Part shown: in pieces, positions 1 to 64,000 of the stretch
Layout: the number at the start of each line of letters is the position of its first letter
Numbering within the stretch: the stretch's first letter is position 1
DNA from: Gimesia chilikensis
Lineage (GTDB): Bacteria > Planctomycetota > Planctomycetia > Planctomycetales > Planctomycetaceae
Reading direction: 5' to 3'
DNA length: 64,000 bases
Assembly (NCBI RefSeq): GCF_007744075.1
Contig: NZ_CP036266.1
Location: forward strand, 2,101,655-2,165,654
Translations under genes and position numbers: made by a program
The notes under the pieces: generated by a model
What the model was told of the DNA's origin: nothing
The model's database searches: none
Seen by the model: the letters and a program-made list of their open reading frames with translations, nothing else

Positions 1-2149
1 CCCATTTAAAAGATTTTTTCGATCTTTCCGTTTCATTCAAGTTGGCCCAGTTCTTTGCATGCAACCAGGCACCGAAGATGGGGGTTAGTAATAGCGACCA
101 AAAGCCAGCTGCATTTGGATTCCACAGTTCTGGTTCACTGGACACATTTGGGGTAGCCTCACTTGTTTCTGTGGTTGTCTGAGTAACAGTGTTTGCCTGG
201 GGCGAATGGTCAATGTCTTCCACAACACGATTCTTCATACTGGCAGCCACCGCGGCTATTTCTGCAGTGCTGAAGCCCCGCCTCCAGAGTTTCCTGGCTT
301 GATCCGGAACCAGTTGTGACACATTCGAGCAGCGAATTAGCCAGGCAAATATGACTAAGCTGATTACATCCCATGTCAGCATCCAAAGGGGATCATTCGA
401 TAGGTTATGACTTGTATGCAGAACATCGGATACTCCAACTGTCGCTGCAATCAGCAAACATCCTCCAACTGGTCCCCATCCATGAGCTGCGGTCGTAAAA
501 GCGGAGCGAATCCATCCGCCTGTGACGTGTGCCAGGATCCAGCCTGAGATTCCGGCCCAGACGGCGTGGATGGTTACCAGGCTGAGGAAGCGTAAAGCGT
601 AAAGGCCCCAGCCTACCTGCATCGGAGCGTACATTGTGAAGTGATAGTACACCGCTTCCCCAAGCCCAAATGCAAGTCCCCCGATCATGGCAAGGTAGAC
701 TAATCGCGAGTTAAATTCCTGGCTTCGGGAACGCCAACTACCTGTGTATGCAGCAAAGGCAATTAAAGCTGGAGACAACTTGATAAGTTCTTCGCAAAGA
801 CCAATGCTCAACATGTGATTTCGGAAATAAACCGAAAATGATTCCGGGACGCCTGTTCCTTGCATTATAGAGAACGTGTCTTGATAGGCTGTCCCCACAG
901 CCACGAGAAATATCCGAGGTAAATCGAAGAGTATCAGACGTCCCCTGGCCCATTCCTGCCGATCAGACCAATTATTGAGTGCATATTCTGCCAACTCCTG
1001 AAATAGCAGTATGCAGATGACACTGATGATTGAATATGAAAAAAGCAGAAGGAGAGATTTGTAGCGACGCTCACCAGCTACTAAATCAGGTTTGTAATAT
1101 GCGAGCAGTCCCAGTCCACCAAGGGCAGTAGCCAGGTAGAGAACCAAAACTCCAAAGTGACTCAAGTTCAAAGGTTTGCTGCCAAAACTCGCAAACAGAT
1201 GTCCTGTGATGACAACAGCTGCGAGGGGCCACACGGATATTTTACGGGGAGTCGACTCTTTTTTCAGTTGAGTGAGTCGTCCCAGTATCTCTTTGAGAGC
1301 AGGATTGTCGCGAAGCCATTCGTATTCAAGAGCTTTCTCAGCGACTTCATCCTGAAGATCTTCGATTCTTATTTCGATGGAGCGAAGTTCAGATTCTTTC
1401 TGTTTGAGTTCGGCTTGTAGCGAGATGGCGGTAGAAACAGAGTCCACTCCGAGTTGTTCGGCAGCTCGCTTCTGAGCATTTGTGAGATTTAACTCGGACT
1501 TCTGATGTTTGTCTTTGGCTTTTGTAATACGCTCTCGCAGTCGATTTATTATTTCTAAAACCTTTTCAGTCTCACTACAACGGACTGTCTCCTCCGCTTT
1601 CGCGGAGAGAAGAGCCTTACCAAGTTCCTGATTGACCGTCTTAATTCTGAACTCTTCCGCCTTTATCTGACCAGCCAGCTTTAACTGCTTGGCTTTGAGT
1701 GCGGTTTGCTCAAGAACCCCAGCTGGATTTTCCGAAGTCACTGAATCTTTCTGTCTCCGCAGTGCTTCAATTCGTGATTCAAGTTCCTTTCGGGGATTGA
1801 ATCGGAGGTCATCGGCGATATCGCCTGATTGCAGGCCCTTAAAAGCCGTTTTACCCAGTGTTGTGGCTAGTTCAAGCAGTTGCTTCCGTTTAACCTGTAA
1901 TTGAGATTCAGCTTCTTTGGCTGCGTTCTCAGCTTCACTAACATTTTTAGTCTCTGACTTAAGTAGCGTTATCTGTTCCTGGGTTTTCTTACGCTGTTCA
2001 AGTAAATCAAAGTAGCTTTCCCGGTCTCGCTTAAATGCTGTTTCGTTAGCCACCGGGGAGTCTGGGACCAGCAGCATGTCCGAAAACTGTTGTTTCAGGT
2101 TTGTATAATCAACTTGCGAAAACTGAGAGGAATTATGTTCTTGGCTCAT
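1..2149 (-). CDS. PrsW-like intramembrane protease fused to N-terminal coiled coil (3' end cut by window edge)
   Basis: Reading the minus strand from an ATG at 2149 gives 716 codons without a stop, running off the left edge, so the C-terminus is missing. Residues ~40-300 are Glu/Lys/Gln-rich heptad-like sequence (long coiled coil). From ~305 there are several hydrophobic segments, and within them the PrsW/CPBP-type signature pieces: EELIKL at ~453, FGLGE at ~490, HAVWAG at ~525 and a further His pair (LHTSH) near 578. These Glu and His residues are the expected metal/catalytic set of PrsW proteases, known for site-1 cleavage of anti-sigma factors. A cytosolic Ala/Thr-rich linker follows, then a hydrophobic WSLLLTPIFGAWLH segment at the edge. 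The coiled-coil fusion is unusual for PrsW, which is normally almost all membrane. No strong Shine-Dalgarno precedes the start. Family call is from motifs only; substrate unknown. Confidence 0.75.
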   Translation of the reverse strand, partial: MSQEHNSSQFSQVDYTNLKQQFSDMLLVPDSPVANETAFKRDRESYFDLLEQRKKTQEQITLLKSETKNVSEAENAAKEAESQLQVKRKQLLELATTLGKTAFKGLQSGDIADDLRFNPRKELESRIEALRRQKDSVTSENPAGVLEQTALKAKQLKLAGQIKAEEFRIKTVNQELGKALLSAKAEETVRCSETEKVLEIINRLRERITKAKDKHQKSELNLTNAQKRAAEQLGVDSVSTAISLQAELKQKESELRSIEIRIEDLQDEVAEKALEYEWLRDNPALKEILGRLTQLKKESTPRKISVWPLAAVVITGHLFASFGSKPLNLSHFGVLVLYLATALGGLGLLAYYKPDLVAGERRYKSLLLLFSYSIISVICILLFQELAEYALNNWSDRQEWARGRLILFDLPRIFLVAVGTAYQDTFSIMQGTGVPESFSVYFRNHMLSIGLCEELIKLSPALIAFAAYTGSWRSRSQEFNSRLVYLAMIGGLAFGLGEAVYYHFTMYAPMQVGWGLYALRFLSLVTIHAVWAGISGWILAHVTGGWIRSAFTTAAHGWGPVGGCLLIAATVGVSDVLHTSHNLSNDPLWMLTWDVISLVIFAWLIRCSNVSQLVPDQARKLWRRGFSTAEIAAVAASMKNRVVEDIDHSPQANTVTQTTTETSEATPNVSSEPELWNPNAAGFWSLLLTPIFGAWLHAKNWANLNETERSKKSFKW

Positions 2150-2240
2150 TATTTTTAGTCCGACTATTTTGAAGTCTGTTTCTATGGGGAGTTGTCATGA
2201 CCAGTGAGAACGGTGGGGGAGACTATGTGTGGTCTAGAAT

Positions 2241-2645
2241 TCAGTAGCTTTTCGCGGCGATGCATTTACCGTCCCTGATATCACAAGTCAGGCTCATCTT
2301 CGTACCAGATGCCTTATGATTAACTTTGCCGAAGTAGACCCAGGTTTCGTCGGGCTTAGTTTCCGAAGTGACTGATGTCTGTGGTACCGGGTAGTTCCTG
2401 GCTGAAAATTTGACATTATCGGGTTTGCCAAGTCTTTGGCGGAGTTCTGATGTAGAAAGTCCGATGAGGAAATCTGTTTCTGCATCGGAGATTGTGTCAA
2501 ATCCTGCAATAAAATCTTTTACGACAGTCGGTTTGTCGGTCTTATAATACGATTGGTAAAGCAAGCCGATGAGGCCCATGATGAAAGCGGCACCGATTGT
2601 TGACGAGAACTTGGAGTCAGTTATTTTTTCTTGATCTTCTGCCAT
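2241..2645 (-). CDS. Small membrane-anchored protein with SmpA/OmlA-like motif
   Basis: A 134-residue protein starting at the ATG at 2645, chosen because AGGAG lies seven bases upstream; the open frame extends further upstream but without a ribosome site. One hydrophobic segment (FIMGLIGLLYQSYY, about residues 20-35) suggests an N-terminal anchor. The C-terminal part contains LSTSELRQRLGKPD, resembling the turn motif of SmpA/OmlA-type outer-membrane assembly lipoproteins (helix then GxPD), followed by WVYFGKV and beta-rich sequence. There is no lipobox. Function not recognised; the motif similarity is weak and may only reflect a shared small beta fold. It sits 91 bases from the start of the PrsW-like gene on the same strand and could be co-transcribed. 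Confidence 0.6.
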   Translation of the reverse strand: MAEDQEKITDSKFSSTIGAAFIMGLIGLLYQSYYKTDKPTVVKDFIAGFDTISDAETDFLIGLSTSELRQRLGKPDNVKFSARNYPVPQTSVTSETKPDETWVYFGKVNHKASGTKMSLTCDIRDGKCIAAKSY

Positions 2646-3001
2646 GGTTTGCTCCTGACGAGTAATGGAAATACTGGCGTAAATCGCTTTTCCATACCTA
2701 TCGCGAGAGCGTAACACTGGGATCGTAAAATATTCTGTATATATAGAGTTGACCTACACACCCGACACAACTGGCACAGTGGGAGCCATGCAGACGGTCT
2801 GATTTGGTCTGTAACCTGATTTAGAGTAAGAGGATAGGGAAATGCCGGTGATGGATTGGAGTGAAGTTTGGATGCAGTCTGGTTGACAGGGAAGTGATAT
2901 GCTTAAATATCCCAGTCGACTACAAATACTGGGTACCGCTCTTTGTCAATCTAAAGTTAGAAAAACAAGTAGGGTAGCCCCATCCCCAAGCGAGAAAACA
3001 G
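2646..3001. other. Intergenic region between divergent genes, no gene seen
   Basis: About 355 bases separate the minus-strand gene ending its leader at 2645 from the plus-strand DoxX-like gene. It holds AT-rich sequence near 2735-2750 that could be promoter DNA and a short open frame from 2899 that overlaps the DoxX gene in another frame and looks spurious. I see no RNA gene or repeat. Confidence 0.5.
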
Positions 3002-3403
3002 ATGAGTCAGGTGAAATCAATCTCAAAGTTTCTTCTCGCGATCTTCATGGTCGTGGCTGGCACGATGCACTTTGCGAATCCAGCATTCTTTCTGAAAATC
3101 ATGCCACCCTATCTTCCGTTTCATAAAGAACTGGTGCTGGTCAGTGGCATTTTTGAGATCATCCTTGGGGCTCTGCTGCTGATACCGAAATATTCATATC
3201 TGGCAGCCTGGGGAATCATAGCCCTTTTGATTGCTGTATTTCCTGCCAACATCTATCTCTACCAGAACCAGGAGATCCTGCCAGCTTCGCCCACCATTCA
3301 CCTGCTGCGACTGCCGTTGCAGGGTGTATTTGTACTGTGGGCGTTGTGGCATACACGGTCACGAACTTATGCCAGTAAAGACACTGATCTGACCGATTCG
3401 TGA
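3002..3403 (+). CDS. DoxX family membrane protein
   Basis: A 133-residue protein with four hydrophobic segments, the usual size and topology of DoxX/MauE-like membrane proteins. The first helix contains FMVVAGTMHFANPAFF, a typical DoxX start (G-x2-HF-x2-P). The second and third helices follow as LVLVSGIFEIILGALLL and AAWGIIALLIAVFPANIY, with a conserved acidic Glu in the second. DoxX proteins act in thiosulfate or thiol redox processes in some organisms, but most members are of unknown role, so no substrate is assigned. The start ATG is preceded by a weak purine stretch. The next gene starts 29 bases downstream, so the two may share a transcript. Confidence 0.85.
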   Translation: MSQVKSISKFLLAIFMVVAGTMHFANPAFFLKIMPPYLPFHKELVLVSGIFEIILGALLLIPKYSYLAAWGIIALLIAVFPANIYLYQNQEILPASPTIHLLRLPLQGVFVLWALWHTRSRTYASKDTDLTDS

Positions 3404-3432
3404 ATTGAATGGCACAAGGATCATAAGGACGC

Positions 3433-4002
3433 ATGAATAATCCGATCAATGACATGGGCGACCACTATGAATTCATGACGAAGCAACTCCGTTCGCTTCG
3501 TCATTTTGAAAGATGCTTGTTTGCTGTATGGTGTGCCGACCGCCTGTTAATATCACACGCCGATCACCTCATTAAGAAGTTTTCACAATCTGATCTGCAA
3601 ACATTGCAGGGGGTACTGGACGATATCTGGGATTCATTGTTTAATGGTATGATCCCTGAAAAAGATCAACTGAATGCCCTCGACATGGACTTCATGGAAG
3701 TCGATGACGGATGGACTGATCCCATGCGAGAGATAGATCCCATTAGATCCATAGTGCAACAGAGCATTGGGATGTGTATTCTATGCTGTCGCAGAAACGA
3801 TGTGGGGGTGTCCCAGAATGTTGCTCAGTCAGTGATTGATGGTCTTGACTGCAAGCTTGAAAAAAATGATCCCGGTTATACACCGGAAACTCTATTCGAG
3901 CATCCTCAGATTCAGCAGGAACTTGAAACTCAGTTGGCCATGATAAAGAACCTGAAGGGAGAGTATGAACTGGTTCCGAATCTGAGAACGATGTTTCGGT
4001 AA
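3433..4002 (+). CDS. Hypothetical cytosolic protein (189 aa)
   Basis: Starts at an ATG with AAGGA ten bases upstream. No signal peptide or membrane segment. It is mixed-charge and mostly helical in appearance, with Cys pairs (MCILCCRR) near residue 115. It follows the DoxX gene by 29 bases on the same strand and ends 59 bases before a convergent minus-strand gene. I do not recognise a family. The N-terminal half resembles generic helical-bundle proteins and no catalytic motif is visible. Confidence 0.6.
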   Translation: MNNPINDMGDHYEFMTKQLRSLRHFERCLFAVWCADRLLISHADHLIKKFSQSDLQTLQGVLDDIWDSLFNGMIPEKDQLNALDMDFMEVDDGWTDPMREIDPIRSIVQQSIGMCILCCRRNDVGVSQNVAQSVIDGLDCKLEKNDPGYTPETLFEHPQIQQELETQLAMIKNLKGEYELVPNLRTMFR

Positions 4003-4061
4003 TGATTTGATATCTACCGGCCCTGTCGCTGATCATCATTTAAGAGTCGTCAAAACGGAAA

Positions 4062-4868
4062 TTATTCTTTCAGAGCTTGTACGTACCGTTCTGCTGATCT
4101 CTGGACAGCCACTTTTCCCTCTGTGGCAACAATCTTTCCCCAGAAGGCACCATAAATACGAGAGAAACTGAATGGTTCGACGGTGTCAGCAATTCGCCGA
4201 ACTGCCGATGCTGGTAGTGGGATCAGATTGGGGTAAGAGTACATAAAGCTTACCCAGCGTCGATCCTGAACAACTTGCAGAATATCACCGGTAAGAAGCA
4301 CTCCTTCTCCAGCCGCCCCCTCAGACCAGTGCAGGACCGTGCCACCTTCAAAGTGTCCACCGCACCGAATCAAAGTCAGACCATCACTGATCTCCTTCGT
4401 TTCACCATCCCAGAACTGGATGGCTGGATCGGGCCGCATCACCCACTCTTGGTCGTCCTTATGCAGATAAATAGGACAATCAAATGCCCGGCTCCATTCC
4501 ACCATACTCGTGTAGTAGTGCGGATGTGAAATTGCGATGGCAGAAATACCACCAATACCTTTGATCATTTGGATGAGGCCATCGTCAATGAGGGGGATGC
4601 AGTCCCAGAGGATATTTCCTTCCGGACGAACTATGAGTAGTGCTCGTTGACCAATGGCAAAGGCTGGTTCCATCCCGATCCCATAGAGACCATTTTCTTT
4701 GAGCCGAATGACGTTTCGATGCGATTCTTGAAGGTCAGAGAAAGTCGTCCATTGTTGCCCATTCCAGCCAACATACTGCCGCTCATCAGTACAAATCTTG
4801 CATTCGGCAGGTGGTTGGTCCGTTTTATTGAATTGCGTTCCGCAGGTTGTGCAGATGAAGTAGGGCAT
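4062..4868 (-). CDS. MBL-fold metallohydrolase with N-terminal rubredoxin-like zinc ribbon
   Basis: 268 residues. Residues 1-30 carry two CxxC knuckles (CTTC at 7 and CKIC at 24), a rubredoxin-like/zinc-ribbon head. The rest is a metallo-beta-lactamase-like fold: AIAISHPHYYTSM occupies the place of the HxHxDH motif, GGHFEGGTVLHW supplies a later His and LTGDILQVV the bridging Asp. The canonical Asp-His of HxHxDH are replaced (HPHYYT), so the metal site is degenerate or atypical. Homologous proteins are annotated as MBL-fold hydrolases of unknown substrate. Convergent with the upstream plus-strand gene; the start is an ATG at 4868. Confidence 0.8.
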   Translation of the reverse strand: MPYFICTTCGTQFNKTDQPPAECKICTDERQYVGWNGQQWTTFSDLQESHRNVIRLKENGLYGIGMEPAFAIGQRALLIVRPEGNILWDCIPLIDDGLIQMIKGIGGISAIAISHPHYYTSMVEWSRAFDCPIYLHKDDQEWVMRPDPAIQFWDGETKEISDGLTLIRCGGHFEGGTVLHWSEGAAGEGVLLTGDILQVVQDRRWVSFMYSYPNLIPLPASAVRRIADTVEPFSFSRIYGAFWGKIVATEGKVAVQRSAERYVQALKE

Positions 4869-4971
4869 GTTGCTTACTTTCCATTGATTTACTGACAGGT
4901 CGCATAAGTCCCTATATTGTCAGTGGAGCTTGATCCTCAGCGTTGTTACAGATCGCTCTGGATGGTGCGAT

Positions 4972-5538
4972 TTACTCTTCGTTTTTCTTCACCTTGATCC
5001 ACTCAACTTCCAGCTTGAAAGGGCCAGCTTTCTTATCCCCCAGCAGAAATCCCATGCCAGCTACATTATTGAGATCAAGCTTCTGGTTGGGGAAAACCCG
5101 GCCTCTCCAGGTCGCCACGAAGTTCCTGACCGGCAACTCGACTTCAATCCATTCATTCTTTTTAGTTTTAAAAGACTGCCGATAGGAAAAGCCGTTGAGG
5201 TTTGGTTGGTCATAGACATTGAATTTATACTCCCGGCCATCGCCTTTAACTCTGACCACGATCACGTCGTCTTTCTGCAATGTAAGGTTGCCGCCCCTGG
5301 CTCTCACTGAGGCAAAGCCACCATTATTCTCCAGCGACAATGTGCCGAAGAACTCCATGTTTTTGTCGTCGTTGATTTTGAAGCGACCATCGGACCGTCC
5401 ACCCATCACACCGTCATTGACCGTTTGCCATGGTTGAGCAGACGCAGGCTTGTCAAAGCTGAAGAGAATACGTTCGTCAGCCATGGATACAGTGGCTATC
5501 AAGAAGAACATGGATGCGAAAATGATTGTTGGTTTCAT
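4972..5538 (-). CDS. Secreted CIA30-like (NADH:ubiquinone oxidoreductase intermediate-associated 30) protein
   Basis: The start chosen is the ATG at 5538, preceded by AAAGGA and opening directly into a signal peptide (hydrophobic, ending near VSMADE); an upstream ATG at 5571 lacks a ribosome site. The mature part carries the CIA30 hallmark NDGVMGGRSDGRF, then LENNGGFASVRAR, and the closing GMGFLLGDKKAGPFKLEVEWIK, typical of the galactose-binding-like CIA30 fold. In mitochondria CIA30 aids complex I assembly; bacterial exported versions have no established role. Stand-alone on the minus strand, divergent from the thermonuclease gene. A GGTGTCA copy (minus TGACACC) lies 57 bases before the start. 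Confidence 0.85.
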   Translation of the reverse strand: MKPTIIFASMFFLIATVSMADERILFSFDKPASAQPWQTVNDGVMGGRSDGRFKINDDKNMEFFGTLSLENNGGFASVRARGGNLTLQKDDVIVVRVKGDGREYKFNVYDQPNLNGFSYRQSFKTKKNEWIEVELPVRNFVATWRGRVFPNQKLDLNNVAGMGFLLGDKKAGPFKLEVEWIKVKKNEE

Positions 5539-5781
5539 CTGTATTCCTTTATTGCTACCGTAGATTGACAAGCTTACAATTCTGTGCAGGTGTCAGTGCC
5601 GAAGCAGGCACGTTTAAATAGGGATTGCACTAAGTACTTAATCGAAATACCCGAAACTCCCAAAGTAATTCAAAATGGTCTGAAAAAGAAGTCCAACTAA
5701 TCATTGCTGATTATAGATCACTGGGCAGCCTTTTCCGTTTGATTCAGCATTATGTTAGACCACCACACAAGAAAGAACAGT

Positions 5782-6408
5782 ATGCGTTACATCACTGCCT
5801 TCCTGACTCTGCTCATCTTGGGAATTGTGTTCGCTGCCCCACCAAAGGTTATTAGTACTCTTACTGGAAAAGTGATTGGAGTTACTGATGGGGACACCGT
5901 CAAGGTGCTGGTCAACCGCCAGACAGTCAAAGTTCGATTGGAGGGCATCGACGCACCAGAGTCGAGCCAGAGCTTTGGGACCAAATCCAAGCAGGCATTG
6001 TCCAAGATGGTGTTCGGAAAAACTGTGACGGTCAAAAAGACAGGGGAGGATCGCTACGGTCGCACTCTCGGAATCATCATGGTGGGGAAGGTAGACGCTA
6101 ATGCGAAAATGATTCAGGATGGCTGGGCGTGGCATTACAAAAAATATAACGATGAAGTACGCCTGGCAAAATTAGAACGATCAGCCCGACAGGCGAAGCG
6201 TGGCCTCTGGGCTGATGCCAATCCGCTTCCTCCCTGGGAGTATCGAGCCAGGAAGAGAAGGCCAAGTAATCCCCCCGGCACAAAGTTCTGGTTGAATACA
6301 TCATCCAATGTGCGGCACAACGAAAACTGCGAATATTTCAAAAATACGAAACGTGGTCGAATTTGTGGACCGAATGATGGGAAAGCATGTGGCAGATGCG
6401 GTGGGTAA
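5782..6408 (+). CDS. Secreted thermonuclease (SNase family)
   Basis: Start at the internal ATG at 5782, which opens into a clean signal peptide (LLILGIVFAAPP); an upstream ATG at 5752 has no ribosome site. The SNase domain shows VIGVTDGDTVKV, VRLEGIDAPE, and EDRYGRTLG, holding the Asp and Arg residues of the calcium-dependent active site (DGDT, RLxGIDAPE, DRYGR). Then AKMIQDGWAWHY and ARQAKRGLWAD complete the fold. A C-terminal Cys-rich tail (HNENCEYF, GKACGRCGG) is a known appendage of bacterial SNases and may bind zinc. Likely an exported, sugar-nonspecific nuclease. It converges on the DUF6933/GIY-YIG gene with only five bases between stops. Confidence 0.92.
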   Translation: MRYITAFLTLLILGIVFAAPPKVISTLTGKVIGVTDGDTVKVLVNRQTVKVRLEGIDAPESSQSFGTKSKQALSKMVFGKTVTVKKTGEDRYGRTLGIIMVGKVDANAKMIQDGWAWHYKKYNDEVRLAKLERSARQAKRGLWADANPLPPWEYRARKRRPSNPPGTKFWLNTSSNVRHNENCEYFKNTKRGRICGPNDGKACGRCGG

Positions 6409-6413
6409 ATGTC

Positions 6414-7223
6414 TCACTTTAGAGACTTGATGAGCGATTCTTTTGCTCTTCGTGGCATCGCCTTGATTTCCAGTTCACGCTTGAGAGCCATACTTCGATT
6501 CTCTTGAGTTTCATGATACACCATCGTGACTGGAAGACGACTACGGGTATAGCGTGAAGCAGTACCCGCATTGTGCTGCTCACATCTCCGTCTTAAATCT
6601 GTCGTGATTCCCGTGTCTAAGGAGTCGTCAGCACATCTGAGAATATAAACAAACCATCTTGTTATCTTTTCCAGTGTTTCGTCTTCTCTCAGATCTGATT
6701 CTACTTCTTCCTGATTCTTCGAATCCACCATTCTCCGAAATGCGTCATTCGGTGTGCCATACCCGTCAGACTTTTTTGCAGCAATGGCTGACAGCAAAAA
6801 ATCATTCAGCTTAAATCCCACCTCATGTGGAGACATTGCATCTACGATCAGCAAGTCCTGAGCATATTCAATGAGTTGGTTCATCGAACTTGTTACAGAG
6901 CGATTTAATGCTTTACCAAACTGAACAGTTTTGAATTCAGGAGCAATGAATTTCCGGAAAGCCCACTGATTGGCATCATCGGCTGTGAAATCCCGGATAC
7001 AGTCTACTGCTTTTTCGGCAAAGACCTTCTGATTAGTAATACCTTTGGCTGGCATGACACAGGAATAAAGTGATTTGGTATTACACAACAAAATGTACTG
7101 ACGGCGATTAGCTGGAAAGATGTGGCATGACCAGTCACCAAATGGGTTCCGGTCTAATGGGCTGGCATTGAGCGTACCAATTTTGATTTTCTGCTTGAGC
7201 CTTTGAGAGAGACGAAAGATCAT
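6414..7223 (-). CDS. DUF6933 domain fused to C-terminal GIY-YIG (UPF0213-like) endonuclease domain
   Basis: Start set at the ATG at 7223 (MIFRLSQRLK), where DUF6933 proteins begin; the frame is open further upstream but across a promoter-like region. Residues 1-~170 match DUF6933 in pattern: DWSCHIFPANRRQYILLCNT. Residues ~190-270 are a UPF0213-type GIY-YIG domain: WFVYILRCADDSL then TGITTDLRRRCEQHN, with ALKRELEIK supplying the conserved Glu. The second motif tyrosine (normally YTG) is Asp here (DTG), so nuclease activity may be altered or lost. GIY-YIG domains of this type are usually free-standing ~85-residue proteins; the fusion is uncommon to my knowledge. Function unknown; a nucleic-acid related or addiction role is possible but unproven. 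Confidence 0.75.
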   Translation of the reverse strand: MIFRLSQRLKQKIKIGTLNASPLDRNPFGDWSCHIFPANRRQYILLCNTKSLYSCVMPAKGITNQKVFAEKAVDCIRDFTADDANQWAFRKFIAPEFKTVQFGKALNRSVTSSMNQLIEYAQDLLIVDAMSPHEVGFKLNDFLLSAIAAKKSDGYGTPNDAFRRMVDSKNQEEVESDLREDETLEKITRWFVYILRCADDSLDTGITTDLRRRCEQHNAGTASRYTRSRLPVTMVYHETQENRSMALKRELEIKAMPRRAKESLIKSLK

Positions 7224-7269
7224 AGCGGTTCTTTTTATAAATAGTTGTTTGCTTTTATGTGCATGGCAG

Positions 7270-7315
7270 TATAATAAATCAGCCGTCTGGAGCAGCCACA
7301 CAGACGGCTTTTTTT
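7270..7315 (+). terminator. Intrinsic-terminator-like hairpin in a divergent promoter region
   Basis: A perfect 9-bp stem AGCCGTCTG/CAGACGGCT (7281-7289 with 7301-7309) with an 11-base loop is followed by seven T residues on the plus strand. A TATAAT box sits just upstream at 7270-7275. It lies between divergent genes (starts at 7223 minus and 7346 plus), so it cannot be the ordinary end of a neighbouring gene. It may attenuate the plus-strand gene or end a very short transcript. Confidence 0.6.
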
Positions 7316-7345
7316 ACGAATGGATCCTTTTTAAATTGCCCCGCC

Positions 7346-8155
7346 ATGCCCAGGTTATCTCTTTGTGCCTCCATCATCTTATGCCTGCACTTCGCAGTCG
7401 CGGATTCCCTCGCTGATGAACCCAGTCCAGGATCTGAGCTCAGCTCCCAGTTGCGTAAAATATCCACCGTGGCTTCTGTCGTAAATACGCCGATCAATTC
7501 CAAACCCAAACAAATCATCATTCATTTGCTGAACTGGCACTTTGTGTCTCGAGATGATTTCGCTACTGATCTTTCTGATTCCTCAGATAGTAAACTATCT
7601 GAAGCAGAAATCGAAAAGCAGTATTATGAATTTCTGGATGATGTTGAAGCTGTTCAGAAAGAGCAAAAACAGATCCTACGGTACCTGATTAAGAATTATG
7701 AAGTACGATCTGTGTACCTGGAAGGGCTTACCGCGAAAAACTTAAATGCGTTCAATTCGTTCGTTAAAACGCTTCGGGAATTCGAAGTGCCAGAAGGTAA
7801 TGGTGCAATTGATCTGTTTTTGAAAGAGCAGTATCGACGAGATTTGATGCAGTTGGGAGTTCCTGCCCAGTTGATGATTACAAATGAATTGAACTCTGTC
7901 ATCCCACTGGAAAATTCAGCAGCGTTTAAATCGGCCAAGCCTATTGGCGAAAATGGCAAGATCAAAGTTAATCAGGAGGCTGAAGAGAAACGGGAAGATG
8001 AGATGCTCAAGATCTTACGTAAAGGGCAGGGGATAAGTGTGATCGTGCTGGGCGGTGGGCATGATTTGACGGATAACCTGGAACGAATGAAGTTGGATTC
8101 GGTGCAATATATCAGAGTGGCTACAAATCGTTACAAAAAGGTGACTGAAAACTGA
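7346..8155 (+). CDS. Secreted protein of unknown function, possibly ChaN/TraB-like fold
   Basis: 269 residues from the ATG at 7346, which begins a signal peptide (LCASIILCLHFAVADSLADE). The frame is open upstream to 7259 but that part spans a terminator-like hairpin. The mature protein has IIIHLLNWHFVSRDDF near the start, a long charged helical region, VRSVYLEGL, and near the end ISVIVLGGGHDL. This order (N-terminal H in a strand, EG after a strand, late GGGH) is reminiscent of ChaN/TraB/erythromycin-esterase-like folds, but no signature is exact. Probably periplasmic. Its 5' leader contains the hairpin at 7281-7315. Confidence 0.6.
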   Translation: MPRLSLCASIILCLHFAVADSLADEPSPGSELSSQLRKISTVASVVNTPINSKPKQIIIHLLNWHFVSRDDFATDLSDSSDSKLSEAEIEKQYYEFLDDVEAVQKEQKQILRYLIKNYEVRSVYLEGLTAKNLNAFNSFVKTLREFEVPEGNGAIDLFLKEQYRRDLMQLGVPAQLMITNELNSVIPLENSAAFKSAKPIGENGKIKVNQEAEEKREDEMLKILRKGQGISVIVLGGGHDLTDNLERMKLDSVQYIRVATNRYKKVTEN

Positions 8156-8335
8156 CTTAACACATGATGAAATATAAATGTCCCACATCGAGTGTCCCGT
8201 CTTCTGACCATTCAATTCCGGTGGGCTCAAATTCGACGCAAAGGTGAGGGCATCATCTGCACATCTTAGGGGAGCTTCACAATGACGGAGAGATCGACAA
8301 AAATTTATAAGGCATAGCACGGCAGCTTGGTATGG

Positions 8336-8851
8336 TTATTGGGTATTTCCATTTGATTTATTATCACGCATTCTTCTTATGAATAATACTAATCCATGTA
8401 ATAGACAAAGAGCAGTCATCCAAATTACAGCACCTAAAACTCGCTGCCAGTGGTGATCCGTTCCAGTTTTGATAGCAACAAATAATGTGAATGCTAGCAT
8501 CATCCCAAAGATGAAATACCAAGTTTTAAACCTGTTTAATTTCATTGGAGTCATCAAATTAAATGATGTGCCATATTTTACATAGAATTTCTCTTTGTCC
8601 CAGATAACTTGCCACTGCTTTGGATCTAAGTACTCCTGAAGATTTGGGTATTTATCAGCGACTTCTGTCAGATATTCAGATAGAGAGTCTCGACATGCTT
8701 GTTGAGACGGGTATCCAAACCAAGCCCATAACGGTTGACCTGGCTTTAAAAAAGAAGGATTAGACCCTCTGCACTCTCCTAACATGGCTCGATGTATAGC
8801 AATTGTCTTTAAGATTTCTTTTTCATCTTGCGTTAATGAGTTAGCATCCAT
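8336..8851 (-). CDS. Hypothetical protein with two C-terminal membrane segments
   Basis: 171 residues. The N-terminal ~110 residues are soluble and Trp/Tyr-rich (PLWAWFGYPSQQACRDSL). Two hydrophobic segments follow: TWYFIFGMMLAFTLFVAI and VLGAVIWMTALCLLHGLVLFI, with a basic C-terminal tail. Topology suggests a cytosolic domain tethered to the membrane. No family recognised. It lies alone, with AT-rich flanks, 141 bases downstream of the large kinase gene on the same strand. Confidence 0.6.
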   Translation of the reverse strand: MDANSLTQDEKEILKTIAIHRAMLGECRGSNPSFLKPGQPLWAWFGYPSQQACRDSLSEYLTEVADKYPNLQEYLDPKQWQVIWDKEKFYVKYGTSFNLMTPMKLNRFKTWYFIFGMMLAFTLFVAIKTGTDHHWQRVLGAVIWMTALCLLHGLVLFIRRMRDNKSNGNTQ

Positions 8852-8992
8852 TTTAATGTTCCACCAATTGAATAAACTCAGTACTTAACGTTAAGCACCC
8901 CTTGAATGACACCGGTTACAAGACATCATCTTCTTTTGTCTCCATGTCTGCTCTATCCGCATGTTGAAGCGGAGGCAAACAGGTCAACGTCT

Positions 8993-11900
8993 CTATTCGA
9001 TCTTCTTAATCATGATGTCCTTGAACGCAATATTTGCACCGCCCTTATGAAGTTGTAATCCAATAGAACCACTCTTTCGGTTCTGGTGTTCCTGATTGAC
9101 CACAACGATCCCGTTTATTCTCGCCCATATTTGATCTCCCATGGCAGCAATTACGCATTCATTCCATCCCGAGCGATCAATTGTATCTATAAGATCACGT
9201 TTCTGTGAATCATTCAGAACGTAGTATGTTTTATTGTTTACGTAGAGTTGGCCAAGTTCATCCATATTTTCTTCGTAAGAAATGTTTAATTGGGAGCCGG
9301 TCATCTTCTTCAGATCTGATAGCAGGTCACCTCGAAACTGAATTCCGCTGTCGCCAGATTTCAGCTTGAATTTCAGCTTCAATATGAAATCTTCAAACTC
9401 TTCCTTGGTCGCTGCATAGGTGTCCGATCCAGCTTTCGGGCTTTTATCACCATACAGAACTCCGTTCTCGATCCACCAGAATCTTCTATCAAGTTCCCAA
9501 TTATCCAAATCCTTTCCATTAAATAGCGGAATAAAATCACTGTCGTCTATCTTTTCCAGCTCCTGAATTGTTTTGGGAACCATGGCGGACTGACTACCAA
9601 CGGTCTCGGAAGGGGCGGATGCTGGGTTGGCTGGAGATGACGATTCTGGGGAATTATTGGTGGTCTTCAGGTCCGAAGCCGGGAGAGACAGTTCCCCCTC
9701 CACGACACGAAATCCCTGTGTATTCAATGATTTTCTAGGTTCAAGGAACCCACGACGAGAAGAGCGAAGGAATGAATTAAGGTCTATAAAACAGCCGCCA
9801 CGGATAACTCGCATCGTTCCTGTAGAGGGGCCTGATGGAAAAGCACTATATTCCTGTCGATAGGCATCCTCTGAGTACCAGTCTTGGCACCACTCGCGTA
9901 CATTGCCGCTCATATCGTACAGTCCCCAGGCATTGGGTTGCCGGGTGCCAACTGGACGCGGGCAAATAGTGTTTTTGGTATTCCACAATGACCAGCAATA
10001 GGAGTCTCGGGAATCAATTGGAAAATGGTAAATAGTGGTTGTTCCGGCTCGACATGCGTATTCCCATTCCGCTTCCGTCGGCAATCGGTAAACGCGGTCA
10101 TTACGTTTGCTAAGCCAGTTGCAAAACGCCATTGCGTCGGCGTATGTAACCATTGTAACTGGATAGCTGTCAGAAGCCGAATACCCTGGATTAGCCCAGT
10201 TAAAATCCGGATTATGCTCTCCATAACTCGACGCCCGACTTGCCTTCCAGCCACCCTCACCAGAGGCCTTAGCTTCGGTCACGTAGCCAGTTGCCTCCAC
10301 GAATTCACGAAACTGACCAACCGTGATTTCATAAGCACTCATGCTGAAGGGTTTTGAGATACTGATTTTTCGTCGTGGCTGTTCGTCCGACCTCGCGTCG
10401 GGATCACCTTCTACGCTTCCCATCACAAAGGAACCAGCCGGGAGTTCTACCATCTTCAATTTGAAGGGTTCATTATTTGCTACGGGTTTTTTGTTGATTG
10501 GATTGGCGTTGGCATCAGTTGTCGGGTCGTTGATCTGTACATTCAACTGATCTCGTCCACTGACAGTGATGTTGCCAGGAGTCAATTGCCGATTGCCAGG
10601 GCCGGCGAGAGAGAGTTTATAACTCCCGGGGGCAACCAGAAATTTGGCCTGGTCACCTAACTCGACAGATCGGACTTTCCCATCTTCGCTGGTGATCTGA
10701 ATGACATCACCGGGCTGATGATTTTCGACCAGAATTGTGGCTTGTCTGTCAGTTTCCACAATAAGCTGATAAGCTCCGAAACTACCCATACCAAGTATCA
10801 ACGCTATGAGTAGTATCCATGGACTAACACGCTTCTTTTGAGGTTGTGGGGTAATTTGAGGTTCCGGAGCTGCTGCTTTCTGACGCTTAGAATTCGTAGA
10901 AGTCCCTGGGCGATTCGTCTTTTGACGACCAGTCCCTGAGTCTGATGAAGGGGCAGGGGATCTGGTGTTTTTTTCCTGGGACTTGATCGACTGCTGCAGC
11001 TGCTCCAGTTTCACAGCGACGGAATAGATGTTTTTCGGTCGTTTCTGGGGATCCTTTTCTGTCAAGCGGTTGCCCAGCTTACTGAGGATCTTGATTAGGT
11101 GTTCCCGTTTTGGGCTACTCTTATCCGCTGGTAGCTTTGTGAGCAGATACTTGAGCACACGGCCTGTCGAATAGATATCAGAACGATAATCAACTGGTCC
11201 ACTACCGTGAGCCTGCTCAGGGGACATGTAGCCGACAGTGCCAGCTCCGATCCGGGCTGCAGATTTCCCCGATTCGGCGGCGATGGCCAGTCCGTAATCA
11301 ATCAGTTTGATTGTGCCGTCAGTCAGCCGCATGATATTGCCCGGTTTAACGTCACGATGAACAAAACCTTTAGCATGCAGCTGTTCCAGGGCACGGCAAG
11401 TTCCCAGTAACGCATCAATAATTTCTTCCGGCGTCTTTATCAGTCCCTGGTTGGCAAGGTTCTGTAGCGAATCCCCGTCGAGTAGTTCCTGGGCCAGAAA
11501 CAGGCAGCCATCGTGCTCCCAGGCGTCGTAGGCTCGGACCAGGTTGGGATGCTCCAGCTGACCAGCAGTTTCCATCTCCCGCAGGAAATGTTCATAAGCG
11601 ACCGGATCATCCTGCCGAATCCCCTGGATCACTTTCAGAGCGACAGGGCGTTTCAGGTTCGAGTGCCGCCCCTCATAAACCTCGCCCATTCCACCAGATC
11701 CGATCAATTTCAGCACTTCATACTGTCTCAGATTGCAGGGGACATCCAGTGTCGAATCATGGTCTTTTTGCTGACTGGGAGCGAGCTGTCCCCAGATCGT
11801 CGTGGCCCTATCTTGAAGCATCTCTTCTTCGATGGCGATGCGGGCATTTTCGAGATCGGCCTGGGTGATCCTAGCCAGTTGCTTCCCGATTTCATTGTGG

Positions 11901-12046
11901 GGCTCATCGAGCTGGCCGAGTATCAGCTGACATTTTTCGCAGATTTCCACATGATCACAGACGGATTCCAGCTGATCTCCAGGCAGGTCACCGTGGTTCA
12001 GTCGAATCAAATCTTCTTTTGTGGGGCAACTTGCCTTTTTGACCAT
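8993..12046 (-). CDS. Large Ser/Thr protein kinase with SUMF1-like (FGE-sulfatase) and DUF1080-like domains
   Basis: 1017 residues. Domain order: an N-terminal zinc-finger-like anti-sigma segment (CDHVEICEKC, ~30-40); a PknB-type kinase (~107-370) with GSGGMGEVYEG, VALKV, HRDVKPGNIM, LIDYGLA (DYG instead of DFG) and GTVGYMSPEQA; a Pro/Ser-rich linker; one membrane helix (WILLIALILGMGSFGAYQLI, ~412-431); a PEGA-like stretch; a SUMF1/FGE-like domain (~525-770) with LPAGSFVMGS, YRLPTEAEWEYACRAG, DMSGNVREWCQDWY, RVIRGG; and a C-terminal 3-keto-disaccharide hydrolase-like DUF1080 domain (~845-1017, FNGKDLDNWE). The paired cysteines of true FGE near SYCYRYRC are missing here, so this is probably a binding rather than a cysteine-oxidising domain. 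Pairs with the sigma factor gene immediately upstream, a common planctomycete arrangement. Confidence 0.92.
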   Translation of the reverse strand: MVKKASCPTKEDLIRLNHGDLPGDQLESVCDHVEICEKCQLILGQLDEPHNEIGKQLARITQADLENARIAIEEEMLQDRATTIWGQLAPSQQKDHDSTLDVPCNLRQYEVLKLIGSGGMGEVYEGRHSNLKRPVALKVIQGIRQDDPVAYEHFLREMETAGQLEHPNLVRAYDAWEHDGCLFLAQELLDGDSLQNLANQGLIKTPEEIIDALLGTCRALEQLHAKGFVHRDVKPGNIMRLTDGTIKLIDYGLAIAAESGKSAARIGAGTVGYMSPEQAHGSGPVDYRSDIYSTGRVLKYLLTKLPADKSSPKREHLIKILSKLGNRLTEKDPQKRPKNIYSVAVKLEQLQQSIKSQEKNTRSPAPSSDSGTGRQKTNRPGTSTNSKRQKAAAPEPQITPQPQKKRVSPWILLIALILGMGSFGAYQLIVETDRQATILVENHQPGDVIQITSEDGKVRSVELGDQAKFLVAPGSYKLSLAGPGNRQLTPGNITVSGRDQLNVQINDPTTDANANPINKKPVANNEPFKLKMVELPAGSFVMGSVEGDPDARSDEQPRRKISISKPFSMSAYEITVGQFREFVEATGYVTEAKASGEGGWKASRASSYGEHNPDFNWANPGYSASDSYPVTMVTYADAMAFCNWLSKRNDRVYRLPTEAEWEYACRAGTTTIYHFPIDSRDSYCWSLWNTKNTICPRPVGTRQPNAWGLYDMSGNVREWCQDWYSEDAYRQEYSAFPSGPSTGTMRVIRGGCFIDLNSFLRSSRRGFLEPRKSLNTQGFRVVEGELSLPASDLKTTNNSPESSSPANPASAPSETVGSQSAMVPKTIQELEKIDDSDFIPLFNGKDLDNWELDRRFWWIENGVLYGDKSPKAGSDTYAATKEEFEDFILKLKFKLKSGDSGIQFRGDLLSDLKKMTGSQLNISYEENMDELGQLYVNNKTYYVLNDSQKRDLIDTIDRSGWNECVIAAMGDQIWARINGIVVVNQEHQNRKSGSIGLQLHKGGANIAFKDIMIKKIE

Positions 12047-12130
12047 GATTGGGGTACCGAATATATTTGTCCTGTTTCTAGAAATGCTCCTGTGAATAAA
12101 TATCGGAGGGCCGTAACACGGAAAAATATA

Positions 12131-12778
12131 TTAAGAATCTTCGTTGAATTCGTCGACCATCAAATCCCTAAGTCGTTTCAGCACCCTTTGTTTGGCAACC
12201 CGCACAGCGGCAGTGGTCACATCGAACTCTTTCGCAATTTCAGAACTCGGAATATCCTCCACCGTTCTTTTCCAGAACATCTGCCAGGTCTTTTCGGCGG
12301 TCGATTCCCGAACCAGTTCTAACGCCCGGGCTTTGACTTCTTCCAGTGCCTGCTGTTCTCCGTCGATCTCATCAGCGTCTTTCTGGTCACGATTGACTAA
12401 GCCATCCAGCAGTTCCTGCGGTGTTCCCTGATCCTGAGGCAATGATCGGAAATAGTCTGCAGCCCGGCGTTCCACGATCGTACGCAGCCAGCCCCGAAAC
12501 TTGCCTTTGGCGGCATCACGCTCGAAGTTTCCAATGCTATTGTAGATTTTTTGGAGGGCATCCTGAAGAACATCGTCTTCTGCTGACTGAGGCACATTCT
12601 TTTTTCGAATCCAGAACTTCAGGAGTGGGGTGTAGACCAGCACAAAGTTATTCCACCGATCCTGGGAAAACTCCTTCAGGTCGAAAATCATGCTGGAACG
12701 GGTGTGCCATTGAGACTGGGAGTGGGATGGCTGGGGGGAATGGTCTTCTGGTTTCATACTGCCGTCAGGCTCAGTCAC
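12131..12778 (-). CDS. ECF-type RNA polymerase sigma factor
   Basis: 215 residues if the GTG at 12778 is used, chosen for GGGAGAG just upstream; a TTG at 12826 and ATG at 12757 are alternatives. Region 2 is visible as a helical segment with SAEDDVLQDALQKIYNSIGNF and KGKFRGWLRTIVERRAADYF; region 4 as IPSSEIAKEFDVTTAAVRVAKQRVLKRL, a helix-turn-helix. The family is the planctomycete/Rhodopirellula-type ECF sigma that is routinely encoded beside WD40/SUMF1-bearing kinases. It is 84 bases upstream of the kinase gene on the same strand, so the two are likely an operon, and the kinase or its CxxC head may regulate the sigma factor (inference). Confidence 0.9.
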   Translation of the reverse strand: MTEPDGSMKPEDHSPQPSHSQSQWHTRSSMIFDLKEFSQDRWNNFVLVYTPLLKFWIRKKNVPQSAEDDVLQDALQKIYNSIGNFERDAAKGKFRGWLRTIVERRAADYFRSLPQDQGTPQELLDGLVNRDQKDADEIDGEQQALEEVKARALELVRESTAEKTWQMFWKRTVEDIPSSEIAKEFDVTTAAVRVAKQRVLKRLRDLMVDEFNEDS

Positions 12779-13075
12779 ATTTTCTCTCCCGCTGCATGCA
12801 TGCTCATTTACTCGCTCTGGTAACAATTGAAGGAGTACTGATCGTTATGATATCTGTCCCCCAAAGGGTAGCAAAGTATGTGACAGAATGCCATTAGCAG
12901 GGGGCATGTGACCAGGGGGTGTCGGCAGGGACAGAATGGACCGGTTCTTTAAAATCTGGAATTTAAAGATGGTGCGGCGGCACTGTTTATTTCTTCTGAT
13001 TACTGTTGCTGAGTCGAAATTATCATTTTACAAGCAGTTGTCATTCTCAACAGTTAGATCATAGCCCGGCTGTGC
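12779..13075. other. Intergenic region upstream of sigma factor gene
   Basis: About 300 bases with no convincing gene. It contains G-rich runs around 12898-12930, including GGGTGTC at 12917 (a degenerate copy of the recurrent motif described below), and presumably the promoter of the sigma/kinase operon. Nothing else recognised. Confidence 0.4.
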
Positions 13076-13447
13076 TCATCTTGCTGGATTCCCCACCATG
13101 TGGATACTGTGTTTTCCTTGAAACCAGCGACCTGTTACGCGACTCTTGCGAAATGTGCCCAGGAAGCCATACTGGTGATCGAATACACTGATGTACCACG
13201 AGTGGTCCCCGATGTCAGGAAGCCGTCCCTCTACACGTGTCAGAGCATCCCGCCAGACACCAATGTGATTCACGAGGACTACCGCACGTCGTGTAGATTC
13301 ATCAAAGAACCGTTCCCAGCCTTGTGCCAGTTCCAGTTTGCCCTCAATTCCCCCAAATGGATCTATGTCACTATGCCCCAGATGGAGTGGGTTACATCGA
13401 GCAAAATGCAGAAGACCGTCAGTTGTCACTCCGACTACTTGGGCCAA
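13076..13447 (-). CDS. Uncertain ORF, possibly remnant gene
   Basis: A 124-codon open frame with no ATG at its start (TTG at 13447, preceded in frame by TAA about 15 bases upstream). The composition is protein-like, with regularly spaced Trp, Gly and Asp (LAQGWERFFDES, VNHIGVWRDALTRV, GDHSWYISVFDHQYGF). It overlaps head-to-head with the first ~30 codons of a plus-strand ORF and is codon-aligned with another open plus frame (13100-13486). Only one of these can be fully real. I favour this frame as once coding because of its composition, perhaps truncated. No family recognised. Confidence 0.3.
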   Translation of the reverse strand: MAQVVGVTTDGLLHFARCNPLHLGHSDIDPFGGIEGKLELAQGWERFFDESTRRAVVLVNHIGVWRDALTRVEGRLPDIGDHSWYISVFDHQYGFLGTFRKSRVTGRWFQGKHSIHMVGNPAR

Positions 13448-13719
13448 GTCTTCGAAAGCTTAAATATGCTCGTGAGGAGGGCATAGATTGGCGTCCATTG
13501 ATCAAAAGCCAGTTGAGTTCACTTGGACGGAAACAAGTCGCTACAAAGCGTCTCGACAATAAAACGGCTGACGCAAAAGTGATGAAGCAGGCGATAGAAA
13601 AACATCCTGATTCCCCAGCAGATCAACAGGCATATTGGTGCAACACGACACAAAAAAGTCGTGCTAGTTACTTCAGATTTCGTCAACGGTATCAGAAAAT
13701 GCTGGAAGATTCTGAGTGA
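13357..13719 (+). CDS. Hypothetical protein (120 aa), start uncertain
   Basis: Open frame ending at the TGA at 13717-13719. The first in-frame ATG is 13357; a GTG at 13324 is possible. The sequence YAPDGVGYIEQNAEDR, then LRKLKYAREEGIDWRPL, and a Lys/Arg-rich C-terminus (KSRASYFRFRQRYQKM) look like genuine protein but match no family I know. No clear ribosome site, so the start may be wrong or the gene may be a 5'-truncated remnant. It is the first member of the small-gene array; its stop codon is part of a TGACACC motif. Confidence 0.4.
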   Translation: MDLCHYAPDGVGYIEQNAEDRQLSLRLLGPSLRKLKYAREEGIDWRPLIKSQLSSLGRKQVATKRLDNKTADAKVMKQAIEKHPDSPADQQAYWCNTTQKSRASYFRFRQRYQKMLEDSE

Positions 13720-13767
13720 CACCTGCATTCCATCCATTACCACACCTATCCAGCAAGGAGCAGATAA

Positions 13768-14076
13768 ATGCTTAAACAGATCGCCAAATCAGACGGCAAT
13801 AATGAATGTCTCATGAAAGCAGCCAGCGATGCCATCGCAGTTCAAGATGCTGTCAATCTTATTGCTATAGTTGGATGTTTCCATCGACACCTCAAGGCAA
13901 TGAGAGAAACTGGAATGTCTGGGGATGAACTCAACAATCATCCAGTCACGATCTGCTTCATAAGTAAGTTATCCAGTCTGTGCAGGATGACTGTTGAACG
14001 GGAAACTAAAGCCTTTGGGGCCATTGAAAAGATGGCAAATGGCGAAACGGTTCAGTACGAAGTGATTCCCATCTGA
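13768..14076 (+). CDS. Hypothetical small protein (102 aa)
   Basis: Clear start: ATG with AAGGAG ten bases upstream. All-helical looking, with CLMKAASDAIAVQDAVNLIAIVGCFHRHLK in the first half (quoted here in outline: alternating Ala/Val-rich helix and Cys at ~15 and ~37), and a second Cys/Ser segment. No membrane helix strong enough to call and no signal peptide. Unknown family. Its stop codon TGA at 14074 begins a TGACACCC motif. Flanked by other small accessory genes, it is likely part of the mobile-element cargo. Confidence 0.6.
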   Translation: MLKQIAKSDGNNECLMKAASDAIAVQDAVNLIAIVGCFHRHLKAMRETGMSGDELNNHPVTICFISKLSSLCRMTVERETKAFGAIEKMANGETVQYEVIPI

Positions 14077-14103
14077 CACCCATTGATTGATCATTTGCAA
14101 CAG

Positions 14104-14760
14104 TTACTTCTTCCCCTTGGGTTTTTCGTCATCTTTGAATGTGGATAAGACATACCTCCGATTCAGTGGCTGCGGAAAACGAGCCTCAGATTCGAACAAC
14201 TTACGGATTTTTTCCAGCTTGGTTTTGTTTATCTCATATGGATTTTTAATGACTACCCAACTAACGTTTTCGCTGTAGGGCGGTGTGGTCAGCGATCCTT
14301 CATATCTGTAGTGCTTTTCCCAGTCGGTTGGCAAAAAGTCCTGTGGATTAAAAGAGACATGATAATCAGGACCGTTGCTTGTTCCAGCAGAGGAGAGAGA
14401 GGCGATCTGTGTGAGCAATGAATGCAAAGGATCTTTTGTTTTGCCGGGTTCGATGAAAATCCCAATAACTGCCAGTGATCCATCATGAGAATTTTGGTGA
14501 ACCACGTGTAACTCCATCGTATGCTGACTTCCATCCACCCAGTGCTCACTGGGATGATGAAAATGAAACTGTCTCAGGTGATATTTCTTACCGGATAGTT
14601 CGATGTATTGACGACAGTCCGAAGCGAAAAGTACCTGCATTCCATGATCACCTTTATGAATGTGACCATGGACATCACCATTCCATTCTATCTTTAATTT
14701 GTCGTCTCCGAAGTCTGCATAAATCGAATTTCTGATATCGATAGGGGACTGCTGGTTCAT
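14104..14760 (-). CDS. Alpha-class carbonic anhydrase, no signal peptide
   Basis: 218 residues from the ATG at 14760. It begins directly with NQQSPIDIRN, the alpha-CA entry motif, so no export signal is present, unlike most bacterial alpha-CAs, which are periplasmic. Zinc ligands are in QFHFHHPSEHWVDG (two His) and MELHVVHQN (third His). The C-terminal YEGSLTTPPYSENVSWVV is the hydrophobic-pocket signature around Thr199. Length fits the family minus the signal. Catalyses CO2 hydration; here probably cytosolic. The only gene of the 13.7-17.3 kb array with an ordinary metabolic function, and oriented opposite to most neighbours. Confidence 0.93.
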   Translation of the reverse strand: MNQQSPIDIRNSIYADFGDDKLKIEWNGDVHGHIHKGDHGMQVLFASDCRQYIELSGKKYHLRQFHFHHPSEHWVDGSQHTMELHVVHQNSHDGSLAVIGIFIEPGKTKDPLHSLLTQIASLSSAGTSNGPDYHVSFNPQDFLPTDWEKHYRYEGSLTTPPYSENVSWVVIKNPYEINKTKLEKIRKLFESEARFPQPLNRRYVLSTFKDDEKPKGKK

Positions 14761-14914
14761 GGTGTGCTTTTCCTGTTCTCAAATGATGGATTCACTGTTG
14801 TTCAGGTTGTCCCAAATCAGATTAAGTAAGACAAGAATATTCTTTCCTGAAAACCATCTGACACCCATCAGATGAATGCTGAACCAATCACGATCATTTG
14901 ATGAAAGGAACAAG

Positions 14915-15202
14915 ATGATTCAGAAAAGTAAACCTCTCTTCCAACTCGGTCGGACTGTCGCCACACATGGAGCTCTCGATGCTCTCCAGAAAAATAATCA
15001 GTCACCGCTTGAGTTCTTTGAAAGACATAAGCATGGGGACTGGTCTGAGCTGTGTTCGGAAGATCGCCAGACTAATGAGCAGGCTCTTAAAGACGGCGAC
15101 CGGATTTTCTCGGTCTACCATCTCAAGGACAACACAAAGATCTGGGTAATTACCGAAGCAGATCGCAGTGCCACAACAATTCTGCTCCCCGAAGAATATT
15201 GA
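14915..15202 (+). CDS. Plasmid/ICE-associated small protein
   Basis: Start at ATG 14915, seven bases after AAAGGA; an upstream in-frame start at 14876 lacks a ribosome site. The 95-residue product has the pattern FQLGRTVATHGALDAL, GDWSELCSEDRQTNE, FSVYHLKDNTKIWVITEADR and ends TTILLPEEY. That exact architecture is familiar from small proteins carried on conjugative plasmids and integrative elements, often annotated only as plasmid-related. Biochemical role unknown. It supports the view that this stretch is mobile-element cargo. A TGACACCC copy inside an inverted repeat (CATCTGA/TCAGATG) lies 56 bases before the start. Confidence 0.8.
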   Translation: MIQKSKPLFQLGRTVATHGALDALQKNNQSPLEFFERHKHGDWSELCSEDRQTNEQALKDGDRIFSVYHLKDNTKIWVITEADRSATTILLPEEY

Positions 15203-15259
15203 AATCGACACCCTCAATCACTGTGTTCTTAACTTCAACATTCTTTCTGGGAGATAAAC

Positions 15260-15475
15260 ATGATGGACGATCATCTTGACCAATTTATGGAAGATCATCT
15301 CAACGGTGGCTATGGCGACATATTAGACGAACAAGCAGCAGATGAGTTCGCCGAAGAATTCGACGAATATCTTCCTTTTGACGAGCCGTGGGATGATATT
15401 CTGCAACAACAGGAACTGGAAGATTTCGAGCAGGCAGACGAGTATTTCGGCTTCTTCGGCTACGACGAATTCTAA
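15260..15475 (+). CDS. Extremely acidic small protein, candidate DNA mimic
   Basis: 71 residues with 26 Asp/Glu and no Lys or Arg at all (two His only). The start is ATG at 15260 or the adjacent ATG at 15263, after GGGAGA. Acidic residues are spread along the chain with aromatic and Leu/Ile residues between (EEFDEYLPFDEPWDD, FFGYDEF), as in proteins that mimic the DNA phosphate backbone such as Ocr and ArdA. No sequence match to those families is evident. Placed between two plasmid-type small genes. An anti-restriction or other DNA-binding-protein inhibitor role is inference from charge and context; it could instead be a chaperone-like or structural acidic protein. Confidence 0.65.
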   Translation: MMDDHLDQFMEDHLNGGYGDILDEQAADEFAEEFDEYLPFDEPWDDILQQQELEDFEQADEYFGFFGYDEF

Positions 15476-15569
15476 TCTCTAAGTTCCTAAAACAAGACAC
15501 CCACAAGACTGATCCAAGAATCACTGCGATTCTTGCATCAGTTTTTTTCTTTTAAGGGGAGATCATTTT

Positions 15570-16001
15570 ATGGGGTGGACGTATCCGACAGACGTTTCAA
15601 GAAAAGAACTCATTCAACAGCGGACTAAATCATGGCAACGCGAGATTAATGGAGTGACTGTTAAATCGACTTGCCTCTCTCACTGTTTCCGAGGCGGTAG
15701 ATTTAGCGGCGTGCTATGGGCGGTATTTGAGCGGACGTTTGAAAAAGGTGGCGAGCAGGTTGAACGAACGCAACGCTGGATTACCTGCGACTTAATTCGC
15801 TGCCATGGAGGGGACTGGGGTTACAAGGACATGCAGGAAGCCGAACATCCTTATTACTATTCCTGCCCACAAAAATATCTGGATCTGGTGCCTACAGAAG
15901 AGTTTGGCGGCAATGCCGAATGGCGATCTCAGGTGAGACTTTACCACCAAAAACAGCTTGAAAAAAGGCGTCAGAAGAAGCCTCAAGGTCTCACTCAATG
16001 A
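15570..16001 (+). CDS. DUF6927-like protein of mobile elements
   Basis: 143 residues; ATG preceded by AGGGGAGA. The N-terminus MGWTYPTDVSRKELI and the pattern STCLSHCFRGGRFSGVLWAVFE, then RWITCDLIRC, DWGYKDMQEAEHPYYYSCP match proteins found on plasmids and ICEs under DUF6927-type annotation. Several conserved Cys and aromatic residues; no catalytic motif known. Cytosolic. The stop codon TGA at 15999 is the start of a TGACACCC motif. Family name given from memory of the pattern, so moderately sure; function unknown. Confidence 0.7.
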   Translation: MGWTYPTDVSRKELIQQRTKSWQREINGVTVKSTCLSHCFRGGRFSGVLWAVFERTFEKGGEQVERTQRWITCDLIRCHGGDWGYKDMQEAEHPYYYSCPQKYLDLVPTEEFGGNAEWRSQVRLYHQKQLEKRRQKKPQGLTQ

Positions 16002-16055
16002 CACCCGCATGAGCTCTATAACAAACATTCTTCATTTTATTTACAGGAGATGCCA

Positions 16056-16307
16056 ATGACTGATCGCACAGAAGCAGAAGCCATCCGTCGGGTGATGACT
16101 CAAAGCATTAATGCTGTTGAGGGTAGTCGAGAATTTTTGGAAGCGAAGCACGGACAGGTCTGGGATACCAGTGAACTCCAGCAGGAGTTCGAAGTGCTGG
16201 GGTTTTGTAGTCCATGCTGTGTCGTCCGCAATCGTTCTAATTCACAGAGGGGGACCGTGTTTTTTCAGCATAATCCTCGTTTCTATTTCGGTTTCGAACC
16301 TGAATAA
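16056..16307 (+). CDS. Small mobile-element-associated protein (83 aa)
   Basis: The start is taken as the second ATG (16056), six bases after AGGAG; the ATG at 16050 abuts the ribosome site and is unlikely. The protein has a helical N-terminus and then LQQEFEVLGFCSPCCVVRNR with a C-x2-CC cluster, GTVFFQHNPRFYFGFEPE at the end. This pattern (FxVxGFxxPxVVVxRK...G.L.F.H.PRFYFxF) is seen in small genes of conjugative elements of unknown role. It lies in the repeat-motif array, 57 bases after a TGACACCC copy. Confidence 0.65.
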   Translation: MTDRTEAEAIRRVMTQSINAVEGSREFLEAKHGQVWDTSELQQEFEVLGFCSPCCVVRNRSNSQRGTVFFQHNPRFYFGFEPE

Positions 16308-16376
16308 ATCCTTATTGTGTCTGTGGAGTCAGGGAGGACTTTGCAGACACCTTCATTATATATTGGAGACTTAAAT

Positions 16377-16499
16377 GTGAACGATAAGAAATGCAGACGG
16401 AATAATCCAGCCAAGATCATTCCCAATTCATTAAAGAAACCTCGATCATCTGCACGAACCTATTATGGCAAAGGCGTTTCCCGTCAGATGAGATGCTGA
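16377..16499 (+). CDS. Very small basic protein (40 aa), tentative
   Basis: GTG start at 16377 after TGGAGAC, giving a 40-residue Lys/Arg/Asn-rich peptide (VNDKKCRRNNPAKIIP at the start, KKPRSSARTYYGKGVSRQ later). Preceded 31 bases upstream by a GACACC copy, like its neighbours. Strongly basic, possibly nucleic-acid binding. No homologue known to me. Could be spurious; the ribosome site, composition and array position are the only support. Confidence 0.35.
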   Translation: MNDKKCRRNNPAKIIPNSLKKPRSSARTYYGKGVSRQMRC

Positions 16500-16604
16500 G
16501 AGCTCTCACTCAGATTGAACTTGTCAGTTTGACAACTTGAATCGTTGGGCTGGGGATGAGTGCCTGTGAAATCCTCCGTGATTCCGCAGACACCCAAATT
16601 GACC

Positions 16605-17111
16605 TCAACCCCAGACAACAAATCTGGGATCAATCGAAAACCCACATTGGTCACATTTTGTATCCGTCATCGAAATCTTTCCCTTTTCGCAATGTGGGCA
16701 AATATCAGAATCAAGTAGAATCTTGCAATCTTTCCCCATTTCAATTCCGCATTCAGGGCATGAGTGATTTTCAAACTCGAAAGCCCATTCTCCCCAGCAA
16801 CTAGGACAGTGATCGTGCGGGACAATCAGTATCTCGCCATTAACTATGTATCGTTGAAACGAAGCAACATTCCAAGTGCGATATAACTCTCCATTCTGAC
16901 CTACTGAGTGTCCCGTATCTATTAGTTGTAAGAATCGATCATTTTCCCATTCACCAACTTCCAGAGTACAATTCAGGTCAATACTATATTTTTTCCCGAT
17001 TCGCTTTCCTAATTCGGCGAGTTTTGATCGTAGTCCTTCCAACTCTGGGGAATCCAGTAACTCATCCACAGATACTTCAATCTCATCAATTAAGTCTTTG
17101 CCCTTCTGCAC
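16605..17111 (-). CDS. Double zinc-ribbon protein of unknown function
   Basis: The GTG at 17111 is taken as start because AGGAAG precedes it; the frame is open to a TTG at 17180. The N-terminal part is helical and charged, the middle has NVASFQRYIVNGEILIVP, and the C-terminus holds two four-Cys ribbons: HCPSCWGEW...SCPECG and ICPHCEKG...KCDQCG. Zinc ribbons of this kind serve protein or nucleic acid contacts. Minus-strand gene in an otherwise mostly plus-strand array, and its 3' end overlaps the region carrying a GACACCC copy. Family unknown. Confidence 0.6.
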   Translation of the reverse strand: MQKGKDLIDEIEVSVDELLDSPELEGLRSKLAELGKRIGKKYSIDLNCTLEVGEWENDRFLQLIDTGHSVGQNGELYRTWNVASFQRYIVNGEILIVPHDHCPSCWGEWAFEFENHSCPECGIEMGKDCKILLDSDICPHCEKGKISMTDTKCDQCGFSIDPRFVVWG

Positions 17112-17332
17112 GCTTCCTGATCCATTTATGTAATTCCTCGTCGTCCGGTTTCTAAGCCGACTGAAAATGTAAACTGTCAATAATCTCTAATTCTGGCCGA
17201 TGATTCGCAGTAATTCTAGGTCGTCCAAGTCTCTCATGTCTGTAACGTGTCGCCTGTAATTTACAGTTTACAAATCCTGACACCCGTAAGCCATCTGTCT
17301 AAAACAGAAATATAATATGCGGAGAAATTCAG

Positions 17333-17935
17333 ATGGCGAAATCAACCGCGATTTATATGCGGGTATCAACCAAGGACCAGAAGCATGCCAGCCAGCTACC
17401 TGATCTGGAACGATGGTGCGAGGCCCATGGCGGGAAAGTCGTCTGGTTCAAAGACACATTCTCTGGCCGCACGATGAACCGTCCGGGGATGGACCAGCTC
17501 CTCGAATCACTTCGCATGGGCAAGCTGGATCGGATTGTTGTGTGGCGTCTTGATCGACTGGGGCGAACCACCAAAGGGCTCTGCCAACTCTTTGACGAAC
17601 TGCGGGAACGCCGGGTTGATCTTGTCAGCCTTAAAGATGGATTCTCACTGGAATCTCCGGCTGGTCGACTCCATGCACGCATTCTTGCCTCGGTCGCGGA
17701 GTATGAGACTGAGATCAGAGCGGAACGAGTCGCAGCAGGGCAGGCCGTCGCTCGCAAGAAGGGAAAGAGGTGGGGAGGAAGCGAGAAGGGCTGGCGGTGG
17801 AAGGTCACTGACGATCAAGTCAATGCCATTCATGAGATGCGAGCTCAAGGCAAAGCAATCACAAAGATCGCCCGGGTGACTGGTCTTTCAAGACCAACGA
17901 TCTACCGCGTACTGCGAGAAGTTCAGCCACTGTAA
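17333..17935 (+). CDS. Serine recombinase (resolvase/invertase family)
   Basis: 200 residues, the usual size of a small resolvase/invertase. ATG with GGAGAA upstream. The catalytic domain shows AIYMRVSTKDQ (Ser12 nucleophile), FSGRTMNRPGMDQLL, VVWRLDRLGRTT and GRLHARILASVAEYETE, the conserved Arg and helix E region. The C-terminus carries an Hin-type helix-turn-helix (GKAITKIARVTGLSRPTIYRVL). Mediates site-specific strand exchange between res- or inversion-type sites; no obvious site pair was found beside it. Located at the boundary between the small-gene array and the mercury module, consistent with a past mobile unit. A 105-codon open frame continues in frame right after its stop (see next entry). 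Confidence 0.93.
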   Translation: MAKSTAIYMRVSTKDQKHASQLPDLERWCEAHGGKVVWFKDTFSGRTMNRPGMDQLLESLRMGKLDRIVVWRLDRLGRTTKGLCQLFDELRERRVDLVSLKDGFSLESPAGRLHARILASVAEYETEIRAERVAAGQAVARKKGKRWGGSEKGWRWKVTDDQVNAIHEMRAQGKAITKIARVTGLSRPTIYRVLREVQPL

Positions 17936-18250
17936 AAGAGTGGCTGGACGCATCAAATTGAGCTCGCACGAGGCGGTGGTGTTACAAAAATTGTTTTAGA
18001 GAATTGTGGGGTAGTTTATGTAATAAAGTTACCCCCGGAGGGGGCTTATAATGGACTAAACCCCCTATGGGTTTTATATGACCTTCATGGGACAAAGAAT
18101 CGTCTATGGAAAGTTGGTAACAAAAATTGGATTATCTGGCAGGCTGATTCTGGGGAAATAATCTTGAAAACTATTAAACAAGCGGCGTCTTATAAATACC
18201 GGCGACAGGAAAATTTCATCAATCCTAAGAGTTTTCTGGCTGATCAATGA
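17936..18250 (+). pseudogene. In-frame open remnant directly after the resolvase stop codon
   Basis: After the resolvase TAA (17933-17935) the same frame stays open for 104 codons to a TGA at 18248-18250. It contains no ATG or GTG; only a late TTG. The translation is protein-like with five Trp codons (SGWTHQIELA, NPLWVLYDLHGTKNRLWKV, NWIIWQADSGEIIL, FINPKSFLADQ). Either this is the tail of a gene whose start was lost in a rearrangement, or it is read with a non-canonical start or by stop-codon read-through from the resolvase. GC-rich dyads at 18031-18045 and 18058-18075 lie inside it. No family recognised. Confidence 0.35.
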
Positions 18251-18414
18251 CTCCCGTTTTCCAGATAACGTCTCTTTACCATTTGCTTGAAGCATCTGTA
18301 ATCATTACTGGAAATGAGATCGTTGGTATCGATCCCAGTGAGTAACGTTCTATGCTCTCGCTTCGGTGGGAACTATAAAAAATGGGGTTCTTCCTGAATT
18401 TCAAATAACAAGAC

Positions 18415-18446
18415 TTGACCCTGTAGTATGGTGCAAGGTGTATGAT
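18415..18446 (+). promoter_or_regulatory. MerR-type promoter/operator upstream of merR (first)
   Basis: TTGACC (18415-18420) and TATGAT (18441-18446) are separated by an overlong 20-bp spacer, the hallmark of MerR-activated promoters. The spacer holds an imperfect dyad ACCCTGTA/TGCAAGGT (18418-18439; 6 of 8 positions complementary) centred between the boxes. It drives the merR gene starting at 18471, implying autoregulation. Confidence 0.7.
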
Positions 18447-18470
18447 GGGGCAATGAAAGGAAGATTCAAC

Positions 18471-18881
18471 ATGAAATCACTCACGATTGGTCAGGTTGCG
18501 GAACGTTCTGGTGTCGGCGTCGAAGCTGTGCGGTTTTATGAACGGGAAGGATTAATCCCTAAGCCTGACCGGTCGTCTTCCGGTTATCGCCAATTCGATG
18601 ACCAAACAATTGCCCGTTTGCAGTTTATCAGACGGGCCAAAGAACTCGGTTTCACGCTCACTGAAATCAAAGAACTGCTGTCACTACGGCTTGATGCAAC
18701 AACAAGTTGTGCCGACATAAAAAGTCGGGCCGAAGCAAAGATCGCCGACTTCGATGAAAAGATTCGTACACTCAAACAGATGAAGAGGGCTTTGAACAAA
18801 CTGACCAGCGAATGCAGTGGTCGAGGATCAATCAGTGAATGTTCGATTCTCGATGCTCTTGATTCCAAGCCAAGAAAATAA
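18471..18881 (+). CDS. merR: MerR family regulator, mercury-type
   Basis: 136 residues from ATG 18471, well placed after AAAGGA; the open frame extends upstream through the promoter and is ignored. The N-terminal helix-turn-helix is TIGQVAERSGVGVEAVRFYEREGL, followed by GYRQFDDQTIARLQFIRRAKELGFTL. The effector domain has three cysteines with the spacing C-x34-C-x8-C (SCADIK, SECSG, SECSI), identical to the Cys82/117/126 Hg(II) site of Tn501 MerR. The length also fits. Predicted to repress and, with Hg(II), activate its own promoter and the adjacent small Cys-rich genes. A second MerR with the same cysteine spacing lies at 19471-19884. Confidence 0.88.
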   Translation: MKSLTIGQVAERSGVGVEAVRFYEREGLIPKPDRSSSGYRQFDDQTIARLQFIRRAKELGFTLTEIKELLSLRLDATTSCADIKSRAEAKIADFDEKIRTLKQMKRALNKLTSECSGRGSISECSILDALDSKPRK

Positions 18882-18949
18882 CGGATACTTCCATTCTTTT
18901 GACCACGGGTATCAGCCTGTGATGGAAGCCTAGAACAGATTCCGACTCG

Positions 18950-19210
18950 TGTGTGAGTCAGGTGTGTCGCCTGCCTCAACACCGGCAGTATCCTTTTGGA
19001 AAGGAGACAATCATGCCACTCAAGAAAGGTGAAAAGTACCGCTGTCCCGACTCGAAGTGCGGTTGCGAAATCAAAGTGACTCAGGGGGCTGCTCCTGATT
19101 GCGGCGGCAATGAAAATCCTCACTGTTGCTGCGGTAAGGAGATGGTCCGAGTCGAGGGATGAAAAACTATCTTGTTCAGTCTGTGAGCAGGTATGTCGCC
19201 TGTTAAATGA
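18950..19210 (+). promoter_or_regulatory. Repeated leader element before two Cys-rich genes
   Basis: Two near-identical ~22-base segments, at 18951-18973 and 19182-19202, read TGTGAG(T)CAGGTRTGTCGCCTG. Each can form a small stem CAGGT/GCCTG with a five-base loop, and each lies 38-40 bases before the start of one of the two small Cys-rich genes (19013 and 19240). The conserved sequence suggests a shared regulatory RNA or protein-binding element or a duplicated leader. Confidence 0.45.
19013..19162 (+). CDS. Small Cys-rich metallothionein-like protein
   Basis: 49 residues starting at the ATG after AAAGGAGA. Nine cysteines are arranged as YRCPDSKCGCEIKV, DCGGNENPHCCCGKEM, with no signal peptide. 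The content and length resemble bacterial metallothionein-like or zinc-ribbon peptides found beside metal resistance genes. It is likely a cytosolic metal ligand, here most plausibly for Hg(II), given the merR gene 131 bases upstream. Metal specificity cannot be read from sequence. A conserved leader element precedes it and is repeated before the next gene. Confidence 0.75.
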   Translation: MPLKKGEKYRCPDSKCGCEIKVTQGAAPDCGGNENPHCCCGKEMVRVEG

Positions 19211-19239
19211 CTGAACGTACTCAAGTAAAGGAGATTATC

Positions 19240-19410
19240 ATGCGAAAGAACTGGATTTGGGCAACTATGCTGGCGTTACCGCTGGCTGTGGGAGGCTGGG
19301 TTTACGCCGGTGTACAGACTAACCCAGACGCATCAAGCATTGAAGACAGTTTCGTTTGCCCAGTCACGGGTGAGGAACTTCCCTGTTCCAAGTGTTGTCC
19401 GCTCAAGTAA
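19240..19410 (+). CDS. Small exported Cys-rich protein
   Basis: 56 residues from ATG 19240 (AAAGGAG upstream; an earlier in-frame start has none). An N-terminal signal peptide (WIWATMLALPLAVGGWVYAG) is followed by a short acidic stretch and a Cys-rich end FVCPVTGEELPCSKCCPLK. Probably exported to the periplasm as a metal scavenger, the extracytoplasmic counterpart of the preceding cytosolic Cys-rich protein. It ends just before a strong bidirectional terminator. Unknown family; assignment is from composition and context. Confidence 0.7.
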   Translation: MRKNWIWATMLALPLAVGGWVYAGVQTNPDASSIEDSFVCPVTGEELPCSKCCPLK

Positions 19411-19432
19411 GCCAATAAACTTAGCTGAGCAC

Positions 19433-19470
19433 ACGCCCGTCAAAGAAGTTAGTTCTTCGACGGGCGTTTT
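19433..19470. terminator. Bidirectional intrinsic terminator between convergent mer genes
   Basis: ACGCCCGTC (19433-19441) pairs perfectly with GACGGGCGT (19459-19467), extended by an inner AAGAA/TTCTT pairing around a GTTAG loop, followed by TTTT. Lies between the stop at 19410 (plus) and the stop of the second MerR gene at 19471 (minus). Confidence 0.85.
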
Positions 19471-19884
19471 CTACTTCTTCGCTGCTGCTTCTAATGTTTT
19501 GAGAACGTGACAACACTCGGCTGATTGAAACTCTCGACATTGGTTGAGACTTGTTTGCAGCACACGCTGAACGTGTCGCAAATCCTTCAATTTCTGTTTG
19601 ATGTCGGAAAGCCGCTTTTCAATCAGACGCTGCACGTCCTCACAGGCTGAATTCTGATCGTCGGGCCTGTCGAGCAAAGCCTTGATGTCATCGAGTGTGA
19701 ATCCGACGGCTTGAGCCGCCCGGATGAATTTCAGTTTCCGTAATGACTCTTCGCTGTACAGCCGGTAATTGCCAGCACTGCGGTCGTCCGGCTCGACCAG
19801 TCCGACCCGCTCATAGTAACGCACGGTTGTCGTGGGAAGTTTGGCGGATTTCGCCACTTGGCTGATCGTGAACTGTCTTGCCAT
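19471..19884 (-). CDS. merR: MerR family regulator, second copy with Hg-type cysteines
   Basis: 137 residues. Helix-turn-helix FTISQVAKSAKLPTTTVRYYERVGLV, then NYRLYSEESLRKLKFIRAAQAVGFTL. The effector region has cysteines at the same C-x34-C-x8-C spacing (SACEDV, NQCREF, ECCHVL) with one extra Cys, so it too matches the mercury triad geometry. Divergent from the CopZ-MerT-HMA fusion gene at 20056, whose upstream region carries a MerR-type promoter, so this is the likely regulator of the transport/reductase genes. Only about a third of residues look shared with the first MerR, so this is not a recent duplication. Confidence 0.87.
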   Translation of the reverse strand: MARQFTISQVAKSAKLPTTTVRYYERVGLVEPDDRSAGNYRLYSEESLRKLKFIRAAQAVGFTLDDIKALLDRPDDQNSACEDVQRLIEKRLSDIKQKLKDLRHVQRVLQTSLNQCREFQSAECCHVLKTLEAAAKK

Positions 19885-19961
19885 TGCTGCTCCGAAAACT
19901 ATCTGCTTGTGAGTATTTGCGTCCCCAAAGACGAAACTTAAAATATTATCCTCAAATCAGC

Positions 19962-19993
19962 TTGACCTTGCACTTAGGTACAACGTCGATAAT
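19962..19993 (+). promoter_or_regulatory. MerR-type promoter/operator of the mer transport-reductase operon
   Basis: TTGACC (19962-19967) and GATAAT (19988-19993) with a 20-bp spacer. The spacer holds the dyad ACCTTGCA/TACAACGT (19965-19986; 6 of 8 positions complementary). Same geometry as the promoter at 18415. Placed between the divergent second merR and the gene at 20056. Confidence 0.7.
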
Positions 19994-20055
19994 AGGCGTA
20001 GAACGAAGATTCGACAAGAGTTCTTGCATCATGACTTCTACGGAAAGGTGATTCG

Positions 20056-21600
20056 ATGACCGCAGAAACAACGACGGATAAACGACTTCATTGCCCCTCC
20101 TGCAATAAGAAAGCGAAGCGGGTATCACAGGTGACTTTGCGAGCGTTGCTCAAGGATCAGTTCGCTACCGAGATCGGCAGTGACGATCATTCGTGCTGCG
20201 ATTCCCACAGTGGATGCACGTCCCTCACCGAGGACACCGGCTGGCGGTATTGCGATTCATCCGATTGCGATGTGGTTTACTTCTCCGAAACAGGCGACAT
20301 CAGTTTTACGAAGTCACAACTCAATGTTCCTGTCGGTGTGAAGGAAACCAGCGGCGAACGGCCCCTGTGTTATTGTTTCGGACATTCGGTCGCCAGTATC
20401 AAGAACGAATTGCGTACGAAGGAACATTCTGATGCTCTGGAAGACATCCGGGACAAGATGAAAGCCCCCGGATGCCACTGCGAAACATCCAACCCCAGTG
20501 GTTCCTGTTGTCTGGGAAGCGTGTCCAAAGGTATTCGGATCGCTCAGAAGGAATTGGAGCTGAATGCCTCGAATGAGACGCCTACATCAATAGTGAAACC
20601 ATCGACCGGACGTGTCGAGAAGTTCGCCCAGATCGGCACGGTCTTCTCGGCGATCATGGCATCGGCATGTTGCTGGCTCCCTCTGCTTCTGCTGGCAGTG
20701 GGCGTATCTGGGGCCGGAATTGCAGCCACACTGGAAACATATCGCCCGCTGTTCATAATTGTAACGTTTGGATTTCTTGGCTCGGCATTCTATTTCACCT
20801 ACCGTCCCAAGAAGTTTGCTGCGGGAACAGGACACGGCTGCTGTCCCACGGAAACTATGGAGGCAGAGGACTGCTGTACCCCGAAAGCCAAACGTCGTTT
20901 CAACATGATGTCCTTGAACAAGGTGATGCTGTGGGGCGTGACGGTGTTGGCGGTCGCCTTCCTGTTCTTCCCCAGCTACGTCGGCTTATTATTCGGCACT
21001 GGTAATAATTCCGCCGTGACCGAGAATATGCATCGGGCAGTCTTTCAGATCGAGGGAATGACCTGCGAGGGCTGTGCCACAACGGTCGCTCAAGCAATCC
21101 GTCAGGTGCCCGGTGTTGTGGCTGTAGAAATCAGCTATGAAAAAAGGCAAGCTGCTGTCGGTGTGGAACCGGGCAGCCCAATCCCTAAGAAAGAAATTCT
21201 GGCAGCCTTGAAGAAGGCTGGATACAGCGGAAAAATTCTCAGCACGGAAGAAACATCCGAAGCAAGTGATCACATCATTACGGCAACAACACCCCCATCC
21301 ATCGATGGTGACGACGAACAGTCAAGCAATATCCCGAACGAATTCTTTCTTCAAACAGTATTGAATATCGAAGGCATGACCTGCGAAGAATGTGCGAAGC
21401 GGGTTTCGGAGATGATCCACAGCGTTCCCGGTATCACCGACGTTCACGTCGATTTCGAGTCGGGCCGAGCAAACGTCCAAAGCCCGGCTTGTTGTGCTTT
21501 TCCCAAGGAGGCCGTGCTGTCTGCTGTGGAGAAATCTGGTTTCCATGGAAAAGTGATTGTGGAAGAGACTCCCGTCTCGACATCGAGCACCAAACAATAA
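20056..21600 (+). CDS. CopZ-like metallochaperone / MerT / tandem HMA fusion protein
   Basis: 514 residues. Residues 1-~150 resemble the Fe-S/zinc N-terminal domain of CopZ: CPSC at 13-16, WRYCDSSDCDVVYF, and LCYCFG around 105. Next is a MerT-like membrane module (~190-255) with the Cys pair in SACCWLPLLLLAVGVSGAG (C205-C206) that passes Hg(II) across the inner membrane, then a cytosolic Cys-rich loop (HGCCPTE, EDCCTP), a further membrane helix (~295-318), and two HMA domains with GMTCEGC (~334) and GMTCEEC (~440). Canonical systems use separate MerT and MerP; MerTP fusions have one HMA. The added CopZ head and second HMA suggest an in-line relay from uptake to MerA. Preceded by a MerR-type promoter. 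Confidence 0.88.
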   Translation: MTAETTTDKRLHCPSCNKKAKRVSQVTLRALLKDQFATEIGSDDHSCCDSHSGCTSLTEDTGWRYCDSSDCDVVYFSETGDISFTKSQLNVPVGVKETSGERPLCYCFGHSVASIKNELRTKEHSDALEDIRDKMKAPGCHCETSNPSGSCCLGSVSKGIRIAQKELELNASNETPTSIVKPSTGRVEKFAQIGTVFSAIMASACCWLPLLLLAVGVSGAGIAATLETYRPLFIIVTFGFLGSAFYFTYRPKKFAAGTGHGCCPTETMEAEDCCTPKAKRRFNMMSLNKVMLWGVTVLAVAFLFFPSYVGLLFGTGNNSAVTENMHRAVFQIEGMTCEGCATTVAQAIRQVPGVVAVEISYEKRQAAVGVEPGSPIPKKEILAALKKAGYSGKILSTEETSEASDHIITATTPPSIDGDDEQSSNIPNEFFLQTVLNIEGMTCEECAKRVSEMIHSVPGITDVHVDFESGRANVQSPACCAFPKEAVLSAVEKSGFHGKVIVEETPVSTSSTKQ

Positions 21601-21658
21601 CGCCACACCGATTGGCAGGATTGTTACTTCCTAACTCGCTTCATGAAAGGAGCAAAAC

Positions 21659-22216
21659 ATGATGAATTTGAATGGATTCGCTGGAATGACTCTTGCCTTC
21701 GCTATGTTGGCTGCGTTCTCGGTAGTAGATGCTGGTGAAGATCAGGATCGCTCATTGACTTTAATGACATATTCCATCGGCATTCAAGGGATGACCTGCG
21801 AGACGTGTTCCGCTCACGCCCAAAAAGAACTCGCCGCTGTTCCCGGCGTGGTCAAGTCATCGGTAGATTGGAAGACAGGGCGTGCTTGGGTGACTGTCCA
21901 GTTACCTCGGCAGGAAGATGTTCGCACGGCAAACCCTCGACAGATCAGTACGAAACTTGCCACTGCCGTCGAGCGGTCCGGTTATAGGCCAACTGTGAAT
22001 TATCTGTTGATCATCAAGGGAATGACCTGTGAGGCGTGTTCACAACACATTCAGGACGCCATTGTGAAAGTGCCCGGCGTGTCCGCAGCATCAGTGAACT
22101 ACAAGGGAGGGTATGCCGTAGTCGTTCCGAAAGATAAAGCGAGGTATCTCGCACAGAATCTTGTCGCCGCCGTGAAGAAGGTGGGATACACGGCGACTGT
22201 TCATACGAGACCGTAG
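21659..22216 (+). CDS. Exported tandem-HMA (MerP-like) metal-binding protein
   Basis: 185 residues; ATG after AAAGGAG. A signal peptide (LAFAMLAAFSVVDAG) is followed by two heavy-metal-associated domains with GMTCETC (~44) and GMTCEAC (~121), each with the PGV...V.......V pattern. Canonical periplasmic MerP has one such domain; this protein has two in tandem. Predicted role: periplasmic Hg(II) scavenger delivering to the MerT-containing fusion encoded 58 bases upstream. Metal identity is inferred from neighbours, since HMA domains also bind copper and zinc. Confidence 0.87.
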   Translation: MMNLNGFAGMTLAFAMLAAFSVVDAGEDQDRSLTLMTYSIGIQGMTCETCSAHAQKELAAVPGVVKSSVDWKTGRAWVTVQLPRQEDVRTANPRQISTKLATAVERSGYRPTVNYLLIIKGMTCEACSQHIQDAIVKVPGVSAASVNYKGGYAVVVPKDKARYLAQNLVAAVKKVGYTATVHTRP

Positions 22217-22350
22217 CCGTGACGCAAAGCAAGAGAAAAACACTATCATTATTGGTCTTTGTCGAGACGGTTACTTACGTAAAAGTGGCTGAACTTCTCT
22301 TCGAGGCGGATTCCGGCATCGATTACTAACACTCACCACAGGTAGAAATA

Positions 22351-23778
22351 ATGAATCAAAACTACGATCTGGTCATCCTTGGGTCTGGTTCCACGGCCTT
22401 TGCAGCGGCTCTGGTAGCTCAAAAGATGGGATACACCTCCATTATGACAGAAGAACGAACCATTGGGGGAACTTGTGTAAATCGGGGCTGTCTGCCGTCG
22501 AAGAACCTGATCGAAGCGGCGAAGCTACTTCATGACGCTCACCATCCTCGCTACCCCGGCCTCACACCGTGTCGGATAAAACTCGATTTCTCGGCCTTGA
22601 TCGCTCAAAAGAGAAAAGTCATTCAGGACTATCGGGAAAAGAAGTATGAAAGCCTGATTGATGGCCGTATTCATATCGAACAGGGGCACGTTCATTTCGT
22701 TGATCCACACACGGTTAAGGTCAATGGAAAGCTTCTTAGGGGAGAAAAGATATTGATCGCTACCGGCTCTCGTCCGATTGTTCCCGACATCGAGGGCTTA
22801 GATCAAGTGCCCTATCTGACGAGCGACTTGCTGACTGTGGACGAGGAAACCGAATTGACCGACTTACCGAAAACTCTACTGATCGTCGGAGGTGGGTACA
22901 TTTCTTTGGAACTCGCCCAGATGTTTCACCGCTTCGGAACGGGAGTGACCATTCTTGAACGAAACCCTCAGTTGCTTGCTCATGGATACGAACCGGAAGT
23001 AGGACATTCCATCGGCAATGTATTTTCCGAAGAAGGAATTCAAGTCGTAGTGAATGCGTCGGTCCGCACTGTCCGTCAGGAAGATGATGAGGTTATTGCA
23101 ACCGTTTTAGTCGGCGGGAAGAAAGTCGATTATCGAGCAGAGAAGCTGTTGGTTGCAACCGGTAGACGCCCCAATACGGATTACATAGGTATTGAGAAGT
23201 CCGAAGTGCAGGTAAACACGCATGATGAGATCAGTGTGGACGAATACCTGAGAACAAGCGTTCCACATATCTTCGCTGCCGGTGATGTAATTGGACAACA
23301 TAGCGGGAGCCAGATGGCGACTCCTGTAGGAAGTCAGGACGGCGGCATCGCTGCCAGAAACGCTCTTTCCGATGACTTACGGTTTGTTGATCATCGGGTG
23401 ATTCCCCGCTGTATCTTCACCGATCCACAAGTCGCTGTTGTCGGCATGACGGAAGAAGAAGCGGTTGTCGCAGGCCATCAGTGCTGGTACAATACTGTCC
23501 CGATGTCGCTTGTACCTCGTGCCGGTGCCATTCGAGACACAAGGGGCATCATCAAAATGGTGGCCGATGCCAATACGAATGAAGTGTTAGGTGTGTCGAT
23601 GGTTGCTGCCAATGCGGGGGAAGTCATCCACGAAGCAGCGATGGCGTTGCGGTTTCGTGCTACGATACACGACTTTATCGACCTGCTTCATGTGTATCCC
23701 ACGATGTCCGAGGCTCTCAAGATCGTTGCCATCTCGAAGTTCAAAGATCCCACCAAGCTCTCCTGCTGTGCGGAATAG
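22351..23778 (+). CDS. merA: Mercuric reductase
   Basis: 475 residues of the class-I pyridine nucleotide-disulfide oxidoreductase family. FAD site [14 protein letters not shown]; redox pair [13 protein letters not shown] (Cys42, Cys47); NAD(P) site [15 protein letters not shown]; second FAD motif HIFAAGDV. The C-terminal tail ends LSCCAE, the vicinal Cys pair that receives Hg(II) in MerA and is absent from lipoamide dehydrogenases. No N-terminal HMA (NmerA) domain; the HMA domains of the two upstream proteins may substitute. Reduces Hg(II) to Hg(0) with NADPH in the cytosol. No merB lies nearby, so only inorganic mercury resistance is predicted. Confidence 0.95.
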
Positions 23779-23825
23779 TTTCGTAAACTTCGGGAAAGAA
23801 TTCAAATAATCAGAGAACGATCGAT

Positions 23826-24158
23826 ATGAAGACAATAATTCTATTTCTGGTCACAGCATTCTTTGAAATAGCAGGCTGTTTTGCCTTCTGGGCGTGGCTG
23901 AGAATGAATCGATCTGCATGGTGGACAGTTCCGGGAACAATTTCACTTATCATTTTTGCTTTATTTCTCACAAGAGCAGAGTCGGACTTTGCTGGACGTT
24001 CCTATGCTGCATACGGAGGGATTTACGTAGTATCCTCACTAATCTGGTTGTGGATGATAGAATCACAAAGCCCAGATCACTGGGATGTTATAGGTGCCAT
24101 CATCTGTTTGGGAGGAGCATCACTCATCCTATTTGGACCTCGACCATTAATGCAGTAA
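23826..24158 (+). CDS. YnfA family (UPF0060) membrane protein
   Basis: 110 residues with four hydrophobic segments, matching UPF0060/YnfA in length and pattern: AFFEIAGCFAFWAWLR, ALFLTRAESDFAGRSYAAYGGIYVVSSL (outline), and WDVIGAIICLGGASLILFGP near the end. A small-multidrug-resistance-like membrane protein often found in metal-resistance clusters. Substrate not established. Starts 47 bases after merA and may be transcribed with it. Confidence 0.92.
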   Translation: MKTIILFLVTAFFEIAGCFAFWAWLRMNRSAWWTVPGTISLIIFALFLTRAESDFAGRSYAAYGGIYVVSSLIWLWMIESQSPDHWDVIGAIICLGGASLILFGPRPLMQ

Positions 24159-24293
24159 GGTGGTGAGTTTTTTTTAGCAGACAATAATTCTCATTTGAAT
24201 CCCTCAGTCTGGCGTTTTGATACTTTTCGAGCATACTGTGATAGAGACAACAGAGGTGTTCCCGAATGTTTCGTCAAATGTTTTCAATACTGA

Positions 24294-24336
24294 TTGACAA
24301 TTTTTAATCAAGACTATAACATGGTCATATTGCCAT
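24294..24336 (+). promoter_or_regulatory. arsR promoter with ArsR-like operator overlapping the start codon
   Basis: TTGACA at 24294-24299 and TATAAC at 24315-24320 (15-bp spacing). Immediately after comes the dyad ATGGTCATATTGCCAT at 24321-24336, whose right half includes the arsR ATG (24335). The dyad shares ATGGxxATATTGCCA with the palindrome at 24673-24688. Confidence 0.65.
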
Positions 24337-24655
24337 GAAGGAAAAAACACGCAAACAATATGAAGCCAGAGCCAAAATCGCCAAGGCGATGGCTCATCCA
24401 AGTCGATTGCTGATGCTGGATCTGCTCCAGAATCAGGAATTGTGCGTGGGAGATCTGACTGAAAAGGTGGGGGTAGATCAATCCACAGTTTCGAAGCACC
24501 TTTCGATTCTCAAGGAAGTCGGGCTCGTAGACTCACGCAAGGAGGGGACTCTCAGTTACTACCGCGTTACCTGTGGCTGTCTCGATGGGTTCTTTTCCTG
24601 CATGGAAACGGTGCTGTTAACTGATCTGGAGGGGCGTAAGCAATCTGTTAAATAA
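24335..24655 (+). CDS. arsR: ArsR/SmtB family repressor
   Basis: 106 residues, typical ArsR size. The winged helix is seen as AMAHPSRLLMLDLLQNQELCVGDLTEKVGVDQSTVSKHLSIL (outline), the wing as EGTLSYYRV. The classic CVC in the recognition region is CVG here, and extra cysteines sit at the C-terminus (TCGCLDGFFSC), so the As(III) site is not of the E. coli R773 type and may use C-terminal thiols as in some other ArsR lineages. No Shine-Dalgarno precedes the start, and the predicted transcription start is only about eight bases upstream, so translation may be nearly leaderless. First gene of the ars cluster. Confidence 0.9.
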   Translation: MKEKTRKQYEARAKIAKAMAHPSRLLMLDLLQNQELCVGDLTEKVGVDQSTVSKHLSILKEVGLVDSRKEGTLSYYRVTCGCLDGFFSCMETVLLTDLEGRKQSVK

Positions 24656-24672
24656 TTTTTTTTGCCGCATTA

Positions 24673-24688
24673 ATGGCAATATTGCCAA
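24673..24688 (+). promoter_or_regulatory. Second ArsR-like palindromic operator
   Basis: TGGCAATATTGCCA (24674-24687) is a perfect 14-bp palindrome, 18 bases after the arsR stop and 23 bases before the next gene. It matches the dyad over the arsR start, suggesting ArsR binds both and controls the downstream operon separately. Confidence 0.65.
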
Positions 24689-24710
24689 ATTGGAATAATG
24701 GGAGCAGCCG

Positions 24711-24869
24711 ATGAAAGAATTATTCCAGATCATGGCAGAACTGATATTGGCGGCAGGAGTCATATTTTATGTCGTTTTGGTTCTCACGACAGGTTTCGAG
24801 AAAAGGACTATTTTATTTGGTGTACTGCTTACAAGTTTTTCTCTGCTCTATCTTGTCGTTCAGTTCTGA
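24711..24869 (+). CDS. Small two-helix membrane protein in ars operon (52 aa)
   Basis: ATG at 24711 with GGGAG upstream; stop TGA at 24867-24869. The product is almost entirely two hydrophobic helices: AELILAAGVIFYVVLVLTTG and TILFGVLLTSFSLLYLVVQF, with a short charged turn (FEKR). Too short for most gene finders. Its position directly behind the second ArsR-like operator suggests it is the first gene of an ArsR-controlled unit. Function unknown. Confidence 0.6.
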   Translation: MKELFQIMAELILAAGVIFYVVLVLTTGFEKRTILFGVLLTSFSLLYLVVQF

Positions 24870-24893
24870 CTGAGTGAGGGGGACTCCTGACCT

Positions 24894-25283
24894 ATGCGTC
24901 GAACCATCCGTGCGATTGTTTCAGTTCTGATTTTGTCCCTTTTGTTTTATTTGATCATCACTACGGAGTCACCAAACAGGTTCAATCAACTGCTGATTCA
25001 GAATTACGAATTACTTTTACCGGATGGTGCAGAAGCGACAGTACCGCTAGTTACCAAAACAGATTGGAGTAGAACAGCAGAGTGGACTATAAATACTAAC
25101 CAGAGCTGGCAAGAATATCGAATTTGGTTAAATAATCAAGTCGGCGGAACCTATCGAGTCCTTTCAGAAACTGAACGTGAAATCAGTTTAAGGAAAACAT
25201 ATCACTCGGAAATATATGATATCAAGCTGTCTGTTGAGGAAGATGGAAATATCCATGTCGTTTATAGCCTGTCCCTCTGGTAA
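24894..25283 (+). CDS. Membrane-anchored hypothetical protein in ars operon
   Basis: 129 residues with one N-terminal hydrophobic helix (AIVSVLILSLLFYLIITTE) and an extracytoplasmic-looking remainder rich in Thr, Trp and charged residues (TDWSRTAEWTINTNQSWQEY). The ATG is 24 bases after the preceding small gene. No cysteines in the mature part, so it is unlikely to bind arsenic directly. No family recognised; role in arsenic resistance is by position only. Confidence 0.6.
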   Translation: MRRTIRAIVSVLILSLLFYLIITTESPNRFNQLLIQNYELLLPDGAEATVPLVTKTDWSRTAEWTINTNQSWQEYRIWLNNQVGGTYRVLSETEREISLRKTYHSEIYDIKLSVEEDGNIHVVYSLSLW

Positions 25284-25366
25284 CGCACGACCGATGTGTT
25301 CTGAGGACAAAATTTACTCTGCTTAGTTCGGTTTTCTATAAGAATGTCAATTTAGAAGGTCCACGA

Positions 25367-25813
25367 ATGAGTAAACCCATGGTTTTATTTCTCTGTACTG
25401 GAAATTCCGCCCGGAGTCAGATGGCAGAAGCCTTTTTAAGGCATCTTGCAGGAGACCGGTATGATGCTCATAGTGCAGGGTTAAGTCCCAAAGGAGTCCA
25501 TCCATTAACGATTCAGGTGATGGATGAAGTTGATATTGATATTTCAGATTATCAGTCGAAACCCCTCAATCAATATCTCGGAAAAACCAGTCCAAAGTGG
25601 GTGATTTTTGTTTGTGAGAAAGCAGAGCAGTCGTGTCCACACGTATGGCCATTTTCACTGCTTACGGAATCGTGGAAAATTGAAGATCCTGTTGCCTGCA
25701 CTGGCGACGAACTCGAACGGATCATGAAATTCAGGTCAATCCGTGATCTGATTGAAGCACGCATCCTTGAATGGATTTCAGAGAATAAAAATCAATTAGA
25801 GACGAAGGAGTAA
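25367..25813 (+). CDS. arsC: Arsenate reductase-like low-molecular-weight phosphatase
   Basis: 148 residues. The phosphatase P-loop [13 protein letters not shown] near residue 10 and a second cysteine pair CEKAEQSC (spacing as Cys82/Cys89 of pI258 ArsC) point to arsenate reductase rather than protein phosphatase. It lacks the Cys at position 15 seen in the classic CTGNSCRSQ; Ala is found instead. Reduces arsenate to arsenite, handing electrons from thioredoxin or a related thiol. Immediately followed, with seven bases between, by the arsenite exporter gene, which explains product removal. A second, more canonical arsC lies at 27358. Confidence 0.9.
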
Positions 25814-25820
25814 ATTGACA

Positions 25821-27059
25821 ATGAGTGATGCCAATGATTGCCCAGCAATCGAGACCAAAAGCATGAGCCTCTTTGAGCGTTATCTGACCTTGTGGGTCGG
25901 TCTCTGTATTCTTGCCGGGATCGTATTAGGCAAGGTTGCTCCGGGGGTTGCACAGACCCTTGATGGGATGGCGATCTATGTCAATGATGCACCTGTCGTC
26001 TCAATTCCGATTGCTGTCTGCCTGTTTTTCATGATGTATCCCATCATGGTGAAGATTGATTTTGCCGAAGTTTTGAGGGCGGGGAAAGCGGTTCGCCCAG
26101 TAGGACTGACACTATTCATTAACTGGGCTATCAAGCCATTCACGATGTACGCGATTGCCAGTTATTTTCTGGGTACTTTGTTTCTCACATTCATCGGCCC
26201 CGAGGCGGTTGATTATGTCAAAATGCCCTTCGGTGCTGACCTCGCTGTGGGAGCCGAATACGGTTCTGGTAAAGTCGTTCTCGTAGATGGCGTGAAAATG
26301 CTGGAAGTTCCTCTCTGGCGAAGCTATCTGGCGGGTTGTATTCTACTGGGAATCGCTCCCTGTACGGCGATGGTTCTCGTCTGGGGTTTTCTGGCAAGAG
26401 GAAACGACGGTCACACTCTGGTCATGGTGGCCATCAACTCTTTGACGATGCTGGTGTTGTACGGCATTCTGGGAGGATTTCTTTTGGGAGTCGGTAAATT
26501 GCCGGTGCCGTGGCAGGCTTTGCTACTTTCGATAGGCATCTATGTGGCACTGCCTCTGGTAGCAGGGTTCTTTTCCCGTAAATGGCTGATTGCGACAAAA
26601 GGAGAAACATGGTTTCGAGAGAAATTTCTCCATGTGCTAACTCCAGTTACAATCGCTGCCTTATTGGTAACCCTGATCCTACTGTTCTCATTTAAAGGGG
26701 AAACCATTCTCAATAACCCACTGACAATCCTTTGGATTGCGATCCCCCTGTTTATTCAGACTGTTGTTATTTTTGCACTGGGATATGTGCTTTCAAAAGT
26801 GATGGGCCTAACCTATGAAAGTGCTGCTCCTACAGCGATGATCGGTGCTTCGAACCATTTTGAAGTGGCGATAGCAACCGCAACCATGTTGTATGGTCTT
26901 TCGTCAGGGGCAGCACTGGCAACTGTGGTAGGGGTGCTCATCGAAGTTCCCTTAATGTTGATGCTCGTTCGGTTCTGTGTCAGGACGCAAAACTGGTTTC
27001 CACATCAGAGCGTGTCCGATGCTTCGGAAACAACAGCGACCGTTACTGCAAGTGAGTGA
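25821..27059 (+). CDS. acr3: ACR3 family arsenite exporter
   Basis: 412 residues with about ten membrane helices. The ATG at 25821 is used, ten bases after GGAG; a TTG two codons earlier is possible. ACR3 hallmarks include [17 protein letters not shown], the Cys-containing [17 protein letters not shown] (essential Cys in TM4), [18 protein letters not shown], and [19 protein letters not shown]. Expels As(III) driven by proton motive force. Located between the two arsC genes; the next gene overlaps its stop. Confidence 0.95.
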
Positions 27060-27064
27060 TGATT

Positions 27065-27325
27065 ATGAAAAATGAAACGCATAAAGACTGTTGTGGAAAC
27101 ATGTTCCCCGACTGCCTGCATTTGAAAGATAACGTACCGAACGAAGGCAAAGTGTTCACAGTGTGGATGAAGACTCCTAAAGGGAGTGTGCTGCCAGTTC
27201 ATTCTGATCGCTCGATTGAAATAAATCATGATCAATGGGAAGAGTGTCAGCAATGTGCTGATTTCGATAGTTGCTACAAGCTCAGTATGGCGAAAATTGC
27301 TTTGGAATCTGCTGTAGCCAGTTAG
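27065..27325 (+). CDS. Small Cys-rich protein of ars operons
   Basis: 86 residues from the ATG at 27065 (an ATG at 27059 and GTG at 27056 overlap the acr3 stop and are alternatives). Contains KDCCGNMFPDCLHL at the start and ECQQCADFDSCYKL near the end, six cysteines in all, with a short beta-like segment KVFTVWMKTPKGSVLPV between. Similar small proteins occur beside acr3/arsC in other bacteria but no function is established; an As(III) or thiol-redox role is inference from the cysteines and the operon. Confidence 0.6.
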   Translation: MKNETHKDCCGNMFPDCLHLKDNVPNEGKVFTVWMKTPKGSVLPVHSDRSIEINHDQWEECQQCADFDSCYKLSMAKIALESAVAS

Positions 27326-27357
27326 TAATAAATTTTCATTAGAAGGGTATTCAAGAA

Positions 27358-27777
27358 ATGAAACGTGTTTTAGTCTTATGTACCGGAAACTCCTGTCGTT
27401 CCCAGATGGCAGAAGAACTTTGGGAAACGTTGAGTGAAGGTGAGTGGCAGGCGGAATCAGCAGGCTCAAAGCCTTCCGGTTATGTCCATCCGCTGGCGAT
27501 TGAAGCGATGCGGGAACTGGACATTGACCTGTCTGAGAACACCAGCAAGCACCTCGATCAGTTTACCGATCAGCAATTCGATCTGGTGGTCACGGTGTGT
27601 GACAATGCGAAGGAATCGTGTCCAGTCTTCTCTGGAGCCACACAGACTCTTCACTGGCCCTTCGATGATCCTGCCGATGCGACTGGCACTGATGAAGAAA
27701 AAATGACAACGTTCCGCCGTGTCCGAGATGAAATTAAAACTAAGATTCAATCATTTCTTGCTGATGAATCTGCTTAA
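27358..27777 (+). CDS. arsC: Arsenate reductase (thioredoxin-type)
   Basis: 139 residues. P-loop CTGNSCRSQMAEE (Cys8 and Cys13, the Cys10/Cys15 equivalents), redox pair CDNAKESC (Cys82/Cys89 equivalents), and HWPFDDPADATGT, exactly as in pI258-type ArsC. This is the canonical thioredoxin-coupled arsenate reductase, unlike the Cys15-lacking paralogue at 25367. Thirty-two bases after the small Cys-rich gene and 31 before arsI, in the same operon. Confidence 0.95.
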   Translation: MKRVLVLCTGNSCRSQMAEELWETLSEGEWQAESAGSKPSGYVHPLAIEAMRELDIDLSENTSKHLDQFTDQQFDLVVTVCDNAKESCPVFSGATQTLHWPFDDPADATGTDEEKMTTFRRVRDEIKTKIQSFLADESA

Positions 27778-27808
27778 TACGTAATTTTCTTGAATGAGGA
27801 GTGATTCC

Positions 27809-28291
27809 ATGAAACAAGAATCGGCTGTTGATTTCCCCGGTAATTACCGTTTGCATGTTGCATTAACAGTTGCAAATCTGGAGCAGTCAAAGCAATTTTA
27901 CGAAGTGCTGCTGGGAGTGCCTCCAGTTAAAGAACGCCCCCGCTATGCCAAGTATGAACCCCAAGATCCTTCCGTGAACCTTACGTTAAACGAAGTAGAT
28001 GAAGCAGTTAAGGTCGAAGGTGGATCCGCTCATTTTGGTATTCAGGTGAAATCTGTTGCCGAAGTTCATGCTGCGATTGAACGCTTCAAATCAGCAGGGA
28101 TCAAGACGATTACCGAAGAAGCTACGACCTGTTGTTACGCAGTACAGGATAAAGTCTGGGCTATTGACCCGGATGGGCACAAATGGGAGGTGTTTGTGGT
28201 TCTGAATGCTGATGTGAAGGATGAACTCTATGCTGAGTCTGGTTGCTGTGGCCCCGAAATGGTTTCTCTAAAAACAAATAAAGAATCATAA
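27809..28291 (+). CDS. arsI: ArsI/CadI-type glyoxalase-fold metalloenzyme
   Basis: 160 residues; start ATG 27809 after GAGGAG (ATG 27794 is upstream of the ribosome site). VOC fold: LHVALTVANLEQSKQFYEVLLG, HFGIQVKS, KVWAIDPDGHKWEVF with the His and Glu metal ligands. The vicinal cysteines TTCCYAVQDK are the As(III)-binding pair of ArsI, the Fe(II)-dependent C-As lyase that demethylates trivalent organoarsenicals; CadI-like members bind Cd. A further CC is at the C-terminus (SGCCGPE). Last gene of the ars operon, followed by a terminator. Confidence 0.92.
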   Translation: MKQESAVDFPGNYRLHVALTVANLEQSKQFYEVLLGVPPVKERPRYAKYEPQDPSVNLTLNEVDEAVKVEGGSAHFGIQVKSVAEVHAAIERFKSAGIKTITEEATTCCYAVQDKVWAIDPDGHKWEVFVVLNADVKDELYAESGCCGPEMVSLKTNKES

Positions 28292-28309
28292 ATTTATTAC
28301 TATCCAAAG

Positions 28310-28352
28310 GAAGCAGGTATTTAGTCATTCTTAATGAATACCTGCTTTCTTC
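28310..28352 (+). terminator. Intrinsic terminator after the ars operon
   Basis: AAGCAGGTATT (28311-28321) pairs with AATACCTGCTT (28337-28347), a perfect 11-bp stem with a 15-base loop, followed by TTTCTTC. Placed 20 bases after arsI stop. Confidence 0.8.
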
Positions 28353-28389
28353 GATTTAAATTCGTTAAAACTCAATGTGGGGTAACCAA

Positions 28390-29469
28390 CTACTTGTTTA
28401 TGATCTCTTTGACCATTGTCTCCGGCGAAAAGTTCTTAATCAACAACAATTTTCGGTCGCCACTTTCATCAATCGTGCCCGAATAGAACAGCTCATTTGA
28501 GTCCGGCAGGTATCGGGCAAATGCTCCACCCTTGGACGCATCCACCTTCAATCCCTCAGAGTCCACAACTCCAAGATATTCAAACCGATCCTGTGGAGTT
28601 CCCCTCGAATAAATCAGCAGATTTGGTTTCCCTTCTTCTGCATCCATGGCATTACAAAACAGATATTTATCATCAGATGATAAAGTCATGAAACGCATCT
28701 TGTAGCCACTTGGAGGCAGCAGCAGTGGTCTCGGCGGACTCCACTTTCCGTTCTTTGAGGAACGAGTTGAGTAATGAAATTGAATTCCTTTTCCGTTGAC
28801 GATACGACCGTAGTAGAGCGTTAGGCCATCAGGAGAAATAGTCGGAGCTGCAATGAAACCATACTTCTTACTTAGCTCAGTTATTGTTTTCGGTCTGCTG
28901 AAATTACTTTCGAGATCATCTCTGGTAGCACTGGCCAGAGAACCATTGTTTTGCAACATGATGATTTCAAGACCATCAGATGAAACTGTAAAATCTGCTG
29001 CTGGAATCAACTTCTTTTTGTTCTCAAATAAAGAATTCTGATCTTTACGAGAAGCCGTCCACACCCATTTCAATGAATCTGATGGACCTTTGATGTTCCA
29101 GAAAATCGTAAGTCCATCTTTCGTGAGAACCGGATTTCCTTCAAACCCCTCAGCATCGAGTTCTTGGAGAACGATCAGTTCAGGAGATTTTGAATCCGAT
29201 TTAACTTCCGGTGATTCGATTTTCAACACGGTTTCCAGATCAAGATGGTAACTCAGTGTGACTTTCTGACCGGCTTTGAGTTTAGAGAGGTCTGAGTTCT
29301 TACTGACATCAAACTCTGTGGTTTTCCCTTTTCGTTCGACTGTGATTTTGTTGTTTTGAGAATCAACAGATTTGATTGTGGCTTCAATCGAAACGACTTC
29401 TGCTTGAGCAATATTGAATGACAGGGACAAGATCAGAACAAAGCATGTCATGGTTAAAATGCGATACAT
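28390..29469 (-). CDS. Secreted PD40/TolB-like beta-propeller protein (paralogue A)
   Basis: 359 residues with a signal peptide (CFVLILSLSFNIAQAE). Residues ~25-85 form a small beta domain (SIEATIKSVDSQNNKITVE). From ~95 on, PD40/TolB-like propeller blades are visible: TKDGLTIFWNIKG, VSSDGLEIIML, ISPDGLTLYYGR, LSSDDKYLFCN, LPDSNELFYSGT. Such proteins are common secreted families in planctomycetes with no known ligand. A close paralogue follows upstream at 29546-30628 on the same strand, sharing the domain plan and many blade motifs. Confidence 0.8.
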   Translation of the reverse strand: MYRILTMTCFVLILSLSFNIAQAEVVSIEATIKSVDSQNNKITVERKGKTTEFDVSKNSDLSKLKAGQKVTLSYHLDLETVLKIESPEVKSDSKSPELIVLQELDAEGFEGNPVLTKDGLTIFWNIKGPSDSLKWVWTASRKDQNSLFENKKKLIPAADFTVSSDGLEIIMLQNNGSLASATRDDLESNFSRPKTITELSKKYGFIAAPTISPDGLTLYYGRIVNGKGIQFHYSTRSSKNGKWSPPRPLLLPPSGYKMRFMTLSSDDKYLFCNAMDAEEGKPNLLIYSRGTPQDRFEYLGVVDSEGLKVDASKGGAFARYLPDSNELFYSGTIDESGDRKLLLIKNFSPETMVKEIINK

Positions 29470-29545
29470 TATGATTACCTTTCAAAGCGGGGATGGAAGT
29501 TATAGGCCGTGTTTGTGCGAAAGACTGATTCACCAACAGCGAAAA

Positions 29546-30628
29546 TCACTTCGAACCCGGAATCACTTTCTCTGGATCAAAATTCTTCAACACCATCAAT
29601 TTCAATTCACCATTTCCATTTTCTGGCTCACCAGCGAAAAACAATTCATTGGTGGCTTCGACATATCGCGGAAATATACCCCGAACAGTGATCCCATCAA
29701 TATTCAGGACGCTCGCACTGTGAAACCCACCCTCAGCATCTCTGCCAGAATGTATGATGATGTTAGAACCTTGCGAAATGTCCTTACCAGTGCAAAATAG
29801 ATACTTCCCGTCTCTTGAAATGTAAGGATATTTCATTTTGCCTATGGGAGTTAATTTAAGAGGCTCAGGCTTGCTCCAGTTTGAAGATTTAGTTTTTCGT
29901 GACATGACCTGAATCTGCGGTCCAACTCCTTTTCTCATACTGTCACAGATCAATGTCAAACCATCAGATGACAGACATGGACCGGCTAGAAACCCGTTCT
30001 TGATAACAGCGGAAGGAATTCTTGTTGGTCTCTTGAAGTTATCTTCAACAGTAGCTCTCGTAGTTTGGTAGAGCCCCTTGTTCAGAAACAGAATCATCTC
30101 AAGCCCGTCATCTGACAACGTGAAGTCCATCGCTGGAATCAGTCGCTTGGGATTTTCGAACAGCGACTCAGCGTCTTTTCGTTTCGCAGTCCATATCCAT
30201 CTTGTTTGTTGCAATGGTTTTTTTACCGTGTAGTAAATTGTCAAGCCATCACCATCTGGTGAAAGCCAAGGATTACACTCTTCACCATTCACATCCAATT
30301 CAGTCAAAACAACCATTTCTGGTTTCTTTTCAATCGGCGATAGCACGTCGATTTCGAGGACAATTCCCAGTGCATCGTGATATTTCAGTATGACTGACTG
30401 TCCTGCCTGCAATGAGCTTTGATTTAGGGACTTGTTCTTCGCGGAGATCTTTGTATTTTTACTCAACTCAAGATCCAGTGTTTTATCTTTGTCGGTCACT
30501 GAAATTGTGCGTTTTGTTGCATCAACAGATTTGATCTTTCCATCGATAGTTTTTTCTGCCGCATGAATCGAGGTTGCCGCGAAGAACATGATCAAGACAA
30601 CACATACTGATAAGTAAAATCGAAACAT
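29546..30628 (-). CDS. Secreted PD40/TolB-like beta-propeller protein (paralogue B)
   Basis: 360 residues with a signal peptide (VVLIMFFAATSIHAAE), a leading beta domain (IDGKIKSVDATKRTISV) and propeller blades (LSPDGDGLTIYYTVKK, LSDDGLEMILFLN, LSSDGLTLICDS, ISRDGKYLFCTG, EATNELFFAGE). Length, order and several blade sequences match the neighbour at 28390, so the two are tandem duplicates that have diverged substantially. Role unknown; probably extracytoplasmic. Separated by 76 bases from the paralogue and likely co-transcribed. Confidence 0.8.
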   Translation of the reverse strand: MFRFYLSVCVVLIMFFAATSIHAAEKTIDGKIKSVDATKRTISVTDKDKTLDLELSKNTKISAKNKSLNQSSLQAGQSVILKYHDALGIVLEIDVLSPIEKKPEMVVLTELDVNGEECNPWLSPDGDGLTIYYTVKKPLQQTRWIWTAKRKDAESLFENPKRLIPAMDFTLSDDGLEMILFLNKGLYQTTRATVEDNFKRPTRIPSAVIKNGFLAGPCLSSDGLTLICDSMRKGVGPQIQVMSRKTKSSNWSKPEPLKLTPIGKMKYPYISRDGKYLFCTGKDISQGSNIIIHSGRDAEGGFHSASVLNIDGITVRGIFPRYVEATNELFFAGEPENGNGELKLMVLKNFDPEKVIPGSK

Positions 30629-30649
30629 TTATTTCTCCTTTGAAAGGGA

Positions 30650-31195
30650 TTAAGATCTAATTACTGAATTGCATTGAGGGCATATCACGCCAGTCGTCTC
30701 AAAAGCTCCAAAGCTGGGTTCTCTCACCAACAGGCCACAACCATGGCACTGTTGGGTGTCGTTGCCATTCCCGCAGTTCCAGCAGGTGTCAATTTCGTGT
30801 TCTACACGAGCACCGCATCTCAAGCATTGGTATTGCCAGTGTTCGGGAGGGACATAATCAGTGACCGGCTCACTCAGCCCTCCAATTCTTTGTGTCCACG
30901 AGTCAGAATTGAAGGGAGGGGGCAATGTATCGAAGTATGGATCACCTCCCTCAGAGATATATTGCTGATAAGCAGGATCGTCGCCAGCGAATAGCCAGCC
31001 TATAAAACGGATGATTGCCCACATCACGAAGACGAATACACCGATGCCAAGAACTGCCCCATTCCAGATTGCACCAATCGCAATACTCACTCCCAATGTT
31101 CCGAGGATGTAGAAAAACATTGTGCCAAGAGACGCTCCAAGAGCAAGAATTCGAGCGATGATTATCGTCTTTGCTGTTCGCGGTTGGCCGCTCAT
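30650..31195 (-). CDS. Membrane protein with C-terminal double zinc ribbon
   Basis: Start at ATG 31195 (GGAAGGAAAG upstream); an in-frame upstream start at 31231 lies inside a TGACACC copy. Two membrane helices (GASLGTMFFYILGTLGVSIAIG and GIGVFVFVMWAIIRFIGWLF in outline) are followed by an acidic Pro-rich linker and two CxxC ribbons: CLRCGARVEHEIDTCWNCG and CHGCGLLV...CPQCN. Zinc-ribbon membrane proteins of this kind are of unknown function. It sits 78 bases downstream of a coiled-coil membrane protein gene. Confidence 0.65.
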   Translation of the reverse strand: MSGQPRTAKTIIIARILALGASLGTMFFYILGTLGVSIAIGAIWNGAVLGIGVFVFVMWAIIRFIGWLFAGDDPAYQQYISEGGDPYFDTLPPPFNSDSWTQRIGGLSEPVTDYVPPEHWQYQCLRCGARVEHEIDTCWNCGNGNDTQQCHGCGLLVREPSFGAFETTGVICPQCNSVIRS

Positions 31196-31273
31196 TTCAC
31201 ACTTTCCTTCCAAAGACGATATAGGTGTCATTCCCGTTGATTCATTAGGATGAAATCTGCCATCTAACTTTGA

Positions 31274-32356
31274 TCACACACGAGCCACATACTTCTCTAT
31301 CATGGGATGCTTCATTAAGAACCCATTGATCAGAGCTCGCATGTCCTCCATCGTCGCTTGGTATAGTTTTGCTGCCTGTTGACGCTTCTTCTCGATATCA
31401 GCGTTGTCCACATCGATTTTTCGATTCGCGTTGGCGAGTTTGAGTTGTTCTTTTTTCTTTTGTTCTTCCCACTTTTGTATTTCTATCTGTTGCTGGTTAT
31501 GCAATTCATCTTTCTGCTGCTTATGTGCCTCCAACTCTTGGAAGAACGACCAAAGTAATGCGATCCCAGCAGCAGTGATTGCTAGAGATAGAATTATCAC
31601 GTTGAACGGCATTGGTTCATTGCTTGTTAGAGAGACGATAGATCCGAGTAAAAGAGGAAGATTGAATAAAACAAGCAGGCCGCCACATCCAGCTTTGGCA
31701 ACGGATTTGCCATCACCTAATTTCGTGACATTTTTAGTGATTGGTTTTGGTGGCGTCCTATACGTTTTGGGGAGATTGAGACGTTCTTTCAAAGGAACGT
31801 CACGAACAGGATCAAAACCTCTCGCTTTCCTTTGATGATAGACGCCAACTAAGTATTCGAAGTTTTGCAGTTCTTTGAACTGATCTGGAGGTAGTTGCGT
31901 CAGAATCGCTTTTGCCTTGGTCATCATGAAATCAAAATGACGCTTGTCATTCAGATCAGATAAATCAGCCGTTGAGAAGCCATTTCCCGGACGATCAATG
32001 ATTTGAAGTAACCGATTCATCCCAAATGCTGCTGCAACCGGATCGCCATACGCCTCAGTTTCATTGAGGTGTTTTTCGAATTGAAAAAGTATCTCCTTGA
32101 GAGATCGCTCTCTTTGAACCTGCTCCAGATGCGTGGCTTGAGCCTCAGCAATTTGATTGAGCGTGCCTGAAATATGATTCAGGAACTGATTGGTATGACA
32201 CACTTGATATTGGAGTTGATCAAGTAGCTGATTGGTTTGAAATTGTTGGATGTTCTGATTGACCAACAAGCCGATCTTGGCCGCGTCAGTCAACTTCCTA
32301 CGACGAATTTCTTTTTGATACTCTTTGTCGCGTTGCACAAGGTCGTAGTTACTCAT
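31274..32356 (-). CDS. Coiled-coil protein with two central membrane segments
   Basis: 360 residues. An N-terminal Gln/Asn-rich helical region (DQLQYQVCHTNQFLNHI) and coiled coil, a globular part (~110-200), two hydrophobic helices (GGLLVLFNLPLLLGSIVSL and NVIILSLAITAAGIALLWSF, ~215-270), then a long C-terminal coiled coil rich in Lys, Glu and Gln. No enzyme motif. Topology suggests both termini on the same side with extended helical arms. Unknown function; positioned with other accessory genes next to the integrase. A TGACACCC copy is 83 bases before the start. Confidence 0.65.
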   Translation of the reverse strand: MSNYDLVQRDKEYQKEIRRRKLTDAAKIGLLVNQNIQQFQTNQLLDQLQYQVCHTNQFLNHISGTLNQIAEAQATHLEQVQRERSLKEILFQFEKHLNETEAYGDPVAAAFGMNRLLQIIDRPGNGFSTADLSDLNDKRHFDFMMTKAKAILTQLPPDQFKELQNFEYLVGVYHQRKARGFDPVRDVPLKERLNLPKTYRTPPKPITKNVTKLGDGKSVAKAGCGGLLVLFNLPLLLGSIVSLTSNEPMPFNVIILSLAITAAGIALLWSFFQELEAHKQQKDELHNQQQIEIQKWEEQKKKEQLKLANANRKIDVDNADIEKKRQQAAKLYQATMEDMRALINGFLMKHPMIEKYVARV

Positions 32357-32436
32357 TTGTCAGCTCTTTTTTCAGTGAGTGAGTGAAAACTTGAAATCAG
32401 ACAAGATGCGTTGGTCAACAATGTTGTGTGCGGGTG

Positions 32437-32658
32437 TCATTCGCTAAAGGAATGAGGGATGACTACATCGCATGAGCTGCCACCATCTCGGGAATGTACT
32501 GTGAGCGTGCGGTTGCCTTCATCAACAACTGAAAGTTGCAGGGAGGTGCTTGAGAGTGGAGTGTCGTCTGCTGCTTTGAGTGCGTGGAACGGGAGCAGGA
32601 AGAGCAGGGGGGAGAAGAAGAGAGCGAGTGCCATTCTTTGCGTGAGTGATTTTGCCAT
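32437..32658 (-). CDS. Small exported protein (73 aa)
   Basis: The start ATG at 32658 begins a strong signal peptide (RMALALFFSPLLFLLPFHALKAAD). The mature ~45 residues are beta-like (LQLSVVDEGNRTLTVHSRD) with one Cys and no known motif. The open frame continues upstream to 32943 through a hairpin-rich, GC-rich segment with unusual codon use; I do not include that part. The stop codon TGA (32437-32439) starts a TGACACCC motif on this strand, and another copy lies 65 bases before the start. Small secreted protein of unknown role. Confidence 0.5.
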   Translation of the reverse strand: MAKSLTQRMALALFFSPLLFLLPFHALKAADDTPLSSTSLQLSVVDEGNRTLTVHSRDGGSSCDVVIPHSFSE

Positions 32659-32739
32659 CTGCGGTGACCCTTTTAAAGAGATTACTGTGCGATAAATCGG
32701 CTCAGCATCTCTTCCGGGTGTCAACGGTGACAAAAATGA

Positions 32740-32910
32740 GGGAGCGTCAAACCAAGACCGCCCTCTCGACCCCGACCAAGGGGCATACAAGAACAGCACA
32801 AGGCCGACGCCCCCCGTTCGGGGAGCGGTCGTCCAAGCACCGCCTCTTGTATTGAAGGAACCACAAGGTGGTTCAGTTTGGTCGTTTCGAGAGAAGCAGT
32901 ACCGACGTTC
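32740..32910 (-). other. Hairpin-rich, GC-rich segment, candidate structured RNA or recombination site
   Basis: In a 440-base gap between the small exported protein and the integrase gene. Elements, plus coordinates: CCCC/GGGG around 32774-32787; ATACAAG (near 32788) pairing with CTTGTAT (near 32848) across a ten-pair hairpin with a single bulge near 32805-32830 (GACCGCTCCCC with GGGGGGCGTC on the minus strand); GAACCAC/GTGGTTC at 32860-32876; GACGT/ACGTC at 32902-32915. The composition is clearly more GC-rich than the neighbouring genes. Two overlapping open frames cross it but show no recognisable protein. Confidence 0.4.
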
Positions 32911-33100
32911 GCACGTCGTATCAATTTGTAAAAACATGGCCATTTGAGGCCGTCAAATTCTCCTTTTAGTTTTGAAAGTTGGGCTTCGATCAAAAGATGA
33001 AGCTACTGCACATATAGTACAATCGTGTGAGACGACTATCCACTCTAATCAGTTGAAATTCTCTTTATCAAAACTTCTATCCTGTCCTCAAGAGGGATGA

Positions 33101-34684
33101 TTATGTTTTCAGCTCTTTGAAGACAGGCTCGTAGAAGGAGTGTATTTTTCTCAATGCATCATGTAGTAAGCCAAATGGACGATCTGCGTAGATGTTAAGA
33201 AGGTCATCGTTTGTTGGATTGCCATGACAAAGCATTAGGCTCGCTACTTCTCCACCAAATCTTTTGCGAAGTTCATTTGATACTGTCTTTCTGAGTGATT
33301 TGAATGGGTAGCGTGGGAAATCTTCAATTCGATTGCCAACCTTCGTGACAATTCCAACTTTTCTTGTGCTTTTGGTAGGTTTGCCATTCCACCATGTGTT
33401 GATCGCAGATTGTGGAGCTTTCCAAGCCTCATTGTACATTGGATTTCCGTGTCCATTGATACAAATAAATTCCGATCCCAGTTTTTTAGCTCTATCTATT
33501 GCTAATTTTAAATAGCGGACAGTTTCGGGCCACAGATACCATTCTCCATATACTCCTGTCTTGGGGCGGTTGAATAGAAGCCATGAGTCTTGGCTGTTTG
33601 ACTCAATGCCGAGTGTTTCGGCATATGGGTGGGGAGTATCGAGTAAGAATCTATCGATAGTTACTCTGCCTACTTCCGCGTGAGAAAACGAGCAGTTAAG
33701 GCATAGTAAGATAATGGCTTTCTGGAAATCATTACATTCTTTTATAATTTCCACTAACTGAGTTGGAGCGTAAGTATCAATTGTGATGGCGGAATTTTGT
33801 TTTTCGGATGGAAACACAACCACTTTGCGATTGATCTTGTCTACCCCTTTGGGTTTCTCCCATCTGTAATCAGATGTATCAAGCCAATCCAAAAATCGAA
33901 AGATTTGTTTGATGGTACCTTCTGCATGATCGAAGGAGCAGCGACTCGAATAAATTGAGGGCGGACGGTTTCTCCAAATTCCAACGATTTCGTCTATCTG
34001 TTGGAGCGACAACTCAGCTAATGTTAAATGTCCAAACTGTTTATTCACTTGTTTAATCAAGCGAATTCTATTTTGTGAACCGAGGGACAATGAGCCATTT
34101 TCTATTCGCTTGCCTGTAGTTTCTATGTTTGTGACATAATCTTGAATAGCCTTTTCAAGCTTTGAGAAGTCGGTTGTGAGGGGATTGCCAGATAAGCGAA
34201 CTTTCGCTGCGAGAGGGCCAAATTCTTGGTTATATCGAGCATTTACATTTGAAATGGCTTCTTGCACATCTTCGGCTATCATTTCGCGTAGGACTTTTTG
34301 GCCGTATTGAATTTGTTCCTCATTATCAAATTTTATGGGAACATTATATGTCTCGGAAATTTCATTAAGAATGGATGCTTCCATTGCGGCTTCATAATCA
34401 TTGGATGTTGAATCATTGGAGAAAACGGTCCAATGAACTGGCTGGTCTTTGGCGACTGCATCTGCAAATTGTAGGACAATATCATCCCAGAAATCATGTC
34501 CATACTTTTTGCATTGATGGTCGTATATGGCTTGGATCTTGGCACGTTTTGCTTCCGCCTCGATCTTTGAAGTTCCCAGATTGAATCGTTTCTGGGCTTC
34601 GCGTTTGGAATCGATGTATCCTATGCGAGGACGGTACCGACCTTGAGAATCTGGCTTCAAATCCTTCTTGCGAGTAACAGCCAT
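33101..34684 (-). CDS. Tyrosine recombinase / phage-type integrase
   Basis: 527 residues. N-terminal SAM-like and linker regions (AVTRKKDLKPDSQGRYRPRIGY; KVNKQFGHLTLAELSL type). The C-terminal catalytic domain is of the lineage frequent in planctomycetes: LLCLNCSFSHAEVGRV, WLLFNRPKTGVYGEWYLWPETV, SLRKTVSNEL (box II-like Arg), and IYADRPFGLLHDAL with the nucleophilic Tyr. The first catalytic Arg position (usually GxRxxE) reads SFSHAEV, so the classic Arg I is not obvious. It ends its leader 130 bases from a tRNA-Arg gene on the same strand, the expected position for an integrase of a tRNA-borne genomic island. Confidence 0.88.
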   Translation of the reverse strand: MAVTRKKDLKPDSQGRYRPRIGYIDSKREAQKRFNLGTSKIEAEAKRAKIQAIYDHQCKKYGHDFWDDIVLQFADAVAKDQPVHWTVFSNDSTSNDYEAAMEASILNEISETYNVPIKFDNEEQIQYGQKVLREMIAEDVQEAISNVNARYNQEFGPLAAKVRLSGNPLTTDFSKLEKAIQDYVTNIETTGKRIENGSLSLGSQNRIRLIKQVNKQFGHLTLAELSLQQIDEIVGIWRNRPPSIYSSRCSFDHAEGTIKQIFRFLDWLDTSDYRWEKPKGVDKINRKVVVFPSEKQNSAITIDTYAPTQLVEIIKECNDFQKAIILLCLNCSFSHAEVGRVTIDRFLLDTPHPYAETLGIESNSQDSWLLFNRPKTGVYGEWYLWPETVRYLKLAIDRAKKLGSEFICINGHGNPMYNEAWKAPQSAINTWWNGKPTKSTRKVGIVTKVGNRIEDFPRYPFKSLRKTVSNELRKRFGGEVASLMLCHGNPTNDDLLNIYADRPFGLLHDALRKIHSFYEPVFKELKT

Positions 34685-34692
34685 TTCTTTCC

Positions 34693-34790
34693 TTTCACGT
34701 GCTTATCGGCCACACAGGCTTGGTTTATCGGCCATTTTATCGGCCACAAAGAGGGGGGCCAAGAGTAGATGATTTTGTAAGCACGTGAAA
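34693..34790. repeat. Three 10-bp direct repeats inside a perfect 13-bp inverted repeat upstream of the integrase
   Basis: TTATCGGCCA occurs at 34703-34712, 34725-34734 and 34737-34746. The block is flanked by TTTCACGTGCTTA (34693-34705) and its exact reverse complement TAAGCACGTGAAA (34778-34790). This arrangement beside an integrase gene and a tRNA resembles arm-type integrase or excisionase binding sites of an att region. Confidence 0.7.
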
Positions 34791-34821
34791 AAACACGGCT
34801 TACAAAAATGTAGGCCGTGTT
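34787..34821 (-). terminator. Intrinsic terminator of tRNA-Arg
   Basis: AACACGGCTTACA (34792-34804) pairs with TGTAGGCCGTGTT (34809-34821) around an AAAA tetraloop: thirteen pairs including one G-U. On the minus strand it is followed by a T run (34788-34793), just downstream of the tRNA 3' end. Confidence 0.85.
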
Positions 34822-34826
34822 TAATA

Positions 34827-34900
34827 TACACCCGAAGGGATTCGAACCCCTAACCCCCGGTTCCGAAGACCGGTGCTCTATCCAGTTGAGCTACGGGTGC
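34827..34900 (-). tRNA. tRNA-Arg (anticodon TCG)
   Basis: The reverse complement folds as a cloverleaf: acceptor GCACCCG/CGGGTGT (last pair G-U), D stem GCTC/GAGC, anticodon stem CCGGT/ACCGG with loop CTTCGGA giving anticodon TCG (reads CGA and related Arg codons), a 5-base variable region, and T arm AGGGG/CCCTT with loop TTCGAAT. CCA is not encoded. The 3' end faces the integrase, so this gene is the likely attachment target of the island to the left. Confidence 0.95.
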
Positions 34901-35382
34901 AGATCTGATGGATTAGACCAGATAAATGCGACACAGGTTACTTATAAAAACGGAAAGTTTCTCTTTCCGGCTGTCGTATCTGTGATGATTCAGATGCAAC
35001 CTGTTACCTCAGCTTATGTTACTGAAATGTGATCTGGTTGCAACTGTCGCAGGGACGCATTCTAGCAATCCCAGCATAAAAAACAAGCCGCTCGCGCGAT
35101 CACAGGTGGTCGTACTCTGGATGGATCTCATCATTGTGACAGGTAATGCTTGACGCTCAAGGCAGGGCAGCAGGCTCTCCTAAATACAGATCAATTCAGC
35201 GCCGCCTGGCTCCTGCTGCTTGACTAACCTCATCGATTCCGTTGAGATAGTACTAATTACGTAAGAAAGTTAAGTTGTGCTTTCTGAGTGATTTACTGCA
35301 ATCTGATCGTGAGGATCGACGTTGTCGTTCTGGTCCTCAGTCCTGCAATCCGCTTTTCTGTTCAAGAGAGGTCCTGCCTGCC
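34901..35382. other. Intergenic region after tRNA-Arg, no gene seen
   Basis: About 480 bases. Contains a small hairpin CGGAAAG/CTTTCCG near 34961-34980 without a T run and another dyad (GCAGCAGG/CCTGCTGC-like) near 35168-35220. The minus-strand promoter of the tRNA and the plus-strand promoter of the beta-helix protein must lie here. No coding frame supported. Confidence 0.4.
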
Positions 35383-36633
35383 ATGATGAGTTTACAACGA
35401 ACGGTTCTGTTTTTGATGCTGACTGTTACACTCAGTTTTCAGCTGAATTTCCACCCGGTTTCAGCAGGAGCGGCAGAGCCGAAACTGGCTGGTGCACGAC
35501 CGGTGATCCACGCAATCAATTACTCCACAATTCAGGAAGCCATTGATGCGGTTCCTGCTGAGGGAGGGATTGTGATGCTGCCTCCGGGTAAATTTGTAAT
35601 CGACAAACCACTTGTGATTAGCAGTGGCGATTTTATGCTGGTCGGTGCAGGGGGAGCGACGCATATCCATAACAAGAATGAAGAGGGCCTGGATGCGATT
35701 CAGATCCACCCCCCGGCTGATATGAAACTGCCCGATGGGAAAAAAGATCCGAAGCCCCGTATCTGGCGTGTGCAGTTGCAGAACTTTCGTGTGACGGGAA
35801 ATGAAAAGAGCGGTAGGGGCATCAATGCCAAGTGGGTGCAGGAAATCTTTATTCATGGGGTTACCAGCAGCTATCACGGCAGTGATGGAATCTTTCTGGA
35901 CTTCTGTTTTGAAGACCCCCGCGTTTCGGATTGTCTGATCACATACAACAAAGCCGTCGGACTGAATCTGATCGGCTGTCACGATATTGTGGTTTCAGCG
36001 AATCACTTTGAAGAGAACCAGGATGCCCTGCGTTGCGACGATGGATATAACCTGTGTATGAGCGGAAATAATCTGGATGACCACCTGCGACATGGCGTGA
36101 TCATTGAGAATACCTATGGCTCAATCGTCAGTGCCAACATGATTGAAGAATGTAACGGAAGTGCCATCATCCTCGACCGGGAATGCTACGGCATTACGAT
36201 GTCTGCGAACGTGATTGCGCATAACGGAAAAGGGATTATTCTCAAAGACGCGCATGGCTGTGCTGTGAGTGCGAATACTTTCACACTGCTCGCAGAAGAT
36301 GCATTGTGGATTGGTCCTGGGTCCGGTCGGATTACAGTGACAGGCAATAACTTCTCCAATAGTTACATTGGAAAAGGAATGGTCAAACGCCGCACCAACG
36401 ATCTCAAAGCCGCTGGTCTGACACTGGATAAGACTCGGGGAATTACTGTCTCCGGCAACCTGTTCTCTTCAGTGCGTCCCAAGGCAGTGGAAGTGATCGA
36501 ACCGACGACCCATGTGATCTTCGGGAATAACCTGCTGATCGATGTCGAATCAGACCACAAACTGCTGAAAGAATCGATCGTGGAACATGTTCTTGAAGCG
36601 GCAGCAGAGCCTGTGAAGCCGGAATCCAAGTAG
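35383..36633 (+). CDS. Secreted right-handed parallel beta-helix protein
   Basis: 416 residues from the ATG at 35383, which follows AGAGG and opens a signal peptide (RTVLFLMLTVTLSFQLNFHPVSAGAAE in outline). The upstream open frame to 35275 is not used. The entry strand YSTIQEAIDAVPAEGGIVMLPPGKFVI is the pectate-lyase-type N-cap; the body is repeated NosD/PbH1 coils (VSANHFEENQDALRCDDGYN, IVSANMIEECNGSAIILD, GITMSANVIAHNGKGIIL, VSANTFTLLAEDALWI). Such planctomycete proteins often act on polysaccharides or are surface proteins, but no catalytic residues can be assigned. First gene right of the tRNA; 60 bases before an alpha/beta hydrolase on the same strand. Confidence 0.85.
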   Translation: MMSLQRTVLFLMLTVTLSFQLNFHPVSAGAAEPKLAGARPVIHAINYSTIQEAIDAVPAEGGIVMLPPGKFVIDKPLVISSGDFMLVGAGGATHIHNKNEEGLDAIQIHPPADMKLPDGKKDPKPRIWRVQLQNFRVTGNEKSGRGINAKWVQEIFIHGVTSSYHGSDGIFLDFCFEDPRVSDCLITYNKAVGLNLIGCHDIVVSANHFEENQDALRCDDGYNLCMSGNNLDDHLRHGVIIENTYGSIVSANMIEECNGSAIILDRECYGITMSANVIAHNGKGIILKDAHGCAVSANTFTLLAEDALWIGPGSGRITVTGNNFSNSYIGKGMVKRRTNDLKAAGLTLDKTRGITVSGNLFSSVRPKAVEVIEPTTHVIFGNNLLIDVESDHKLLKESIVEHVLEAAAEPVKPESK

Positions 36634-36693
36634 TCGTCTGTTTCAATGGCAAATGTAATCTGCGAGAAACTTCAATAGAAAGGCGGATCAGAA

Positions 36694-37797
36694 ATGCTGC
36701 GGTTAAGTGGATGGATGATGTGTCTGTGGGGATGTCTCTCCGGGTTACAGGCGGCAGAACAGCAGTCTGAGACAGAACAGGCTGCTCCCGTTTATCGGGA
36801 GCACCTGGATCTGTCTTACTATCTGGACCAGAATGGTGAGAAGCAGTCGGTAAAAAACTGGAATGACTGGCAAACTCGGAGACAGCACATCCTGTCTAAT
36901 ATGCAGACGGTGATGGGCGAAGTGCCCCGGCCGAAGCAGCCGGTGCCCCTGGAGATGAAAGTGCTGGAAGAGACCGATCTGGGCAAGGTGAAGCGACTAA
37001 AAATCTCGTATCACACAGACGATCTACAACAGCGGGTCAAAGCATATCTGTTTGTTCCTCAAGGCGCCTCTGCCGACCATCGAGTGCCTGCCATTCTCTG
37101 TCTGCATCAGACGAATTCGCAAATCGGAAAAGAGGAACCGGCGGGAATCCGGGGACTGCCCAATCTGAAGTATGCGATCGAACTGGCAGAGCGGGGCTAT
37201 GTCACACTCGCGCCCGATTATCCTTCGTTCGGTGAGTATCCGTATGATTTCAAAGCGCACCCCGAATACCGTAGTGGAACCATGAAGGCGATCTATGACA
37301 ATATGCGGTCCATTGATCTGTTGCAGTCACTGGATTATGTCAACGCGGATCAGATCGGTTGTGTGGGTCATTCACTGGGGGGACATAATACGATGTTTAC
37401 CGCGGCCTTTGATACCCGCATCAAGGCCCTGGTATCAAGCTGTGGCTTCACCCGTTTCCATAAGTACTACGGCGGAAAGCTGAAAGGCTGGACCAGTGAC
37501 CGCTACATGCCGTTGATCAACAGCAAATACCAGAACGATCCAAATCAGGTTCCCTTTGATTTCACCGAGATCGTGGCCAGCTTTGCGCCGCGGGCTTTTC
37601 TGGCATGTGCTCCTGTGAACGACAGTAATTTTGAGGTCTCGGGGGTGAAAGATGTGATTCGGATCGCGCAGCCGGTCTATCAGTTATCTGGACACCCAGA
37701 GAATCTGCAGGCCACATATCCTGAGGCACAGCACGATTTTCCACCCGCGACGCGTGAAGCAGCCTACCAGTTTTTTGATCGGCATCTCAAAAAATAG
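36694..37797 (+). CDS. Secreted alpha/beta hydrolase (dienelactone/acetyl-esterase type)
   Basis: 367 residues with AAAGGCGG before the ATG and a signal peptide (MMCLWGCLSGLQAAE). The hydrolase core shows VPAILCLHQTN (oxyanion strand), YVTLAPDYPSFGEY, IGCVGHSLGGHNTMF (nucleophile Ser in GHSLGG) and YPEAQHDFPP (catalytic His near the end). This matches planctomycete exported acetyl-xylan-esterase/dienelactone-like hydrolases. Substrate unknown; co-oriented with the preceding beta-helix protein, which could suggest joint action on a polysaccharide (inference). Confidence 0.87.
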   Translation: MLRLSGWMMCLWGCLSGLQAAEQQSETEQAAPVYREHLDLSYYLDQNGEKQSVKNWNDWQTRRQHILSNMQTVMGEVPRPKQPVPLEMKVLEETDLGKVKRLKISYHTDDLQQRVKAYLFVPQGASADHRVPAILCLHQTNSQIGKEEPAGIRGLPNLKYAIELAERGYVTLAPDYPSFGEYPYDFKAHPEYRSGTMKAIYDNMRSIDLLQSLDYVNADQIGCVGHSLGGHNTMFTAAFDTRIKALVSSCGFTRFHKYYGGKLKGWTSDRYMPLINSKYQNDPNQVPFDFTEIVASFAPRAFLACAPVNDSNFEVSGVKDVIRIAQPVYQLSGHPENLQATYPEAQHDFPPATREAAYQFFDRHLKK

Positions 37798-37814
37798 AGG
37801 TGTACCGAAGCGAC

Positions 37815-39902
37815 TCATTCCTCTCGGAACTGATCTTTTTCAGGCCAGTTTTCGATCTGGTTGATCCAGCGATGCATGGGGGCATCGATCAGATTTGATA
37901 GTCGCTTCTGGTCCGCACCTTGGTGGGTATTGAATAGAATGGCCCAGTTGATTCGGTCCAGTCGTCTGACGAGTAAGGTTGAAGTGCCATCCAGGGCTCC
38001 CATATGCCAATGGTTTGCGTTACCTGCTGTGTCGATCGGCCGCACCATCCAACCACAGGCATAATAGGCAACTTTGGGGACGCCATCCTCTGTGAAGCCC
38101 GCACTCCCTTCAGGACGGGCAAACATCTGGGAGAGGGCAGGAGCCTTCAGGATCGGGCATTCATCCGGCAGGTTGAACGCAGTCGCGAAGCGTACCAGGT
38201 CTGGAGCAGATGAAATCCAGCCTCCGTGTGAGTCCATTGCTTCCAGATACCAGGCACCATACGGACGCGGCACTTCGGAGAGCGTATTATTAGAATAGAC
38301 TGTACTGCCAACATTCTCGCTGTAGTATTTGACCTCATTGGGACGTCGGTTGATGAGTAGTGTCCTGCCGAGTTCTGTGTGTTTCATACCCAGGGGCTGG
38401 CAGATCGTCTGCTGCACATATTCTGCGTAGGACTGTCCGGTTATCTCTTCGATCACCCGGCCCAGCAGGCAGTAGCCAAAATTGGAGTAGGCATACTTTT
38501 CACCAGGGGCAAAATCGAGTGGTTTCTGTACCATGATGCGAATTACATCGTCCGCTTCAGCGGGAGGCTGCTTGCCCAGTTGTCTGGCGAAAGCAACCGA
38601 ACGAAACATGGGATCAAAGGAGGCATCCCGGTCCCAGCCGCCGGTATGATTCAGGAGGTTTTGAATTGTGATATCTTTTAGACGCGGATCGACTTCTGGA
38701 GCTGCCAGCTCCTTCTGGTAATCTTTCAAGACTGAAAAGACCTTCGTGTCCAGCTGCAATTTTCCCTGTTCGATGAGCTTCATGATGGCTACGGCTGTGA
38801 TAGGTTTGGAGAGGCTGGCAATCCGAAACTGGCTGTCTGGCTGGACCTTTTTCTTTTGCTCAACATCGGCGTAACCAAAACCGCGAGCGTAAACGAGACG
38901 ACCGCGATAGCTGACCGCGACAGATGCACCCGGGGGATGGTGTTCGAGCAGGAACTCTTTGATTGACTGGTCCAGTGAAGCGAGTTCCGGCTGTTCCAGA
39001 CCGGTGACCGGAATGTCAGCGGCGGTCTGCCAGCGAATCGGTGAGGAAGTCATGCGAGATCTCTGCTCCGGTTTTCTCCAGATAGCGTTGAAAAAAGTCT
39101 TGCCGTTTACCTGGTAGCCATCCAGGTAAGACAGCTCCAGATTCTCGGTTCTGCGTTTCTTATCGACTTCCTCTAATTGACTGGCAGTTGAATGAAATCG
39201 TGCCTGCCAGATCGGGCCGGAAACTTTGGACCAGAGGGCATGGTAAAAGGGAGTGTTACCAATACTGAACCCGCAGAGTTCTTCCAGGCGATAGCCACGC
39301 GCGATAAACTCGTCGTAGGTCTGAGGAAACCTGTCTGCGGGGACATTACATTCTGCTTCCCAGGCGTTTGCCTGCTGTTTCACCCAGATCCCTGCATGGG
39401 AGGCTTTATTGCGGAGAGCGAATCCATCCAGGGAAAGTGGACTATAGCCCTGTTCTTTCAGGGTCTCCAGAGTTTCCTTGAGCTCGGTATCATCGAGGGA
39501 ATGTTTCAAAATGAAATCGGGAGCAGCCCCTTTTTCCCAGATGACAGCATAACGGGCTGAGCCTCTTAGTTCACATCCGCTAATCTCCACGGGTTGAAAA
39601 CCATCTGCAGCATATTCCTCTAATTTCTGATTCAGCTGACCGATCGTCAGCCCGTGATGTGCTTTCCAGTCGCGCTGGCTCATGCGAGGGACGGCGATTG
39701 CTGCAAATTCGATGGAGCGCTGTCCTGGAAAAACACTGACTTCAGCCAGAGCCAGATCCTGCTTCCCGAGACCTGAAACAAAACGCTGGTACTCTACCGC
39801 AGACATTTTCAGTTCAAAAGTTATTTCGGCAGCTCGCAGTAAGCTGGTTGTAAGACTGAGCAGGAGCAGCAGGAAGATTCTCAAAGGCATGAGTTTTACC
39901 AT
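37815..39902 (-). CDS. Serine hydrolase (beta-lactamase class C fold) with N-terminal tandem repeats
   Basis: 695 residues, signal peptide at the start (LLLLLSLTTSLLRAAE). Residues ~70-290 hold about five ~45-residue repeats of BTRD1/polyglycine-hydrolase type (LEEYAADGFQPVEISG...YAVIW; LKEQGYSPLSLDGFA...HAGIW; FIARGYRLEELCGFSI...HALW). From ~305 follows a class C beta-lactamase/DD-peptidase fold with FRIASLSKPITAVAIMKLIEQ (SxxK), YSNFGYCLLGRVIEEI (YxN) and HWHMGALDGTSTLLV (HxG). Similar enzymes are annotated as serine hydrolases of unknown substrate; fungal relatives cut polyglycine linkers. Convergent with the upstream hydrolase, 17 bases between stops. Confidence 0.88.
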   Translation of the reverse strand: MVKLMPLRIFLLLLLSLTTSLLRAAEITFELKMSAVEYQRFVSGLGKQDLALAEVSVFPGQRSIEFAAIAVPRMSQRDWKAHHGLTIGQLNQKLEEYAADGFQPVEISGCELRGSARYAVIWEKGAAPDFILKHSLDDTELKETLETLKEQGYSPLSLDGFALRNKASHAGIWVKQQANAWEAECNVPADRFPQTYDEFIARGYRLEELCGFSIGNTPFYHALWSKVSGPIWQARFHSTASQLEEVDKKRRTENLELSYLDGYQVNGKTFFNAIWRKPEQRSRMTSSPIRWQTAADIPVTGLEQPELASLDQSIKEFLLEHHPPGASVAVSYRGRLVYARGFGYADVEQKKKVQPDSQFRIASLSKPITAVAIMKLIEQGKLQLDTKVFSVLKDYQKELAAPEVDPRLKDITIQNLLNHTGGWDRDASFDPMFRSVAFARQLGKQPPAEADDVIRIMVQKPLDFAPGEKYAYSNFGYCLLGRVIEEITGQSYAEYVQQTICQPLGMKHTELGRTLLINRRPNEVKYYSENVGSTVYSNNTLSEVPRPYGAWYLEAMDSHGGWISSAPDLVRFATAFNLPDECPILKAPALSQMFARPEGSAGFTEDGVPKVAYYACGWMVRPIDTAGNANHWHMGALDGTSTLLVRRLDRINWAILFNTHQGADQKRLSNLIDAPMHRWINQIENWPEKDQFREE

Positions 39903-40042
39903 TCGAAAGCTGGCGGATAATGAAGTGAACTCCTTCGATGATAAAGGGCCCAGCGAAGCTGGTTCAAGCAGATTCTAATCCCGGAGGCTGATTTTAACTG
40001 AAAGGCACTGTAAACTGGTTGTCTGGTCTCACTCAGAACCGA

Positions 40043-40891
40043 ATGAAAACAGAATCCGGAAAGGGCGTTGCTTTGAATTATCTCAAGATGGGAATCGGTT
40101 TGCTCTGTACGTTGAGCATCGTCTCTGAGGCTTTATTCGCAGGGGATCCAATCTTAATCGCGCATCGGGGGCTGCTGCGCCATGCTCCCGAAAATACGCT
40201 CCCCGCATTTTCAACCTGCCTGGATCTCGGGCTGGGTATCGAACTGGATATTCGAACGACAAAAGATGGTGAGCTGGTCATCATTCACGATGACAGTCTG
40301 CAGCGAACAACTGACGGAGGCAAACGTTCCATCAGAGACATCATCTGGGCCGAGGCTCAACAGCTCGATGCTGGAAAGTGGTTTGATCCTGCTTTCGCAG
40401 AGACACGGATTCCTACTCTGGAAGAGACTCTGAAGCTGATCAGGGATCGCAAACGGGGCGAGACTGTGATCGCATTGAACATCAAGCAGCTGAATCCGGA
40501 AGGCGAACGTAAACTGATTCAACTGCTGGAACAATGTGATCTGTTTGGCGACTGTTTTGGCTTCGATCAGAGTGCTGATATGAGTCAGCGTCTGAAAAAG
40601 TTAAATCCAAAGTTTCGCGTCGGACAAAATGTCAGCCGGAAGAATCTGGAAACTCGTCTCAGTGAGGGAAAACTGGATGTTTTTCTGCTGACCTTTGTTC
40701 CTGAAAAGTCAGAAGTCGACTCTCTCAAACAGCAGGGCAAACAGGTGCTGTTTAATTTTGGTGGAGCAGGGGAGGCCCGTCGGAATCCTACGGTCTGGAA
40801 TCAGATCCGTGCGGCTGGTGTAGAAGGCATGCTGACCGATTATCCACTGGAGTGCCGTCGCATCTGGAGAGAAGCAGATCCGGGTTCCTGA
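40043..40891 (+). CDS. Exported glycerophosphodiester phosphodiesterase family protein
   Basis: 282 residues; ATG 40043 chosen over a TTG at 40019, although neither has a strong ribosome site and ATG 40088 is possible. A hydrophobic stretch (GIGLLCTLSIVSEALFAGD) acts as signal peptide. GDPD motifs: LIAHRGLLRHAPENTLPAF (HR...ENT), IELDIRTTKDGELVIIHDD (E-D and HD catalytic and metal residues), IPTLEETL. The TIM-barrel ends GMLTDYPLE. Hydrolyses glycerophosphodiesters to glycerol-3-phosphate in known members; periplasmic location inferred from the signal. Confidence 0.92.
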   Translation: MKTESGKGVALNYLKMGIGLLCTLSIVSEALFAGDPILIAHRGLLRHAPENTLPAFSTCLDLGLGIELDIRTTKDGELVIIHDDSLQRTTDGGKRSIRDIIWAEAQQLDAGKWFDPAFAETRIPTLEETLKLIRDRKRGETVIALNIKQLNPEGERKLIQLLEQCDLFGDCFGFDQSADMSQRLKKLNPKFRVGQNVSRKNLETRLSEGKLDVFLLTFVPEKSEVDSLKQQGKQVLFNFGGAGEARRNPTVWNQIRAAGVEGMLTDYPLECRRIWREADPGS

Positions 40892-40922
40892 TTCGAATCT
40901 GCTTTAGATACATCGTTCGGTT

Positions 40923-41771
40923 CTATTTTTGTGCGAAGGCATGTGCGATCAGATCGTGATCGAAGACCTCCGGGACCTCTTCCTCAGCAGCGTAAAGGTA
41001 GATGGCTGCGATGACGATCGAATGGCAGGCGGAGGAAACCAGGGATGCCAGCAGGATACCGAAAATGGCGACTCCGATCAGAGCTCCACCGAGGGCGACA
41101 CTTCCTGAACTGATTAAGAAGCCTCCACCCACAATCATTGCGATCAGCGGGATCATGACCAGGAACATGATCATGCCGATCCCGAAGTTGGCGACCAGTG
41201 ATTCGCCCCAGGTCTCGCGCAGAATACCGACAGAGCGTTTGATTGACTCAAAGGGGTTTTTTCGTTCGACTACCAGGACGGGGATCACGAAATAAGTCGT
41301 AATTGACCAGGCCATTCCCAGCAGACCGGCGACAAACTGTCCCAGTCTCTCAGAGCGGGACTCGATCATCTTGATGATGAAACCTACGGTCGCACTGACC
41401 AGAGCCCAACCAGCGATTTGCGGCAGTCGGTTGAGGGCGGAATTAAAGCCATCGCCGATCCCCGGATTGCCCCCCTTCAGGCGAATGATGGCACAGGACA
41501 TCAGGGCCGAGTTGAAAAAGATCATCACGAAGTAATTTACGAAATAGAAGGCAAACAGAATCACATAAGCGACCGGATCCTGCGGGGCCTGCTGGTCGTT
41601 CATGATGACATCAACATATTTACTGTTCCACAGGGGCAGGGCAAAACTGGCCAGTACCAGCAGACAGGAAATGCCACTCATGATGGGAAACAGGAGCAGT
41701 TCTTTATCCAGCATTAAGACGTGAAAACTCTGTTTTGAGAGTGCCCATCCGTTTGAGATGCGGGTAAACAT
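40923..41771 (-). CDS. DUF6159-like multi-pass membrane protein
   Basis: 282 residues from the ATG at 41771, which has AGGAGG upstream; the frame is open to 41804. Begins FTRISNGWALSKQSFHVLMLDKELLLFPIMSG (outline), the typical N-terminus of DUF6159 proteins, and has about six hydrophobic segments (YVILFAFYFVNYFVMIFFN, GIGMIMFLVMIPLIAMIVG, ALIGVAIFGILLASLVSSA). No transport motif is known. Convergent with the GDPD gene, 31 bases between stops. Confidence 0.75.
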   Translation of the reverse strand: MFTRISNGWALSKQSFHVLMLDKELLLFPIMSGISCLLVLASFALPLWNSKYVDVIMNDQQAPQDPVAYVILFAFYFVNYFVMIFFNSALMSCAIIRLKGGNPGIGDGFNSALNRLPQIAGWALVSATVGFIIKMIESRSERLGQFVAGLLGMAWSITTYFVIPVLVVERKNPFESIKRSVGILRETWGESLVANFGIGMIMFLVMIPLIAMIVGGGFLISSGSVALGGALIGVAIFGILLASLVSSACHSIVIAAIYLYAAEEEVPEVFDHDLIAHAFAQK

Positions 41772-41907
41772 GATTGTGAATCCTCCTGATGATCTGGCTG
41801 GCAATACAGTGCGACGCTGTCATAAACTGTTGCATTCGTGGCAACTTCCCCAGAGTTATAACAGATTGCTGCACGCGGACATAATCGAATCTGAGGATTC
41901 TCATAGA

Positions 41908-42924
41908 TTATTCATCGGTCGGCAATGTCAGCAGCAGTGCAACGGTGGCCCAACTGGCTGCGGTGACTGAGATGAACTGGTCTTTCCCATGCGGATAGCC
42001 GGTTTCGAAGTAAGTCTGAAACGGATTGGCCCGCGATTTCACATACCAGGAGCCATCCGGTTGCTGAGTCTCGAGCAGGTATTTTATGCCGCGTTGAATG
42101 CTCAGATCGCTTGCCTTATGTTGTCCCGAACGTAAGAGGGCCACAAGGACGGTCCCTGTAGCGTAGGCGTCGCTGGTCATCTCGGGGAGTTGTGACCAGC
42201 CCCCATCGGAATTCTGCAGCTGTGTCAGTTCCCGGGCTGCCGCTTGAATACGTGACTCTTCTACATTGAGTTCCAGGAAGGCTCTCAACTGAAAGACTCG
42301 TTCTTCGGTGGAAGCCGGTTTGAGTTTCAGGAACCAGTCGCGGCTTTGAGCGAAACGTTTCTGGATCCGGGGTTGTTGTGCCTCGGTTCCAAAATTTCTC
42401 AGTGCTCGGATTACGAAATAACTGGTGTTGGTATCGCTGGACATGGACGGAGGCCGCGTAGAATTACGCAGCCAGTGATCGCGGGAGCGGTTGCGTTCCA
42501 GCAGATACCCGGTGACGGCTGCTGTGACTTCATCCGGTTTTCTGCCCGCCAGCTCCAGTGTCCAGAGGGAAAAACTGGCCATATCAGGGCCGCCTCCCTG
42601 ACCTTGCCCCGTCTGATATTTTTCCAGCCCCCGCTTGAGGGCAGCTGCTGTGTGATCGACCTGTCTTTGAAAATTGGTCTGATCAATTTTGAATCCCCGC
42701 GGCTGTGCCTCACTGAATACCAGGACGGCCAGGGCCTGGTTATGACAGGTGAAACAGGTTCGTTCGTGGGCTGAGCCGGCGGCTGCTTTTTCGATGAGGG
42801 GGATGGAACGGGAAATGGCTGAACGAACCAGAGCCGGATCGGGAGCGGTTTCACCGGCTGGCGATAAGAGTGCGAGATTCAGGATGAGACAGCAGACGCA
42901 TGCCTGCAGAATCGAATGGTACAT
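41908..42924 (-). CDS. Secreted prenyltransferase/squalene-oxidase-repeat protein with CxxCH motif
   Basis: 338 residues with a signal peptide (CVCCLILNLALLSPAGE). Close to the mature N-terminus is ERTCFTCHNQALAVLVF, a heme-c-like CxxCH. The rest is an alpha-alpha barrel of terpene-cyclase/squalene-hopene type repeats with QW-like motifs (LQNSDGGWSQLP, QQPDGSWYVKSR) and GTVLVALL. No DxDD catalytic motif is seen, so it is not a squalene-hopene cyclase. Similar CxxCH-bearing repeat proteins exist in planctomycetes and acidobacteria without known function. Whether heme is attached cannot be told. Confidence 0.8.
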   Translation of the reverse strand: MYHSILQACVCCLILNLALLSPAGETAPDPALVRSAISRSIPLIEKAAAGSAHERTCFTCHNQALAVLVFSEAQPRGFKIDQTNFQRQVDHTAAALKRGLEKYQTGQGQGGGPDMASFSLWTLELAGRKPDEVTAAVTGYLLERNRSRDHWLRNSTRPPSMSSDTNTSYFVIRALRNFGTEAQQPRIQKRFAQSRDWFLKLKPASTEERVFQLRAFLELNVEESRIQAAARELTQLQNSDGGWSQLPEMTSDAYATGTVLVALLRSGQHKASDLSIQRGIKYLLETQQPDGSWYVKSRANPFQTYFETGYPHGKDQFISVTAASWATVALLLTLPTDE

Positions 42925-43037
42925 GCTACGCCTTCACAGGGGGATGGACTCTGATCGTGTACTGCTCGATTGTAGCAGTCATGGGGATACCGTTTCCAGC
43001 AGATTCCCTTAACAGAAGGACTTCCCGTAGAACAGGT

Positions 43038-44315
43038 TCATTTCGCGGACGCTTCTGCAGGGCGAGGGGCGCGGCTGGGGCATTCGATATGCTCCTGAAG
43101 TAAACCGAGTCCGATGATCTTCCCTGCTTTGCGTCTGAGAATCGGGGCAAGCAGCCCAGCCATTTTCCGTAACGGCCAGGAAATCGAGATCGGTTTACCC
43201 GGGACGCTGCTACCGCCGAACAGTCGTTGGTGTGCGAAGACCTGCAGGCGCTGCATATGGAGAGCCGGTGGTTCACGCCGCTGTTGTACCCGCTTCAGAT
43301 CTGACAGAGTCAGGGTTTCATTATAGAGCGGGTCCGCCAGGATGTTGGCTGCTGCGACCGCATCCTGCACTGCGAGGTTGACGCCAACTCCTCCCACAGG
43401 GGACATCGCATGTGCTGCGTCTCCAATGAACAGCAGCCCCGGACGAGCCCAGTTGGTAATGTGATTCAACTGCACGGTCAGCAGACGGACCTTGTCCCAC
43501 GAGTCGATGTCGTTGATGCCATCAGAGAGGGCGGGCAGAATCTCGACGACCCGGTTGCGGAAGGCTTCGAGGCCTTCCTGCTTCAAGTCATCGAAGGAAC
43601 CTTTGTTAATGATCATCCCGGTCTGGAAGTAGTCTCCCCGGTCGATGGTGATTAACATTCTCCCATCTCGAATGCGGGCCAGTGTGTTGTCGGTGACTTC
43701 GCCTGCTTTGCTGACCCGGAACCAGAGTACGTCGATAGGAATCCCTTTTTCGACGATTTCGACACCTGCTTCGTGGCGCATGTCCGATCCTCGACCGTCG
43801 GCACCGACGACTAGATCGGCTCGGATTTCATATTCTCCATTCACTCCTTCCACCTTCACGCCCACGACCTGGTCTCCGTCAAAGATCAGGCCGGTGGCCT
43901 TCGACTGCATGTGTACTTGGAAGTTGGGGAACTCAGCGCCATGTCGGGCCAGCATATTCAGGAAATCCCACTGTGGTGCAAAAGTGATGAATTTGCATTT
44001 GGTCGGCAGATGTGTGAAGTAAGGCCCTTCAACATCCTGCCCTTCAAAATTGAGTTTCAAAGATTCGAAGTGCTTGTCCGCGATGCCCAGGAATTCATCG
44101 AGCAGGCCCAGTTCATGCAGCAGTTCCAGTGTGGAAGGATGAATGGTGTCGCCACGAAAGTCACGCAGGAAATCTTTGTGTTTTTCCAGTACGATGACTT
44201 CCACGCCGGCCCGCCCCAGCAGATAGCCGAGAAATAATCCCGCTGGCCCTCCGCCGACAACACAACAGCGAGTTGTAATCGAAGCACCGCTTGACGGTGG
44301 TTGAAACTCATCCAT
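43038..44315 (-). CDS. FAD-dependent aromatic-ring-hydroxylase-type monooxygenase
   Basis: 425 residues of the p-hydroxybenzoate hydroxylase/UbiH superfamily. FAD-binding CCVVGGGPAGLFLGYLLG and the ribose Glu (VIVLEKH); middle DG motif VVGADGRGSDMR; GD motif LLFIGDAAHAMSPVGGVGVNLA. C-terminal tail contains basic and hydrophobic residues without a membrane helix. Typically hydroxylates phenolic or quinone-like substrates with NAD(P)H and O2. Followed upstream by a 53-residue membrane peptide gene on the same strand. Substrate not predictable. Confidence 0.92.
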   Translation of the reverse strand: MDEFQPPSSGASITTRCCVVGGGPAGLFLGYLLGRAGVEVIVLEKHKDFLRDFRGDTIHPSTLELLHELGLLDEFLGIADKHFESLKLNFEGQDVEGPYFTHLPTKCKFITFAPQWDFLNMLARHGAEFPNFQVHMQSKATGLIFDGDQVVGVKVEGVNGEYEIRADLVVGADGRGSDMRHEAGVEIVEKGIPIDVLWFRVSKAGEVTDNTLARIRDGRMLITIDRGDYFQTGMIINKGSFDDLKQEGLEAFRNRVVEILPALSDGINDIDSWDKVRLLTVQLNHITNWARPGLLFIGDAAHAMSPVGGVGVNLAVQDAVAAANILADPLYNETLTLSDLKRVQQRREPPALHMQRLQVFAHQRLFGGSSVPGKPISISWPLRKMAGLLAPILRRKAGKIIGLGLLQEHIECPSRAPRPAEASAK

Positions 44316-44377
44316 GGCCCGTAACCTCCTGTAAAAAGAATTGCATCTTGGCGGGTAATACTGAGCGCGAAACAGAT

Positions 44378-44539
44378 TTAAGTTGTGTTTTGTTCCGAAT
44401 CTGACGGCGGTTGTTCGGTCGCCTTATCCTGTGAGGCTTGCGAATCTGACACAGGTTTCCGTTTAAAGCTTCGGCGGGAGATGATCACTATGACGAAGAG
44501 AATCATCAGACTGCCGATGACTTGAGCATAACCTTCCAT
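44378..44539 (-). CDS. Small single-pass membrane protein (53 aa)
   Basis: A short open frame from ATG 44539 to TAA 44378-44380. One hydrophobic helix (VIGSLMILFVIVIISRR, residues 7-23) with a positively charged stop-transfer (RRSFKRK), then a Ser/Gln/Glu-rich tail. The ribosome site is weak (GATGAGACG). Fits between the monooxygenase and glgX genes on the same strand. Could be a real small membrane protein; no family recognised. Confidence 0.45.
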   Translation of the reverse strand: MEGYAQVIGSLMILFVIVIISRRSFKRKPVSDSQASQDKATEQPPSDSEQNTT

Positions 44540-44575
44540 ATTTCGTCTCATCTTTCGCAGCTGAAGAGTGATTAT

Positions 44576-46642
44576 TTATAAGATACGCTTTTGCCTGATC
44601 AGAATGACAACCGACCGTGCCTGCACATCATAGGTTGCTGCGGAAACCGGCTTCAGGGACTCTGGTTCCAGCACATCTTCCGGGCTGGGCAGGGCCGTGT
44701 CGACCACCCGCTGCCATTCTCCGGGAGTTCCTTCATGGATTCCAAAAATGCAGGTGTTGGCGGCAGCATTGATCATGACATACAAATCGACGTCCGCTTC
44801 ACTCTGACCATGCAGACAGAACGCCAGCGTTTTCGCGGCAGGCGTCAGATCGACATAGCGTGTAACTCCGTACCATTTTACATCTTCTCTCCAGAAATGG
44901 GAACGGCAGACCGTTGAGTGCCGTTTTCGGAAGGCGATCATCAGTTTGACGAAACGAAAGAAATCCTGGTGCGTCTCAAGTCGATCCCAGTCGAGCCAGG
45001 TCGTTTCGTTGTCCTGGTTGTACGGGTTGTTGTTGCCCTCCTGGGTCTGCAGGAATTCGTCACCCATTCGAAACATGGGCGAACCATTGGAGACCATCAA
45101 CAGCGCAAACAGGTTTTTGGCCTGCTGCTTTCTAAGCTGTTCGACTTCGGGAGGCGCGTCTGCCCCTTCCCAGCCGCAGTTCCAGCTGTAATCGTTGGTT
45201 CCATCGGTATTGTTGTGACCGTTGGCCCAGTTCTGTTTGCTGTTATACGAGACCAGATCATACAGGGTAAAGCCGTCATGCGAAGTGATATAGTTGACGC
45301 TCTGGTATGGTCGCAGGGCGTGCAGGCAGTCATCGGGAAACAGGTCACAACTGCCGTAGATGCGCGTCATGAGGTCTGCGACTTTTCCAGAATCCCCTCG
45401 CACGAACTGTTGCACGGTATCTCGGTAGGCGGCATTCCATTGCATCCAGCGATGACCGGGAAAACGGGAGCCGAGCTGAAACTCTCCCGCGGCATCCCAG
45501 GGTTCTGCGATGAAGCGGCGGTCCGTCAGGGTATTGTCTGAACCAATCTGTCCAATCGTGGTCGGGTTCGATTCATCAATGCTCCCATCCAGTCTGCGGG
45601 TGAGGATGCTGGCCAGGTCAAAGCGGAAACCGTCTACGTGCATCTCCTTGACCCAGTAGTGCATACTGTCGACGATCATCTTCCGGACGGCCCGGTTGGC
45701 GGTATGCAGTGTGTTGCCCGATCCTGAATAATTGGCGAACGGATCTCGGGGGTTGTCAGTCAACGTGTAATAGGTGGTGTTGTCGATTCCTTTGAAACTG
45801 TAGGTGGGGCCCTGTTCATTTCCCTCGCCAGTATGGTTGTAAACCACATCCAGGATGACTTCGATGCCGGCTTTGTGCAGGGCTTTGACCATTTCACAAA
45901 ATTCGATGTGGCGTTCGCAGGTGTCGTCTGATTTGCAGTACGCATCATGCGGCGCGAAGAAGCCCAGGGGCATGTATCCCCAGTAATTACCATCGTCGTC
46001 GTCGAACTGATAGACGGGCATCAGTTCAACCGCAGTCACTCCCAGTTCCAGGAGATACGGGATTTTTTCGATCACACCCGCGAACGTACCCCGGGCATCA
46101 GCCGAGACTCCAGAGTTCTCACGTCTGGTAAACCCCTTGACGTGCATCTCGTAGATGACCAGGTCAGAAGTGTGATGGATATGCTGGTCGTCATCCCAGT
46201 TAAAGGCGCATTCAATCGACTGTAATACCGAGAGCGGGGCATGTCCGATGTTGGAGCCCGGCAGGCAGGCCCGCTGACGATCAAACAGGGGGGGGAAGAA
46301 AAGGTTGTGGGAATAGGGATCAAACAGCAGCTTATCCGGATCAAAGGCATGCCAGTCATAAATGCCATCCGGCGCGGGACCGTCGATCTGGTAGGCGTAG
46401 TATTTTGCAGATTTGATCTTCTCTTTGGGAATCCGGCAGTGCCAGATTTCAGCAGACTTATTGCGCAGGTAGTCGAACGCAAATTCGAAGACCGGTTCGA
46501 ACAGATTGTCCTCGGTGAAGAAGAGCAGCTTCACCTGTTCGGCGTGTTTCGAATAGATGGCGAAGTTGTAAGCGTTCTCTGAGGGAACCCAGGTTTCTCC
46601 CAAGTGTACGGGAGAGCCTTCTCTTTTATCCCAGTGGTCCAT
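44576..46642 (-). CDS. glgX: Glycogen debranching enzyme GlgX (isoamylase family)
   Basis: 688 residues from ATG 46642, with GGAG eight bases upstream; an alternative TTG start at 46681 lies deeper in the upstream gene. N-terminal carbohydrate-binding-like module (PVHLGETWVPSENAYNFAIYS), then the GH13 barrel: ELMPVYQFDD, VILDVVYNHTGEG, VDGFRFDLASIL (catalytic Asp), FIAEPWDAAG (Glu), INYITSHDGFTLYDLV-type segment (Asp). Hydrolyses alpha-1,6 branches in glycogen. The start lies inside the 3' end of mprF (17-base overlap), so the two are co-transcribed. Confidence 0.93.
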   Translation of the reverse strand: MDHWDKREGSPVHLGETWVPSENAYNFAIYSKHAEQVKLLFFTEDNLFEPVFEFAFDYLRNKSAEIWHCRIPKEKIKSAKYYAYQIDGPAPDGIYDWHAFDPDKLLFDPYSHNLFFPPLFDRQRACLPGSNIGHAPLSVLQSIECAFNWDDDQHIHHTSDLVIYEMHVKGFTRRENSGVSADARGTFAGVIEKIPYLLELGVTAVELMPVYQFDDDDGNYWGYMPLGFFAPHDAYCKSDDTCERHIEFCEMVKALHKAGIEVILDVVYNHTGEGNEQGPTYSFKGIDNTTYYTLTDNPRDPFANYSGSGNTLHTANRAVRKMIVDSMHYWVKEMHVDGFRFDLASILTRRLDGSIDESNPTTIGQIGSDNTLTDRRFIAEPWDAAGEFQLGSRFPGHRWMQWNAAYRDTVQQFVRGDSGKVADLMTRIYGSCDLFPDDCLHALRPYQSVNYITSHDGFTLYDLVSYNSKQNWANGHNNTDGTNDYSWNCGWEGADAPPEVEQLRKQQAKNLFALLMVSNGSPMFRMGDEFLQTQEGNNNPYNQDNETTWLDWDRLETHQDFFRFVKLMIAFRKRHSTVCRSHFWREDVKWYGVTRYVDLTPAAKTLAFCLHGQSEADVDLYVMINAAANTCIFGIHEGTPGEWQRVVDTALPSPEDVLEPESLKPVSAATYDVQARSVVILIRQKRIL

Positions 46643-49193
46643 CGTGCGATCTCCGGATCGAATCAGTGTGGGGTTTACCAATCAGGGCAACCAGGTCTCG
46701 TAAGATCTGAGGCAGTGCCAGTCCGCCGGGCGCTGCGAGGTACTTGGGAGTCCAGACCGGATCGAATTTTTCTTTGTAGCTGCGCAGACCTTCAAAGCGG
46801 TAGAAATGATCGCCATAGCGGAAGATCAGGTTCGCCGTCCGGTTCCAGACGGGGGACAGTGGACGACTTTCGATCCCGGAAAGGGGAGCCATGCCGAAAT
46901 TGAACCAGGCATAACCTGCAGTCTGTCCCCAGAGCATCAGTTTCACAAACAGGTATTCCATCACACCCGGAGGCGCTGTCTGATCGTAACGCATCAAATC
47001 GGCTGAGAGTTCTTCTTTGTCGGCGCCTTCGAGTATATTCGTGAAGGCAATGATCGTTCCCCGTTGTTTGACGACAGCGATCGGGAATTGCGACAGATAG
47101 GTTTCATCAAAGTAACCGAGGGAAAACCCTTTTTCCTTCGTACTCTTAGACTGCAGCCAGTCATCAGAGATCCGTTTCAGTTCCGGAAGGATGGCAGGAA
47201 CCTGCTCCCTGGGGATGATCGTGAATCCACATTCTGCCTGTTCACAGTGATTGATCGCCTGACGGAGTTTTCGTCGCTTACCGCCAGAAAGTTCAAACTC
47301 GGTTAAAGGGACCCGTGCCTCTTCACCCAGTTTGAGGATGGTCAGTCCCTGGTCGAGATAAATTGAGAGGTTTTCCGGTCTGATCTGGTAGAAGACGGGC
47401 CATCCATCATAGAGGTCCACGAGTTCGCGAAATTGCCAGACCAGTTCGGCCCGGTCCGCTTCGGGCCCGACGGGATCTCCCAGACTGATCCAGGACCGTT
47501 TCTGAATGCCATACATAATGAACGCTGTCTGCTGTGGATTGAACAGCAGGGATTTATCTCCCAGTAATGCCAGGCGTGTGGACGTGACTGGTGAAGCTGT
47601 CACGAGTTGCCTGACCAGCGCCAGTTCGTCCGTGGTCGGCGGGTGTGCCTGGGGACGCTGTGCGGAGGTTAATCTCGCAATGGAGAAGAGCAACACCACC
47701 GAGATCGCACCGATGCTGCCCCGCATGAAACGTGAAGCGTCACCTTTGATTGTAAACGCCCACCAGAGTTCGTGGGAATATTCGATGTTCCGATAGGCAA
47801 ACAGTCCGAGCCAGAGCGAACAGAGTACGATGCTCAGGATGGTAGCCGCCCAGGGAAGACTGAAGCGGTCGTGAATCAGGGTACCTTTGCGATAGTACTG
47901 TTGGCGGCTGAGGAGCAGGGCCAGCAGAATGACGCCCAGGAGAATCGCTTCTTCATAGTCGAAGCCTTTCAGCAGAGAGACCAGGATCCCCAGGCTGAGC
48001 AGGCCAGTGATCAGCCACCAGGCCGAATCGAGTCGTCGCTGGAGTCCCCGGGCGAGGACCAGCAGGGCTGCTCCGATCAGACTCCCCAGGAAATGTGAAA
48101 TCTCGACCAGGGGCAGGGGGAGCGTCTGTTGCAGGTGGCCCAGGCGGGCTGTGACGATGGGGGTGGCACCCGAAAAGAGCAGGACTGCCCCCGCAAGTAG
48201 CGTGCACCAGGAAAGAATCAGGGGAGCGATCGTCGCTGACCAGCGATTCGCCTGCTGCAGTGTGCGTTGCGCCAGGCCGCGATTGAGTGAGAGCTCATGC
48301 AGGCCCATCAATATCACAGCGAAAAACAGGGGGATCAGGTAGTAAATCACTCGGAAGACCAGTAACCCTGCCAGAATTTTAGCTGAAGAAGGGGATGCGA
48401 CGAGTGTGAGAATTACCAGTTCAAAGACGCCGACCCCTCCCGGTACATGGGAAAGTACCACCGTCACTGTCGCCATCAGGAAGATGCCCAGAAACTCCCC
48501 GTAGCCAATGGTGAGATTGTGGGCGAGCAGGGTATACACGATCGCAGCGACCAGCAGCAGGTCTCCCGCCGAGACGGCCAGCTGTAATAAGGTCATCCTG
48601 GTGCTGGGCAGACGCAGTTCAATGCCTTTGACCCGGATGGGTGATTTGCGGATAAGTGTCAGCGAGGCATAAACAACCGCAACAGCCAGTAACAGTCCCC
48701 CCAGTGGTTGAACACTGGAAAAAGGAAGGTGTAACGATGCGGGAATCGGGAAAGGGTGGGAAAGAAAGACGACTCCGGCCAGCGCGAACACGCCGACCCA
48801 GTAGGTCGTTCCCAGCATGAGCATCAACTGCAGGATTTCCATCGCCGTCAGACCCCAGGCGGAATAGAGACGATAGCGAACCGAGGTCCCTCCCAGCAGG
48901 GCACCGAAATTATAGCTGGTGACAAAACCGGTAAAGGAAGCCAGCGAGATTTTCCCTAGAGAAAGTGGATGCTGAATTGCCCGGACTGCCAGATAGTCAT
49001 AACCGATCAGCAAGACGTAATTGAGAACGGTTAAGCCCCCGGCTGCCCAGAGTCGCCAGGCGGGAATCTGCTCCACTGCCGAACGGATATCGTGGATGTT
49101 GTAATGTTTCAGCTCCCTGACCAGCAGCCAGATGGCTCCCACAAAGATGGTAATCACCAGCAACGGAGCGAGTTGTTTAAGGCGGTGCAGCAT
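46626..49193 (-). CDS. mprF: MprF-like phosphatidylglycerol lysyltransferase/flippase
   Basis: 855 residues (ATG 49193; a TTG one codon earlier is possible). The N-terminal ~490 residues are about 12-14 membrane helices of the UPF0104/MprF flippase type (FVTSYNFGALLGGTSVRYRLY, VPGGVGVFELVIL). The C-terminal DUF2156/GNAT-fold domain carries the synthase: AFIMYGIQKRSWISLGDPVG, VPLTEFELSGGKRRKLRQ, GVMEYLFVKLMLWGQ, WFNFGMAPLSG. Transfers an amino acid, usually Lys, from aminoacyl-tRNA to phosphatidylglycerol and flips the product, altering envelope charge. Overlaps glgX. Presence of both domains indicates the bifunctional form. Confidence 0.93.
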   Translation of the reverse strand: MLHRLKQLAPLLVITIFVGAIWLLVRELKHYNIHDIRSAVEQIPAWRLWAAGGLTVLNYVLLIGYDYLAVRAIQHPLSLGKISLASFTGFVTSYNFGALLGGTSVRYRLYSAWGLTAMEILQLMLMLGTTYWVGVFALAGVVFLSHPFPIPASLHLPFSSVQPLGGLLLAVAVVYASLTLIRKSPIRVKGIELRLPSTRMTLLQLAVSAGDLLLVAAIVYTLLAHNLTIGYGEFLGIFLMATVTVVLSHVPGGVGVFELVILTLVASPSSAKILAGLLVFRVIYYLIPLFFAVILMGLHELSLNRGLAQRTLQQANRWSATIAPLILSWCTLLAGAVLLFSGATPIVTARLGHLQQTLPLPLVEISHFLGSLIGAALLVLARGLQRRLDSAWWLITGLLSLGILVSLLKGFDYEEAILLGVILLALLLSRQQYYRKGTLIHDRFSLPWAATILSIVLCSLWLGLFAYRNIEYSHELWWAFTIKGDASRFMRGSIGAISVVLLFSIARLTSAQRPQAHPPTTDELALVRQLVTASPVTSTRLALLGDKSLLFNPQQTAFIMYGIQKRSWISLGDPVGPEADRAELVWQFRELVDLYDGWPVFYQIRPENLSIYLDQGLTILKLGEEARVPLTEFELSGGKRRKLRQAINHCEQAECGFTIIPREQVPAILPELKRISDDWLQSKSTKEKGFSLGYFDETYLSQFPIAVVKQRGTIIAFTNILEGADKEELSADLMRYDQTAPPGVMEYLFVKLMLWGQTAGYAWFNFGMAPLSGIESRPLSPVWNRTANLIFRYGDHFYRFEGLRSYKEKFDPVWTPKYLAAPGGLALPQILRDLVALIGKPHTDSIRRSHDGPLG

Positions 49194-49496
49194 CAAGGGG
49201 TCTTATTCACGGGGGCTGATATCATGGTCTGAACTTTGCCATTTGGGCTGGAAGGCCTCACGACTGAAAGACAGATGAGAAAATATTTATCTATCGTGGT
49301 GTCATGGTCGTAGTTGGTCAGAGAATTACTCCGTTACAGTGAACGGCTCATGAATTTTCTCGAAGAGATCATAGATTATACGTGCATTATTGAATAGACA
49401 GGAATAGAATAAAACCAGGCGCTGTTGGTTGCTGAACAGCGGGTAAACTCTCTCACAATCCAAGCAAACGCGAACTCCTTTCTGAAAGACATCAGG
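49194..49496. other. Divergent intergenic region (mprF / SnoaL-like gene)
   Basis: About 300 bases, AT-rich, with no coding frame and no terminator. Expected to hold the promoters of the mprF-glgX operon (minus) and of the gene at 49497 (plus). One GGTGTCA occurs at 49297-49303, which I regard as chance. Confidence 0.4.
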
Positions 49497-50477
49497 ATGA
49501 ATCTCTCTCCGTATCTTGCCCGCTGGGGGCTCTTTTTCTCTGTGTTATCTACCGGTCTGCTACTGGACTGTTCTGATTTATCAGCACAATATCAGCGGAC
49601 TCCTGTTTCTGGTGAAGCGGAGGCTGTTGAGAAAGCACCCGCTGCTGAAACCAGGTCGAAACCATCGGCGGCCGAACAGGCCATTCGCAAGGTTGCAGTG
49701 GAATTCAAGAAAGCATTTGACGCAGGGAATGCAGAGAAAGTCGCTTCCTTCTGGTCACCGGAAGGGGAATATGTGGAAGCCAGCGGCATGCGACTGGTTG
49801 GCCGTCCGGCGATTCAGAAAGCCTATGCAGCTTACTTCAAAACCAACAAAAAAGCTCAAATCCAGATCTCGGTCGATTCTGTTCGCCAGATTGGTGATGA
49901 CCTGGCAATTGAAGAGGGCCGCACCATGGTGGCAGTTCCCGAAGGGGCTACAGACTACAGTCAATATACCGCGACCCACGTCAGGCAGAATGGGAAGTGG
50001 AAAATGGTCAGCGTGAAGGAATCGAATCTGGTTCCCTCGGCGACGCAGGTGAATCTGAAGGATCTGGAATGGCTCATCGGCAGTTGGGAAGCTGAGGATG
50101 TGGGGGTGACGCTGAAGACCGTCTATCGCTGGATGCCGGGCAATAAATATATCGAACGCACCTTTTCTGCACAGACCCTGTCCGGCGATAAGCCGCAAGT
50201 GATGGGCACACAGATCATCGGCGTGGATCCGCTTACGGGGGACATCATGTCGTGGACCTTCAACACCGATGGCAGTCATGCGATTGGAATCTGGGCTCCC
50301 GTGGAGAACGGATGGGTGATTGAATCGCGGGGTGTGACTGCAGACGGCATGCTGACCAGTGCCAACAATGTCATCACCAAAATCGATAAGAACGGCTGCC
50401 GCTGGCAATCCGTGAATCGAACAGTGAATGGTACGGAACTGCCCGATGCACTCGAGGTTGTTTCCCGACGACAATAG
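49497..50477 (+). CDS. Exported SgcJ/EcaC-type (SnoaL-like, DUF4440) protein
   Basis: 326 residues from ATG 49497 (AAAGACATCAGG upstream). A signal peptide (LARWGLFFSVLSTGLLLDCSD in outline), then an Ala/Pro linker and a SnoaL/NTF2-like domain: AIRKVAVEFKKAFDAGNAEKV, FWSPEGEYVEASGMRLVGR, AIQKAYAAYF, TATHVRQNGKWKMVSVKES. The second half (LKDLEWLIGSWEAEDVGVTL) is a DUF1579/THAP4-like beta barrel. Proteins annotated SgcJ/EcaC oxidoreductase combine these two modules in planctomycetes. No catalytic activity demonstrated; function unknown. Followed by a glycine-rich protein gene 57 bases on. Confidence 0.82.
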   Translation: MNLSPYLARWGLFFSVLSTGLLLDCSDLSAQYQRTPVSGEAEAVEKAPAAETRSKPSAAEQAIRKVAVEFKKAFDAGNAEKVASFWSPEGEYVEASGMRLVGRPAIQKAYAAYFKTNKKAQIQISVDSVRQIGDDLAIEEGRTMVAVPEGATDYSQYTATHVRQNGKWKMVSVKESNLVPSATQVNLKDLEWLIGSWEAEDVGVTLKTVYRWMPGNKYIERTFSAQTLSGDKPQVMGTQIIGVDPLTGDIMSWTFNTDGSHAIGIWAPVENGWVIESRGVTADGMLTSANNVITKIDKNGCRWQSVNRTVNGTELPDALEVVSRRQ

Positions 50478-50534
50478 GCTCGAGACGGCACTTCGATTTA
50501 AGACAATCAAACTTTTTAGTTGAGGATAAATGGT

Positions 50535-52301
50535 ATGAGAATTTTCATCAGTCTCATCGCAGTCACAGCCCTGAGTTTCGTGTCGGCTGATCTGTCTGTT
50601 GCCTGGGCCCGCGGATTTGGTGGCGGTGGCTTCCATGGTGGCGGTGGAGGCGGTTTTCGCGGCGGCGGAGGTGGTGGCTTCGGAGGCGGAGGCGGCTTTG
50701 GTGGAGGTGCCCGTAACTTCAGTGGCGGTAACTTCGGTGGAGGCAATTTCGGAGGCGGTGGTCGCAACTTCAATGGTGGTAACTTTGGTGGTGGCAATTT
50801 AGGTGGCGGTAATTTTGATAGCAGCCGCTTCTCGAATTACGGAAGTCGCTTCGATCAACCTGGCCGCTTCAACGATAAAACCGGCTTCGACTCTAATTTC
50901 ATGAACTCGGTTCGTTCGGGTGACCGGACGAATGGCGATAACTTGAGCCGCTTCAACAACGGACAGTTTAACCGGGGTAACCTCAATCAATTGAATGGCG
51001 GCCGTGGTCTGCGTAACGATGGTTCGCTCAATATGGGTAACATGAATTTCAATCAGCGACCGACGCGTCAGGGCCTGGATAATTTTCTGGGGCTCCCTTC
51101 AGACGCCGGTCATAACGCAGTCACCAATTCGCATCCTCAGGTTCAAGACTTTACAGGGCGCAATACTGTAAACAGCTCGATTGCCAACGGCTCTGGTTCC
51201 GGTAACGTCTATCACGGACCAAATGGTGGAATCGCCGGTGAAGGCAGCTATACCGGGCCGCGGGGAAATACTATTTCAGGCGGTGGAGCGATTGGTCCTG
51301 ACGGTGGTCATGCCGCGGGTGGAAGCATTACGGGTAACAATGGTGGTTCTGCTACCGGTGGTCGCGTTGTCGGCCCCGGTGGAGCATCCGCGGCCGGCGG
51401 GAGAGTCGTTGGACCGGATGGGGGCAGTGCTGCTGGCGGACGCGTCGTCGGTCGTGATGGCGGCTCTGCTGCGGGCGGCCGGGTTGTCGGTCCGAATGGT
51501 GGTGGTGCCGCCGGAGGCGTTGTCCGTGGTCCCGGCGGAGGTGGTACCGCAGGTGGTATCGTCCATGGACCAAATGGTGGTTATGCTGCCGGCTTCGTGC
51601 ATGTCCCTCCTTCGACACGTTACTATCATGGTGCTGTGATTCGCGGCGGTTTTTATGGCTGGGGGATGTATTATCCCGGCTGGTACTCTGCTCACCCTGG
51701 TGTCTGGTATGCTCATGGCTGGCCGGCTGGCTACGCCTGGACGGTCTGTACGTGGGGAGCGATGATGGACTGGTTTGCCTGGTCGAACATGCAGCCGATC
51801 TACTATGACTACGGTAATAATGTGGTCTACCAGGACAACAGCGTCTACGTCAATAATCAGGATGTGGGAACCGCTGAAGAGTACACTCAGCAGGCCAGTC
51901 AACTGGCTCAGGCTGGTGCTTCGGCGGATGTCAGTGACCAGGGGAAATGGATGCCGCTGGGCGTGTTCGCACTCTCACCGACGGGGGAAACCAAGTCGGA
52001 CAATGTGGTCGAACTGGCTGTGAACAAGGATGGAATCCTGAGAGGGAATTTCACCGATACCAAGACTAAGAAGACGCAGCAGATTCAGGGCTCGGTCGAT
52101 AAAAAGACTCAGCGGGCAGCCTGGACTGTCGGCGACGATAAAAACACGGTCTACGACACGGGGATCTATAACCTCACCAAAGACGAAGCACCCCTGCTGG
52201 TTCACATTGGCAAGGAAAAGACCGAGCAATGGCTGATGGTTCGTCTGGATCAGAAAGATAAGAACACCGACGGGAGCAGCACCTCTACTTCAGGGAACTA
52301 A
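50535..52301 (+). CDS. Exported glycine-rich repeat protein
   Basis: 588 residues from ATG 50535, following TTGAGGA; a TTG at 50520 is possible. Signal peptide (ISLIAVTALSFVSADLSVAWA), then a Gly-rich region with FGGGGFHGG-type repeats up to ~90, an Asn-rich stretch, and about ten 13-residue repeats of GPxGGxAxGGxVx type (51216-51605). A Trp/Tyr-rich middle (WGMYYPGWYSAHPGVWYAHG) and a C-terminal globular domain (KWMPLGVFALSPTGE; VVELAVNKDGILRGNF; AAWTVGDDKNTVYDTGIYNL) complete it. Glycine-rich repeats suggest an extended, surface or matrix protein; the C-terminal domain recurs in planctomycete secreted proteins. Followed by a strong terminator. Confidence 0.85.
   Translation: MRIFISLIAVTALSFVSADLSVAWARGFGGGGFHGGGGGGFRGGGGGGFGGGGGFGGGARNFSGGNFGGGNFGGGGRNFNGGNFGGGNLGGGNFDSSRFSNYGSRFDQPGRFNDKTGFDSNFMNSVRSGDRTNGDNLSRFNNGQFNRGNLNQLNGGRGLRNDGSLNMGNMNFNQRPTRQGLDNFLGLPSDAGHNAVTNSHPQVQDFTGRNTVNSSIANGSGSGNVYHGPNGGIAGEGSYTGPRGNTISGGGAIGPDGGHAAGGSITGNNGGSATGGRVVGPGGASAAGGRVVGPDGGSAAGGRVVGRDGGSAAGGRVVGPNGGGAAGGVVRGPGGGGTAGGIVHGPNGGYAAGFVHVPPSTRYYHGAVIRGGFYGWGMYYPGWYSAHPGVWYAHGWPAGYAWTVCTWGAMMDWFAWSNMQPIYYDYGNNVVYQDNSVYVNNQDVGTAEEYTQQASQLAQAGASADVSDQGKWMPLGVFALSPTGETKSDNVVELAVNKDGILRGNFTDTKTKKTQQIQGSVDKKTQRAAWTVGDDKNTVYDTGIYNLTKDEAPLLVHIGKEKTEQWLMVRLDQKDKNTDGSSTSTSGN
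51216..51605 (+). repeat. Ten 39-bp (13-residue) coding repeats in glycine-rich protein
   Basis: Units such as GPGGASAAGGRVV, GPDGGSAAGGRVV, GRDGGSAAGGRVV, GPNGGGAAGGVVR follow each other without gaps. The three central units are nearly identical; flanking units are degenerate, consistent with expansion from the middle. Confidence 0.8.
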
Positions 52302-52334
52302 CTGTCGATGTTTGACTCTGTATGAACAACCTGC

Positions 52335-52369
52335 AACCGAACTGGTCAACCTGGCCAGTTCGGTTTTTT
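52335..52369 (+). terminator. Intrinsic terminator after glycine-rich protein gene
   Basis: AACCGAACTGG (52335-52345) pairs with CCAGTTCGGTT (52355-52365), eleven pairs with a nine-base loop, followed by a T run to 52369. Thirty-four bases after the stop codon; the convergent sulfatase gene ends at 52390. Confidence 0.88.
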
Positions 52370-52389
52370 ATGCGCTGGATTGGGAAAGA

Positions 52390-54060
52390 CTACGGTTTCT
52401 GCAGCGGTGCCAGATAATCGATGCGATAATCCTGAGGGTAGGGCAGCACGAAGTTCTCCTGTGCCCACTGATCCCACTTTCGGGCAAGTTGCTGAACTCG
52501 TTCCGGTTCCGTTTTAGCAAGATCGTTCAGCTCAGTCCGGTCGCGGGAGACATCATACAACTCCCAAGGGCCGCCCCGGGTGGCAGCCAGTTTCCAGCGA
52601 CCCTCGCGAATTGCCCGGTTTCCCTGGTGCTCGAAGTAGAGAGTCCGTTCGGATTGAGGTTTACCCTGAAGTAAAGGCAGCAGGCTGCGTCCCGGCAGGG
52701 GAATCGTCGGTATATTATCCCAGCTTTCCGGATATGCGACCTGGGCTGCCTCCAACAGGGTGGGGACAATGTCGATAATGTGTGCGGGCGTGGAGATGAT
52801 TTTGCCGGACTGCTTCACACCGGCAGGCCAGTGGACGATTCCGGGAGAGGCGATGCCTCCTTCGTGATTATAATGCTTGTAGAGACGCCAGGGGGTGTTG
52901 GAGGCATTAGCCCAGCCGGAACCGACACTGTGATGCGTATCCGGGCCTCCCATGCGATCAAGCTGATCACCCCAATAGAGTGTATTGTTGCGACTGGAAC
53001 GGATATCAAAGCCAAATGGATCCCATTCTGCACAGGCTCCGTTATCTGACGTGAAAATGATCAGCGTGTTCTCCAACTCGTTGTTCTGACGCAGGCTGGT
53101 TAAGACGCGTCCTACATTCTGATCCAGACGGTCAACCATCGCAGCGAAGATTGCCATGCGGCGTGCCAGATCCCCGCGGCGGTCAGTGGGCAGTGAATCC
53201 CAGGCCGGGTTGACGCGTGCTTCGGCTTCTCCCCAGTCCCAGTAACGGGATCGCGGCGAGAGTTTGGTTACTTCAGGTACGATCCCCAGCTTTTTCATGC
53301 GTGTCAGTCGCTGTTGCCGGACCTGATCCCAGCCGATGTGGTAGCGATCTGCGTATTTATCGATTTCCTTATTCGGGGCATGCAGTGGGAAGTGCGGGGC
53401 GTTGAATGCGAGGTAGAGGAACCAGGGCTGATCGGGATTACGTCGGCCCATCCGCATGAAATCAATGGCATAGTCCCCCAGGGCATCTGTCCCGTAGAAC
53501 TCTCCCTTAGGATAAGTATGCGTATCGCGGGTCGCGGGGAGACGGGTGAAATGATCGACGTCCCAGAACGTTTTGGCGCTGACCAGCGTCCCATAAAATT
53601 CTTCAAAGCCGTGCTTGGTCGGATCTTCTGTTCCGAGGTGCCATTTACCAGAGAGAAACGTGCGGTAGCCACCCTGCTGTAAAATCTGGGCAACCGTGAT
53701 CGCCTGATCGTCGAGATGTCCCTGGTAGCCGCGCTGATTCAGGTTCCTCGTCATGTGTCCCAGTCCGACGCGATGCGGGTATTGCCCGGTCATGATCGAT
53801 CCGCGAGAAGGACAGCAGCGTCCGGTGTTGTAGAACTGAGTCAGCCGCACCCCCTCTTTTGCCAGCGAGTCGAGTTGCGGTGTTTCGATTTCACCACCAA
53901 AACAACCAAGGTCGGAGTATCCAAGATCGTCAGCGACGATCAGCAGGATATTAGGCCGCTGGGCTGCGGACAGATGATCCAGGGGGAGCAGCAGTGCCAG
54001 CAGCAGACAGGTCAAGCCGCACAGAGAGTGGCTGATTCGGTCCAGGGGAGCAGAGGGCAT
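52390..54060 (-). CDS. Secreted arylsulfatase-type sulfatase
   Basis: 556 residues with a signal peptide (CGLTCLLLALLLPLDHLSAAQ). Opens with RPNILLIVADDLGYSDLGCFGG (metal-binding Asp pair) and has the formylglycine motif C-x-P-S-R as TGRCCPSRGSIMTGQYP, with Cys82 as the residue to be oxidised. Later FLSGKWHLG, LIIFTSDNGACAEW and the C-terminal LYDVSRDRTELNDLA typify formylglycine-dependent sulfatases (S1 family). Needs an FGE enzyme; the SUMF1-like domain in this window lacks its cysteines, so the maturation enzyme must be elsewhere. Substrate unknown; planctomycetes use many such enzymes on algal polysaccharides. Confidence 0.93.
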   Translation of the reverse strand: MPSAPLDRISHSLCGLTCLLLALLLPLDHLSAAQRPNILLIVADDLGYSDLGCFGGEIETPQLDSLAKEGVRLTQFYNTGRCCPSRGSIMTGQYPHRVGLGHMTRNLNQRGYQGHLDDQAITVAQILQQGGYRTFLSGKWHLGTEDPTKHGFEEFYGTLVSAKTFWDVDHFTRLPATRDTHTYPKGEFYGTDALGDYAIDFMRMGRRNPDQPWFLYLAFNAPHFPLHAPNKEIDKYADRYHIGWDQVRQQRLTRMKKLGIVPEVTKLSPRSRYWDWGEAEARVNPAWDSLPTDRRGDLARRMAIFAAMVDRLDQNVGRVLTSLRQNNELENTLIIFTSDNGACAEWDPFGFDIRSSRNNTLYWGDQLDRMGGPDTHHSVGSGWANASNTPWRLYKHYNHEGGIASPGIVHWPAGVKQSGKIISTPAHIIDIVPTLLEAAQVAYPESWDNIPTIPLPGRSLLPLLQGKPQSERTLYFEHQGNRAIREGRWKLAATRGGPWELYDVSRDRTELNDLAKTEPERVQQLARKWDQWAQENFVLPYPQDYRIDYLAPLQKP

Positions 54061-54377
54061 AATGATTCTTCCTGTTGAGCGTCTTAAGAATGTTCGGAAG
54101 CCGGGATCCCGACTTTTCTCAGCTTAACCACTCCTCGGGCTGGCTTCCAGAACCAGTTGCCGATTCGCGGGGAATTACGGTTGGTGGACGTCTGGATAAA
54201 TAAGTGTTGCCTGGAATCATCATATTTCTGAATCCGTGTTTGACAAGGTATATGCGTAAGCTAGGATAGGGTAAATACGTTGAGTGCGGCGATTGTTTGA
54301 TTGCCCTCAGGTCGAGAAGCTCAGCAATCAGAAATATCATGTGTCTCGTACATATTTTGAGATAAAGGGTTACCAAG
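54061..54377. other. Intergenic region, no gene seen
   Basis: About 317 bases between divergent sulfatase and PDZ-protein genes. A 102-codon minus-strand open frame (54119-54427) overlaps the PDZ gene start and has no family resemblance or ribosome site; I treat it as spurious. No hairpin or repeat noted. Confidence 0.4.
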
Positions 54378-55136
54378 ATGAATCTGCAGAAGTCTATAAC
54401 GAGCAAGGGCTTGCTTTGTCTTCTCACACTCTTTTTGATCGTGAACTACGAATCACAGGCGCAGGAATCTGCTCCCAATGCTGCTCCCCAAAGTATTGAT
54501 CCGAATCTGTCTCCCCGCCAGAAGTATGCTGCTCTGATGAGTGAAGCACACAAGGCGCGACTGAATCAGCATTATTCGAAGTATTACAAAGCGACCCTGG
54601 GGGTTGTTGCCACAGATGCTTCCGGTCCTCTGGCCGCTCATCTGACAAATGGTGCTCCCGACTGGTGGACTGGTGTGGGAACGAACCTGGATGGCAATCC
54701 GGGGTATGGTGTGGTCATCATGCATGTCGCTCCCGGCTCACCAGCCGACAAGGCAGGGCTGATGAAATACGACATCATCCTTTCGTTCGGCAAGCATCGT
54801 CTGGCTTCCGTCCGTCAGTTGAACGCGCTTCTGGCGAAAGCAGAGCCCGGGCAGAATGTGACTCTCTCTGTAATCCAGGTGGGAGAAAAGGGCGCTGTCA
54901 GCAAAGTCAATGTGACACTGGGTTGGGCCGAGCGGATCAACGCTCCTGCTGGTGGAAATCCTCCACGGACTTTCACTCCCCAGTTTCCGAATGCTGCCAA
55001 ATTTGGTAACGATGATGAATATCTTGCCAATCCCAAAGCACCGATGCAGTATCAGTATGCGGCTCCTTATGAGTACGCTCCCAAGCTGAACTCTTCGATG
55101 CCCATGGACTTCGAAGGCAGCCTTTCTGATAAGTAA
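54378..55136 (+). CDS. Exported PDZ-domain protein
   Basis: 252 residues with a signal peptide (LLCLLTLFLIVNYESQAQE). The middle contains a PDZ domain: YGVVIMHVAPGSPADKAGL, KYDIILSFGKHRLASVRQL, VTLSVIQVGEKGAVSKVNVTL. The first ~90 residues are helical and the tail is Pro/Tyr-rich (MQYQYAAPYEYAP). No protease domain is attached, so it is likely an adaptor or scaffold in the periplasm. Stand-alone gene ended by an intrinsic terminator. Confidence 0.87.
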   Translation: MNLQKSITSKGLLCLLTLFLIVNYESQAQESAPNAAPQSIDPNLSPRQKYAALMSEAHKARLNQHYSKYYKATLGVVATDASGPLAAHLTNGAPDWWTGVGTNLDGNPGYGVVIMHVAPGSPADKAGLMKYDIILSFGKHRLASVRQLNALLAKAEPGQNVTLSVIQVGEKGAVSKVNVTLGWAERINAPAGGNPPRTFTPQFPNAAKFGNDDEYLANPKAPMQYQYAAPYEYAPKLNSSMPMDFEGSLSDK

Positions 55137-55164
55137 GCGAATCAAGCTTAAGCGAAAAAATTCA

Positions 55165-55198
55165 CAGGCGATGCTCACCTTGGGCATCGCCTGTTTTC
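55165..55198 (+). terminator. Intrinsic terminator after PDZ-protein gene
   Basis: CAGGCGATGC (55165-55174) and GCATCGCCTG (55184-55193) form a perfect 10-bp stem with a nine-base loop, followed by TTTTC. Twenty-eight bases after the stop codon. Confidence 0.85.
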
Positions 55199-55445
55199 GT
55201 GCCGGTCTGCAGAAACTTGTCTGAAACGGACCTTCACGTCGAATTCGATTAGCCACTTCAGAGAAACTATGAGGATCAGAACGTGAGATTCACCAGCGGG
55301 TTTGTCCAGCGTTTTCGTGAATAAAGACAAATTCAAAGCCGGAAATCGCTGAATTCAGGCGGCTTTACTGGCGATCACACTCAAAGTCCTGTAAAATCGA
55401 ACGATATTGACCCCTTGAATAACGCAATGGAGGCGATGCAGCGAA

Positions 55446-55928
55446 GTGAGGAAGACACTGCAGAGCAAGAAAAAACAAAAATCTGATCCTACTGTCATTG
55501 GTTGGCGTGAATGGATCAGTCTTCCAGATCTGGGAATTGGCCTGATCAAAGCCAAAGTTGATACGGGCGCACGTTCCTCATCGCTGCATGCTTATGACCT
55601 GCATCGGTTTGAGCGGGATCAGGAGGAATGGATTCGCTTCAAGGTACATCCTGTCCAGCGCCGGACACACGAAGTCGTCGAAGCTGAGGCCCGCATCTTC
55701 GAATATCGCTCGGTTCGCAGTTCCAGTGGCAAGGCAACCATGCGACCTGTCATTGTGACCAATATCGAACTTCTCGGCTTCAACTGGCCCGTGGAACTGA
55801 CTCTTGCGAATCGGGATGAAATGGGCTTCAGAATGCTGCTCGGACGCGAGGCGTTCCGTCAGCGTTTTTTTGTGGATGCGGGTAAATCTTACTATGGCGG
55901 TAAGCCTCCTCGAGAGAAACGAACCTGA
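55446..55928 (+). CDS. RimB-like ATP-dependent zinc protease / retropepsin-like (DUF785)
   Basis: 160 residues from a GTG at 55446 (GAGGCG upstream). Shows IGWREWISLPDLGI, then KAKVDTGARSSSLHA, the aspartic-protease-like DTGA motif of the RimK-associated protease family (RimB, DUF785), and LLGREAFRQRFFVDAGKSY at the end. In E. coli-related systems RimB trims or works with RimK, which adds glutamates to ribosomal protein S6. Forty-five bases upstream of rimK on the same strand, matching the conserved rimB-rimK arrangement. Confidence 0.88.
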   Translation: MRKTLQSKKKQKSDPTVIGWREWISLPDLGIGLIKAKVDTGARSSSLHAYDLHRFERDQEEWIRFKVHPVQRRTHEVVEAEARIFEYRSVRSSSGKATMRPVIVTNIELLGFNWPVELTLANRDEMGFRMLLGREAFRQRFFVDAGKSYYGGKPPREKRT

Positions 55929-55973
55929 GTGCAGCCTTTTTTACTGCAGACTCAGGTTAGAAAAGGATAACTC

Positions 55974-57218
55974 ATGAAACTGGCAATCCTGTCGTGCAGC
56001 CCGAGATGTTACAGTACGCGGCGGCTGCGCGAAGCTGCCGAACACCGCGGATTTAAAGTCAAGGTTCTCAACACACTCAAATTTGCCATCGATCTCAAGC
56101 AGGCCGAACCCGACCTGTTCTTTCGACAGAAATCGATCTCCGATTACGATGCGGTCCTCCCACGTGTCGGTGCCTCGATCACCTACTTCGGAACCGCTGT
56201 TGTCAGGCAGTTCGAGCAGATGGACATTTTCTGTGCCAACACCTCGGCCGGTATCACCAATTCACGCGATAAACTCCGTAGTCTGCAGATCCTCAGCCGG
56301 CACCAGATCGGTATTCCGCAGACGACATTCGTTCGCGATAAAAAAGATGTGCTCCCCGCAATCGAACGGGTAGGGGGCGCACCGGTTGTCATCAAACTGC
56401 TGGAAGGAACGCAGGGGATCGGCGTTCTGCTGGCGGAATCCGTGAAGTCCGCGGAAGCCATCATCGAACTGCTGCAGAACCAGAAGCAGAACGTGCTGAT
56501 TCAGAAGTTCGTCGCGGAAAGTAAAGGACGCGATATCCGGGCGTTTGTGGTCGGGGATCGTGTTGTGGCTGCCATGCGGCGTGTCGCCCAGGGGCAGGAG
56601 TTCCGCAGCAACGTCCACCGTGGCGGTCTGACCGAACCGGTCGTTCTCGATGAAACCTATTGTAAGACCGCGGTCCGGGCTTCTCAAATCATGGGTCTGA
56701 AAGTCGCCGGCGTTGATATGCTTGAGGGCAAAGACGGTCCCCAGATCATGGAAGTCAATTCCTCGCCGGGGCTGGAAGGGATCGAAAAATGTACCCAGCT
56801 GGATATCGCCGGGGCGATCATTGACTACATCGCCGCTCAGGTGGATTTCCCGGAAATCGATCTCAGGCAACGGCTCACCGTCAGTCGTGGATATGGTGTG
56901 ACCGAGATTTATATTCCCGAGGGTTCAGAATACGTAGGCAAGACGATCCAGGCTTCCGGCCTGCGAGATAAGGATATCAACGTCCTGACGCTCTATCGCG
57001 GGACGACGGTGATCCCCAACCCCCGTTCAGATCGGATACTGGAGTCCAACGACCGGCTGCTCTGTTTTGGAAAACTCGACTTCATGCGGGATCTGATTCC
57101 TGCTAAAACCCGTCGTAAGAGGCGGCCCAAAGTCATGGATTTGCCGGATCTGCCGGTGGCTGAAGAGGTGCTCTCGGAAGCCGGGCACGGAGCAAGCGAT
57201 GCCTCAGGCACTGAATAA
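55974..57218 (+). CDS. rimK: RimK-like ATP-grasp alpha-L-glutamate ligase with C-terminal TrkA-C (RCK_C) domain
   Basis: 414 residues. The first ~300 are a RimK ATP-grasp ligase: LAILSCSPRCYSTRRLREAA, ITNSRDKLRSLQILSRH, VVIKLLEGTQGIGVLLAES (ATP-binding Lys), KGRDIRAFVVGDRVVAAMRR, and GVDMLEGKDGPQIMEVNSSPGLEG with the magnesium-binding Glu and Asn. Residues ~308-380 form a TrkA-C/RCK_C-like domain (VTEIYIPEGSEYVGKTIQAS, NDRLLCFGKLDFM), a ligand-sensing module of K+ transporters. Such RCK fusions may couple ligation to a nucleotide or ion signal. Adds glutamates to the S6 C-terminus in known members; target here is inference. Followed after 12 bases by an aspartoacylase-like gene. Confidence 0.9.
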   Translation: MKLAILSCSPRCYSTRRLREAAEHRGFKVKVLNTLKFAIDLKQAEPDLFFRQKSISDYDAVLPRVGASITYFGTAVVRQFEQMDIFCANTSAGITNSRDKLRSLQILSRHQIGIPQTTFVRDKKDVLPAIERVGGAPVVIKLLEGTQGIGVLLAESVKSAEAIIELLQNQKQNVLIQKFVAESKGRDIRAFVVGDRVVAAMRRVAQGQEFRSNVHRGGLTEPVVLDETYCKTAVRASQIMGLKVAGVDMLEGKDGPQIMEVNSSPGLEGIEKCTQLDIAGAIIDYIAAQVDFPEIDLRQRLTVSRGYGVTEIYIPEGSEYVGKTIQASGLRDKDINVLTLYRGTTVIPNPRSDRILESNDRLLCFGKLDFMRDLIPAKTRRKRRPKVMDLPDLPVAEEVLSEAGHGASDASGTE

Positions 57219-57230
57219 GGCTGACGTTAG

Positions 57231-58364
57231 ATGAAGAAAATCCGTCCGCGTAAATCGATCGACCAGTGGAATGGCGATCCGATTCCCCCCGGCACTTCCC
57301 GTGATGTGAAGCTGGCTGTCAGCGAAAGCTACAGCAGTATGAATGTAAAGATTCCTATTCATATCCGCCGCGCCAAGGAAGAGGGGCCGGTCGTTTTTGT
57401 GACGGCTGCGCTGCACGGCGATGAAATCAACGGCACCGGGGCGATCCGTAATCTGATCCAGGATACAGAATTGCATCTGCTGCGGGGCTCCGTGATTTTC
57501 GTACCCGTACTGAATCTGCTCGCCTTTGACCGGCACTCGCGTTATCTGCCGGATCGGCGCGACTTGAACCGTTCATTCCCCGGCTCCGCGAATGGCAGTC
57601 TGGCCAGTCGCATGGCGCGAATTATCTTCGACGAAATCGTTTCCCGCAGTGACTATGGAATCGACCTGCACACTGCGTCGGTGCGGCGAACCAACTATCC
57701 TAACGTACGAGGTGACCTCTCCAATAAGGAAGTTCGACGACTGGCCCAGGCATTTGGCTCTGAAGTTATCATCAATGGCAAGGGGCCCCAGGGAGCTTTC
57801 CGGCGTGAAGCCTGTTCCATCGGCTGTCCGACCATCATTATGGAAGGGGGCGAGGTCTGGAAGGTCGAGCCGGGCATTGTGGAGTCGGCGGTGCGGGGGG
57901 TGAAGAACGTACTCCGCGATCTCGAAATGCTTGAAGGGGAACATGAGAGTCCCGATTACCAGGTCATTATCGATAAGACCAACTGGGTCCGTGCCGAGCG
58001 GGGAGGCTTCCTCAAGTTCCACGTTAAGCCCGGTGATATTGTCGAGAAAGATCAGCCCCTGGCAACTAACACCACGATTCTGGGCCGCGAACGCAGCATG
58101 CTGTATGCCCCCTTCGATTCGGTCGTCATCGGGATGACCACGTTGCCAGCGATCAGCCCCGGCGAGCCTGTCTGTCACCTCGGCAAACTGCCTCCCGAGA
58201 CCAGGCTCTCCCGGATCAGGCGTTCCCGCTCTGAAGAGGACAGCCTGGAAGGACAGGTCGCCGAAGAGCTTTCGACCAACCTCGTAGTCGAAGAGCCCAC
58301 TGACGAAGCGCAGCAGCTCCGCCAGCACTCGGAAGGCAACGGCGAAGCGACTGCAGCGGAATAG
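57231..58364 (+). CDS. Succinylglutamate desuccinylase/aspartoacylase family metallohydrolase
   Basis: 377 residues. The M14-like zinc site is visible as VTAALHGDEINGTGAI (His and Glu), DYGIDLHTASV (third ligand His) and a later catalytic Glu in PTIIMEGGEVW. DRRDLNRSFPG matches the substrate-binding NxxR-type segment of AstE/AspA proteins. The C-terminus (HVKPGDIVEKDQPLAT) resembles a lipoyl-like hammerhead found in this subgroup. Members of this family next to rimK are known in many bacteria and may hydrolyse the glutamate chain or its amide. Third gene of a rimB-like/rimK/astE-like operon. Charge-rich disordered tail. Confidence 0.9.
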   Translation: MKKIRPRKSIDQWNGDPIPPGTSRDVKLAVSESYSSMNVKIPIHIRRAKEEGPVVFVTAALHGDEINGTGAIRNLIQDTELHLLRGSVIFVPVLNLLAFDRHSRYLPDRRDLNRSFPGSANGSLASRMARIIFDEIVSRSDYGIDLHTASVRRTNYPNVRGDLSNKEVRRLAQAFGSEVIINGKGPQGAFRREACSIGCPTIIMEGGEVWKVEPGIVESAVRGVKNVLRDLEMLEGEHESPDYQVIIDKTNWVRAERGGFLKFHVKPGDIVEKDQPLATNTTILGRERSMLYAPFDSVVIGMTTLPAISPGEPVCHLGKLPPETRLSRIRRSRSEEDSLEGQVAEELSTNLVVEEPTDEAQQLRQHSEGNGEATAAE

Positions 58365-58412
58365 TCGTAAAGTCCTGCAGCACCGTTTTCAGTCTCCCTC
58401 AACAGGGAAACT

Positions 58413-58940
58413 CTACTTTGACTGCAGCTCAAAATCGAACTTGTTTTTGCCTTCGACGACCTCTTTTTTCAGTTCGGATTTGCTGTTATACCTTTCTGGA
58501 ATCGGATCTTTCTTGAACGTATCCTTGGGCAGTTTCAGCTTGGGCACCCCCTGATCGGAGCTGGCAAAGGTGTCAACGGGAATCACTTCCGCAACGCCAG
58601 AGTCTTCTGACTGGCGGGGGCTTTCCGGCGGGGCAGTGATGATGGTGATACTGTGAGGGCCTGGAACGGCTCCCTTCAGTTGATCACGGTACGTCAGCGT
58701 GTAGTTCCCGGAGCTGTCAGTACGACCTGACGAGGGATTCCCTTTTTGCGGTGAAAAAATCACGACGGCGTTGGTCAGCGGTTTTCCGTCCATCGTCACG
58801 ACCCCGGAGACCGGGGCCAGTTTGATGTCATCCCCACCCCGGGAGCATCCCAGGCAGACCAGGGGGACGGTCAAGAATAACAGTGTGAGAACGCGCCTCG
58901 GCTGTGCGGCCTGAAGCGTCAGTTTGGTTTCCTGGTACAT
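58413..58940 (-). CDS. Lipoprotein with carboxypeptidase-regulatory/transthyretin-like domain
   Basis: 175 residues. A signal peptide with lipobox LVCLGC (Cys32) and then KLAPVSGVVTMDGKPLTNAVVIFSPQ, the beta-sandwich opening of carboxypeptidase-regulatory-like domains, followed by GRTDSSGNYTLTYRD. Encoded directly after a DUF1559 pseudopilin-like gene on the same strand, the standard planctomycete pairing. Role unknown; likely outer-membrane or periplasmic attached. Confidence 0.88.
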   Translation of the reverse strand: MYQETKLTLQAAQPRRVLTLLFLTVPLVCLGCSRGGDDIKLAPVSGVVTMDGKPLTNAVVIFSPQKGNPSSGRTDSSGNYTLTYRDQLKGAVPGPHSITIITAPPESPRQSEDSGVAEVIPVDTFASSDQGVPKLKLPKDTFKKDPIPERYNSKSELKKEVVEGKNKFDFELQSK

Positions 58941-59032
58941 TAAAATAGCATTCCTGCGCTGGAGTAATATTGCAAAACCCGGTTTCAGCCAGATGCGGAA
59001 ACCGGGATCGTCTTGTCATCACGCATTGTCAA

Positions 59033-59971
<939 letters not shown>

Positions 59972-60598
59972 TTTCGTCTCCGAACAAGGATAAAAAGAAA
60001 GAAATGGAAAACCAGAATCTTGTATTCTTATCCTGTTTCCGGAGGTTCCGAAAACGTATACGCAGCAGGTTTGAGACAGAAATAAGGCTAAAGGGACCTG
60101 CCCTTGAGGGGCTCGCAGAATGATGCTGAGTAGTTCGTAAATCTCACGATAAGAACGCAAAATTTGTGTTGGAACAGCAACTCGTATCAACAGAGCCTGT
60201 GCGAGACCAATAGCTGAGCGCCGGGACGAAAAGTAAATGCCTGTTGCGATTGCTTTTTCAAGCTGACGCGACATTAAACACTCCAAAGTTTAAAAAGCAA
60301 CGGAAAAAAATTGGAAATTTCTGGAAATTTTTGGGGAATGTCTTACCCGGTGACCGCCGGCGATACCTAATTCAAATTCGGACAATCTCTTACGTACGGG
60401 AAGCCTCCAGGATCGCCAGGCAGGGCACACGCCCCGACCACTTGTTTGCTGGTGAAGTAGTTCGGAGATTCTCTTTGACCGGTCCGGGGTTATCCGGTAT
60501 CGTTCGTCTCTCAACGACTCCGCCTGCAGGAAGCCAACGGTTCGGCGGGGTTGGAAAACCGGAGGCTCCGGTCCACGATCATTCCAGGGAGGACAATC
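59972..60598. other. Long intergenic region (divergent), no gene seen
   Basis: About 627 bases between the DUF1559 gene and a plus-strand secreted protein. The minus strand stays open in frame with DUF1559 for 105 codons beyond its prepilin start and a long minus-strand frame covers 60290-60600, but neither shows family resemblance. Expected to hold two promoters. No strong hairpin or repeat noticed. Confidence 0.4.
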
Positions 60599-61588
60599 AT
60601 GATCTACCGCTGTCTGCTGTCGCTGCTGCTCCTGTCCAGCCTGACCAGGTTCTTGCAGGCCGACTCGCTCCCCCTGGAAGCCGTCAAACCCCTGCTGCCA
60701 GCCGCCGACGACGAAACCCGGGCCCTCCGGGCGCTGCGGGAGTGGAGCGAGGCCCATCGAAACTGCACCAGGGTCGAGGCTAAATTTCTTCGTATCTGGT
60801 ATGACGATGTATTTGAAGTCCAGAAACATGCAGCAGGCGAATTCAGCTATCTGGGACCGCATCGTGGTTTCGTGAAATGGAACGCTCTTGCCCGAAGACC
60901 CAGGGAAGAATCTCTCAAACGGGGAAGGCGGGGGAAAGCTTACGAATATCAGGATACTGAACCTGAGGCCTGGTACTGGCTCACGGACCGGTTGTTGAAG
61001 ATCGATGAGTCTGAAAAAACAGTCGATATTTTTCCTGTTCCTCAAGGGTCTATGATAATTGTTTCGTTCGATTTTGGCGATTTTTTTAAGTCCGTCGACA
61101 GCCCCCTTTTGTTTGTTCCCGGAATGCCAAATAAGAAACGCCTTGAAAGTATGATTCAGGGCAGCATGTTCCAGGTCATTCGCGAAAACAAAAGTCATAT
61201 CTGGATCGCGGGGAAACCCAAACCCCCCAAGCAGGCTGCGATATATCAGGAATTTAAGCTTTACCTGGCAAAGGCGCCCTGGCGACTGAAAGCCATTCAA
61301 TTGATTCATCCCGGCGGAAATCAGTCGAGCGTTTATATTTTTTCGGAAGTTAATTTTGAACCCGGGGAATGGGATGAACCTGACCTCACTGGCTATAAAA
61401 TACTGAATGATCTGACGAAAGAACCGTTCGAATGGCCCGTCGAAGCCCGCTACCCAGGCTCGGACCCGGAGACGAGAGAACGCGGGCCAGTCGAAGCCCT
61501 GCGGCCTCAGCAGCCAGGCCCGGATTGGATCCACTTTCTCAATCCAATGTTCACACTGGGATTTGCTCTCTGGGAAATGGTCCACTAA
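60599..61588 (+). CDS. TIGR03009-type planctomycete secreted protein
   Basis: 329 residues from ATG 60599 (GGGAGGA upstream; the open frame further upstream is ignored). Signal peptide (RCLLSLLLLSSLTRFLQADS). The body matches the planctomycete-specific TIGR03009 pattern: ALREWSEAHRNCTRVEAKFLRI, VFEVQKHAAGEFSYLGPHRG, WYWLTDRLLKIDESEKTVDIF, YQEFKLYLAKAPWRLKAI. Extracytoplasmic, lipoprotein-sorting-like beta fold (LolA-like) is likely. Function unknown. Followed closely by four tandem membrane-protein genes on the same strand. Confidence 0.85.
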   Translation: MIYRCLLSLLLLSSLTRFLQADSLPLEAVKPLLPAADDETRALRALREWSEAHRNCTRVEAKFLRIWYDDVFEVQKHAAGEFSYLGPHRGFVKWNALARRPREESLKRGRRGKAYEYQDTEPEAWYWLTDRLLKIDESEKTVDIFPVPQGSMIIVSFDFGDFFKSVDSPLLFVPGMPNKKRLESMIQGSMFQVIRENKSHIWIAGKPKPPKQAAIYQEFKLYLAKAPWRLKAIQLIHPGGNQSSVYIFSEVNFEPGEWDEPDLTGYKILNDLTKEPFEWPVEARYPGSDPETRERGPVEALRPQQPGPDWIHFLNPMFTLGFALWEMVH

Positions 61589-61634
61589 GATCAAAGGGTC
61601 CCCATGTTCATCCGATTGCCGGAGTATTGCCGCC

Positions 61635-62087
61635 ATGCAGAGGTCCCTTGAAACTGAAAAGATTGAGAAGCATCTCGATGTGATTGGAATCCTGTTTATG
61701 GTCATGGCTGGCTTCAGTCTGCTCACGGTAGTATTCATTCCGTTCCACTTCATGTTGTTCCAGTCGTTCACGGATCATTTTCCGCGTCAGGCCAATGGTC
61801 CCGATCCCCGGAGAATGATTCAGGACATGCAACCGTTTATTTATATTGTCTATGCCATGATCGGTCTGTTCTCATTGTTCTTTGGCGCAATTTTGCTGGC
61901 GGCCGGCATCAACATCCGCCGCAGAAGACACTTCACCTTTTGCGTGGTCGGGTCGGCGCTGATCTGCACTTCCTTTCCTCTGGGGACCGCTCTGGGGATC
62001 TGGTCTTTATTGACCCTGTTGAATAAACAGACCCGGCCACTGTTCGAACAGCGGACCGATCTGGGCGATGCCGACTTTCTGGATTGA
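61635..62087 (+). CDS. Tandem paralogous membrane protein 1
   Basis: 150 residues from ATG 61635; GGAG ten bases upstream. Three to four hydrophobic segments: VIGILFMVMAGFSLLTVVF, FIYIVYAMIGLFSLFFGAILLAA, FCVVGSALICTSFPLGTALGIWSLLTLL. The tail LFEQRTDLGDADFLD ends like its neighbours. First of four co-oriented genes (61635-63572) that share the FPLGT-x-LG-x-W motif in the last helix and a DFL(D/E)-type C-terminus, except the fourth. Unknown family. Confidence 0.75.
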   Translation: MQRSLETEKIEKHLDVIGILFMVMAGFSLLTVVFIPFHFMLFQSFTDHFPRQANGPDPRRMIQDMQPFIYIVYAMIGLFSLFFGAILLAAGINIRRRRHFTFCVVGSALICTSFPLGTALGIWSLLTLLNKQTRPLFEQRTDLGDADFLD

Positions 62088-62107
62088 ATGATTGAGGAAT
62101 CCCTCTG

Positions 62108-62548
62108 ATGCCCATGACCAAAGCCAGCCAGCTCAACCTGATTGGCACCCTGTTTCTGATGCTGGGGATTCTGTCGATCTTCAATCTGGTGTTTTTGAGT
62201 CAGATCGGAGAGCAGGTTAAGGCAAACTCCCTCGCGAATGCAGATCTCCGTACGCCCGACGGAAAACCGTATGACGGCTTGAAAGAGCAGCGTGCGATGC
62301 AGCAGAGCTTTCTGCTGGGCATGCTGATTTTCTCGATCGGTTTCACCGTGATCAGTCTCCTGACCGGTACTTTTATCTTGAAACGGTTCAGTCATCGATC
62401 CTGTATTGTCGGGGCTGTTGTGACTATGATTGCATTTCCCCTGGGGACCATCCTCAGCGGCTGGGCATTGTTCGTACTCTGTAACCGGAACACAAAACAG
62501 CTGTTCCAGGAACGGGCAGCGCTGCGGGAAACGGACTTTCTCGAGTGA
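62108..62548 (+). CDS. Tandem paralogous membrane protein 2
   Basis: 146 residues starting 20 bases after the previous stop (ATG 62108 or 62114). Segments LIGTLFLMLGILSIFNLVFL, LGMLIFSIGFTVISLLTGTFIL and SCIVGAVVTMIAFPLGTILSGWALFVLC. Ends LFQERAALRETDFLE, almost the same tail as its right neighbour. The short loop between helices 1 and 2 is polar (ADLRTPDGKPYDGL). Unknown family; likely a duplicate of genes 1, 3 and 4. Confidence 0.75.
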   Translation: MPMTKASQLNLIGTLFLMLGILSIFNLVFLSQIGEQVKANSLANADLRTPDGKPYDGLKEQRAMQQSFLLGMLIFSIGFTVISLLTGTFILKRFSHRSCIVGAVVTMIAFPLGTILSGWALFVLCNRNTKQLFQERAALRETDFLE

Positions 62549-62578
62549 GGAAGGCAGGGAAGGGAATTGATCAGGTCG

Positions 62579-63031
62579 ATGCAAACCGCAAAAAGAAGTA
62601 AACAGCTCAAAATTGCCGCCTGGCTGATTATCGGTCTCGGAATCGCGAGCCTGGCCATCCTCCCCCGCATGGCAGCAGGTTTTCCTAATCTCGAAATTCA
62701 ACCCGGACCTCCTCCGATCCCCCTTGATCCCGAGGAGACGGCCAGGTACGAACAGATGGAGGAAATCGGGAATTATGCCTTTGGTGCTCTTTTTCGATTC
62801 ATTCATTTCTGGGCCTGGTTTTATCCGATCAGTTGCCTTCTGGTGGGCGCAGTAATTTTACATCGCAGGTTTTATACGCTATCCGTATTGGGGGCGGTGC
62901 TGGTTTTTACCGGTGTCTTTCCGATCGGCATGATTCTCGGCGGTTGGGCAATATTCCTGCTCTGTAACCGGGATACGAAACAGCTTTTTCAGAAACAGAC
63001 CGAACTGCGGGAAACGGACTTCCTCGATTGA
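62579..63031 (+). CDS. Tandem paralogous membrane protein 3
   Basis: 150 residues from ATG 62579 (a TTG four codons earlier at 62567, after AGGGAAGGG, is equally possible). Segments IAAWLIIGLGIASLAILP, FWAWFYPISCLLVGAVILH and LSVLGAVLVFTGVFPIGMILGGWAIFLLC; here the conserved FPLGT is FPIGM. The tail LFQKQTELRETDFLD is nearly the same as in gene 2. The polar loop is Pro/Glu-rich (PGPPPIPLDPEETARYEQM). Unknown function. Confidence 0.75.
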   Translation: MQTAKRSKQLKIAAWLIIGLGIASLAILPRMAAGFPNLEIQPGPPPIPLDPEETARYEQMEEIGNYAFGALFRFIHFWAWFYPISCLLVGAVILHRRFYTLSVLGAVLVFTGVFPIGMILGGWAIFLLCNRDTKQLFQKQTELRETDFLD

Positions 63032-63098
63032 AATATTTCTGCTTCTGTGGCAGCACGAACATTGACAGAACTACTCTACCGACCATAATTCTCCGGTT

Positions 63099-63572
63099 GT
63101 GAATCTGTCTGCAAATCAAACTCTCGAGGTTCTTTTGAACGAACAGAAACAAACGCGGCTCAAGCGGGCCGGTAAGCTGCTGATCCTCTGGGGCGTCCTG
63201 CATCTGACTCTGCTGCTGGCTGTGTACCCGATGATCTCCGCGATGAATGAGGGGATGCAGCAGATCATTGAACAGCCTGCACAGAAGCAGGCGCCGGAAC
63301 AGGTCTCGGCCCGGTTTCGCTCGATCATGCAGACCGCGGTCACGCTCGTGGAGATCTGCCTCTGGGCTTATCCCGTCATCTGCCTGTTGACCGGCGTTTG
63401 GATTCTGCAGACGCGTCACCTCACCGGGTGTGTTGTCGGGGCCGCCCTGGTCTGTGTCTCCGTTCCCCTGGGAACCATCCTCGGGATCTGGACGCTGATC
63501 CTCCTGCGGGACTCTGAAATCAGAACCCTGTTTGATCCACAGACGTCCGCACGGAATCTCAGCGATGCGTAG
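63099..63572 (+). CDS. Tandem paralogous membrane protein 4
   Basis: 157 residues from a GTG at 63099; the ribosome site is weak. Segments LLILWGVLHLTLLLAVYPMI, ICLWAYPVICLLTGVWIL and GCVVGAALVCVSVPLGTILGIWTLILL, with VPLGTILGIW as the shared motif. The tail SEIRTLFDPQTSARNLSDA departs from the DFL ending of the other three. Last of the four-gene array; 133 bases from the next gene. Confidence 0.7.
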   Translation: MNLSANQTLEVLLNEQKQTRLKRAGKLLILWGVLHLTLLLAVYPMISAMNEGMQQIIEQPAQKQAPEQVSARFRSIMQTAVTLVEICLWAYPVICLLTGVWILQTRHLTGCVVGAALVCVSVPLGTILGIWTLILLRDSEIRTLFDPQTSARNLSDA

Positions 63573-63705
63573 CAGACTTTCACCTTCAATTTCAATTCTG
63601 ACGCCCTGTACCCGCAATCTACAAAAACGCCTCTGTTCAAAATCGCGCTCAGAGAAGATAATAGAGCCGTAAAAGCTGACGCCGAACATTTTAGAAAGAT
63701 GCATC

Positions 63706-64000
63706 ATGGAACCCCTGGATCTGAAGCAGTTTGAATGGAAAATCAAAGTTCGCCAGTTGACGATGGACGACTTCGACGAACTGGTGGAAATGGAAAAACA
63801 GTGTTTTCCCGGCATGCAGACCTGGGGACGTGAGCACATCGAGAGCCAGCTCACAACCTTCCCGGAGGGACAGCTCTGCGTCGAGATCGACGGGCGGCTG
63901 GCCGCTTCTTCGTCGAGCCTGATTCTCGACTATGATCCCGCGCTGGAATGGCACAACTGGAAAGCGGTCGCCGATGACGGCTATATCCGCAATCACAATC
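63706..64000 (+). CDS. N-terminus of bifunctional GNAT acetyltransferase / carbon-nitrogen hydrolase (cut by window edge)
   Basis: 98 codons from ATG 63706 to the right edge. [26 protein letters not shown] and the following [50 protein letters not shown] are the opening of the ~500-residue proteins in which a GNAT domain is fused to a C-terminal nitrilase-like hydrolase. Only the GNAT start is visible, so the nitrilase part is prediction from the family. Substrate unknown. Confidence 0.8.

Follow-up and report, generated by a model that had tools for sequence, protein, structure and literature searches.

A strand-specific box in the gaps of a small-gene array

What is the role of a short motif, GACACC, that recurs from gap to gap of an array of small genes in Gimesia chilikensis? 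In the 64,000-nucleotide stretch analysed here (the window), the sequence-only reading had listed nine gap copies, and all nine were recovered at their sites on the plus strand. Placement in gaps holds for nine of the ten plus-strand copies; the tenth (13886-13891) lies inside the F10 coding sequence (13768-14076) and is taken as chance. The further claim that the TGA of the motif is the stop codon of the upstream gene in three cases was borne out by the ORFs ending at 13719, 14076 and 16001. Between 13.7 and 17.3 kb (3.6 kb), GACACC was found 10 times on the plus strand and 0 times on the minus strand, whereas 59 letter permutations of the hexamer gave a mean of 0.5 plus-strand copies and a maximum of 4. 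Across the whole window, both 7-mers are only mildly enriched, as TGACACC occurs 14 times for 8.9 expected (6 of 100 shuffles reach 14) and GACACCC 13 times for 7.1 expected (4 of 100 shuffles reach 13); GACACC itself was counted 34 times, the permuted hexamers averaging 31.9. The signal of the motif resides in clustering and strand rather than in window-wide frequency. At the genome scale, the bare 8-mer TGACACCC is common, with 216 occurrences versus 153 for the reversed control. The bipartite pattern GACACCNGYWWGNNNNNYRT was found 5 times in the genome, always forward, and 0 times in the control, and all five matches fall either in the window array or in loci related to it elsewhere in this genome. 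These results confirm the initial observation, whose interpretation is partly supported by what follows.

A start codon 50-57 nt downstream had also been described. Measured between the G of GACACC and the plus-strand start that follows, this distance holds for five copies. The first, with box GACACCTGCATT (13718-13767), overlaps the TGA that ends the upstream ORF and lies 50 nt before the F10 start codon at 13768. The others precede F7 (leader 14860-14914, gene 14915-15202, 55 nt), with a hairpin of z -3.4, F6 (leader 15207-15259, gene 15260-15475, 53 nt) and F9 (leader 16000-16055, start at 16056 with an ATG at 16050 also possible, 56 nt), both without significant fold, and the final gene of the array, which encodes a serine recombinase (PF00239; leader 17279-17332, gene 17333-17935, 54 nt). 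The distance does not hold at 15496, where the leader of F8 (15496-15569, gene 15570-16001) measures 74 nt and contains a terminator-like hairpin and a T-run. Among the remaining plus-strand copies, GACACCCATTGA at the F10 stop (14075-14103) precedes a carbonic anhydrase gene (PF00194) reversed within the array (14104-14760, minus strand); this copy has no following plus-strand gene, a weak suffix and no significant fold (z +0.8). The copy at 16346-16376 precedes a small ORF (about 40 aa) that is, by eye, kept in related arrays, and the copy at 16589-16604 borders a reversed gene (16605-17180) on its 3' side; this gene has a zinc-ribbon match under the Pfam cut-off.

The minus-strand copies reported elsewhere in the window are present at 32722, 32438, 31229 and 5594. 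By hand count, isolated copies lie 64 nt (32659-32722, on the far side of the island) and 34 nt (31196-31229) upstream of a minus-strand ATG, and the copy at 5594 lies 56 nt upstream of one. The box also occurs outside the window island and outside the window genome.

The box opens a conserved leader in related arrays

In relatives, the element was found in 25 array segments comprising 144 candidate leaders. A start codon stands 49-57 nt after the box in 126 of the 144, counted within preset search windows (accepted range 38-61 in one set and 43-59 in another). As a same-genome control, only 1 of 92 GACACC copies in 200 kb of other DNA has such a start. The box reads RRCACC followed by a suffix that hardly varies within most array types and differs between types, even in one genome. 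Because the genomes G000 and G391 each hold two array types, the suffix follows the element and not the gene or the host. Anchored columns of 40 leaders revealed a second conserved block, YRT, at +17 to +19, and a plain Shine-Dalgarno sequence; upstream of the box, nothing is conserved beyond position -1. Isolated genes distant from the main arrays also have this box, located on the strand of the gene and 49-61 nt ahead of its start (L107, 13407 and 13923; L109, 2603 and 3119; L114, 284 and 3387). The motif thus forms the conserved 5' part of a leader of about 53 bases, often folded, which precedes the genes of modular arrays on DNA islands of planctomycetes.

Folding of the leaders

We compared the predicted folding of leaders with that of shuffled and control sequences. 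Forty non-redundant leaders gave a mean z of -1.31 versus +0.09 for 102 control leaders (p 3e-5), and a mean z of -1.09 was obtained when only the middle was shuffled. Fifty further non-redundant leaders gave a mean z of -1.60 versus -0.62 for 103 control leaders from the same loci (p 0.005), a control set that itself leans to folding (13 of 103). In 58 of 91 leaders, folding is better with the leader's own 3' half than with the mean of halves taken from leaders of that array type (Wilcoxon p 6e-6). The hairpin, with predicted stems of 4-17 pairs, often follows the second block and reaches the Shine-Dalgarno sequence; in the first leader set, Shine-Dalgarno positions are paired at 0.60-0.66 versus about 0.4 in shuffles, and GACA and the start codon are open. 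It should be noted that significant folding is not universal. By our own count, p 0.05 was reached by 11 of the 40 leaders (13 of 40 with the middle shuffled) and by 24 of the 50 in the second set. Within the window, three of the four short leaders other than that at 14860 show no significant fold beyond z -1.2, and for those at 15207 and 16000 the fold is poorer than that of shuffles. Folding is weaker in box copies that no plus-strand gene follows (n=14, mean z -0.73).

Distribution and gene content of the arrays

The pattern TARGACACCKGNAA matched 32 of 392 genomes of the phylum, and among the 30 TARGACACCKGNAA loci listed, at least four GACACC copies on one strand were seen only at loci of G000 and G038; on these grounds a widespread host motif was rejected. 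L059, L063 and the G050 locus were dropped as motif-free homologs, a GGCACC variant being present on the same contigs (L109, L108 and L018). A scan for the GACACC spelling found no array at L064 or L066.

Several arrays hold genes for ArdC-like anti-restriction proteins, RuvB-like proteins and recombinases together with small unknown genes, and in several of them ArdC genes stand behind the box. In other bacteria, relatives of F7 were found in 194 plasmid records, 88 of which are typed conjugative, and relatives of F8 in 13 records, of which 7 are so typed. When shared 7-mers upstream of genes were counted in four plasmid regions, no common box emerged; GACACC lies upstream of 1 of their 49 genes.

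A candidate RNA leader for an establishment-type regulon

What could a folded leader before each gene do? It is best read as the leader, one per gene, of an establishment-type regulon, and probably acts in RNA. The complete reading, in which the motif would be the box at the 5' end of a leader some 53 nt long, present once per gene, in establishment-type arrays carried by integrated mobile elements of planctomycetes and acting in the mRNA, has to our mind about an even chance of being right. According to this model, the box RRCACC with its suffix would be followed by a 5' stem arm with YRT (+17 to +19) at its end, then by a G-poor, A/C-rich loop and by a 3' arm that ends on or close to the Shine-Dalgarno sequence, ahead of the start codon. 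The hairpin formed in the mRNA would hold back initiation, and in a few gaps a terminator-like hairpin would replace it. Box and suffix would be read by an element-encoded trans-acting factor, protein or RNA, so that the whole array could be switched together, for example just after entry into a new cell.

Such a leader is favoured by the start spacing, the excess of folding, the pairing of the Shine-Dalgarno positions, the element-bound suffix, the box before isolated genes, and the gene content, including the plasmid relatives of F7 and F8. Counted against an RNA leader are the many leaders without significant folding, the box copies at the edges of reversed genes, where no plus-strand gene follows, the mixture of GACACC and AACACC in L111, and the array genes of L112 and L115, which have few or no box copies. 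A known RNA family was discarded, as Rfam thresholds were reached only by three tRNAs and one tmRNA (5 sources). A search for antisense RNAs bearing the box complement, conducted at 12 loci with one mismatch and leaving out some copies (for example L010 17220, L061 13918 and 14109, and L110 771), gave no clear candidate; neither a trans-acting factor nor, at these 12 loci, a complementary RNA was identified. No description of the leader element was found in the literature, as judged on titles and abstracts.

As a sequence signature, the leader makes establishment-type arrays recognisable in planctomycete islands, and it allows small genes without known function, F7 and F8 among them, to be grouped by shared control. 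Given the element-specific spelling of the box, the specificity of the putative factor would be expected to follow the box. A bolder version, which we put forward tentatively and think rather unlikely, is that every gene has a dual-purpose folded leader whose 12-nt address box would be matched to one element-encoded factor and also be the joint at which leader-plus-gene units are swapped; the whole would form a plug-in array for anti-defence, distinct from integrons and plain operons alike. If so, such an address box would allow different elements to share one cell without cross-talk.

Exchange of units and possible recombination at the box

The box might also be a site at which units are joined, and a role as a recombination or processing signal is possible. 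Comparison of relatives for gain or loss of single gene-plus-motif units was positive. The idea of a unit or cassette boundary stands in so far as leader-plus-gene units differ between homologous arrays and, in type B arrays, differing segments mostly end at the box (left ends 14/19, right ends 15/19, both 11/19); it does not carry over to type A arrays, where in the same windows the ends rarely do so (left 3/33, right 9/33, both 2/33), all figures being raw counts from rows that share events. With the leader as a signature, the exchange of anti-defence genes as leader-plus-gene units becomes testable.

In integrons, attC arrays have a folded site for each unit, reversed genes and array-wide similarity of sites; they carry paired core boxes and free cargo genes. 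The main rival to the RNA leader is that the box and the folded strand form an attC-like site where a recombinase of the element inserts or excises single-gene units, a reading that we regard as doubtful. Besides the type B segment ends, it accounts for reversed genes having an array-strand box at either edge, for the absence of opposite-strand GACACC in 11 of the 11 regions examined and for the homogeneous suffix within an array. It is also favoured by L103. Compared with L065 and with the second array in the window genome, this locus holds an additional 972-bp box-to-box unit, which includes a reverse ORF (up to 215 aa) and whose insertion point is exactly the box, with a 12-nt overlap. Suitable enzymes may be sought in the Xer-like tyrosine recombinase within L060 and in the serine recombinases that end several arrays.

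Against this reading, type A segments end mostly away from the box, and a recombination site would not be expected to keep a fixed distance from the start codon. In L116, the reversed gene is flanked by the start of the F10 leader and by the F10 tail (by eye), and its edge box is thus a relic, which weakens the case for cassettes drawn from reversed genes. In L105 and L102, the carbonic anhydrase unit has a degenerate edge box. Copies lacking a downstream plus-strand gene fold less, and short direct repeats alone could explain unit loss. The L060 recombinase scored 95 bits, far under the integron-integrase cut-off of 265 (TIGR02249, in a scan covering two tyrosine recombinases, that of L060 and that of the window), and a close relative of it was found only in L115. 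Unlike integrons, the planctomycete arrays revealed no integron integrase above cut-off and no recognised paired core boxes, and they combine a fixed 53-nt spacing to starts with conserved core genes.

Promoter-based alternatives

A -35 box had been another suggestion. In its broader form, the box would be a promoter box or activator site for a sigma factor or regulator encoded by the element or the host, each gene having its own transcript. The confinement of the box to one strand, its constant distance from each start, the second block at fixed spacing and the type-specific spelling, as with a co-evolving DNA-binding protein, are all compatible with it. However, the start of the second block follows that of the box by 17 nt, which is too little for a usual -10, and neither a TATAAT-like nor any other conserved block is found at +22 to +29, so the -35 reading is weakly supported. 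Moreover, the folding excess and the paired Shine-Dalgarno sequence are unexpected for a promoter, and at 15496 a terminator-like hairpin separates box and gene. We consider a promoter box distinctly unlikely.

Very unlikely, in our view, is a Frpo/ssi-like single-strand promoter active on the transferred strand during conjugation. Same-strand ArdC arrays do recall the leading regions of plasmids, and in Frpo/ssi a hairpin-forming sequence likewise precedes anti-defence genes on one strand (PMC11541004); hairpins precede many of the genes here. The stems of Frpo, as described there, carry -35, -10 and UP elements (PMC11541004), whereas the predicted planctomycete stems, with only 4-17 pairs, are too short to hold -35 and -10 boxes, and no -10 block was found. 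Furthermore, a search for transfer genes with the PF03432 relaxase (this family only) found none in 7 of the 7 genomes searched.

Chance or base composition, which could explain only the mild enrichment of the 7-mers over the whole window, is practically excluded by the clustering, the strand bias, the permuted-hexamer control, the GACACCNGYWWGNNNNNYRT counts and the recurrence of the same placement in relatives.

Resemblance to phage and plasmid start-associated repeats

The leader resembles the start-associated repeats of phages and the establishment sequences of pLS20, and is a member of neither. In the SAS/ESAS of Cluster K phages, a short repeat is likewise tied to the starts of numerous small genes on a mobile element, with gene-wise orientation, a trait mirrored by the 126 leaders with a start at 49-57 nt. 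Inverted repeats with a variable spacer are present at about half of those sites, their consensus differs between subclusters, and a role in translation initiation has been proposed, the function being described as unproven. SAS differs in being, as described, a 13-mer, GGGATAGGAGCCC, located at the translation start in phages; this 13-mer is absent from the anchored columns of the 40 leaders. By contrast, the planctomycete leader has its box about 53 nt before the start, gene-variable stems, an element-variable spelling and islands as hosts.

In the pLS20 family, EGeRS1 and EGeRS2 are described as repeated regulatory sequences before each establishment gene or operon, with ardC among the genes, a mosaic content and plasmid-specific sequences (PMC8708921). 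As reported there, EGeRS1 spans 400-600 bp with several inverted repeats, in contrast to the leader of about 53 nt per gene, and EGeRS2 is a promoter with repressor operators (PMC8708921). A conserved region of the EGeRS1 type was not seen upstream of the box in the 40 leaders, where position -1 alone is conserved.

Other features of the window

An integrase-like gene, called by eye (33101-34684, minus strand), adjoins a tRNA gene (34827-34900, minus strand). It has no match in Pfam or NCBIfam; weak relatives were detected in L109 and in L013, in the latter beside a tmRNA. Finally, the stretch at 17952-18205, weighed as a possible RNA gene, is conserved also at a second place in the genome.

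Distribution of the GACACC motif

The sequence-only reading had described nine copies of (T)GACACC(C) in the gaps of a small-gene array between 13717 and 17285. All nine were confirmed, and a tenth plus-strand GACACC was found at 13886, within a gene. Between 13700 and 17300, GACACC occurs ten times on the plus strand and never on the minus strand, compared to a mean of 0.49 plus-strand occurrences (maximum 4) for the 59 other arrangements of its letters. Because GACACC is not enriched across the whole window (34 copies versus a permuted-hexamer mean of 31.9), the signal is a local cluster combined with a strand bias. As background, ten 20-kb stretches elsewhere in the genome (200 kb in total) were searched for copies with a start codon and Shine-Dalgarno sequence, opening an ORF of at least 60 amino acids, 44-58 nt downstream. 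Such a start follows 4 of the 10 copies in the array region, 1 of 92 in the background and 50 of 6502 permuted hexamers. The bipartite pattern GACACCNGYWWGNNNNNYRT has five matches in the ~8.3-Mb genome, every one in the window array or related loci, and its reversed control has none genome-wide; in 70 other family genomes the matches were mostly background, with control counts similar to the forward ones. An isolated minus-strand GACACCTGCA at 5594, beyond the presumed island, lies 56 nt (hand count) upstream of a minus-strand ATG.

The island and its relatives on the same chromosome

The window spans positions 2101655-2165654 of the 8.29-Mb chromosome. The island carrying the array also has mercury-resistance-like cargo, with MerT and HMA domains and a pyridine-nucleotide disulphide oxidoreductase; region 18366-28291 encodes a MerT/HMA-domain protein, a mercuric-reductase-like disulphide-oxidoreductase-like protein and an SBF-family transporter. 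A putative integrase gene, called by eye and without match in Pfam or NCBIfam, adjoins a tRNA on the island. The same chromosome carries a diverged array copy in the joined loci L009-L012, where 52033-48913 matches 13392-16535 of the window (identity given as 78%) and 45383-41554 matches 29215-33062 (given as 80%). A second array type on this chromosome carries GACACCGGCAAG, often directly after a stop codon. Some 250 bp behind the serine recombinase (17952-18205), with no plus-strand ORF of 40 amino acids listed, are 84% conserved at a second site in the genome, again following a serine recombinase, though not the same one. At L009 17039-17700 the recombinase of the window is present a second time together with its leader, its translated frame broken by stops.

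Array genes and box spelling

The protein of family F8 (15570-16001) has matches in 5 of 61 family genomes and 7 named contigs, and that of F9 in 32 of 258 class genomes; inspection of neighbourhoods yielded 25 array segments with 144 candidate leaders. Pfam searches revealed ArdC (PF08401 with PF18818), a RuvB-like gene and a tyrosine recombinase in the arrays, several of which end with serine recombinases or relatives of these. Families F5 to F10 (window 13768, 14915, 15260, 15570 and 16050; L010 8637) were without Pfam match. Plasmid records contain relatives of both F8 (13 records) and F7 (194 records). Two 66-bp box-to-box units precede ArdC-like genes at L010 4535-4601 and 5880-5946, their own gene not being evident, and recur in loci L065 and L016.

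The box is typically spelled GACACCC with a looser suffix in the window type and GACACCGG.AAG in the second type of the window's genome (G000), in genome G038 and in L065 and L103. Among the other loci, it reads GGCACCTGCTA in L107, L108 and L109, GGCACCCCCTAG in L018 and L114, AACACCCGCTTG in L110, GACACCCGCTTG in L060 and L062, GACACCTGTTAG in L061, GACACC with a loose suffix in L106 and a mixture of GACACC and AACACC in L111; in L112 and L115 the array genes are present, but box copies are few or absent. Spelling tracks the element rather than the gene or the host, because one gene family has different spellings in different arrays and two array types coexist in G000 and likewise in G391.

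Leader anatomy and folding

In a box-anchored alignment of 40 non-redundant leaders (out of 52), positions +17 to +19 form a second block, reading Y in 38, R in 35 and T in 28, followed by a G-poor stretch and then the Shine-Dalgarno sequence. Upstream of the box, no deviation was found except at position -1. The start codon lies 49-57 nt after the box in 126 of the 144 candidate leaders, copies beyond the accepted range (38-61 in 12 segments, 43-59 in 13) being uncounted.

Relative to dinucleotide shuffles, the leaders of a first set had a mean folding z of -1.31 (n=40), compared to +0.09 for control leaders of the same genome (n=102); in a second set, 50 non-redundant leaders (of 92) averaged -1.60 and 103 controls from the same loci -0.62. 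The excess persisted when only the middle was shuffled. It also persisted against halves taken from leaders of the same array type: the native half gave the better fold in 58 of 91 cases (p 6e-6). In the first set, predicted pairing exceeded that of shuffles at +5 to +19 and at the Shine-Dalgarno sequence, while GACA, the loop and the start codon were predicted to be open. Significant folding is not universal: p 0.05 was reached by 11 of 40 leaders in the first set (hand count), 13 of 40 with the middle shuffled and 24 of 50 in the second set, and within the window the F7 leader alone folds strongly (z -3.4). At 15496, a terminator-like hairpin separates box and gene; a hairpin also comes after the box at L060 5105 and L017 9940.

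Gain and loss of leader-plus-gene units

Comparison of homologous arrays showed that entire leader-plus-gene units were gained or lost. In plain counts, without significance test and from breakpoint rows that share events, 14 of 19 type B rows have a left end 4-14 nt past the box start (two of these in one partner only), 15 a right start within the 0-26 nt preceding a box and 11 both, and one row falls before the first box; with the same windows, the 33 type A rows give 3, 9 and 2, respectively. The cleanest insertion is in L103: compared with two other arrays, a 972-bp box-to-box unit with a reverse ORF has been placed at the 12-nt box. Reversed genes often carry an array-strand box at both edges, and opposite-strand GACACC was found in 0 of 11 regions examined; most of the reversed genes are mechanical ORFs, and carbonic anhydrase alone passed the Pfam cut-off. 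In L105 and L102, the carbonic anhydrase unit has a degenerate edge box. In L116, the F10 leader start and F10 tail flank an ORF (by eye); therefore one or more edge boxes are relics.

Possible function of the leader

The spacing, the Shine-Dalgarno pairing and the isolated genes with their own copy favour a leader serving the downstream gene. An RNA leader of a putative establishment-type regulon is our preferred reading, held with about even confidence. These same features set it before an attC-like recombination site, which is unlikely: in places, units have indeed been exchanged at the box, yet short direct repeats can account for this. That the box is a promoter element is quite improbable, and a single-strand promoter is very improbable.

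A literature search found no publication naming the leader element. Repeats of Cluster K mycobacteriophages are tied to gene starts, and repeated regulatory sequences precede establishment genes in pLS20-family plasmids; the planctomycete leader has a sequence, place and size unlike those of either. Many gene gaps of the Pseudomonas plasmid pKLC102 (L068 4124-11962) contain, by eye, a G+C-rich hairpin ~40-70 nt before the start; the hairpins in this region share no common box and are possibly a parallel case.
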